From Acidobacteria bacterium 13_1_20CM_58_21 (GTDB lineage Bacteria; Acidobacteriota; Terriglobia; Acidiferrales; UBA7541), in NCBI GenBank assembly GCA_001919715.1, contig MNIJ01000199.1:1-38837 (forward strand): 38,837 nucleotides of DNA, read 5' to 3'. The notes under the pieces are model-generated. The model made no database searches. It saw only the letters and a list, made by a program, of their open reading frames with translations, and was not told where the DNA came from. This document shows positions 1-38,837 of the stretch, piece by piece. The translations under genes and the position numbers were made by a program. Each line of letters begins with the position of its first letter. Position 1 is the first letter of the stretch.

Positions 1-2
1 AA

Positions 3-230
3 GAAAATTACCGCTACGCGATGCGCGTGGTGGACATCACCAGCCCGGACAAGAGTCTGATGCTGATCAAACCCACCCGGCCTACCGACAGCGCCGGCAA
101 CGTAGGTGATTACCTGGCGACGCACAACGGCGGTCAGCGCTGGCACGGAAACGAATCCAGCGACCAATACCAGACCATTCTCGAGTGGATCCGCGGTGGC
201 CGCCTGGAAGACGCCAGTCTGCGAAAATAG
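3..230 (+). CDS. C-terminal end of a cytochrome c-like (planctomycete-type) protein, partial
   Basis: The reading frame is open at the left edge of the window (it reads ENYRYA before the first Met of the track), so only the last 75 or so residues are present. The pattern of a serine-leucine-leucine-like 'SLMLIKPT' stretch, then 'HNGGQRW', then 'ILEWIRGGR' resembles the end of the cytochrome c domain found in Planctomycetes and Acidobacteriota proteins (PSCyt/DUF1549-type), where the segment after the haem site carries the HGG and WI.xG motifs. No CxxCH haem motif is visible because it would lie upstream of the window. The assignment is by eye from a short fragment. It may belong to a larger surface or periplasmic protein. 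Confidence 0.5.
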   Translation, partial: ENYRYAMRVVDITSPDKSLMLIKPTRPTDSAGNVGDYLATHNGGQRWHGNESSDQYQTILEWIRGGRLEDASLRK

Positions 231-247
231 AAAATCGTTGAGCTGCA

Positions 248-541
248 TCAACCCTGGTGTTCGCGATGAGTGCATTCTGGAAAAGGCAGCGAGGTAAGTG
301 TTGTCGAGATATTCCATATCCTGGTGGATGGCCGTCGCGGATGTGTAATAGCCATCGACCGTCATCTGTTTGGGCAACGCGAAAAATTGTTCCAGATCAG
401 TCTGCGAATTCCCTTCGTTGACCGCGCCTTTCCGCAGGGCTTCGGCAAGTGATGAGCGAGCCTGCCTCCTCGCGTATCAGCCGGGACGCGTCTTGCCTTT
501 GCTTCTTGCGCGACTAATTTGAGCAACTCTCTTCTTTCCAT
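248..541 (-). pseudogene. Gluconate 2-dehydrogenase subunit 3 family gene, frameshifted and shortened
   Basis: On the minus strand an ATG at 541 follows a good Shine-Dalgarno (GAGGAGAAAT) and starts MERRELLKLVAQEAKA, the usual start of the small subunit of FAD-dependent gluconate/alcohol dehydrogenases. A frame change then leads into SLAEALRKGAVNEG, followed by a well-kept C-terminal half with KQMTVDGYYTSATAIHQDM and EYLDNTYLAAF. A second frame change gives CTHREHQG and a stop at 248-250. Intact members are about 180-240 residues, so the middle is also shortened. The ORF track misses this gene because no frame stays open. The GMC-type large subunit that normally accompanies this protein is not in the window. 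The mix of a preserved RBS with two frameshifts and a deletion indicates a dead gene. Confidence 0.75.
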
Positions 542-1000
542 ATTTCTCCTCGGACCCTTAAACGCAGCGTCGTCCGTGCGACTCTGCGAACATACTCATC
601 TCGGCGAGACGTCTTACGAAGTCCTTAAAGCTCTCTTCTTCTTCGTTGATCCTTTATTTAGTCCGCAGCGCTCGTAGACAGGGCCATGGTTGTAGATCAC
701 ACCCGTCCACACGGAGAAAGCGGAGTAGAGTCGCGGCCGGCGTCGGGTACAATAACGCGGTATGCGGGTACTGTCGGGCTTTTCTCGAGGGAAGTGGAAT
801 TCACGCAGATTTTCCTCTTGACAACAAACCTCGACAACGCTAACGTGCGCGCGCACGGTGAGCGTAAACTTGCACGTTCGCCAAAAGGTTGGGGTGTCGT
901 GTTCGACCTCCTACTGGAGCTGTATCCCTGGGAACTGGATGCCGTTCTGGTGGTTCTTTCCTGACAAGTGGTGCCAACAGCCGGCTAAAGGAGTTGCGCC
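542..1000. other. Intergenic stretch without a recognisable gene
   Basis: None of the track ORFs here (614-856, 646-843, 686-964, 840-1088) resembles a known family, and they overlap each other in all frames. I see only a sigma70-like promoter at 818-846 and a short leader to the receptor remnant that starts at 1001. Confidence 0.5.
818..846 (+). promoter_or_regulatory. Putative sigma70 promoter
   Basis: A perfect -35 hexamer TTGACA (818-823) is followed, after exactly 17 bases, by TAACGT (841-846), which keeps the TA...T of the -10 consensus. It points toward the receptor remnant at 1001 and possibly the intact receptor at 1760, since only 40 bases separate the two. Prediction from sequence only. 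Confidence 0.45.
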
Positions 1001-1719
1001 ATGCGTAAAAAGACCATGCATTTGAGGGATGGTTTCGGCTTGTATGGCGCTTAACTTCTGTATTCTTGCTTGCGTGTCCGCTTCGCAAGTCGATACGGGA
1101 GGAGTTCGTGGCGCGGTGAAAGACGCCAGTGGTGCGGGTTTTTCTGGCGCCAAGGTGAGGCTAACCAATGAAAACACCACGCTCTCGACGGAGACGCTAA
1201 CCTCTGACAGGGTCAAGATCGGAACCTATACCATTGAAGTGGAAATATCGGGTTTCAGCAAGGGAACCCAGCGGCACGTCAGTGTGGAAGTTCAGCAGCA
1301 GGTTAAGGCGGATTTCCTCTTAAATCCTGGCTCAGTGGCCCAAAGCGTTGAGGTCACAGCCGTCCCCCCGGTTTTGCAGACCCAAGACGCATCCGTGCGG
1401 GCTTTGGCCAGCCGAGTCCAAATTAACAATCTTGCCTTAAATGGTCGAAACTACATCTTCCGTTCAGTTGGGGTCGGGGGTGAGCAGTCTGAAGGGTACC
1501 CGGGGGCTGGATGGCTCCGGAAGTTTTGTGGCCAACTGTCTAACGACCGTCCATAACAACTACATTCTAGAGGGGATTGATAACAATAACGATACGGTGG
1601 ACTCCTGAATGAAACAGCTTACGTGAATCTTCCTCCCCCGAATGGAATCCAGGAGTTCCAAGTGCGAATGAGCAATTTTAATGCGGAGTTCGGGCGTGCG
1701 GGACGAGCGGTATTAACCT
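1001..1719 (+). pseudogene. Oar-like TonB-dependent receptor, N-terminal remnant
   Basis: An ATG at 1001 follows AAAGGAG at good spacing and opens MRKKTMHLRD, but the frame stops after 17 codons. A shifted frame from 1029 then carries a carboxypeptidase-regulatory-like domain (VDTGGVRGAVKDASGAGFSG, TYTIEVEISGF, SVEVTAVPPVLQTQ) and the plug start (INNLALNGRNY). After further frame changes the plug continues as ILEGIDNNNDTVD, then LNETAYVNLPPPNGIQEFQV and FNAEFGRAGRAV, ending at a stop at 1717-1719. Every piece aligns in order with residues of about 30-250 of the intact receptor that starts 40 bases downstream. The barrel is missing. This is a truncated, multiply frameshifted paralogue, not a functional protein. 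Confidence 0.85.
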
Positions 1720-1759
1720 AGGCGATACACCGAAAAAAATATCCAGGAGGAAATCTACC

Positions 1760-4700
1760 ATGCAACGATCCTTCAGGCTTTGCGGGCAGGTCGTCCTATT
1801 TTTCGCGGCCCTGGCTTCGGCGCTATTCCTCCGGTCGGACCCGGCCCTCGCCCAAGTCGATGCCGGGACCCTGCTGGGCACTGTAAGAGACCAATCGGGG
1901 GCGATTGTCCCCGGCACTAAGGTGACCCTCAGGGACGAGGGAACCTCCTTGGTGGTCACCACCACTTCCGGCCGCGATGGCAGCTACATTTTCACACCGA
2001 TCAGGATCGGCACGTACACCGTAGAAGCCGAGTTTCAAGGATTTCAGAAAGTCAGGCGCACGGGCATCGAAGTCAGCATCCAAGCTCAAATCGTGGTCGA
2101 TCTCACGCTTGTGCCCGGCGCTGTCACAGAGACTGTGGAAGTCAAGTCCGCGGCCCCCTTGCTTCAGACCCAGAGCGGGTCCGTGGGAGAGGTGATGGGG
2201 TCGGACTCCATTAACGATCTGCCACTGAATGGCAGGAACTTTAACTTTTTGGCGCGACTCACCGCGGGAGTCACGAGGGCGCAACCGGACACTCGAGGAC
2301 TGGACGCAAACGGCTGGTTTACGGCCAACGGAACACGGCCTGCTCAAAACAACCTTTTACTGGATGGCATCGACAACAATAGCAACAACGTGGACTTTCT
2401 GAACGGAGCCGCATATGTTCTCAGGCCTCCGGTCGATGCGGTCGCAGAGTTCAAGATACAAACCAACTCCTTTAGCGCGCAGTTCGGGCGCGCCGGTGGT
2501 GCAGTCCTAAACGTGAGCTTAAAGTCGGGGACCAACAGATTCCATGGGAGCGCGTGGGAATTTGTCCGCAATGACAAGTTCGACGCAGCCGACTTCTTCC
2601 AGAATGCTGCCAACCAGCCCAAAGGGAAGTATCGGCAGAACCAGTTCGGTGGCTCCGCCGGCGGACCGATTCGAAAAAACAAGACTTTCTGGTTTGCCGA
2701 CTACGAAGGATTGCGGGTCCGTCAGGCAACTCCCTGGGTGGCGACCGTGCCTACGGCGGTCGAACAGGCGAGCGGCTATACCGACTTTCGGGACCTTATC
2801 ACCGGACAAAGCGGCACCGCCGGTACGGATCTTCTAGGTCGCACTTTTCCGCTCGGGGCCATCTTGGACCCTGCTACCACTCGTCCTGTGACTCAAGGAC
2901 AGGCGGACAGTGTCACCGGTCTGACCGCCAGTGGGACGGGTTACGTTCGCGACCAGATCCAGTGTAATGGCGTCGCGAACACGATCTGCCCGATCCGCCT
3001 GGACCCGAATGCGATCAAACTTCTGAAACTCTTGCCAGATCCCACTGGCCCGGGGCTCATCAACAATTACTTCCGCAGCCCTGTCGCCGCAGATCGGGCC
3101 GATCAGTTCGACGTCCGCATTGACCAAAACTTCAGCGAAAAGGACCAGATCTTCGGACGATATAGTTTCTATGACGAACCCTCCTTTAGGCCCGGGCCAT
3201 TCGCAGGGTTTGCAGACGGGGGAGGATTCAACCAGGGCACCCAAAAGAACCGCAATCAGGGCGCCGGGCTGAGTTGGGCCCACGCATTCTCTTCGACGCT
3301 GATCAATGAGGCACGGATCGGGTTCAACAGGGAGCATGTCTATCGTGTCCAGCCCTTTGGTGACGACACCAGTAACATCCCCGAGCAGTTTGGAATTCAG
3401 GCCATACCCCAAACAAAAGGAAACGGGGGTCTCCCTACCATCCTGATTGGAGGGTTAGGTCAAACGCCTTCGCCCAATGTGCGTGGTCAATTGGGCTCTG
3501 CAGAATGGCTGGTGAGCGAAAGGTTCAGCAGCACCTATCAGCTCACCGAAAATTTAACGAAGTTGTACAAATCCCACGCCTTTAAGGGAGGCGTGGAAAT
3601 TCAGCTTATCGATTTCCCTTGGATCGCGCCTCCCTTCTCGCGCGGTGAGTTTAGTTTCGGCGGTGCCTACACCTCGATACCGAATATTACCGACGGCAGC
3701 TCCAGTCGCGCACAATTGCTCCTGCTACCGACGACGGCAACCGTAGCAGGGGGAATCGACAATTTGGGGGGTACCGATGGTGTTCAAGCTTCCAATTTCG
3801 GAGAGCTCTCCCCCTTCAAGCGTTACTATGGGGCCTACCTCCAAGACGACTGGAAGGTCACACAGAAGTTAACTCTGAACCTGGGGATTCGTTGGGATTT
3901 CTTTGGCGCCGTTGGCGACAAGCACGGCGCGCAGGGCAACTTCGTCCCGGGTTCCCCAGGTTCCGCGAAGTTCCTATTTCCCTCTCGCCGGAAGAGCGAT
4001 CCGCTGTCGTCGTCGTTTATTAACCTTCTCCAAGCCGACGGCATTCAGCTCATATATACTGATGCTTACGGGTTGGGGCTGATTAACACTCAGAATACTA
4101 ACTTTGCGCCGCGCTTGGGCTTTGCCTATCAGGTCACGCCGAAGTGGGTCCTGCGCGGTGGATACGGAATTTTTTACGGCGGATTTGAGAATCGAGGCGG
4201 CTACCCCGCCTTGGGGTACAATTACCCGTTCCAGTACACCTTTTCCTTCCCCAGCCCCAATTCCTGGACGCCCGTAACTTATGCAGACGGCCAGGTCGCG
4301 ACGCTCGAACGGGGCTTTCTGAGCATTCCTCTGCGGCCAGACCTAGTGAGGGCCAACGGCCTGGCCTTTCGCGGGATCCAGCTCAACTACCAAACCTCTT
4401 ACACGCAGTCCTACAACCTGACCACGCAATACCAGTTGGACGCCCCTGATACACTTGAAATCGGGTATGTTGCATCGCTCGGGCGCCACATCGAAACCTT
4501 TGCGGGGACGAATCTCGTCTCCGAGCTCTTGCCACCAGGGACCAATCCTCAGTTATACGTTCCGTTCCCGGATTTCGCGCGCGGCTCGCCATACGCAACG
4601 ACAAATGCCAACAGCAACTACCATTCGCTGCAGACTAAGTTCACCCGCCGGATGTCCAAAGGCCTGGAAGTTCTTGCGGCGTTCACCTGGGCTAAAGCAC

Positions 4701-5383
4701 TGACGAATGCGGGCGATCTTCTCAGCGGCGGGAATGTCGGCGGCTTCCGGGCCCCTGGTATCCCCGGGTTTGGAATCGCAGGCGACTACGGGCTCGCAGA
4801 CTTTGACATCCGCAAGGCATTTTCGCTGAGCGGAAACTATGAGCTTCCTGTGGGGCGAAACAGGCGCTTCCTAAATAGGAGCGGCGGATTCAAGGATGCT
4901 CTACTTGGTGGGTGGAGCATGAACTGGATCTTGACGCTCAATGACGGCCAGCCCGTAACTATTAATTGCATCACGCCTGGAGCGGCAGGAGTGGGCTGCT
5001 TCGCCTTGCTGGTGCCGGGCCAGGACAGATACGCTGGCAAACACAACGTCGACCAGTGGATGAATCCCGCAGCATTCACAGATCCCCCTCGGGCCGCGAC
5101 TATCGGGCAAACGGATTTCACGCCCCTTGGTGGCTACCGGACCCCCATCGTTGCCCCGGGCTTTCATCGAGTGGACTGGTCCGTGTTCAAGCAGTTCAAG
5201 ACTTCAGAGGTGACTCACTTGGAGTTCCGTGCGGAGTTCTTCAACCTCACGAACCACGCGAACTTCGCAGCTCCCTCTCAGCGGAATTACAAGGATGTGG
5301 CACACTTCGGGAAGATCACATCGACCATCGACAGCCCCAACGACCCGCGGCAGATCCAGTTCGCGCTGAAGTTCTATTTTTAG
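1760..5383 (+). CDS. Oar-like TonB-dependent receptor with carboxypeptidase-regulatory domain
   Basis: A 1207-residue outer-membrane protein. The ATG follows AGGAGG at good spacing. A signal peptide is clear (hydrophobic VVLFFAALASALFL, cut near ALAQ). Residues of about 31-120 form a carboxypeptidase-regulatory-like beta domain (GTVRDQSGAIVPGTKV, TYTVEAEFQGF). Residues of about 125-250 are the plug (LPLNGRNF, LLLDGIDNNSNN, AQFGRAGGAV), and the rest is a beta-barrel ending in an aromatic residue (FALKFYF), as outer-membrane proteins do. This Oar/SusC-like architecture is heavily expanded in Acidobacteriota and is generally taken to import oligosaccharides or other large substrates with TonB energy. 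The substrate cannot be told from sequence. It is followed after about 120 bases by a TPR protein, and fragments of a second such pair flank this cassette. Confidence 0.93.
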   Translation: MQRSFRLCGQVVLFFAALASALFLRSDPALAQVDAGTLLGTVRDQSGAIVPGTKVTLRDEGTSLVVTTTSGRDGSYIFTPIRIGTYTVEAEFQGFQKVRRTGIEVSIQAQIVVDLTLVPGAVTETVEVKSAAPLLQTQSGSVGEVMGSDSINDLPLNGRNFNFLARLTAGVTRAQPDTRGLDANGWFTANGTRPAQNNLLLDGIDNNSNNVDFLNGAAYVLRPPVDAVAEFKIQTNSFSAQFGRAGGAVLNVSLKSGTNRFHGSAWEFVRNDKFDAADFFQNAANQPKGKYRQNQFGGSAGGPIRKNKTFWFADYEGLRVRQATPWVATVPTAVEQASGYTDFRDLITGQSGTAGTDLLGRTFPLGAILDPATTRPVTQGQADSVTGLTASGTGYVRDQIQCNGVANTICPIRLDPNAIKLLKLLPDPTGPGLINNYFRSPVAADRADQFDVRIDQNFSEKDQIFGRYSFYDEPSFRPGPFAGFADGGGFNQGTQKNRNQGAGLSWAHAFSSTLINEARIGFNREHVYRVQPFGDDTSNIPEQFGIQAIPQTKGNGGLPTILIGGLGQTPSPNVRGQLGSAEWLVSERFSSTYQLTENLTKLYKSHAFKGGVEIQLIDFPWIAPPFSRGEFSFGGAYTSIPNITDGSSSRAQLLLLPTTATVAGGIDNLGGTDGVQASNFGELSPFKRYYGAYLQDDWKVTQKLTLNLGIRWDFFGAVGDKHGAQGNFVPGSPGSAKFLFPSRRKSDPLSSSFINLLQADGIQLIYTDAYGLGLINTQNTNFAPRLGFAYQVTPKWVLRGGYGIFYGGFENRGGYPALGYNYPFQYTFSFPSPNSWTPVTYADGQVATLERGFLSIPLRPDLVRANGLAFRGIQLNYQTSYTQSYNLTTQYQLDAPDTLEIGYVASLGRHIETFAGTNLVSELLPPGTNPQLYVPFPDFARGSPYATTNANSNYHSLQTKFTRRMSKGLEVLAAFTWAKALTNAGDLLSGGNVGGFRAPGIPGFGIAGDYGLADFDIRKAFSLSGNYELPVGRNRRFLNRSGGFKDALLGGWSMNWILTLNDGQPVTINCITPGAAGVGCFALLVPGQDRYAGKHNVDQWMNPAAFTDPPRAATIGQTDFTPLGGYRTPIVAPGFHRVDWSVFKQFKTSEVTHLEFRAEFFNLTNHANFAAPSQRNYKDVAHFGKITSTIDSPNDPRQIQFALKFYF

Positions 5384-5504
5384 CGCGAGGCGGGACGGCC
5401 AGTCTTTCGGGATCCCTGAAGGAAGGGCAGGGCATGGCATCCCCGCCCTTGATTCTAGACCCAGAGTGTGCTGCGCCCTTGTGGTCGATTGATCGAGGTG
5501 CTTG

Positions 5505-6815
5505 ATGGGTCGGCTGGCTGTCGAAAAGAACTCGTACAGGTCCGCATCGGTGGTCGGGAAGATTCTCCCTTCGCTTTTACCAGAAGGACGACCTACATGG
5601 AATGAAGAGACGCCCACGTTGGAGTGTGCGCCCCGCGGCGGCGCGACCGATGCTGGTCGTCGTCGGGAACGAAAAGGGTTCCTAAAGCTGCTGGGAGTTC
5701 TTCTCATCACTGCGGGAGCGCTCTCGGTCGCTGACTGTGTGGCGGATCCTGCGCAGGAGGCCGCTTGTTCAATGCCTCGTGTGCCCAGGAACAAAGCTGC
5801 CCATTCACAGCTGGAAATCGGGCTTCGCCACGCAGCTGAACGTGAGCCCACCAGTTTTGAGGCGAATTACAGACTCGGTGAGTTCTACGTGCAGGCGGGG
5901 AAATTAAAGGCCGGTATTCCGTACCTGGAAAAAGCCCACCAGCTGAACCCCGCGCATTACGCGAATGGCTACGATCTGGCTTTGGCTTATTTTGAAACCG
6001 GAGATCTTTTAAAGGCTCGCCGGCAGATCCAAGGGATGTTGGGTCAGCGGGACAACGCTGAACTGCATAATCTGCTTGGAGAGGTGGAAGAGAAGTCCGC
6101 CGACCCCGTGCGTGCGACGCAAGAATATCAGCTGGCCTCACAGCTGGATCCGAGCGAGGGGAATATCTTCGACTGGGGCAATGAACTGCTTCTTCATGGG
6201 GCATTCGAGGTTGCGAAGGAGGTCTTTTCGGGAGGGCTCGAGCTTCACCCGAACTCCGCGCGGCTCCACATTGGTTTGGGGATTGCCCTGTACTCACGCG
6301 GACTCTATGACGATGCGGCGCAGGCGCTCTGTCGCGCTGCCGACCTGGAACCCTCAGATCCGCGCCCGTATGTTTTCCTTGGCAAGATGTCCGAGATCTC
6401 CCTGCGCCAGGCTGGAGAGGTGAAAACACGTCTTCGGAGGTTCATGCAGTCCCATCCGCGGGACGCCCAAGCACATTACTACTATGCTATGAGCGTCTGG
6501 AAGAGTGAAAGGATACCGAACGGAAAAGGTGACGCCCGTGAAGTTGAGGACCATCTAAAGCAGGCCATCGCTCTCAACCCCGCGATCGAAGAGGCACATT
6601 TGCAGCTCGGCAACTTCTACGCCAACGAGCAGAAGTTCCAGGACGCGATCCTCGAATACCTGCAAGCCATTCGGCTGAAACCTGACTTGGCTAGTGCCCA
6701 CTACAGATTGGCTCACGCTTACATGCGAAGCGGGGACAAGCTCCGTGCCCAGCAGGAGCTGGAACTTTACCAGCGGATCCACGCGCGGGAAACTGCTGGA
6801 GACGCAAAGAAGTAA
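5505..6815 (+). CDS. TPR-repeat protein, probably membrane-anchored or exported
   Basis: About 436 residues. The track starts at a TTG (5502). The ATG at 5505 with GAGG six bases before it is preferred. A polar lead of about 57 residues precedes a hydrophobic segment (FLKLLGVLLITAGALSV), which could be an anchor or a late signal sequence. It is followed by CVADPAQEAAC. From about residue 105 on there are roughly eight to nine tetratricopeptide units (for example FEANYRLGEFYVQAGKLKAG, AHLQLGNFYANEQKFQDAIL, ASAHYRLAHAYMRSGDKLRA). TPR arrays bind other proteins or peptides, and no catalytic domain is seen. It lies about 120 bases behind the receptor on the same strand. A decayed copy of the same receptor-TPR order lies just downstream, which suggests that the two act as a unit. 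The partner is unknown. Confidence 0.85.
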   Translation: MGRLAVEKNSYRSASVVGKILPSLLPEGRPTWNEETPTLECAPRGGATDAGRRRERKGFLKLLGVLLITAGALSVADCVADPAQEAACSMPRVPRNKAAHSQLEIGLRHAAEREPTSFEANYRLGEFYVQAGKLKAGIPYLEKAHQLNPAHYANGYDLALAYFETGDLLKARRQIQGMLGQRDNAELHNLLGEVEEKSADPVRATQEYQLASQLDPSEGNIFDWGNELLLHGAFEVAKEVFSGGLELHPNSARLHIGLGIALYSRGLYDDAAQALCRAADLEPSDPRPYVFLGKMSEISLRQAGEVKTRLRRFMQSHPRDAQAHYYYAMSVWKSERIPNGKGDAREVEDHLKQAIALNPAIEEAHLQLGNFYANEQKFQDAILEYLQAIRLKPDLASAHYRLAHAYMRSGDKLRAQQELELYQRIHARETAGDAKK

Positions 6816-6903
6816 CGAGAACGGGGTGCATTAGCCTGGTTGGCTCTCGGCACTGTTAGTTGGCCAAGGACAACATTGTGCTCCAGTACATAGACGACTC
6901 AGC

Positions 6904-7127
6904 GTGAGCTCCACACCGCTCACCGCTTTCGCGTCACGCGCAGGACTCGCGCACCAACTTAAGTCCCGATTGGTGACTCCGGCGGGGTATGGAATTTTCT
7001 ACGGAGGATTTGAGAACCTGGGTGGCGCGCCAGACCCGGGTTATACCTATCCCTACGCCGTCAAACTGTCTTTCTTCGAACGAACGACGTCACGCCACTC
7101 ACTTATCCCAACGGTCAGCGGCCATCA
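6904..7127 (+). pseudogene. Oar-like TonB receptor, internal barrel remnant
   Basis: One frame reads FASRAGLAHQLKSRLV then PAGYGIFYGGFENLGG and PGYTYPY. The intact receptor has FAPRLGFAYQVTPKWV, GGYGIFYGGFENRGG and LGYNYPF at about residues 795-830. After a frame change it reads RTNDVTPLTYPNGQ, matching SPNSWTPVTYADGQ. So this is a barrel piece of a second receptor, without start, plug or C-terminus. It runs directly into a TPR fragment, which indicates a deletion joining the two. Confidence 0.8.
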
Positions 7128-7289
7128 ACCAATGTGAAAAGGCTCTCCAGATCAACCCTCCATATGGCGACGATCCACTACCGACTCGGGCAAGCGCTCT
7201 TTCGCGGCGGCGCAAATGAGGGAGCAAAAAAGAAATTCGCCGAATTCGAGCGCCTGCACGCGCAAGAGACAGCCGACACCGGCAAGTAG
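7128..7289 (+). pseudogene. TPR protein, C-terminal remnant
   Basis: The start reads CEKALQINPPYG in one frame, then after a frame change IHYRLGQALFRGGANE and FERLHAQETADTGK with a stop at 7287-7289. The intact TPR protein upstream ends AIRLKPDLASAHYRLAHAYM ... YQRIHARETAGDAKK, so this is the last TPR unit and tail of a paralogue. It follows a receptor fragment, repeating the receptor-TPR gene order of the intact cassette with the middle deleted. Confidence 0.75.
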
Positions 7290-7658
7290 ACCGCCGAGAT
7301 TTAGCAGTTTGTCTATACCATGCGTAATTCGAACACTGCTGGCAGGGAATAATATGTCTCACAAATCTTGATTTCGCTTGCTGCAAAGCGTAGGTTTTGT
7401 CAGAGGACGTAGGATGGCAATGACGCCCTTGTTTTTAGGCGCGGATGTCAGTTCTGCACGGATATCATGCAACAGGTTGCAGGGAACCGTGGCGGCTTTT
7501 TGCGTGCTGCTGCAGGCGTCCGGCTGGGCAGCTTCTGATGGACTTTATTCCGCTGTTCGATGTAGCCTTTGCTCGGGGTCCAGATGATTGCTGCTTCCAT
7601 TTCCCTGGGCATGCCCTGTAGCCGTGGCACATTCGTTGGCGACTATGAACTGAAATAA
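7290..7658. other. Intergenic stretch, no gene recognised
   Basis: Three short overlapping ORFs (7378-7587 plus, 7448-7630 minus and the third plus frame) show no family I recognise. A sigma54-like TGGCAC-N5-TTGG at 7625-7639 lacks the essential GC at -12. It may hold another decayed gene, but I cannot name it. Confidence 0.4.
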
Positions 7659-8294
7659 ATGGCCACCACTTCGCAGACTTCCTGGCCTCTCTCCTGGATC
7701 AGCCGATGGCATCACACCTTTGTATTTCAGAGGCGTGCGCGGGTTCTAGCGGAAATGCTCGATGCACAGATAGCCCAGGGGGCGTCCGTCCTAGATATCG
7801 GTTGCGGCGATGGAACGATCAGCAGTCTGGTCGCCAAGTTACGTCCGGACATCTCCGTAAGAGGAGTTGAGACCCTCATGCGGTCCGGTTCGCACGTCGA
7901 GGTTCAGCCATTCGACGGTTCCACACTTCCGTTTGCTGACTCCTCCTTTGACGTATGCCTATTTGTTGACGTTCTACATCATTCGAAGGACGTTTCAGTC
8001 CTTCTGCGCGAGGCTTGTCGGGTGGCGCGTTCTTTCGTCCTGATCAAGGATCACCTAGATGAGAATTTCATCGATGACGTCACGCTGCGAATTATGGATT
8101 GGGTAGGGAACCGACCGCACGGAGTACACTTGACATATAACTACCAAAGCCGCAAGCAATGGGCGGAGCACTTTTCCAGGTGTCGTTTGGCCGAGGTTAG
8201 TTGGACCACACAAATTCCGCTTTACCCGCTGCCCTTTAGTCTATTGGTGGGGCGCGAGCTGCACTTTGTTTCGCTGCTCAGAAAAAAGAAGTAG
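7659..8294 (+). CDS. Class I SAM-dependent methyltransferase
   Basis: 211 residues. The ATG at 7659 directly follows an in-frame TAA, and no strong ribosome site is visible. The Rossmann methyltransferase signature is clear. Motif I is VLDIGCGDGTISSL (residues of about 45-58, SAM binding) and an acidic residue ends strand 2 (RGVETL). The motif IV region is LPFADSSFDVCLFVDVLHH, followed by LLREACRVARSFVLIKDHL. This is the Methyltransf_11 type, near the usual 200-260 residue length for stand-alone members. The substrate cannot be inferred: such enzymes act on quinones, lipids or small metabolites. Its neighbours are pseudogene fragments, so context gives no help. It sits just upstream of a serine recombinase remnant and may have arrived with mobile DNA. 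Confidence 0.85.
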   Translation: MATTSQTSWPLSWISRWHHTFVFQRRARVLAEMLDAQIAQGASVLDIGCGDGTISSLVAKLRPDISVRGVETLMRSGSHVEVQPFDGSTLPFADSSFDVCLFVDVLHHSKDVSVLLREACRVARSFVLIKDHLDENFIDDVTLRIMDWVGNRPHGVHLTYNYQSRKQWAEHFSRCRLAEVSWTTQIPLYPLPFSLLVGRELHFVSLLRKKK

Positions 8295-8296
8295 CA

Positions 8297-8629
8297 ATGG
8301 TCCTCGGCGATCCGCGGGCGCAGGCGAGGAGGGATTGGGAATCATTTCCCTATTGTTGCAAATGCTCCAGGCTTTCGGGCCGTGGTGCAAAGAATTGGGG
8401 AAAATATGCCTGCCCGATTTACCATGAGCGCGGTGCGTGCTCGAACGGGCTGCTGATCAACCGCTATGGCCTGGAGCATGAGACTCTCGCAGGCCTGCAG
8501 CGTGAGGTCATTCGAGAAGACATGATTCAGTTTGCCGTCGCGGAATTTGCGGAATTTGGGCGGCAATTGACAACTAAGCTCCGGGATGCAAGAGCGGACG
8601 AGGAAGGAAGCGGCAGCGCAGAGAAGTAG
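8297..8629 (+). pseudogene. Serine site-specific recombinase, C-terminal zinc-ribbon remnant
   Basis: About 110 codons that resemble the recombinase zinc-ribbon domain of large serine recombinases. There is a CCKC pair, then GKYACPIYHERGACSNGL, in which the second cysteine pair precedes SNG, then a helical tail (GLEHETLAGLQREVI, FAVAEFAEFGRQL). The catalytic resolvase domain and the 'recombinase' domain are absent, and the piece begins two bases after the methyltransferase stop. This is a fragment of a mobile-element integrase or invertase. Confidence 0.7.
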
Positions 8630-8801
8630 AAATTGAGAACTTGGCGTCTGCGATCGCTGAAGGGCACCTGTGGTACGCAATAATTCCACCCGGCTCCCAT
8701 CTGACAGAGATGTTGGCACTTATTTGTCAGCTTCCCTGCGCGAGAAAACGCAAGAGGGCAGCCCTGCTTGGCAGAAAACAATTCTCAGCTGGGCTGACCG
8801 T

Positions 8802-8957
8802 ATGCCATCCTGGCAGGCCATGTTTCGATTCTTTCAGAACGCTAAGCGCTCACTGGATCCTCTGCTTAACTTGATCACCGATCTGGTCGCGGACGGCCTT
8901 CTTTTCTTCCGTCTCCTTCTCCGCTCGCGCACATCTCTGAGCGTGGAGAACGCCGTT
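8802..8957 (+). pseudogene. Possible integrase/transposase N-terminal remnant (IS481/rve type)
   Basis: Inside the long shadow ORF 8670-9275, the stretch LITDLVADGLLFFRLLLRS followed by RTSLSVEN resembles the leader of acidobacterial integrase-core transposases, where a hydrophobic stretch precedes LRSRTSLxAENLFLRKQL. The match breaks off after SVEN and no DDE domain follows. It lies next to the recombinase fragment. The call rests on a short resemblance. Confidence 0.4.
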
Positions 8958-9087
8958 CGAGGCGACATTCGAAGGCCCCCAATGCGGCGATTTCATCTGC
9001 AGCCGTGGGCAAATGCGCCGATGAAAGCCTCGATGCCGTACGGTCGTATGCGCGAATGTTTTCGGCGGATTGCGATGTTGGTCCACT

Positions 9088-10122
9088 TCACATCGTCAGA
9101 ACGACGCGGAACTGTGCCTTCCCGCTCATCATGCGCGCGTAAGCCTCGGCCGCTTTTTCGAGCGGGTACGTCTCGATCATGGGACGCACGCCGCTTAGTT
9201 CGGCGAATCGCAGGGTGTCCTCGGCATCAGCTGCTGTTCCCGAGGCCCAGCCTTGAATACTTTTACTCCCACTAATGAGCTGCACCGGTGTGACCTCGAT
9301 GGGATCAAATGCCGCACCCACTACGATGAGCTTGCCGTTTGGCCCCAGACCGTTGATCACTTCGGACATCGCTTTCGAGCTTGGGGCTGTCGCCAGGATT
9401 ACCTGTGCGCCGCCCAGTTTCTGCAGTGCCTCTGCTGCGTTCGTCACTTTGTTATCGATGTACACGCTTGCACCGAGTTTCTTTGCGAGCGCCGCGTTTT
9501 CCGACCCGCGCCCGATGGCTGCGACCTTATAACCAAACTTGTTCGCGAATTGAATTCCCAGGTGACCCAAACCGCCGATGCCCAACACCGCAACAAGGTC
9601 ACCGGGCATCGCACCGCTGTGCCTCAGAGCGTTAAAGGTGGTAATTCCGGCGCAGAGGAGCGGCGCTGCTTCGGCGTCACTCAGACTTTCCGGCATGGTC
9701 GTCAGCGCCTCCACGGGAGCCACCATGTATTGCTGGTATCCGCCGTCATAGCTGATGCCCGCAATCTTTAGATTCTGGCAATTGCCAAAATCTCCGCGCC
9801 GGCAAGCGAGACACGTACCGTCATGGCCGCCGTGCCAGCCGACGCCGACGCGCTGCCCCTTCTTCCACTCGGAAACACCGGCACCCAGTTCATCGATGAT
9901 GCCCGCGACCTCGTGCCCTGGGACGCGGGGATACTGAATTCCGGGCCAATAGCCTTCTTTCGTGAACACATCACTGTGGCACACACCACAGGCCTGTACC
10001 TTGATGAGCACATGTCCTTCACCCGGCTTAGGGATTTCGCGCTCAACAATCTCGAAATCGGCTCCCGCCTTAGAAATCTGGGCTACCTTCATTGGTGCTA
10101 CTGCGACTCTTGTCGTTGCCAT
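9088..10122 (-). CDS. Zinc-dependent alcohol dehydrogenase (MDR superfamily)
   Basis: 344 residues; the ATG follows AGGAGGACTT, a strong ribosome site. It oxidises alcohols or reduces aldehydes with NAD(P)H in the cytoplasm. The N-terminal GroES-like domain carries the catalytic zinc ligands (ACGVCHSD, then PRVPGHEVAGIIDELG with His-Glu). The Rossmann domain has the dinucleotide loop AVLGIGGLGHLGIQFA. The structural-zinc loop reads GHDGTCLACRRGDFGNC: three cysteines remain, and the position of the first of the usual four is Asp. This is seen in a subgroup of this family as far as I recall. It resembles AdhP/AdhA-type enzymes, whose substrate range is broad. It is transcribed toward pseudogene debris, with a dead cytochrome P460 gene upstream, so it is probably a single-gene unit. 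A role in fermentation or aldehyde removal is inferred. Confidence 0.9.
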   Translation of the reverse strand: MATTRVAVAPMKVAQISKAGADFEIVEREIPKPGEGHVLIKVQACGVCHSDVFTKEGYWPGIQYPRVPGHEVAGIIDELGAGVSEWKKGQRVGVGWHGGHDGTCLACRRGDFGNCQNLKIAGISYDGGYQQYMVAPVEALTTMPESLSDAEAAPLLCAGITTFNALRHSGAMPGDLVAVLGIGGLGHLGIQFANKFGYKVAAIGRGSENAALAKKLGASVYIDNKVTNAAEALQKLGGAQVILATAPSSKAMSEVINGLGPNGKLIVVGAAFDPIEVTPVQLISGSKSIQGWASGTAADAEDTLRFAELSGVRPMIETYPLEKAAEAYARMMSGKAQFRVVLTM

Positions 10123-10177
10123 AAGTCCTCCTATGAATTCTCAGCCATTGTTGAAAAGCACTCACTGCCGCTATCGT

Positions 10178-10633
10178 TTACCTTCGACGGTAGCCCGTGA
10201 AAATAAAGTCTTTTGCCGTTACAAAGGTATAGCACTGCTAACAAATTTTCTTCCGGAATGAGCTCTCGCTCCCGAAAGGTTGATCGTATCAGACGCTGCG
10301 TCACATAAAAACTGGGCATATCCGCATCCACTCGTGTCCGGAAATCTCTTGGAATCCATCTCCATGAACGAACCGATTTTAGAGTGTCCGCACGCCCACA
10401 AAATAGGGCGACGCAGCGTTCTTTTTTTTGGACCACTCGATCTTTGCAATCATGGAGCCTTCGGGAAAAGGCCTGCCATTGCCGGGAATGCCTTCCTTAT
10501 ACGCGTTTATCATCACGGGATTCCCCAGGATGGCCTTGATCCCAACTTCCGTCTGACGCGCTGCGACATCCTGCGATGTTTCGTATCCACTAAACTCAGA
10601 AAACGCACAACGGGCAGCATCATCGTTGATCAA
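10178..10633 (-). pseudogene. Cytochrome P460 family gene, haem motif destroyed
   Basis: Three minus frames in sequence give IKAILGNPVMINAYKEGIPG, FPEGSMIAKIEWSKKKNAAS and SPYF, then (shifted) MEMDSKRFPDTSGCGYAQFL and DAASDT, then (shifted) VTAKDFIFTGYRRR with a stop at 10178-10180. This is the order of a cytochrome P460 domain. At the expected haem site the last frame reads C-stop-Q-C-Y where the family has a CxxCH such as CHQCH, so the haem can no longer be attached. The N-terminal signal region is also missing, and the remnant overlaps the end of the upstream fusion gene by 14 bases. Intact P460 proteins are periplasmic and act on hydroxylamine or NO. Confidence 0.82.
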
Positions 10634-13600
10634 TGTCTGCTTGCCTCCAGCCCGGTCCTCGCAGCGCCTGGCCCGCCATGATCCCCGTCAATTTGCCATC
10701 CTGGAATTCTAATTGGCCATTGACGAAGACATATCTCACACCTTTGGAAAGGCTGGTAGGCTCGGCATATGTTGCCGTGTCTTGAATGGAATTGGGATCG
10801 AAGACTGTGATATCGGCAAAATAGCCCTCCTTGAGCAGGCCACGATTGAGTAAGCGTTCGCGTTGAGCGGGCAGGGAGGTCATTTTACGAATAGCTTGTT
10901 CAAGCGGCAGCAGGTGCAGATCCCGGACGTAACGTCCAAGGAAGCGCGGCATCGCCCCAAAAGCTCTCGGGTGCGTGTGCTCTTCAAAGAGCGGTCCATC
11001 GAGAGATAATTCGCCTGCGTCGAGGCAGAGACTGGTCCACGGTTGCTTCAACCCGAATTGCATATCGTTTTCGCTGGCCATGAAGTAGAGCGCTCCGGTC
11101 TGGCCTTTATCCGCGAGGATGAAATCGAAGAGTGCATCGAGCTGTGTTTTCGTTTGCGTCTTGGCAATCTGGGCGACTGTCTTACCATCAAATTTCTTGA
11201 GATCCGGGTTTACCACACCCGAAACCATGACGCCGCCACCGCCGCCGCTGTCGAAGTATAAGTTTTCCCATTGCTGGTGGTCTGCGCTCATTTCTGCTTT
11301 TATCTTGGCGCGGGTCGCGGAGTCCCGCAGGCGCTGCAGGAGTTTCTCGATACCACCGTCGGCGACCCATGGCGGGAGGCTGGAAGCCAGAGCGGTGCCT
11401 CCGGCAATGTAGGGGTACATGTCCGCAGTTACATCCTGTCCTGAGTCACGCGCCGTTTGGATCATCCCAACGATTTTGGGCATGGAACCCCAGCGTGTCT
11501 TTCCGCTGACTTTAAGATGGAAGATTTCAACCGGCAGATGCGCTTCACGCCCAATGCGCAACGCCTCGGTGATGGCCGCCGGCTCGCTCTGTCCTTCACT
11601 CCGCATGTGCGTGCCGTAGATACCGCCGTATTGCGCAGCCACTTTTGCCAAGTCGATCAATTCTTCGGTTTTGGCGTAGTGTCCCGGTGGATAAATGAGC
11701 GCTGTTGAGATTCCGAACGCGCCTTGTTGCATGGCTTGTGCTACGAGAGCCTTCATCTTTTCCAGTTCCTTGGGCGTGGGTGGGCGGTCCACGTCCCCCA
11801 ACACTGCTTCTCGCACTTGCGCGGCACCCACGTATGTCCCGATATTCAGAGGAGTGCCAACCCTTTTCAGGCGGTCGAAGTAGCCATCCAGCGTGGCCCA
11901 ATCCACCTTGAGTTGGTAGTGGTCTAGCACGGGCTGAAGCGGTACCAGAGTAAGGTCCGTCTGTGGCGCGATTGATCCTCCCTCACCGGTAATTTCCGTG
12001 GTGATTCCCTGCGAAAGCTTGCTCAAGGAACGGTTGTCGATGAGTAGCGACGCTTCCGATTGTCCGAGCATGTCGATGAAGCCCGGCGAAACGACCAGTC
12101 CCGAGGCATCAATCGCGCGAATGGCGTGCGCGCCATCGAGTTTTCCGATCGCCACGATGCGGTTGCCGCGCAGCGCAATGTCCCCGGAAACCCAAGGATT
12201 TCCGGAGCCGTCAAGGATTTTTCCATTTTTAATGAGCACGTCGTAGTCACGGCTGCCTTGGACGCTTGCTTGCGAGTGCAATGGTGCGTCAAAAGCCGCG
12301 GAAGCGATTTCACCCAAGGCTTCTCCGACGATTTTTTGTGTCGCTTCAGGATCCTCCAAGGGAACGGCTACCATATTGGCGTAAAGCGCCAGAATAAGAT
12401 GCTCGCCGCTGGCTGTTTCCATATAGCCGGCAAGACCCTTGCCGGTGATCATCAAATTCTTGTTCAAGGCATCGTAGACGCCATACGTTCCGGTTTTTGC
12501 GTGCACGTGTCCCGCGGCAGGTGAGTTCACCTGAATCTTAAAGAGCGTGCCATCTTTTCCCAGGATCGGCAGTGCGTGATGAAAATCGGCGAAATCTTTT
12601 TGTTTGGACATGTAAAGCAGATAGTGGACCATGAAATCCGGCGTATAAAAGGCGTTGCCACCGGCTCCGTCGCTTTGGGACGCGCCAGTAAGATCAAGCC
12701 CACCTTTCTTCAGAAAATCGTTCTCCAGGTCAAAACCCGTGGGATTAATTTGGTTAGCTTTGTTGCCCAGCAACGCGGCGAGAACGAAGGGCGTTATGCT
12801 GGCGTGAAGGTTCTGGCTGACTTTCAATGTGACCTTCACTTCTTCCGTGAGAGGTGGTGAAACATGCTCCGCGACTAGGTTCTCTGGTTTGTAGCTTGCG
12901 GCTAGCGCCTTAAAATCAGGCTTGTCCCCCGTAGACGCAAAGACAGAGGCCACACCATTTTCCTTCAGAGCTTCCATCAAAACGGTACCGGCAAAACGAC
13001 TGGGTTCAGGCACACCATAGGAGGCCATAGTAGAGCGGCCGCCAAGGGCCAGGGTGCCGGTCACGGTGACGATGTGCGTTCCGTCCTGGTTAGGTTTGCC
13101 ATCAGAGTATTCGAGCGAGGCCTTCGATCCGGCCTTTCCGGTTGTGGCCTGGTTGATGAACGTAACGTATGCCGTCCGCGGAGAGATCTTGAGTGTTACC
13201 GGGGCGCCTTCGGCCGAGCCAGGAGTGAAGACCACATCGAGGACGTTATCATTCACGACGATCGGCGATATTACTATGCCCGTGCCCAGCTCGCGTTCTC
13301 CTTCAGGAAAGAGAGTCACGTCCACCAAGAGCTTCCCATTTACGCGCCTGATGCCCTTATCGGCAATCTGTCGCGCAAACTCGCGCAGCACCAATAGTGT
13401 GTCGCCGGCTAGGCCCTTGCTATCGGGCCCTCCGTAGGAGTGATCTTGATCTTCAAATGCCAAAGTCCCATCCGGCTGAATACGGTTGGAAAGGTTAGAG
13501 TCGCCGCTGGCCACTAGCACCAGATCGCCGTCGAGCGTCCCGTCATTCTTAATCGGCCCCGTGCGATAAACCCTGGTATGGAAGCGGTAGTCTCCACCTA

Positions 13601-13874
13601 AGAGCTCGAGCGCTGTGCCCTCCGTGAGCAACTTGGTTGTGGAGCCAGGCACGAAGAGCTGTTGCGAATTCAACTCGTAGAGGACCTTCCCGGTATCGAG
13701 CGAATAAAATTCGATGCCGAATCGGGAGTGTGCAAATTCTGGGCGGCTCATGATTTTCTTGATCCGCTGCTCCAGGGCAGGGGGGAACTGCGCAGACACA
13801 GGACGCCTCGAAAGCCCGGCTAGAATAAACAATGTGCAGATTGCGAGAATTCGGAAAGCCTCTTTCTTGTTCAT
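10620..13874 (-). CDS. Fusion: D-Ala-D-Ala carboxypeptidase/endopeptidase (PBP, S13) + N-acyl-D-amino-acid deacylase family
   Basis: The track starts at a GTG (13883). The ATG three codons later fits GAGGA at about ten bases and begins MNKKEAFRIL with a signal peptide cut near VSAQ, so the protein is exported (1084 residues). Numbers below follow the track protein. The first 530 or so residues are a DacB-like penicillin-binding domain: SxxK at S81-K84 (GSTTKLL), SxN at 356-358 (SQN), KTG at 463-465. This would cut the terminal D-Ala or cross-links in peptidoglycan. After a short linker, 546-1087 is an amidohydrolase of the D-aminoacylase type (SPGFIDMLGQSE, YPPGHYAKTEELI, GTHMRSEGQ with H759, IFHLKVSG with H789, CLDAGE with D955). 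The usual HxH after GFID is L-x-Q here. The frame is continuous across the linker. A combined role in wall D-amino-acid release is inferred. The deacylase half could have another substrate. Confidence 0.92.
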   Translation of the reverse strand: MNKKEAFRILAICTLFILAGLSRRPVSAQFPPALEQRIKKIMSRPEFAHSRFGIEFYSLDTGKVLYELNSQQLFVPGSTTKLLTEGTALELLGGDYRFHTRVYRTGPIKNDGTLDGDLVLVASGDSNLSNRIQPDGTLAFEDQDHSYGGPDSKGLAGDTLLVLREFARQIADKGIRRVNGKLLVDVTLFPEGERELGTGIVISPIVVNDNVLDVVFTPGSAEGAPVTLKISPRTAYVTFINQATTGKAGSKASLEYSDGKPNQDGTHIVTVTGTLALGGRSTMASYGVPEPSRFAGTVLMEALKENGVASVFASTGDKPDFKALAASYKPENLVAEHVSPPLTEEVKVTLKVSQNLHASITPFVLAALLGNKANQINPTGFDLENDFLKKGGLDLTGASQSDGAGGNAFYTPDFMVHYLLYMSKQKDFADFHHALPILGKDGTLFKIQVNSPAAGHVHAKTGTYGVYDALNKNLMITGKGLAGYMETASGEHLILALYANMVAVPLEDPEATQKIVGEALGEIASAAFDAPLHSQASVQGSRDYDVLIKNGKILDGSGNPWVSGDIALRGNRIVAIGKLDGAHAIRAIDASGLVVSPGFIDMLGQSEASLLIDNRSLSKLSQGITTEITGEGGSIAPQTDLTLVPLQPVLDHYQLKVDWATLDGYFDRLKRVGTPLNIGTYVGAAQVREAVLGDVDRPPTPKELEKMKALVAQAMQQGAFGISTALIYPPGHYAKTEELIDLAKVAAQYGGIYGTHMRSEGQSEPAAITEALRIGREAHLPVEIFHLKVSGKTRWGSMPKIVGMIQTARDSGQDVTADMYPYIAGGTALASSLPPWVADGGIEKLLQRLRDSATRAKIKAEMSADHQQWENLYFDSGGGGGVMVSGVVNPDLKKFDGKTVAQIAKTQTKTQLDALFDFILADKGQTGALYFMASENDMQFGLKQPWTSLCLDAGELSLDGPLFEEHTHPRAFGAMPRFLGRYVRDLHLLPLEQAIRKMTSLPAQRERLLNRGLLKEGYFADITVFDPNSIQDTATYAEPTSLSKGVRYVFVNGQLEFQDGKLTGIMAGQALRGPGWRQADIDQR

Positions 13875-14086
13875 GGGGTACACGTCCTCGGACCTTCAGA
13901 TTTGTACGGAACCACGTGTCGGGCAGCAGGCGCGCTGACAAGAGAGGCAAATCCGCGGAGGAACCACGCACCTGTTCGAGTTGTTTTCATCGGAGTCGAC
14001 TGGGCTTGCTCCAGCGGCGAACATGATGAATGCCCAAAGCGTAAACTCCCTTGCCGTGTTCCCTGGTCATTCCCAAGGCTTCTGCC

Positions 14087-14736
14087 CTACACGGTGGCCA
14101 ACTGCGCGATCCAGTTGGTGGTGCGCACAGTAAGCCGTTCTATTCGATCGCGTCTTACTAAATATGCCAGACCTGGTACTTTGGGAACATGGATCGCGCC
14201 CATCGATGTGACCTCGACCTCGGGCTCGATAATGTCCTCGTCCCAATAACGTTTACTGGCTGAAACGTCGCTAGGGAGAGTGAAACCCTTCGAGCGTTGA
14301 CATCGCGACGTTGTGGGCTCTTCCAATACCCGATTCCAGCATCCCCCCGCACCAGACCGGGATGGAATGGTGGCGGCAAACTTCCTTCGACGCAGCGCGC
14401 TTCGGTATGCCCGCCAACGTGGCCAAGCTTGATGTTGATAGCCATCTCATGGCCGCGTATGTGCGACATTAGAGCAGGAAATTCGGAAGCGTCCAATATG
14501 TTTTTGCCGATGACCGAAGGAGCGATGAAATCGGAAAGCACGTGCCAGGCGGTTTCAGTTGTTTCAGCATTGTAGCCTGGCGTTTCGCTCGCTGTGACTT
14601 CGCCCCAGCCGCTGACACCATCCGCAATGGTTTCCACAAGAAGAATCCTGCGATTCTGGACGATCCCAAAACTTGTTTCAAACGGCGCCTTGAGACGCAT
14701 GTGAATTTCACGCAATGCGATCGCTTCAATCTTCAT
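14087..14736 (-). pseudogene. Enolase-superfamily o-succinylbenzoate synthase / N-acylamino acid racemase, deleted and frameshifted
   Basis: The ATG at 14736 begins MKIEAIALREIHMRLKAPFE, the family N-terminus, and is well kept to about residue 105 (GWGEVTASETPGYNAETTE). The frame then jumps to [14 protein letters not shown], which in intact enzymes (about 370 residues) lies roughly 135 residues further on. The catalytic lysine and metal-binding acids are therefore deleted. Further shifts lead to [20 protein letters not shown] and [19 protein letters not shown], ending at 14087. The deletion plus shifts make it non-functional. The family includes both MenC (menaquinone synthesis) and N-succinyl/N-acylamino acid racemases. 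Its place beside an N-acyl-D-amino-acid deacylase would suit the latter, by inference. Confidence 0.82.
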
Positions 14737-14849
14737 AAGGCCCCAGAATGTAGCCTCCGCTACTTCAATCAATTCAACCCCGACAGCAGCGCGCTTGGCC
14801 CTCCTGCCGGTTCTTCACGCCTGAAGTTCGACGGCCTTTTCACGGCGGC

Positions 14850-14885
14850 GTGACCCGTGTCACGATTGAAAGTGATGACCGTCAC
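14850..14885 (+). promoter_or_regulatory. Two Crp/Fnr-type boxes upstream of the stress protein gene
   Basis: GTGACCCGTGTCAC (14850-14863) and GTGATGACCGTCAC (14872-14885) both read GTGA-N6-TCAC, the CRP half-site spacing. Their centres are 22 bp apart, two helical turns. A -10-like TATCTA at 14909-14914 predicts a transcription start near 14920. That puts the second box at about -41.5 (class II activator position) and the first at about -63.5. The likely binder is the Crp/Fnr protein at 21448. Confidence 0.7.
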
Positions 14886-14936
14886 AGCCAGATGAACATC
14901 CAAAGGCGTATCTAGAAGGCTAAAGGGAGGTGGCCC

Positions 14937-15821
14937 ATGCAAGCAGTTCAGGCAAGAACGAGAATTACACTCAAGAACATTTTGTTCGCAACTGACTTTT
15001 CACCAGCAGCGGACCTGGCCGCACTGATCGCCATCCAGATCGCGCGACCTTACGGCGCCAAGGTATATGGGGTACACGTGAATAGATTCGATGATTACAC
15101 GGGTGCTGCACCCAATGCCTGGGCCGCGATGGCTGAGGCCGCGGAGAAGGAGAGCAAGGAAGATGCACGACGCCTGAATGAACAGCTCCAGGGCATCGAA
15201 CACGAGGTAGTAGTCGGTGAAGGTAAGATTTGGGAAGTCATGTCCGATCTGATCGAACAGAAGGAAATCGACCTGGTTGTGCTGGGGACCCGCGGGCGCA
15301 CGGGTTTGGGAAAGACGTTATTCGGTTCGGTTGCCGAAGAGATTCTCAGGCAATCGCCGTGCCCGGTGCTGACGGTTGGCCCACACGTGAACCCTTGGTC
15401 CGAAGAATACGCAAAGATGCGGGAAATCCTGTGCGCCACGGACCTGGCCACGGACACGCCAATAGCGGCTCCGTACGCCATATCTCTGGCGCAAGAGAAC
15501 CAGGCGCATCTCGTGTTGCTGCACGTGATCGAAGACCCCAAGGTAGGGGATCTGGTGGACACCCCAGAGGTGGTGGATTTGAAGCAACGAAAGCTCCAGC
15601 ACTTGGTTACGGAGCAAGCCGGATTGTGGTGCGAACCCACCTACGTCGTGGAACAAGGACCGGCGGCAGAGAAAATCCTGGATGTTGCAAAACGGCGGCA
15701 CACGGATCTGATCGTGCTGGGGGCCCGGCCGGCAAAGGGTTTTGCAACGCATCTGAACGTTGGCGCGGTCCACAAGGTCGTGTCGCAAGCGAACTGCCCA
15801 GTCCTTACGGTTCGTGGCTGA
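14937..15821 (+). CDS. Universal stress protein with two Usp domains
   Basis: 294 residues; the ATG follows GGGAGG. Two tandem UspA folds are seen, at about 10-148 (KNILFATDFSPAADLAALIA ... CPVLTVGP) and 160-294 (REILCATDLATDTPIAAPYA ... CPVLTVRG). The first has the ATP-binding pattern G-x2-G-x9-G-S (GTRGRTGLGKTLFGSV). In the second it has decayed (LGARPAKGFATHLNVGAV), so only one site may bind nucleotide. Such proteins accumulate under starvation, hypoxia or NO stress, and some regulate growth arrest. Two Crp/Fnr-type boxes precede it, with the second at the class II position. It is encoded on the opposite strand to the xfp-ackA pair and is related to the broken stress-protein gene at 22220. 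No operon partner follows immediately. Confidence 0.92.
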   Translation: MQAVQARTRITLKNILFATDFSPAADLAALIAIQIARPYGAKVYGVHVNRFDDYTGAAPNAWAAMAEAAEKESKEDARRLNEQLQGIEHEVVVGEGKIWEVMSDLIEQKEIDLVVLGTRGRTGLGKTLFGSVAEEILRQSPCPVLTVGPHVNPWSEEYAKMREILCATDLATDTPIAAPYAISLAQENQAHLVLLHVIEDPKVGDLVDTPEVVDLKQRKLQHLVTEQAGLWCEPTYVVEQGPAAEKILDVAKRRHTDLIVLGARPAKGFATHLNVGAVHKVVSQANCPVLTVRG

Positions 15822-16037
15822 GCATGACTGTATGCCGATAGGCCCAGCGATGCACTCCATTCGCCGGGTTGCTCGCTATAGGGTCGAGGCTAGATAAGCA
15901 CGATTTTCCGAAAGTCGTAGGCTCCAACGCGAGGGTGGGTGGACGCGAGAGTCCCGTCATGTTCCGAGGCGATGCCTCGTCCGCACACCTTTCCGCGAAC
16001 TCCAGAATTATGAACGGTGTCGAAAAGGAAGATAGAC

Positions 16038-16202
16038 ATGGCTACGATTCTTCAGGAAGGACTCCCGCAAGCAAAATCAAAAAACGGCAACTTCGACGAT
16101 GAGGGCGCTCGTTTTTCGCGGTCCAACTCAGATCAACATTGCACACGTTTCGATCCTGAATTGTGTGCCACAGATGCTTCCTGCGGGGTGGCATTAGCGT
16201 GA
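16038..16202 (+). CDS. Small hypothetical protein
   Basis: The ATG at 16038 is preceded by AAGGAAGATAGAC, a plausible ribosome site, and opens 54 codons (MATILQEGLPQAKSKNGNFD ...). No family is recognised. It contains two cysteines near the end (CATDASC). It lies between the stress protein and a small membrane protein in an area otherwise without genes. It may be real or chance. Confidence 0.3.
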   Translation: MATILQEGLPQAKSKNGNFDDEGARFSRSNSDQHCTRFDPELCATDASCGVALA

Positions 16203-16231
16203 GACTTCGCGCCGGGAGCGGGCGAACCGTA

Positions 16232-16621
16232 ATGCAAATTCTGAAAGCTGGCGTGCTCTATTTCGCTCTCGTTTTCGCGGTGGGATTCATTCTTGGCCCC
16301 ATCCGCGTGCTGGGGGTCGCTCCGCGACTCGGCACAAGAATGGCCGAACTCTTGGAAACCCCTGTCATGCCGGCAATCACAATTTTGGCCGCGCGATGGA
16401 TTGTTAGCAGACTTGCTGTGCCGCCCACACTGTCGTGTCGACTAGGTATGGGTTGCATCGCCCTTATCCTCATGCTGGTAGCGGAATTTACGCTTGTTCT
16501 TTGGCTTCGAGGCCTCTCCATCAGGGAGTACCTTGCAGGCCGAGATCCCGTAGCGGGAACGGTCTACTATTTGACACTCGGGACCTTTGCCGCCATGCCG
16601 CTTCTAGTGGTTCGGAGATGA
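16232..16621 (+). CDS. Small integral membrane protein, conserved hypothetical
   Basis: 129 residues from the ATG at 16232. The track start 23 codons upstream gives a polar lead that does not look native. About four hydrophobic helices are visible (LYFALVFAVGFILGPIRVLG, ITILAARWIVS, IALILMLVAEFTLVLWL, VYYLTLGTFAAMPLLVV), with conserved-looking RVLGVAPRLGTRMAELLE in the first loop. I recall similar proteins across proteobacteria and acidobacteria without known function. It converges on ackA, with 20 bases between the two gene ends. Its position between the stress protein and the xfp-ackA pair makes it a possible member of the same response, but there is no direct evidence. Confidence 0.65.
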   Translation: MQILKAGVLYFALVFAVGFILGPIRVLGVAPRLGTRMAELLETPVMPAITILAARWIVSRLAVPPTLSCRLGMGCIALILMLVAEFTLVLWLRGLSIREYLAGRDPVAGTVYYLTLGTFAAMPLLVVRR

Positions 16622-16641
16622 GTTCAATCCCAGAAATCTGG

Positions 16642-17892
16642 CTACAGGGCTTTTGATACGTTCGCGCTGGCCACGTCACCGATTTTTGCGGACGACAGCC
16701 TCCAACACTCTCTCGCAATTGCCCAATCTTCTTGAGCGCGCACGACGAAGACGCGAACGGCTGAATCGGAAAGGGAAATATCCTGGTCCGCAGGTGACTG
16801 CGCATTCTTCTCGGCGTCGAGTTTCAAGCCAAGAAATTCGAAATTGGCGCAAGCCGCCCCTCGTATGTTAGGTGAATTCTCGCCGATCCCTGCGGTAAAG
16901 ACCAAAGCATCTATCCCGCCCAACGCTGCAATCATCGCGCCGATACCGGCCCGCAGGCGATGCACGAAGATCTCCAAAGCCAGCTTGGCCCGCCCATGGC
17001 CGTCGTTCGCAGCGGCCACGATCTGCCGCATATCACTCGAGATTCCAGAGATTCCCAGCAGACCTGATTTGGTGTTGAGCAAATCGTCGAGCTGCTGCCC
17101 GGTGAGCTGCCCTCGTCGCATTAAATAAGTGAGGATTCCGGGATCCACAGAACCTGATCGCGTACCCATCATAAGTCCTTCGAGGGGAGTAAAGCCCATA
17201 GTCGTATCTACGCTTAGTCCCTCACGAATAGCCGCCAGAGAGCAACCGTTCCCCAAATGACAGGTCACGAGTCTCAGCGACCTTAAATCCTTTCCGAGGA
17301 GTTGCGCGGTGCGCTGGGCGCAATACTGATGATTGATTCCGTGAAATCCATACCGACGAATCCCCTGAGCGAGCCATTCATAGGGGCCGGGATATACAGC
17401 CGCTGGTTCCGGTAATTGGCTGTGAAAGGCAGTGTCGAACACGGCCACCTGGAGAACCGTCCCGATGCGTTTCTCGATGATCTCGATCCCTGCCAGCTCA
17501 GCGCGGTTATGGAGCGGTGCAAAAGCGGACATGCTCGCTATCGCAGATTTCACTTTCGGCGTGATAGCGATTGTCTCACGGAGGTCCTTGCCACCGTGCA
17601 CGATACGATGACCTACTCCCGCGATTTCTGAAGGCGCGGAAACCACGCGCAGCTTTCCATTCCATAATGTATCCAGCAGTTGGTCGATAGCATTGGAGCG
17701 CGACGCAACCTTGACGCGATCTTTCAGATGATCCCCTTGCAGGTTCCACACTTGAACGTCGGCTTGATTGCCGTCCCATTCGATCTTGCCTGCCCAGACC
17801 GGTGCAGGTGGATGCTCCGGAAGTGTGTTTCCGATGTCGTAAAGACAGCTCTTCTGGCTACTGGAACCCGAGTTGAGTACAAGGATTTTCAT
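16642..17892 (-). CDS. ackA: Acetate kinase
   Basis: 416 residues from the ATG at 17892 (MKILVLNSGSSSQKSCLYDI), preceded by TTAGGGGC. The track adds 26 upstream codons that lie inside xfp. It converts acetyl phosphate + ADP to acetate + ATP in the cytoplasm. Family signatures are present: the N-terminal LNSGSSS phosphate loop, VGHRIVHGG with the substrate Arg, VFDTAFH with the catalytic Asp, YGFHGINHQY, TCHLGNGCSLAAI and FTAGIGENS. The length is normal or slightly long (about 400). It starts only four bases after the xfp stop, so the two are translationally linked. The pair forms the last steps of the phosphoketolase route, and no phosphotransacetylase gene is present here. Regulation is presumably from the xfp promoter. 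Confidence 0.96.
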   Translation of the reverse strand: MKILVLNSGSSSQKSCLYDIGNTLPEHPPAPVWAGKIEWDGNQADVQVWNLQGDHLKDRVKVASRSNAIDQLLDTLWNGKLRVVSAPSEIAGVGHRIVHGGKDLRETIAITPKVKSAIASMSAFAPLHNRAELAGIEIIEKRIGTVLQVAVFDTAFHSQLPEPAAVYPGPYEWLAQGIRRYGFHGINHQYCAQRTAQLLGKDLRSLRLVTCHLGNGCSLAAIREGLSVDTTMGFTPLEGLMMGTRSGSVDPGILTYLMRRGQLTGQQLDDLLNTKSGLLGISGISSDMRQIVAAANDGHGRAKLALEIFVHRLRAGIGAMIAALGGIDALVFTAGIGENSPNIRGAACANFEFLGLKLDAEKNAQSPADQDISLSDSAVRVFVVRAQEDWAIARECWRLSSAKIGDVASANVSKAL

Positions 17893-17896
17893 GCCC

Positions 17897-20299
17897 CTAA
17901 GAGGGCCATTTCCAATCCCGGATTTCCGGCAAGTCGTCTCCATGCTCGCGGATGTATTGTTTGTGCTCAACGAGCTTGTTGCGCAGGAACTGTTTGAAGT
18001 GTGCGCCTAGGCGTTGCAAGCGCGGGACGCGGTCGACGACGTCGCCCGCTAGGTGAAATCGATCCAAATCGTTTAGGACCGTCATATCGAAGGGAGTGGT
18101 CGTCGTGCCTTCTTCCTTATATCCGCGGACATGGAAGTTGTCATGATTCGTGCGTCGATAAGTCAGCCGGTGGATCAGCCAAGGATAGCCGTGATAGGCA
18201 AAGATGACCGGCTTGTCGATTGTGAATATGGAGTCGAACTCACGGTCGGGGAGGCCATGGGGATGTTCGGTTGAGGGCTGGATGGTCATCAAGTCAACCA
18301 CATTGACGACCCGGACCTTGATATCAGGAAAGTGTTGGCGCAGCAGATCGACAGCCGCAAGCGTCTCTAGTGTCGGGACATCTCCGGCACAGACCATCAC
18401 CACATCCGGATCGCTTCCCTGGTCGCTCGAAGCCCACTGCCAGATTCCAATCCCATTCGTGCAATGCTGGATGGCTGATTCCATCTCGAGCCATTGCAGC
18501 GCCGGCTGCTTTCCGGCGACGATAACGTTGACGTAGTCTCGGCTGCGGAGGCAGTGATCAGCCACCGAAAGCAGCGTGTTGGCATCCGGAGGAAGGTACA
18601 CGCGGACAATATCGGCCTTCTTGTTTACGACATGGTCGATGAAGCCAGGGTCTTGGTGGGTGAAGCCGTTATGGTCTTGGCGCCAAACGTGTGAAGTAAG
18701 TAGGTAATTCAGTGAGGCGATTGGGCGTCGCCAAGGAATATTTCTCGTTACCTTGAGCCACTTTGCGTGCTGATTGAACATGGAGTCTACGATGTGAATG
18801 AAAGCCTCGTAGCAGGAGAAAAAGCCATGGCGGCCAGTGAGCAGATAACCCTCGAGCCAGCCCTGGCACATATGCTCACTGAGCACCTCCATCACACGGC
18901 CATCTCTTGAGAGGTGCTCGTCCGTAGGAAGAACCGGCCCCAAGAAAACTTTGTCAGTGATTTCGAACACGGCATCTAGACGGTTTGAGGCGGTCTCGTC
19001 GGGACCAAATACCCGGAAGTTCTTTGAGCCCGCGTTGCCTTTCATAACATCACGCAGAAGGTTTCCTAAGACTCGAGTGGCTTCCGCGATCTCGATGCCT
19101 GGCTTTGGCACGCTCACCGCATATTCGCGGAAGTCTGGCATCACCAGGTCCTTAAGCAGCAGTCCTCCATTCGCATGCGGATTGGCGCCCATCCTGCTTG
19201 TGCCACTCGGCGCGAGTTCGGCTAGCTCTGGAATTAGCTTGCCGCTTCCATCGAACAGCTCTTCTGGCCGGTAGCTCTTGAGCCACTGTTCCAATATCTT
19301 TACGTGGTCAGGGCGTGACACAAAATTCGTAACTGGGACCTGGTGTGCACGCCAAGTGTCTTCGACCGGTTTTCCGTCGACTATCTTTGGTCCTGTCCAA
19401 CCCTTCGGCGTTCGCAGGATGATCATCGGCCACACGGGGAGTCCGGTACACCGCTCCTTGCGGGCAGCATTCTGAACGGCGTGAATTTCCTCGATGACCG
19501 CGTCGAGCGTGTGGGCCATGAGCTGGTGCATACTCTCTGGTTCATGGCCTTCCACAAAATGCGGCTTGTAACCATAGCCGGTGAAAAGTTCAGTCAATTC
19601 CGTGTCACTCAGACGCCCCAGTATGGTGGGGTTCGCGATTTTGTAACCGTTCAAGTGCAGTATGGGAAGAACCACGCCGTCGCGCGCGGGGTTCAGAAAC
19701 TTATTGGAGTGCCAACTCCCAGCCAGCGGCCCGGTCTCGGCCTCGCCATCACCCACTACACAACAAACCAGCAAGTCCGGATTATCGAACGCGGCGCCAT
19801 AAGCGTGAGCAATTGAGTATCCCAGTTCACCACCTTCGTGAATCGAGCCCGGTGTCTCTGGTGCGACGTGGCTTGGAATACCTCCGGGGAATGAGAACTG
19901 CTTAAAGAGTTTCTTCAGGCCCTCATCGGTTTGTGAAATGTTGGGGTAAAGTTCGCTGTAGGTGCCCTCCAGGTAGGTGTTGGCAACCAAACCGGGTCCT
20001 CCGTGACCGGGGCCAGTGACGTAGATAACGTTCAGGCCTTGCTTTTTAATCAACCGATTGAAATGAACATAGATGAAGTTTAGTCCTGGCGTCGTTCCCC
20101 AATGACCCAATAACCGCGGCTTGATGTGTTCGATTTTCAGTGGTTCATGAAGCAGTGGATTACCATAAAGGTAGATCTGCCCTACGGAAAGGTAATTCGC
20201 AGCGCGCCAGTAGGCATGCATCTTGCGCAGCTCTTCGGTGGACAAAGGCTCGTCGGATTCATGAGGCCTTGTTGAACCCGCGGACGCGGCCGTAGCCAT
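17897..20299 (-). CDS. xfp: Phosphoketolase (xylulose-5-P / fructose-6-P)
   Basis: 800 residues from the ATG at 20299, which follows GGAGGGTAGTGTT. The track Met at 20323 would place this ribosome site inside the gene. It cleaves xylulose 5-phosphate (and perhaps fructose 6-phosphate) with phosphate to acetyl phosphate plus a sugar phosphate, using thiamine diphosphate. Signatures are [31 protein letters not shown], the ThDP motif [16 protein letters not shown]...N, and [18 protein letters not shown]. The length is that of the family (about 790-825). It is followed by ackA after four bases, so acetyl phosphate goes directly to ATP and acetate. Upstream, only half of the Crp/Fnr box is visible (GTGATGGCC on the minus strand, 20407-20415), so regulation by that protein is uncertain. 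Which sugar phosphate is preferred cannot be told. Confidence 0.96.
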
Positions 20300-20542
20300 A
20301 ACACTACCCTCCCTCGGTTGCATCTAGTCCGCCGATGCAAGCAGACCGGCAAATGACATCTTACCTCAGGGGCGGCGAGCCAAGTGCGTCGGCTGGCATT
20401 TGAAGAGGCCATCACACTAGGGATGGCGAGGCTCATAGGCTATGTGAGTGCATACTGACACACAAGAGGCGGAGAATTCAGTAAGAACGAGGCGCGGTTA
20501 CTCTAGGACGAAAGGAATGCACGGCCCCAAGCACGAGACCCG

Positions 20543-21235
20543 CTATGTTGCCGACAACTCCTTGTGAGCTTCCGCGACGGGGAGTTCCGGCCAGAGCACC
20601 TTGAGCAGGACTCCGTTTCCTTCCTCGTACACCAGAGTAAAGACGCGTGAGCAGCGCTCACACAGCCAATAATGGTTTACGCCGTGAATTCCGCCTGGCG
20701 AGTCAGCTGTTGAATGTTTCCCATTTGTTGAAATCGGATCGGGCCGAAACCGGAAGAATTTGCCACCTCCGGTCCAATGAAAGGCAGTCGGACAGACCGG
20801 GTTTGCACACTTGGGATGCTGCTTCTGGTACAGCGGCGTACCTCTCAACGTTCCCCTGTGCGCCTGTCGAGCGGCCGCCCGTTCTTTTTCCAAACGCTGA
20901 ATAGTTGCCCTCAGCCAGCTTCCAACGGTTTCGTCGATCTCGTTCTGATCGCTGTAGCGGTAAAGGGAATCTAGCGTTTCACCAGATACATTGAACGGAA
21001 TGTGGCGGCAGGGGATCTCTTCGGAGCGGCGCTCGGGTGGCACCAGGCGCGTTAGAACACAATCACGGCACGGACCGGGGTTATCTTTGCAATCGTAGTT
21101 CATGCATGTGAGAGAGTCTTCGAAGATAAACTGAGGTCTCCAGAGTGTTTTTGGCGAACGCCCATAACCTCCATCCTCGAGGAATTGAAGTTCAAATTTC
21201 AAGACCGCCAACAGGTCTCGCTCATCCTTTTGCAT
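20543..21235 (-). CDS. Cysteine-rich protein, likely metal-binding, unknown function
   Basis: 230 residues; the ATG follows GGGAGGTGCAAG, a strong ribosome site. I do not recognise a named family. There are nine or more cysteines in clusters: C44, C49, C56 and C59 (TCMNYDCKDNPGPCRDC), C76, C143 and C148 (KCANPVCP), C192 and C195 (WLCERCSRVF). These look like one or two zinc ribbons or a metal site. A charged helical middle part (WLRATIQRLEKERAAARQAH) lies between them. No signal peptide or membrane segment is present. It is divergent from the Crp/Fnr gene with about 210 bases between start codons, and the CRP-type box at 21308 lies between them, so it may share control. A role as a sensor partner or zinc protein of the stress response is a guess. 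Confidence 0.75.
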   Translation of the reverse strand: MQKDERDLLAVLKFELQFLEDGGYGRSPKTLWRPQFIFEDSLTCMNYDCKDNPGPCRDCVLTRLVPPERRSEEIPCRHIPFNVSGETLDSLYRYSDQNEIDETVGSWLRATIQRLEKERAAARQAHRGTLRGTPLYQKQHPKCANPVCPTAFHWTGGGKFFRFRPDPISTNGKHSTADSPGGIHGVNHYWLCERCSRVFTLVYEEGNGVLLKVLWPELPVAEAHKELSAT

Positions 21236-21307
21236 CTTGCACCTCCCACCGATTCAAAATATGGGCCCTTGAGCAAGAGGTTGCTGTAACCCCCGTCACG
21301 CGGCACT

Positions 21308-21321
21308 GTGACGGCCATCAC
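21308..21321 (+). promoter_or_regulatory. Crp/Fnr-type box, probable autoregulatory site
   Basis: GTGACGGCCATCAC is GTGA-N6-TCAC and differs from the box at 14872 (read on the other strand) mainly in the core. A -10-like TACAAA at 21344-21349 predicts a start near 21356, so the box centre (21314.5) lies at about -41.5. It is in the divergent region between the Cys-rich protein and the Crp/Fnr gene and could serve both. Confidence 0.65.
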
Positions 21322-21447
21322 CGCGACTAGCGTTCGATTGCGCTACAAATGTCAGGCCAGTTCTCATTTGCCGGATGGCTGTATATGCCAAGCGGGTTTC
21401 GTTTTGTGTCGCGCAGGGAGGGAGGTATACTCCGGGGCGGTGACTTC

Positions 21448-22164
21448 ATGCGCGCCCCTTACGGTTTAGAAATCATTGAGAGCTGTCTGTCCTGCCCCCA
21501 CCGCGAGGATCGGCTCTTTTGTAACCTTCCTCCCCCTGCGGTGCAGAAGTTGGCGGCCATCCCCTCGGCGGCGGCTTACCCGAAGGGGGCAACCCTGTTC
21601 GTAGAAGGGCAGTCAGCGCGCGGAGTTTTCATTTTATGCAGTGGCAAGGTCAAACTGTCGACTTCCTCCGCCGATGGGAAAAGTCTCATTCTTAGGATCT
21701 CGGAACAGGGAGAGGTCCTGGGCCTGCCCGCGACGGTCACCGGCAAACCTTATGAGCTCACCGCCGATGTGATCGAACCTACGCAAGCAAATTTCATTTC
21801 TCGAACAGATTTCTTGCTGTTCCTGCGTGAGCATGGCGAGGCAGCCCTGCGCGTGGCGCAGCAGCTCGGTGAAACGTATCATTTGGCGATCGCGGAAATG
21901 CGCACCATTGGGCTCTCTCGTTCCGCGGCTGAGAAGTTGGCCCGCTTCCTGCTAGATCTCGCTGCAAACCATGATGAAGAAAAAGGCGAGGTGAAGCTCA
22001 CGCTTACCCTCACGCACGAAGAGATCGCCCAAATGATCGGAGCTTCCCGAGAGACCGTGACGCGGCTGTTCGCCGATTTCAAGAAAAAAGATTTCTTGCA
22101 AGTAAAAGGTTCGACGCTTATTATAAGAAACAAGGCGGGGCTCGAAAGCGTCGTGGCCGCTTAG
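21448..22164 (+). CDS. Crp/Fnr-family transcription regulator with N-terminal cysteines
   Basis: 238 residues from the ATG at 21448. The track's first Met (21349) lies before the predicted transcription start, and family members begin like MRAPYGLEIIESCLSCPHRE. An N-terminal CxxCx8C (C13, C16, C25) and C64 (FILCSGKV) could hold an Fe-S cluster, as in Fnr, although the spacing differs. A cyclic-nucleotide-type beta barrel (about 30-140, with FVEGQSARGVFIL) and a dimer helix follow. The C-terminal winged helix reads LTHEEIAQMIGASRETVTRL. The recognition helix SRETVTR is close to CRP's SRETVGR, whose Arg, Glu and Arg read GTGA, and it differs from Fnr's ETISR. This agrees with the GTGA-N6-TCAC boxes at 14850, 14872, 21308 and (partly) 22198. 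It is probably an oxygen, redox or NO responsive activator of the stress and phosphoketolase genes. The signal is inferred. Confidence 0.9.
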   Translation: MRAPYGLEIIESCLSCPHREDRLFCNLPPPAVQKLAAIPSAAAYPKGATLFVEGQSARGVFILCSGKVKLSTSSADGKSLILRISEQGEVLGLPATVTGKPYELTADVIEPTQANFISRTDFLLFLREHGEAALRVAQQLGETYHLAIAEMRTIGLSRSAAEKLARFLLDLAANHDEEKGEVKLTLTLTHEEIAQMIGASRETVTRLFADFKKKDFLQVKGSTLIIRNKAGLESVVAA

Positions 22165-22197
22165 CTCCTTCCCCTTCCAGGAAATCCTCTTCGCTTG

Positions 22198-22211
22198 TTG
22201 ATGTCCGTCAC
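22198..22211 (+). promoter_or_regulatory. Crp/Fnr-type box next to the broken stress-protein gene
   Basis: TTGATGTCCGTCAC has TTGA-N6-TCAC, one base from the GTGA-N6-TCAC of the other boxes, and lies 34 bases after the Crp/Fnr gene. No -10 is seen at the expected distance, in line with the 5' deletion of the gene it once served. Confidence 0.5.
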
Positions 22212-22219
22212 ATCGATCG

Positions 22220-22793
22220 GTGACGCAGCTCGTTGGAGTGCCTCAGGAGACCATGCTTGTCCGGGCCCAGTCGGTTTGGTCGCCAGTCGAGCAGGCATTG
22301 AACGAGTGTGAGGTTGACATGGTGATTTTGGGTACGCATGGACGCACCGGCGCTATGAAGCTGTTGCTTCGTTCCGTAGCGGAAGAAATCTTCAGGCAAG
22401 CCGGTGTACCGGTTCTCACGATTGGTCCGTCCGTAAGAAAAGGGGTTTCCTAGCCGGGGCCAATTTCGTCGGGTGCTGTTTGCAACCGATTTCACGAAGG
22501 AAGCGCAGGCGGCAGCGCCGTACGCCATTTCCATGGCCCGGGAGAATCAAGCGCGACTCGTGCTCCTGCACGTGATGCCTGACCCAGATTCCAAGATGAG
22601 GAAGAGGACCCCGCAAGACTCAGTGGCCAATGTGATGCATCAGCTCTACGAGTTGATTCCGCCGGAGGCGGAGCTGTGGTGTCGTCTGGAGGCTACCGTG
22701 CGTTTCGGAAACCCCGCGGAGCGAATTCTTGAAGCTATCATGGAAATCGAAGCCGATCTGATCGTGTTGGCAGTCCGCGATCGTTTTAGTTAA
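22220..22793 (+). pseudogene. Universal stress protein, truncated and frameshifted
   Basis: The first frame holds the second half of one Usp domain (EVDMVILGTHGRTGAMKLL, VAEEIFRQAGVPVLTIGP) and stops at 22453. A one-base shift restores RGQFRRVLFATDFT and the second domain (AAAPYAISMARENQARLVLL ... IEADLIVLAVRD), which then ends early. The first half of domain 1 and the last 40 or so residues of domain 2 are missing. It is a paralogue of the intact two-domain protein at 14937. The ATP motif G-x2-G-x9-G-S of domain 1 is still readable, so decay is recent or moderate. Confidence 0.83.
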
Positions 22794-23107
22794 TACTCCT
22801 CTGCAATTCTCCGATGCCGATGAGATTGAATCAGCCGACCAAGGCCGGTTTTTCTTGGAAGCTTTATTTCCCTTTCCCGGGAAGGGAATCGCCGCCATCG
22901 AATTCACAGGCTAGGAGTATCCAATTAGAACATACACTGTCTATGGAACCTGTGTCGGCTTATACTACCGCATGTGGAGATTGGGACTTCTTAAATCTTC
23001 GCGTCGCAAACACATTCAGATCCCGCTGAACTTCAACGAGGGTTGCGGGAATTGTTCTTGATGAGTGCACGACCTCGTCTCTGGCTCTGGGGATACTAGG
23101 AGCGAGA
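22794..23107. other. Intergenic stretch before the response regulator gene
   Basis: No gene is recognised; the track ORF 22814-23029 has no family resemblance. It contains a short palindromic CCCTTTCCCGGGAAGGG (about 22870) without a T-run, and AGGAGCGAG just before the ATG at 23108. Confidence 0.4.
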
Positions 23108-24511
23108 ATGGTTTCTCAAAGTGGGAAGGCCGATCCGCCAGTCCGGATTGTAGCAATTGACGACGACTTGGAATTTCTTGACTTCCTCACCCAGGCGCTA
23201 AGCGAAAGCAGGCTGGAAATCGTCACTTCTGCCAATCCTGAGGAGGGATTGGACTTGGCCTTGGGGGTGCGCACGGATATTGTTCTGCTGGACCTAATGA
23301 TGCCCAGTTGCAGGGGCTTGGAAGTCCTGGACAAAATCGTCAGGGTGAACCCCACTATTAATGTAATTCTCCTGACCGGCGAATACTCGACGGAATCCGC
23401 AGTTGAGGCTATCCAAAAGGGTGCAGCCGACTATTTGAATAAACCAATTTCAGTCGAAGTGCTGCGACGCCGGGTGGGGAAGTTCGTGGACATTGCTCGT
23501 CAGCGGCGTGAAGCTACGCAAATTAGTCGTGACCTCGTGGAGGCTTTTCAGTTTGAGGGAATCGTAGGCTGGAGCCCTCTAATGTTGGAAGTATTTGATC
23601 GGATTCGACGCGTTGCTCCACATTTTCGGAATATTTTGATTAGCGGAGATACGGGAACGGGGAAGGAATTGGTGGCGCGCTCGCTCCATCGCCTTGGTCC
23701 TGTGCCTTCCGGACCCTTTGTGGTTTGCAATTGTGGAGCAATGGTCGAAACCTTGTTCGAGAGCGAGGTGTTTGGTCACGTGCAAGGAGCATTCACGGGG
23801 GCGGTCCAAGACAAGAAGGGATATTTTGAGCTTGCACATAGGGGCACTCTTTTCTTGGATGAAATAGGGGATGCCAGTCTCTCGACCCAGGCCAAGCTCC
23901 TTCGAGTGTTGCAGGACCATGTCGTACAACGCGTTGGATCCCCAGCGCTTCATGAGGTTGACGTGCACGTGGTAACCGCGACCAATCGCGATCTGCGCGC
24001 GATGGTGACAGAAAAGAAGTTTAGAGAGGATCTCTACTATCGAATTTCCCCCGTCGAAATCAAGTTACCGCGATTGTCCCGGCGCCGAGAGGATTTGCCC
24101 TTGCTCGAACGCCATTTTCTGGAGCGTTTCGCAGCACAATACAGTAAGCCCATTCGCGGAATTACGCGAAAGACTCAGATACTCTTGGCTCGACATTCCT
24201 GGCCGGGGAATGTACGTGAACTGGAAAACGTTCTCGCTCATGCCTGCATGATGGCGCAGGGAGATGTAATCGATGTTCGAGACCTTCCGGAAATGATGCG
24301 CGTCGAGCAATCAAACATCGGCGACTTGGATCCCGATCTGCGTTCACTCGAGGAAGTTCAGCGTCGGCATGTCCAACGCGTTCTCAAAGTCGTCAAGGAT
24401 AACAAGGCTCAAGCTGCAGAAATCCTTGGAATAGGCCGCACTACGCTATACCGCATACTCGCAGAAGATGAAGCCCTTGCAGAAAATGAACGCAAGCACA
24501 AAGGTGCGTAG
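23108..24511 (+). CDS. Sigma54-dependent response regulator (NtrC family)
   Basis: 467 residues; the ATG follows AGGAGCGAGA. Residues of about 12-125 are a receiver domain with the acidic pocket (IDDDLEF), the phosphoacceptor Asp (DIVLLDLMMPSC), the Thr (ILLTGEYS) and the Lys (LNKPI). Residues of about 150-390 are the AAA+ activator: Walker A GDTGTGKE, the sigma54-contact loop GAFTGA, Walker B GTLFLDEIGD, and FREDLYYRIS. The C-terminus is a Fis-type helix-turn-helix (AQAAEILGIGRTTLYRIL). All the functional motifs are intact. It drives transcription from sigma54 promoters when phosphorylated. No histidine kinase is adjacent, so it is an orphan in this window. It follows the Crp/Fnr and stress-protein genes and may belong to the same response. 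I found no convincing -24/-12 target in the window. Confidence 0.94.
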   Translation: MVSQSGKADPPVRIVAIDDDLEFLDFLTQALSESRLEIVTSANPEEGLDLALGVRTDIVLLDLMMPSCRGLEVLDKIVRVNPTINVILLTGEYSTESAVEAIQKGAADYLNKPISVEVLRRRVGKFVDIARQRREATQISRDLVEAFQFEGIVGWSPLMLEVFDRIRRVAPHFRNILISGDTGTGKELVARSLHRLGPVPSGPFVVCNCGAMVETLFESEVFGHVQGAFTGAVQDKKGYFELAHRGTLFLDEIGDASLSTQAKLLRVLQDHVVQRVGSPALHEVDVHVVTATNRDLRAMVTEKKFREDLYYRISPVEIKLPRLSRRREDLPLLERHFLERFAAQYSKPIRGITRKTQILLARHSWPGNVRELENVLAHACMMAQGDVIDVRDLPEMMRVEQSNIGDLDPDLRSLEEVQRRHVQRVLKVVKDNKAQAAEILGIGRTTLYRILAEDEALAENERKHKGA

Positions 24512-24894
24512 TAAGAGCTTGGACGCAGGAACCTCCAATCCCCGAGAACGCAGCGCGGCGTTCCAATAGCTGACGCCGGTGTGGCCCGGTCGGGGTGCGC
24601 CTTATGAACGCGCCGTTGTCCGGGCACGGTCCTCGAACGTGTTAAGGAAACAAGTGTTGGGTTATCCGCTGGCCCGATGATTGTTGGGGTCCGCTCTTAT
24701 CACTCAGTACCAATCTAGCGGATCGACTCAGTGTCAAGCTCTAGTTTGGGTCGTTCTGCCGTCAAACTTTTTTCCAACTGCCCACGCCATATGGGTAACC
24801 AAGCATATTGCATGTGATAACTATCTATGGTACTCGATAGTACTAGGTGTTCAATATCGAACAGACGCAGATTACTTATATGATGAAAATTTGC
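24512..24894. other. Non-coding stretch with AT-rich palindromic part
   Basis: No gene is recognised. At 24546-24563 there is a perfect hairpin GAACGC-N6-GCGTTC without a T-run. From about 24760 the sequence turns AT-rich and contains ACTATC-N10-GATAGT (24820-24841) and TGTTCAATATCGAACA (24848-24863, one mismatch), which look like operator palindromes. Their target is unclear. Confidence 0.45.
24848..24863. repeat. 16-bp near-perfect palindrome, operator-like
   Basis: TGTTCAATATCGAACA pairs all but one position of its two halves. It lies in an AT-rich island, 7 bases after another inverted repeat (ACTATC-N10-GATAGT). Dimeric regulators of several families bind sites of this shape. There is no intact gene within 500 bases. 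Confidence 0.4.
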
Positions 24895-25319
24895 CTAGAG
24901 GTTAATTCTGACTAGGCCCGGGGGGCAGTCAAGGGCGGAAGGGGGACTGCCCCACGGGTTTTTGCCAAGCCCAGCTAGTCTGGCAAGGTCCGCACCAACC
25001 ACTTCTGTGAAAGCCACGCCCATCCCAAAACCTTGACGCGACGCCCGTACTTTGCCTCTTACTGGATCTGCCGTTCCCACAGGGAGAGCGTCAACTCGAT
25101 TTCTGTTTCTGATGGAAGCGGATTCAACATGTCGAGATAACATCTGCCAAGACTTATGTGCCTCAACTGCCCCGGCAATGACAGATTTCGACTCAAGATA
25201 CTTGAACTACTTCTGAACAAGACTTGCTGCACCCCATGGACCTGATGAGGAATAAAGCGCATGAGCCCAACAACATGACATCGGTGTATAAATCGGCAGG
25301 TCGCCGGTGTAACTCCCAT
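24895..25319 (-). pseudogene. PilZ-domain protein, frameshifted
   Basis: One minus frame contains ISLGRCYLDMLNPLPSETEI with ELTLSLW, matching the middle of a PilZ domain (ISLGGCYVEM...LPVGTEIEL). About 15 codons later it stops, and a second frame continues VRGKVRASRQGFGMGVAFTE and ARLAGL, the end of the domain. The usual N-terminal RxxxR c-di-GMP motif is not readable upstream. PilZ proteins bind c-di-GMP. Here the frameshift and lost N-terminus suggest a dead gene. The outer limits are approximate. Confidence 0.65.
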
Positions 25320-25382
25320 TCTCGGCTTCAGATTTGTTCAACATGGTGCCAGTCAAGAACGAAGCTTCTCGGCAAATGGGCA

Positions 25383-26231
25383 TCATGCTGAATGGATGAG
25401 CTGGAAGGACTGCAAGCAGCGTCGCGCGGTATCGAGCTCGGTAAACCGGCTGCCTTCTTGTTCGATTAGGTAGTACTCGACTCCACCGGCACTTTCGGCT
25501 GCTTCGAAAATGTTTTTCCATTCTGCCGCACCTTCTCCGAAGAGAACCGTGAAACCCTTCGCCGGTTCCGGTGACCAGTCTTTGAGATGGAGAGAGCGGA
25601 TTCTGCCCGGATTCGTGCGAATCCAGGCCACCGGATCAGAACCGGCCTCCAGACAAGTGCCCACGTCCAGCTGCAGCATGATCGATGGTTTGGTATTCTT
25701 TGCGAGGATTTCGATGGGCCGCTGATTTTCGACGGGAATGAACTCCCGTTGGTGATTGTGATATCCCACCCTCAAACCGGATGATTCAAGTTGGTCGGCG
25801 GCAAGATTCAGGGTATCAGCGACAGTCTTCCAGCCGTCCACACCAGGTTTCGGATCCGCCGAAGCCATGACTACGTATTTACTGCCCAGAATCAGGTTCA
25901 TGTCGCGCGCCCGGGGGGTGTTCTCCGCGCTCAGGGAAGAGCTGCCGTTGTGCGTCGAGAAGCACCGGATGCCGAGGTCGTCCAGAAGCTTTCTCATCTG
26001 CTTTGTTTGATTCTCGGACCACTCGAAATAGGGCGCATAGAATTCGACACCCTGATATCCCATATGCGCGACGGCGCGAACCGTGCCCTCTGGATCTTTC
26101 TTCAGTTCATCCCGGACAGAATAGAGTTCCAGGCCGACCGGAATCGGTTTCGCCGCGCGAACTGAGAGTGCACACGGCAACATTGCCGAAAAAGCGAGGA
26201 ACGAACGTCGCGAAAGAGTGTGTGGCAGCAT
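25383..26231 (-). CDS. Tat-exported sugar phosphate isomerase/epimerase-like TIM-barrel protein
   Basis: 282 residues from the ATG at 26231 (MLPHTLSRRSFLAF). The track adds 51 upstream codons that do not look native. The twin-arginine motif SRRSFLAF with a following hydrophobic stretch marks Tat export, which usually means folding with a cofactor before export. The rest is an AP-endonuclease-2/xylose-isomerase-like barrel (VGLELYSVRDELKKDP, MGYQGVEFYAPYFEW, VGYHNHQREF with the metal His, MLQLDVGTCLEAG, SLHLKDWSP, YYLIEQEG). The His, Asp and Glu metal ligands appear present. Exported members are frequent in Acidobacteriota and Planctomycetes and are thought to act on sugars such as 3-keto-glycosides. 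The substrate is unknown here. It is the last gene of the minus-strand run, about 200 bases behind the DUF6599-like gene. Confidence 0.85.
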   Translation of the reverse strand: MLPHTLSRRSFLAFSAMLPCALSVRAAKPIPVGLELYSVRDELKKDPEGTVRAVAHMGYQGVEFYAPYFEWSENQTKQMRKLLDDLGIRCFSTHNGSSSLSAENTPRARDMNLILGSKYVVMASADPKPGVDGWKTVADTLNLAADQLESSGLRVGYHNHQREFIPVENQRPIEILAKNTKPSIMLQLDVGTCLEAGSDPVAWIRTNPGRIRSLHLKDWSPEPAKGFTVLFGEGAAEWKNIFEAAESAGGVEYYLIEQEGSRFTELDTARRCLQSFQLIHSA

Positions 26232-26435
26232 AGCTGAATTGTACCGAAAAATGACCGAGATTTGATTCCTTTTTGTTCTGAGCGCATGCGCTTTCTCGAT
26301 GTAAGACTCAGCGGGATTCAGAAGGGTCAGAAATTCTTGCGCGCAGCTCTGGCGGGCCAAGGGCCAAGTGAGCAGGTCCGACACCTGTTGGCTGCGGGAT
26401 CCAGCGATTGGTTAGCTGGAGTCACTTGCGGACGG

Positions 26436-27539
26436 TTAGTAGAAATCGCGGGAATCGATTCGTTTTCCGGAGAGCCCGAGTTGCAGAATGTCCATTTGTT
26501 CCGGCCGGTCAAAAATCCTGCCCGGGAAAAAGATTTTTGCCACCACGCGGACACCGCCGAACGCCGCGCCCAGGACCACGGCCGCCACCATGAACAGACC
26601 TGTCACTAGGAATATCCTGGTGAGAATCGTCACCCACGGTGGATCGGTAATCGTGTGTCTCGGCTCGTGCCAGGTCACCTCTGTTTCGTAATTCAACGCG
26701 CTCCGCAGCGCATCGCCATAAGCCGCTGAGGAGGGCTTCAGTACGAGTGCGAGCAGGGAAGCCTTGCGTTCAATGGTTGTTCCCGCCTGCTTGGTGGCCG
26801 GAGAAAGCGCCTGCTCCAGATGTCGCAGGTGCTGCTCCGCCAGTTGCGGGGTGGGATATTCGATCAGTAGCAATCCTGCCGAGTCCTTGCCGTTGCGATA
26901 CTCCGCGATCATGGCCTCCGCGCCAGAGGCAAACCCTGCTTCACTCACAAGGTTCGTGAATTCCTCGTGTCTTAGCGCGTTCAGCGCGTTCTGCAACGCC
27001 GCAGGCCCTAGCGCGTACCTTTGCGTCCCGTCCGAGAAGCCGCTCGGCAAATACGTCCGAATCGGCGGCAGTGGCGTCTGTTCGGAGTGCTTCCGGACCA
27101 TCGCCGCAAGTTGTTGCAGCTCATCGGTAGTAGGAGTCTGTGGCGGCCTGACCTCCAGGATTAGGTTGCCGACGAGCAGCAGCAGGCGCTCCTGGTCGAT
27201 CGCCGAAGGCCCTCCGATCGTGGACGGATGCATGTGGGGCCCAAACTCTGAGGTGTAGGCTTCGTACGCGCCGCTGGGGTCCCGGAATTGCCGGAGTGTG
27301 ACTCCCACCTTCTCAGTCCCGTCGGAATACTCTTCAGCGAGCCAGTTCTTCAGACCCGACTCGGCGAATACCTGTGCTCGCCCGTCGTCAGTCTTGATCT
27401 TGATGGGGGAACTGACGGCGTTCCATCGCCCAAATCGTACGGGGAATACTCGCTCAAGTGCACTTTGCGCAAACAAACGGGGTGCGCCAGCCACGGCGGC
27501 CATAAAGAGCGACAGGCAGATGAGGCGAGGCATTCGCAT
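26436..27539 (-). CDS. Exported membrane-anchored protein, DUF6599-like
   Basis: 367 residues; the ATG follows GAGGATGGG. There is a signal peptide (LICLSLFMAAVAGAPRLFAQ), a long soluble part and one membrane helix near the C-terminus (about 310-335, IFLVTGLFMVAAVVLGAAF), so the bulk is probably periplasmic with a short cytoplasmic tail. Two similar halves can be suspected (a 'YSDGTEKVGVTLRQFRDPSG' type and a 'EYRNGKDSAGLLLIEYPTPQ' type), each a beta-rich unit about a DGT/KD-x-A pattern. This resembles the DUF6599 proteins of Acidobacteriota, whose function is unknown. It starts 26 bases after the amidase stop and is probably co-transcribed with it, which hints at an envelope role. Confidence 0.8.
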   Translation of the reverse strand: MRMPRLICLSLFMAAVAGAPRLFAQSALERVFPVRFGRWNAVSSPIKIKTDDGRAQVFAESGLKNWLAEEYSDGTEKVGVTLRQFRDPSGAYEAYTSEFGPHMHPSTIGGPSAIDQERLLLLVGNLILEVRPPQTPTTDELQQLAAMVRKHSEQTPLPPIRTYLPSGFSDGTQRYALGPAALQNALNALRHEEFTNLVSEAGFASGAEAMIAEYRNGKDSAGLLLIEYPTPQLAEQHLRHLEQALSPATKQAGTTIERKASLLALVLKPSSAAYGDALRSALNYETEVTWHEPRHTITDPPWVTILTRIFLVTGLFMVAAVVLGAAFGGVRVVAKIFFPGRIFDRPEQMDILQLGLSGKRIDSRDFY

Positions 27540-27565
27540 CCCATCCTCTATTAGACACTAACGGC

Positions 27566-29764
27566 CTAGTTTTGGTTGCGAGATTGTTCAACCGCTGCCG
27601 CGCTGGCGTGCCCTGCACCGGTTTTGGCCAGTCGATTCATCGTCACACTGTTCATGCTCTCCAGGTAACCAACCACGCCTTGATACAACCCTTCAGCCAC
27701 CTTCTGCCTTTGCTCGGGCTTCTTGAGCATTTGCTCGTCCGCCGGATTACTCAGGAACGAAATCTCCGTCAGGATCGATGGCATGTCCGCGCCAATCAAG
27801 ACCACAAAGGGTGCTTTCCGCACGCCGCGGTTTTTCACCGGCTTGTTCGTCTTTTGAATTCGCTTTGAGAGAGAATCCTGGATGTCTTCGGCAAGTTCTT
27901 TGGATTCATCAATTTTCTCCGTCCTTGCAATCTTCAACACCAGATCTTGTAGTTCGTGAACGCCTCCCTGCGCCGTGGCGTTCTCTCTCGCCGCTACTTC
28001 CATGGCCTCCGCCGAGCCCTTCAGATTCAGGTAATATGTCTCAATGCCGCGCGCCGCGTGGTCCCTGCTCGAATTCGCATGAATCGAAATGAACAGATCC
28101 GCCTTGGCCTGGTTGGCGATGTTCGTCCGCTCTTCCAGAGGAATAAAGCTGTCGTCCGAACGCGTATAGACTACGTCTGCGCCCGGCAGCCGTTGCTCAA
28201 TGATTTTCCCGAGCCGCAGTGCCACATCCAGGCACAGGTCTTTCTCCATCAAGCCGGTAGGGCCGATCGTTCCTGTATCGTGGCCCCCGTGTCCAGCGTC
28301 GATCACGATCCTTCCAACCTTCAGGCCCAGCGCACGCGTCAGCGTGGACTGCCCGTCGCGCGTCGGCTGTGGCGCGCTCGCAGGCTGAATTAAATCGGGC
28401 CTTGCGCTCGTGGCCCTAGCTTTGACGGACTTCGATTTTGCGTTCCTCGCGCTCGGCAAAGAATTGCGCGGCACCGCGGAAGAATTGCTCCCGGCTGTCG
28501 AACCGTTAGCCGCGCCGCCGTTAATCGCACTCCCGTTAATCGTGCCACTCATGGCGCTCGTCGAATTTTCTGTCGGCTGCTCCAACGAAACCATGTCCCC
28601 CGCCGATCCTTTTGCCGGTGCATTCTCAACCGCTCGCGCTTCGCCGTCCGCTGCCACGCCCTCATGCGCATCTTCCAACGCTGTTTCCTGCCCGGGTTTT
28701 CCCTTGGCCGCGTGAATCCGCGCCCCCGGAAGATTTCCGTAGAGATCGATCAAAAGCTGCGGAGGATTGCTTGTCAGTGAAGCGCTGTAATCCTTCACTC
28801 CATTCACGTCCAGCACCACGCGCACCACGCCCCCATGATTCTCGGCCACGCGCACGGCGGTCAGCAGGCGACCGTCCACGCGGATGTTGCCGCGAGCGAC
28901 TTCCGGCGCCAGTCGCGCCACGTGCAAATCGAAAAAGATGCGGTCGGGATTCGCGATGCGCCCGGAAGCGTATTGCACGCTGTCTTCGAGATCGATGGTC
29001 AGCCGCGTCGCGTCGCCGTTGGCGTCCGCGCGAATTCGCCGCACTCGCGGAATCTCCCGTGACCCCGGCCGGCTGACCGACTTGCCCCCGGAGTGCACCG
29101 GTGCACCCGCGCGCCCTGCTTCCGCGGTTGGCAAGGCCGCCGCTGAATCCGACGCCACGCTGTTCGTCGCGGACTGCTCCTCGCCATTCTGTAGCAGCGC
29201 CAATTCCGCCAGCGCTTCTTGCGCTTCGCGCTTTCTCGGCGAACGCGGATAGCGCTTCAGGAAATCCTCATAAGTCTTTTTGGCCAGTGTCGCATCTCCC
29301 AGCTGATCGCGCTGCAGCTTGGCCACTCGCAGGATCGCATCCTGGCAATACTTGCTGGTCGGATACTCGTGCACCAGAAATTGGTACGAATCGGCGGCCG
29401 ACTGGTAGTAGTTTCGCCCAAACCGGTCGCCCATTTCGATGTAAAGCTCAGCAATGGCTCGAAGGGAATCGGGGACTTCAGCGGCTCGTGGCGTAACCGA
29501 AGCAACGCGGCGGTAGGCGGTGACCACCAGTTTGTAGTCCGCCAGCGTGCGCTTCTCGGTGGGCTTGCTGTTCAGCGCTGCGCGCTGCTCTTCGGCCCGC
29601 GCAAATTGCGCGGAAGCGGATGGGCGCTTCACTGCAGTGGCCGCGGCCCCCGCAGTCGTTTTCACAGGTGCAGCAGCAATGGTGAGCACAAAGCCCAGCA
29701 TCACAAAAACCGGCGAAAGACGGGCGAAGCCCTGGTGCAAATTTTTTTTGGCAGGAAATAGCAA
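27566..29764 (-). CDS. N-acetylmuramoyl-L-alanine amidase (AmiC type) with TPR-like and AMIN domains
   Basis: About 732 residues. The track start is a TTG at 29764 with GGGGATG upstream. A later GTG or ATG (about residue 21-22, just before LGFVLTIAAAP) is also possible. Order: a signal sequence; about 50-195 TPR-like repeats (YYQSAADSYQFLVHEYPTSK, TLAKKTYEDFLKRYPRSPRK), like the YbgF/CpoB fold; about 235-345 an AMIN domain that targets peptidoglycan (TRLTIDLEDSVQYASGRI); a Ser/Ala-rich linker; and about 475-705 an Amidase_3 catalytic domain with zinc ligands in DAGHGGHD, the Glu in LMEKDLCLD, SIHANS, and the catalytic Glu in SILTEISFL. It cuts the amide bond between MurNAc and the stem peptide during cell separation. 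It sits between a lytic transglycosylase and a DUF6599-like gene. The TPR extension is extra compared with E. coli AmiC. Confidence 0.93.
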   Translation of the reverse strand: MLFPAKKNLHQGFARLSPVFVMLGFVLTIAAAPVKTTAGAAATAVKRPSASAQFARAEEQRAALNSKPTEKRTLADYKLVVTAYRRVASVTPRAAEVPDSLRAIAELYIEMGDRFGRNYYQSAADSYQFLVHEYPTSKYCQDAILRVAKLQRDQLGDATLAKKTYEDFLKRYPRSPRKREAQEALAELALLQNGEEQSATNSVASDSAAALPTAEAGRAGAPVHSGGKSVSRPGSREIPRVRRIRADANGDATRLTIDLEDSVQYASGRIANPDRIFFDLHVARLAPEVARGNIRVDGRLLTAVRVAENHGGVVRVVLDVNGVKDYSASLTSNPPQLLIDLYGNLPGARIHAAKGKPGQETALEDAHEGVAADGEARAVENAPAKGSAGDMVSLEQPTENSTSAMSGTINGSAINGGAANGSTAGSNSSAVPRNSLPSARNAKSKSVKARATSARPDLIQPASAPQPTRDGQSTLTRALGLKVGRIVIDAGHGGHDTGTIGPTGLMEKDLCLDVALRLGKIIEQRLPGADVVYTRSDDSFIPLEERTNIANQAKADLFISIHANSSRDHAARGIETYYLNLKGSAEAMEVAARENATAQGGVHELQDLVLKIARTEKIDESKELAEDIQDSLSKRIQKTNKPVKNRGVRKAPFVVLIGADMPSILTEISFLSNPADEQMLKKPEQRQKVAEGLYQGVVGYLESMNSVTMNRLAKTGAGHASAAAVEQSRNQN

Positions 29765-29866
29765 GCTACATCCCCAAAACGCCGCTCAATTCGACAACCA
29801 CCAGGAACATACAACTAAGAAGCACGAACAACCAACCACCAAGAACTAATTACCGGATACCCTATT

Positions 29867-30583
29867 CTATTCGTTGGTGAATATGATGCGGCCGCTCGGA
29901 GTGACGTCTCTGTGGATCGCGCGTGGGTTGATGAAGGCATCCGCAAGACGTCCCGAACCCGGCCGGAAATAGGCATCCTGTACTCGCTGTACGTAATTCC
30001 GCGTTTCTCGATACGCAGGTATTCCGTGAGCCCGGTCAACGGCCCCCTCTCCCGCATTGTACGCCGCCAGGGCCAAATTGAGGTTGCCATTATAGCGTTC
30101 CAGCAACCACTTCAAATGCTTAACCCCGGCATCAATGTTTTGTTGCGGGTTGAACAGGTCATAAGCCCCATATCGTTGTGCCGTCGTGGGAATCAACTGC
30201 ATCAATCCGCCGGCTCCCTTGCGGGAATACGCCTTGGGATTCCAGTTCGATTCCGTTTCAATCACCGCGCGGACCAGCGCCGGGTCCACGCGATGCCGGT
30301 CCGCCGCTTCTCGAACGAGTTTTTCCTGGCCGTCGCGGCCGATGTCCATGGCTGGACGGCTGCGTCCTGAAAACGAAGACTCAGCGGGCAGGTAGATGCT
30401 GGCGCGCGGCTTGGTGGCAGTGAGTTTGGCTATCACCGGCGCTTCGGCGTTGACAAAGAACTGCCGGCCCGAATCGTCAACGACCTTGGCGATCTGGCCG
30501 CTGGTGCCCGGGGCGAAAACGGTCGAGCAGACCATCAGCGTCGCTAGAACAAGCCACGCCGCGTTTGCTGTGCGTTTCACCAT
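29867..30583 (-). CDS. Lytic transglycosylase (SLT domain)
   Basis: 238 residues from the ATG at 30583 (MVKRTANAAW), preceded by CAGGGCACG. The track's 24 extra residues are not typical. There is a signal peptide cut near GTSGQ, then a short exposed part (DSGRQFFVNAEAP), then the SLT catalytic domain at about 95-215: ALVRAVIETESNWNPKAYS with the catalytic Glu, GAGGLMQLIPTTAQRYG, FNPQQNIDAGVKHLKWLL and LALAAYNAGEGAV. It cleaves the MurNAc-GlcNAc bond, forming 1,6-anhydroMurNAc in the periplasm. An amidase gene follows about 100 bases downstream and alaS precedes it. The pair of wall hydrolases suggests joint work in cell division or turnover. Confidence 0.93.
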   Translation of the reverse strand: MVKRTANAAWLVLATLMVCSTVFAPGTSGQIAKVVDDSGRQFFVNAEAPVIAKLTATKPRASIYLPAESSFSGRSRPAMDIGRDGQEKLVREAADRHRVDPALVRAVIETESNWNPKAYSRKGAGGLMQLIPTTAQRYGAYDLFNPQQNIDAGVKHLKWLLERYNGNLNLALAAYNAGEGAVDRAHGIPAYRETRNYVQRVQDAYFRPGSGRLADAFINPRAIHRDVTPSGRIIFTNE

Positions 30584-30798
30584 CGTGCCCTGGGGAAGGC
30601 CAACAACAATTTTCGAACCTCGTACAGAGCGGACAGTCCTTATTATCGCCCCCACCCGGTCACGGTCAATATCCCTTCGGTACTAGGGACCCCTCCGAGC
30701 AGTCTGCCGAGATCACCCGACGATGGCTCATCCCTGCGAATCCGCGCCCGCAGGGGAGGTTGTCTACCGCAAGACACGGTTTTCTGACGGTGCCTAGA

Positions 30799-33549
<2,751 letters not shown>

Positions 33550-33633
33550 GTGAGCCTCAATTCCGGCACGATGGAGTGCCCTCATTATCGCAGAGGGGGT
33601 GAGATAGCACCATTGGAGGCGCAGTGGACGAGT

Positions 33634-34149
33634 CTACGCCGAACCCGCCTCAGTTTCGGGCACGTCCTGGCGAGTGAGCGCGCGGAGTTCGCGGCGAACG
33701 ATGTCGGCGGAGAAGCCGCCACGCAGGAGACTACCGTAGAGGGAGGCCGTTTTCCTTTGGTCGATTTCGCCGCGATAGGACCGTAGTTTGCGCTCGATGA
33801 GCTGGCGGACCATGGCAGCTTCGTCGGTGTTCTCGGCGACTTCTTCGAGGGCGGATTCGATGTGCCGGTCTGCGATTCCCCTGGCGCGGAGGTCGCGGGC
33901 GACCCGGAATTTTCCTTGCTTGCGCGATTCGGTTCTCTGGCGGGCGAATTGCTTGGCGTAACGCGCGTCATCGATCATACCGTTTTCCGTAAGACGGGCC
34001 ATCACCACTTCGACCAGCCGCTTGTTATCGCTCCGCCGCTCCAGCTTCTGCCGCATCTCATGCACGGAAAGCGCTCGCCGCATCAACGCGCGCACTGCGA
34101 CATCGTACAACTCCGCTTCGGTTTCAACTTGTTGCGCCTTGGCAAACAC
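33634..34149 (-). CDS. recX: RecX regulatory protein
   Basis: The track gives 201 residues from 34239, but the first 30 (a hydrophobic stretch SLFLTGACAASVFFTSLLGY) are foreign to this cytoplasmic protein. A GTG at 34149 (VFAKAQQVETEAELYDVAVR) gives 171 residues, closer to the family, without a good ribosome site. The start is therefore uncertain. RecX binds RecA filaments and limits them. The triple helical repeats are visible (ALMRRALSVHEMRQKLERRS, VVMARLTENGMIDDARYAKQ, ARDLRARGIADRHIESAL). alaS follows at about 85 bases, as in many bacteria. recA itself is not in the window; pilT lies upstream instead. Confidence 0.88.
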   Translation of the reverse strand: MFAKAQQVETEAELYDVAVRALMRRALSVHEMRQKLERRSDNKRLVEVVMARLTENGMIDDARYAKQFARQRTESRKQGKFRVARDLRARGIADRHIESALEEVAENTDEAAMVRQLIERKLRSYRGEIDQRKTASLYGSLLRGGFSADIVRRELRALTRQDVPETEAGSA

Positions 34150-34280
34150 AAGATAAGAATAGAAGTAACCAAGTAGGGAAGTAAAGAAAACAGATGCAGC
34201 ACATGCTCCAGTAAGGAAAAGGCTTAACGCCGAGGGCACCGAGACGCAGATCAGACGCTCCGCAGCTTCCGCATTCCAGG

Positions 34281-35426
34281 TTACTTGCGGGCAAAGCGCT
34301 CGAAGTCGGCCATTTGGCGTTCCATCTCCTCGCGAGCGGAGTCGGCGGCGGAGCGAATACCTTGAATGCGCAGCTTGAATTCGTCGGCGTTCGACGCGCG
34401 CGCCAGAGCTTCATCTAGTGTGATGAGCTGCTTCGAGTAGAGATCGAAGAGCGACTGATCGAACGTTTGCATGCCATACTGGCTGGTGCCGGCGGCGATG
34501 GCGTCATGGATCAATCGCGTCTTGTCTGCGTTGATAATGCAATCGCGGATGTAACCTGTGGCAATCATGATTTCGCAAGCGGGGACACGGCCCTTGTCAT
34601 CCGCGCGTCGCACCAGGCGCTGCGAGACGACCGCTTTCAAGGTGGCGGCAAGCTGCAAGCGAATCTGTTTCTGCTCCGGCGGCGGGAAGACCGCGATAAT
34701 ACGCTGAATCGTTTCCGTGGCATCCAAGGTGTGCAAGGTGGAAAGCACAAGGTGGCCGGTTTCCGCGGCGAGCAGTGCCGTGGAAATAGTCTCGAGGTCG
34801 CGCATTTCGCCGACCAGAATCACGTCCGGGTCCTGACGCAGAGCAGCGCGCAACGCGGTGGAAAAGTTCGCGGTGTCCACTTCGACCTCGCGCTGATTAA
34901 TGAAGCTCTTCTTGTCGCGGTGCAGGAACTCGATGGGATCTTCGATGGTGATTAGATGGTCGGCGCGGTTGGCATTGATGCGGTCGATCATCGCGGCCAA
35001 GGTGGTGGACTTACCGGAACCGGTGGTTCCTGTAACCAGCACCAATCCGCGCTGTTCCTCGCAAATTCTGGAAATTACCGAAGGGAGGTTTAGTTCTTCG
35101 GTGGTACGAATCTTTGTCGGAATGACGCGCAGCACCATGCCGACGTTGCCACGCTGCTGGAAAACGTTGACGCGGAAACGGCCCAAACCTGCCACGCCAT
35201 AGGCCATATCCAATTCCGCAGTTTCCTTGAATTTTTGCTTTTGGCGGTTGGTCATCATGCTGAACGCCATGGAGAGCATCTCTTCCGGCGTGACACGAGG
35301 CACGTCGGTCAGGGGGGCGAGCAGGCCGTCCACGCGCAAGTAAGGGTGATTGCCGACTTTCAAGTGTAAGTCGGACGCTTTGCTTTCGACCGCGCGGCGG
35401 AGAAGATCGTCAATGCTGATGGACAT
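34281..35426 (-). CDS. pilT: Type IV pilus retraction ATPase PilT
   Basis: 381 residues from the ATG at 35426 (MSISIDDLLRRAVESKASDL); the track adds 15 codons. A hexameric AAA-type ATPase at the inner face of the membrane that drives pilus retraction and twitching. Motifs: Walker A TGTTGSGKSTT, Asp box TIEDPIEFLHRD, Walker B LRQDPDVILVGEMRDLET and His box LVLSTLHTLDA. The PilT-type AIRNLIRE is not exact here; the region reads GYIRDCIINADKTRLIHDAI, which is the normal place for it. The C-terminus is somewhat longer than in E. coli or Pseudomonas PilT (about 345). No other pilus genes are close. The dead PilZ gene at 25 kb is of the kind that often feeds c-di-GMP signals to pili. Confidence 0.93.
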   Translation of the reverse strand: MSISIDDLLRRAVESKASDLHLKVGNHPYLRVDGLLAPLTDVPRVTPEEMLSMAFSMMTNRQKQKFKETAELDMAYGVAGLGRFRVNVFQQRGNVGMVLRVIPTKIRTTEELNLPSVISRICEEQRGLVLVTGTTGSGKSTTLAAMIDRINANRADHLITIEDPIEFLHRDKKSFINQREVEVDTANFSTALRAALRQDPDVILVGEMRDLETISTALLAAETGHLVLSTLHTLDATETIQRIIAVFPPPEQKQIRLQLAATLKAVVSQRLVRRADDKGRVPACEIMIATGYIRDCIINADKTRLIHDAIAAGTSQYGMQTFDQSLFDLYSKQLITLDEALARASNADEFKLRIQGIRSAADSAREEMERQMADFERFARK

Positions 35427-35785
35427 GTCGTGTGAACCCCGCAAGCATGCATCTATACGCGACACTAGCATCCGGGGGTAGGGTGGGCAAGCAAGCCGCG
35501 CAGGCCAGTTGCGCGCTAGTTAACGGTACCTGGAGTGGGCAGTCTTAAGTTGTTAGCCCGCAGTTGCCGGACAGGGGAACCGGGATAGGGATAAAAATTA
35601 GGGCCGAGGGAAGTACGCCCGGTAGCCGCCTGGTGCGGCAGTCGCGGCCCGCGGGCAGAGAGCCTTGAGGAGAGAAGACTAAGCACTTCGAGCTGAAACA
35701 TCACGGGGAGAAACCTGCGACTACAGGTGCAAAATGAAAGTGGCAGCGTAGTTTGCGTAGTAAGAACTTCTAACTTAAAACCGAT
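35427..35785. other. Intergenic stretch upstream of pilT and downstream of the aquaporin gene
   Basis: No gene is recognised; ORF 35516-35704 has no family resemblance. I looked for a GEMM-type c-di-GMP riboswitch before pilT and did not find its conserved pieces. The pilT promoter is presumably here. Confidence 0.4.
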
Positions 35786-36472
35786 TCAGGCTTTTCTTAG
35801 ATAGAGCGAATCGTAGAGCAGGCCGGCGACAAATCCTCCGGCCAGCGGACCGACCCAGTAGACACCATGGTTGGCCCAGCGCCACGCCGCGAGCGCGGGG
35901 CCAAATGCCCGAGCTGGATTCAAAGCGGCACCCGTAAACGGACCGGCAACGAGGATGCCGAGGGAAATTGTCAGACCGATGCCAAAACCCCCGATCGAAT
36001 GGAACGCGCCTTTTTCATCGACAGCCGTGGCAAAAACAACGAGAACCAAGAAGAAAGTCGTCACCGCCTCTAGCGCCATTCCAGCCCAGCGCGGAAAATC
36101 CCGCGCGAGTTCCGGCGTGCCCAGAGCGACGGCGCGCCAGGTCTCTTCTGGAATGACGGCCCGCAGCAGAAATGCGGCGGCCGTCGCGCCGGCCAGCTGC
36201 CCGGCCCAATAGAGAATGGTGTCCACAGTATTCACGCGTTTGGTGACCCAGAAGCCGATGGTCACCGCGGGATTGAAATGTCCGCCGGAGATGTGGCCGA
36301 GCGCCGAAACCATGATGCCGATCGCCAGGCCGTGAGTGAGCGCGATGCCGAGAAAACCGAGGCCGCCCGCGCCATGCAAATATTGATCCGCACAGACCGA
36401 GCCCGCGCCGAAGAAAATCAGGGCAAACGTTCCCAGGAATTCCGCGATCAGCTTTTGCGATGTGCTGTACAT
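35786..36472 (-). CDS. Aquaporin (MIP family channel)
   Basis: 228 residues from the ATG at 36472 (MYSTSQKLIAEFLGTFALIF), preceded by GGAGAGTCGA. The track adds 48 codons. Six membrane helices and both half-helices with NPA motifs are present: GGHFNPAVT and GAALNPARAFGP. By alignment on the NPA boxes, the selectivity-filter residues are H (in LTHGL), I (12 residues before the second NPA), A and R. This H-I-A-R set is that of plant tonoplast aquaporins (TIP) rather than E. coli AqpZ (F-H-T-R) or GlpF (W-G-F-R). TIP channels pass water and, for some, ammonia, urea or peroxide. The substrate here is inferred only. A truncated kinase gene lies just upstream on the same strand. The residues were placed by eye. 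Confidence 0.92.
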   Translation of the reverse strand: MYSTSQKLIAEFLGTFALIFFGAGSVCADQYLHGAGGLGFLGIALTHGLAIGIMVSALGHISGGHFNPAVTIGFWVTKRVNTVDTILYWAGQLAGATAAAFLLRAVIPEETWRAVALGTPELARDFPRWAGMALEAVTTFFLVLVVFATAVDEKGAFHSIGGFGIGLTISLGILVAGPFTGAALNPARAFGPALAAWRWANHGVYWVGPLAGGFVAGLLYDSLYLRKA

Positions 36473-36524
36473 TCGACTCTCCATGCACGGAAAGGAATAT
36501 GCGCCCGATTCGACCGGCTGCATT

Positions 36525-36886
36525 CTATCTGGAATGCGGCGCGGAGCGCCAGCCTTCCCGCCGAGATCGATCAATTGTGCTCCGGCGCCCTTTGACGCGT
36601 TGCCTGAGGGTTTCACCCTCGAGCAATTCCATCACCAGAAAAAATCTTCCTTCGTGTTCCTCAATCTCGTGAATGGTGCAGATGTTGGGTGATTCAGCGC
36701 GGAAGCGGCACGCGCTTCGCGGCGGAAACGCTCCAGCGCCTGCGGGTTCTGGTGGAGTTCTTCCGGGAGAAATTTGAGCGCCACACGGCGGCCAAGCTTG
36801 AGATCTTCGGCGGTGTAGACCACACCCATGCCGCCGCCCCCGAGCTTTTCCAGAATGCGGTAATGCGAGAAAGTTTGGCCGATCAT
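36525..36886 (-). pseudogene. Ser/Thr protein kinase, N-lobe remnant
   Basis: From the ATG at 36886 the frame reads [20 protein letters not shown] and [18 protein letters not shown]: the glycine loop and the ATP-binding Lys (VALKF) of a PknB-type kinase. At ALNHP the frame shifts, and a second frame continues [20 protein letters not shown] and [13 protein letters not shown], then breaks off. The catalytic HRD and DFG parts are absent, so it cannot be active. The break lies about 50 bases before the aquaporin ATG, which suggests a deletion that brought the aquaporin gene next to the kinase start. Confidence 0.82.
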
Positions 36887-37025
36887 TACAAGGAATGCCG
36901 CTGCGCGAAGTGATAGGGGTTCGAACGAAGTGAGTCAACGCGGCGAAATCGCGGGCGATTCACAGAGGAAAGGGCGACAGGATCAAGAAAAGTCCCTGGC
37001 GCCTACAAAACGGATTGGGAATCGA

Positions 37026-37973
37026 TTAGCGAGAAGCGGCGCCGACAGGAGCGTTTACCGGTGTCAGCCAGTTGTGGCGATCGGGCTTGCTGCCGCTGGT
37101 TATGGCGAAGAACTCTTCCTGGAGCTTCCGGGTAATCGGTCCGGCCACACCCTTGCCGACCTGGAGGTGATCGACGGAGCGGATGGGCGTGATTTCGACG
37201 GCGGTGCCCACAAAGAAAACCTCGTCGGCGATGTAGAGCATTTCACGTGGAATTACATGTTCCTTGACGGGAATGCGCAGGTCGTCCGCCAGTTTCGTGA
37301 CCGCGTCCCGAGTGATGCCTGGCAAAATGCTGGTGGCGAGAGGCGGTGTATAGAGCACCCCGTCGTGCGCGAGAAAAATGTTCATGCCCGAGCCTTCACT
37401 GACGTGGCCTTGAGAATCCAGAGCGATACCTTCGGTGTAGCCGTTGAAGCCCGCTTCCATGCGAATGAGCTGCGAGTTCATGTAATTCGCCGCGGCCTTG
37501 GACATGGCGGGCAGGGTGTTTGGAGCGATGCGCGTCCAGGAGCTGACTCCGACCTCAACGCCTTTCGACAAAGCTTCCGGGCCAAGATAAGCGCCCCAGC
37601 TCCAGCAGGCCATGTAAATGTCGATCGGCGAGTTCAGCGGATTCACTCCCACTTCGCCGTAGCCGCGCAGCACGATGGGCTTCACGTAGCAGGAATTCAA
37701 TTTGTTTAGGCGGACCAGTTCGCAGGCCGTGCTGGCGAACTGATCGACGGAGAAGGGAAGCTCCATGCGGTAAATTTTCGCGGAGTTGATCAGCCGCTGC
37801 ATGTGCTCGCGCAACCGGAAGATCGCGGATCCTTGCTTCGTTTCATAGCAGCGGATGCCTTCGAAGACCGCGGAGCCGTAACTCACCACGTGCGAAAGGA
37901 CATGCAACTTGGCGTCGTCCCAATTGATCCACTTTCCGTTGTGCCAGATTTTCTCGGTCGCCTGAATCGGCAT
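37026..37973 (-). CDS. ilvE: Branched-chain amino acid aminotransferase
   Basis: 315 residues; the ATG follows GGGGAGTATCT. A PLP fold-type IV enzyme that moves the amino group between glutamate and the 2-keto acids of Leu, Ile and Val in the cytoplasm. Signatures: HVLSHVVSYGSAVFEGIRCY at the N-terminus, the PLP Lys in AMSKAAANYMNSQL, EGIALDSQGHVSEGSGMNIF, LPGITRDAV, and GTAVEITPIRSVD near the end. The length is typical (about 305-310). No other branched-chain genes are adjacent. It is separated from the ABC-2 permease end by about 185 bases. Confidence 0.95.
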   Translation of the reverse strand: MPIQATEKIWHNGKWINWDDAKLHVLSHVVSYGSAVFEGIRCYETKQGSAIFRLREHMQRLINSAKIYRMELPFSVDQFASTACELVRLNKLNSCYVKPIVLRGYGEVGVNPLNSPIDIYMACWSWGAYLGPEALSKGVEVGVSSWTRIAPNTLPAMSKAAANYMNSQLIRMEAGFNGYTEGIALDSQGHVSEGSGMNIFLAHDGVLYTPPLATSILPGITRDAVTKLADDLRIPVKEHVIPREMLYIADEVFFVGTAVEITPIRSVDHLQVGKGVAGPITRKLQEEFFAITSGSKPDRHNWLTPVNAPVGAASR

Positions 37974-38158
37974 AGATACTCCCCATTTGGTAGTGTCACT
38001 CGCCGTCGTACTGCTCGAAATCGCAGAATACGGTACGCGGGATAAAGCGTCAATGCATCAAGCGTCATGGAAACACAGTTTTCTCCAACCAATTTGGCGC
38101 CTGCGTCTCCAGGCGATACGTTGATAGCTGCAGGGGAATAAAGAACTGAAATGGGAGG

Positions 38159-38837
38159 TCAGGGCGTTGGTACGGAAGTAGCGTTGGGTTTTGAAGGTGG
38201 ATTGAGCGAATCAAACATAGCTTGCGCCTGCGCAATGGTCCGGTTGGTTTTGTATTCCCAAAACCCCAAAAGGAGGAAAGGGATAGCCGTGGCCGCGGCG
38301 AGAAGCTTGGCTCGGCGGGGAATTTTTGACTCGGGCTCCCAGCGGAAGAGCTGGGCGGACAAAAAGAACGTGAGGATGGCCCAGAGGGCGAGCGAGCAGA
38401 GCGCGAGTAGAACATCCACACTCCAGGGAGCAAAGGACCAGTAGATAGCGCTTTGTAGGCCGGTGACGAGGTAGGTGGCGGGAAGGAATAGGCCTACGCG
38501 CTTGACCAGCTGCGGAAGGTCAGCAAGCGGCACGGTCGCTCCGGAAAGGAAGATCAAAGGAAACCAGATGAGCTGATTGATCACCTGTGTTTCCTGCATG
38601 GTGTTGGTGACGCTGGCGACGACGAGCCCCATGGATGCGAAGGAGACGGCGCCGACGGCGATCAGCAGGAACGCCGAGACAAGGTTGCCCAAATGAGTCA
38701 CATGAAAGAATGCGCGTGCGAAAAGAAATTCGATGAAAACAGTCGGTAACGTAAGCACAAAATTGGCCACGACGCTGGAAGCCAGCATGTCACTGGGCGT
38801 AACGGGCGTGACGTGGAATCGGCGCAAAATGCCTTGT
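38159..38837 (-). CDS. ABC-2 type transporter permease, C-terminal part
   Basis: The frame is open at the right edge (QGILRRFHVTP before the track's first residue, which is a TTG), so only the last 220 or so residues are present. Four to five membrane helices are visible, with the family's RFHVTPVTPSDMLAS, INQLIWFPLIFLSGATVPLA and KRVGLFLPATYLVTGLQ patterns and a final polar tail. Such permeases form the membrane part of ABC exporters for drugs, polysaccharides or lipids. The ATPase gene would be outside the window, upstream on this strand. The cargo is unknown. Confidence 0.85.
   Translation of the reverse strand, partial: QGILRRFHVTPVTPSDMLASSVVANFVLTLPTVFIEFLFARAFFHVTHLGNLVSAFLLIAVGAVSFASMGLVVASVTNTMQETQVINQLIWFPLIFLSGATVPLADLPQLVKRVGLFLPATYLVTGLQSAIYWSFAPWSVDVLLALCSLALWAILTFFLSAQLFRWEPESKIPRRAKLLAAATAIPFLLLGFWEYKTNRTIAQAQAMFDSLNPPSKPNATSVPTP

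Follow-up and report, generated by a model that had tools for sequence, protein, structure and literature searches.

Probable horizontal gain of a receptor-TPR gene pair within the remains of an older cassette in an acidobacterium of the class Terriglobia

In soil, Acidobacteria rank with the most abundant bacteria, and they possess tens to hundreds of Oar-like TonB-dependent receptors. Here, we analyze a window of 38,837 nucleotides from Acidobacteria bacterium 13_1_20CM_58_21 (GenBank assembly GCA_001919715.1; contig MNIJ01000199.1, labeled C22 here), part of a 239-contig MAG of 3.9 Mb and 63% completeness, the same-genus relatives of which are gp2 soil Acidobacteria. The window holds an intact receptor gene followed by an intact TPR gene, and the question it raises is how this pair came to stand between pieces of a second, decayed receptor-TPR cassette. 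A preliminary description had recognized this arrangement and ascribed it to either insertion or tandem duplication. All of the pieces were confirmed by tblastn, in which the intact receptor matched 1029-1715 (E 2e-30) and ~6898-7074 (E 1e-12) and the intact TPR protein matched 7164-7286 (E 5e-6). The features of the locus are collected in Table 1.

Table 1. Features of the locus, in window coordinates
Feature	Position	Strand	Remarks
HEAT-repeat protein, C-terminal end	1-230	+	Old left neighbor; 97% DNA identity to G024:C90, 93% to G017:C5
Conserved upstream region	707-845	+	Candidate locus promoter; conserved with G024:C90 and G017:C5
Old receptor, N-terminal remnant	1001-1728	+	aa 1-252; three frames, several stops
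Putative transferred unit	1729-6816	+	DNA homologous to G365:C100:8391-13328, 82-85%; divergent spacer 5380-5684 excepted
Intact receptor	1760-5383	+	1207 aa; signal peptide, CarboxypepD_reg, OMP_b-brl_4 barrel; Oar/SusC-like
Spacer and 5' end of TPR ORF	5384-5684	+	~150 bp longer than in G365; unconserved
Intact TPR gene	5502-6815	+	437 aa counted from TTG 5502; conserved from 5685
Old receptor, mid-barrel remnant	6860-7121	+	aa ~763-850; more than one frame
Old TPR gene, C-terminal remnant	7121-7343	+	Interrupted by two stops; joined directly to the receptor piece
Transposase fragment	8675-8947	+	Matches 5' part of gene; 83% DNA identity to G011:C412, 87% to G024:C96
Backbone	8951-33800		Largely collinear with G016:C69, with gaps; mostly 95-97%, short stretches lower

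The intact receptor contains both domains expected of a predicted Oar-like TonB-dependent receptor, namely, CarboxypepD_reg (PF13620) at residues 37 to 117 (E 2.3e-16), which is also present in the left remnant, and OMP_b-brl_4 (PF25183) at residues 254 to 1200 (E 1.7e-217), covering the C-terminal ~950 aa. The intact TPR gene is complete compared with its nearest homologue, in G365; the first ~60 codons of its ORF (5502-5684) are unconserved and its start codon is uncertain, with a putative hydrophobic signal stretch at ~5682-5730. A 5' truncation of this gene by decay was considered and rejected, because the G365 homologue has an identical conserved extent. Since the N-terminus differs from that of the main clade while the G365 homologue matches it in extent, we regard it as a subclade feature combined with the difference in spacer length. 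Comparison of the intact genes with those of G365 gives dN/dS values of 0.12 for the receptor and 0.22 for the TPR gene at similar dS (0.62 and 0.55), by which purifying selection is shown for both. These low values indicate that receptor and TPR gene have both been kept functional since their separation from the G365 pair.

When 399 genomes of the class were searched at the DNA level, a single close relative of the unit was found, contig G365:C100, which belongs to another family. DNA identity is 84.5% over 1729-5379 and 82.3% over 5685-6816, and at the protein level 87% for the receptor (G365:C100:8422-12045) and 77% for the TPR protein, against a baseline between the same two genomes of 64 to 72% over 27500-35500, including alaS, and short paralogue matches of up to 74%. 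In the receptor tree, the intact receptor groups with that of G365 (100/100), adjoining receptors of family f7 (100/100), and a receptor clade of the whole genus that includes the intact receptor is rejected (p-AU 1.5e-7). The TPR tree is congruent, again joining the intact gene with that of G365 (100/100) and rejecting a genus clade that includes the intact TPR (p-AU 0.003). No match to the unit was found at 1e-60 in G016, the backbone of which is 96% identical to the window, and the unit is present in only 1 of 398 genomes of G365's own family, so that the pair is patchy in both families. G365:C100 is the closest relative found and, by these comparisons, not an established donor; it is a short MAG contig of a composition compatible with misbinning, and the placement beside the family f7 receptors is independent of any such misbinning. 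As judged from DNA identity and from both trees, receptor and TPR gene share one horizontal history; their origin is foreign to the genus and probably lies in a distantly related acidobacterial lineage.

The edges of the G365 similarity lie close to the old pieces on both sides. On the left, similarity begins at ACCGAAAAAA (window 1729), within 1 to 2 nt of the left remnant and immediately past remnant codons matching ...GRAGGAVINAAI of the G024:C35 receptor. On the right, it ends at 6816, one base past the TPR stop, and the first clear right-remnant codon follows ~40 nt on. The transferred DNA would correspond to almost exactly the two genes; neither the LacI gene of G365 nor its ~325-bp intergenic region is found beside the unit in the window. 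Direct repeats, which the preliminary description had proposed to seek near the breakpoints, were not found there, nor were inverted repeats, target duplications, or terminal repeats, and the only direct repeat detected is the shared barrel motif itself (71% over 68 nt). Of the possible entry routes for the incoming DNA, illegitimate recombination seems the likeliest.

To delimit the remnants, frame-aware comparison was made with their nearest intact relative, the receptor-TPR pair of G024:C35. The upstream remnant, previously described as a receptor N-terminus reaching about residue 250, was measured to residue 252. For the downstream part, the earlier identification as a mid-barrel piece joined to a TPR C-terminus stands and its extent does not: the receptor piece starts earlier, and the TPR piece, thought to end at the TAG at 7287-7289, has homology that passes a second stop and runs on to ~7340, including a QFVYTMRN motif (45.8% identity over 59 aa, E 4e-13). 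In a tree of 228 N-terminal columns, the left remnant is sister to the G024:C35 receptor (98/87) and then to that of G017:C23 (100/97). It is 58% identical to the former versus only 43% to the intact receptor, a lower identity than it has to nearly all of the family members compared, and a clade of left remnant plus intact receptor is rejected (p-AU 0.0002). The right receptor piece (~88 aa) has the same two nearest relatives, at 61.8 and 58%, followed by matches of only ~40 to 42%, which runs counter to the possibility that the remnants are closer to different paralogues. The old TPR tail fits the TPR family (best, 53%) and is too short for subclade placement alone. Because both receptor pieces share these top relatives, the flanks are best read as the putative ends of one old cassette of the G024:C35 type, from a different subclade than the intact pair, in agreement with the single old pair previously suggested by their order. 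Between the two remnants ~510 receptor residues are absent at the site, which argues for replacement, or for insertion plus deletion, and not for a clean insertion. A cassette of the G024:C35 type persists elsewhere with its own TPR gene, and searches at the DNA level of ~100 relatives and of 399 class genomes gave no uninterrupted version of the old cassette.

We therefore favor, with a probability of roughly 0.8, horizontal gain of one promoterless unit that replaced the middle of an old receptor gene, the remnants of which then decayed. A receptor-TPR unit of ~5.1 kb would have arrived as one piece and entered an older cassette of this kind that belonged to a different subclade, a single event producing both junctions, and both ends of the old cassette would afterwards have decayed in place. 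Insertion, one of the two origins first proposed, is in this form supported by the closely abutting foreign unit.

A former row of three cassettes, with the remnants being two old copies of one subclade and a transferred or native middle copy the sole survivor, is improbable. Several receptor-TPR genes do lie close together in relatives such as G091, G031, and G095, and the remnants, being non-overlapping, allow no direct comparison with each other and could in principle derive from two such copies; however, their shared nearest relatives, their ordered, non-overlapping arrangement, and the tight fit of both junctions to the unit speak for one old copy, which suffices. We consider it very unlikely that contig C22 artificially joins DNA of different organisms within 1-8950, even though identity reaches 97% with G024 at the left end and is 96 to 97% with G016 in the right part, a transposase fragment lies at 8948, and the genome is a MAG in many contigs. 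In GC content (0.56) and tetranucleotide profile, 797-8947 agrees with the genome, the remnants are not random joins but decayed receptor segments that stay in register with each other, and no repeat able to cause a false join is present at 1728 or 6817. Tandem duplication of one cassette with decay of the outer copy is scarcely credible: the remnants do belong to the same broad receptor and TPR families with gene order kept, but the intact pair is closest to the pair of another family, the rejected clade of left remnant and intact receptor counts against any such origin, and this tree together with the left-remnant identity refutes a recent duplication.

Under the favored replacement, the new pair would be transcribed from the upstream promoter of the old cassette, having brought along only a donor-like leader of 31 nt, inside which the ribosome-binding site of the intact receptor lies. 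Matching parts of window 1-796 are 92 to 97% identical to G024:C90 and G017:C5, in both of which the HEAT-repeat homologue is 1422 aa long, with HEAT_2 present, and a different receptor of 1133 aa begins directly behind the equivalent of 707-845. The alignment contains a TTGACA at ~819-824 common to all three, and a sigma-70 scan found no consensus promoter at the threshold used. Conservation with these relatives is what suggests a promoter role for 707-845, and the new pair probably depends on this region for transcription. Given the different receptors in the relatives, at least three receptor types occur behind it. Over 1-850, the window is 92 to 97% identical to G024 and G017, while other window parts are only ~70 to 85% identical to them. 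G017 carries an IS605-type insertion.

Downstream, the transposase fragment marks the left boundary of the G016-like backbone, and its intact relative in G011:C412 resembles the IS481/IS3 families. At the threshold used, G016 yielded nothing that matches the block 797-8950. Collinearity with G016:C69 has a breakpoint at 8951-9065, and ~73 G016 bases are missing from the window at 9065. At 10620-13883, one long ORF combines a D-Ala-D-Ala carboxypeptidase (S13) with an amidohydrolase, a stretch that in G016 is broken into separate ORFs. No known structured RNAs were found in 1-10500.

The pairing itself extends across the class. We surveyed 77 Terriglobia loci encoding a relative of the window TPR protein; of the 70 with room upstream, 62 have the TPR gene immediately preceded by such a receptor, as the preliminary description had anticipated. 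Downstream, 56 of the 77 loci carry one or both of the same two uncharacterized genes (~402 and 424 aa; L257-L336, e.g., L135:11911-14329), which are without a Pfam or NCBIfam match at 0.001. The conserved Terriglobia cluster reads LacI, receptor, TPR, and two uncharacterized genes. The window has its receptor-to-TPR order, and the upstream LacI and the two-gene tail are absent from it; in G365, a LacI gene lies upstream of the pair. Elsewhere in the organism's own genome (assembly 63% complete) the canonical cluster was not found. This genome encodes at least ~40 Oar-like receptors, and a TPR gene of some kind, mostly distant from the window TPR, follows on the same strand in 8 of the 33 with room (chance ~3e-8, given an estimated background of ~1.5%). 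There are exceptions to the receptor-TPR pairing: a TPR neighbor is lacking for five receptors from a single subclade and for G017:C23. Some TPR relatives (L211:7269-8825 and L121:5639-7360) bear an N-terminal carboxypeptidase-regulatory-like domain, as the receptors do. The congruent trees and the restriction of the transferred DNA to little beyond the two genes provide good evidence that receptors and TPR partners travel through genomes as one unit, as had been supposed from this locus.

For function, we rely on gene neighborhoods and on structural modeling. Neighbors of the relatives include LacI regulators, GH30/GH2, GH5/alpha-galactosidase, PfkB and AgaS-type sugar genes, a Gfo/Idh oxidoreductase, and a xylose-isomerase-like protein, which suggests a carbohydrate-type substrate. 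When modeled, a main-clade TPR protein (mean pLDDT 88.6) forms an open superhelix of ~12 TPRs that starts with a signal-like helix; among solved structures, it is best matched by TPR superhelices, like the TPRs of O-GlcNAc transferase, with no SusD among the matches listed. The window TPR protein has profile matches to TPR-type families only. Members of the family start with hydrophobic, signal-like stretches, the start of the window TPR being uncertain, and have no clear lipobox by eye, so that a periplasmic location is likelier than a surface one. The receptor would accordingly import a sugar-type ligand with TonB energy, and the TPR protein may act as its exported periplasmic partner, relaying substrate or serving as a receptor scaffold.

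The best-known counterparts differ in part. In Myxococcus xanthus, Oar is required for secretion of a protease (PMC6434023), and a secretory role is therefore also possible for the window receptor. Both are long receptors with an N-terminal extension, here a carboxypeptidase-regulatory-like domain, and a large barrel, here covered entirely by OMP_b-brl_4; the window type differs from Oar in being followed by a TPR gene and in having neighbors that suggest sugar uptake. The pair also resembles SusC/SusD of Bacteroidota polysaccharide utilization loci, in which a receptor with an extra N-terminal domain is likewise followed by an adjacent, co-oriented gene for a helical helper, with regulators and glycoside hydrolases nearby and with the pair inherited and moved together. 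However, the TPR partner matches no SusD model, has a different fold, and is more likely periplasmic, and its membership in the SusD/RagB family was rejected on profile matches and fold. The resemblance is one of arrangement, not of membership. A wider proposal is that Acidobacteriota own a two-part glycan uptake device, in which a TPR protein does SusD's job in the periplasm and which spreads between families as a promoterless module, landing in older copies and taking over their promoters; this we put forward as speculative and rather doubtful. The many divergent receptor paralogues recall those of “Ca. Solibacter usitatus,” ascribed to old transfer and duplication (PMC3174227), in a text that names no receptor-TPR pair, whereas the present locus delimits one transfer on both sides. 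Our limited literature search found no paper naming an acidobacterial receptor-TPR pair.

As the pair occurs across the class and has apparently moved jointly, accompanied by very little further DNA, the TPR protein becomes the prime candidate for the receptor's partner, and an interaction between the two becomes directly testable. The locus would also document one route of turnover in receptor repertoires, in which the upstream region stays and the pair behind it is exchanged for a new one.
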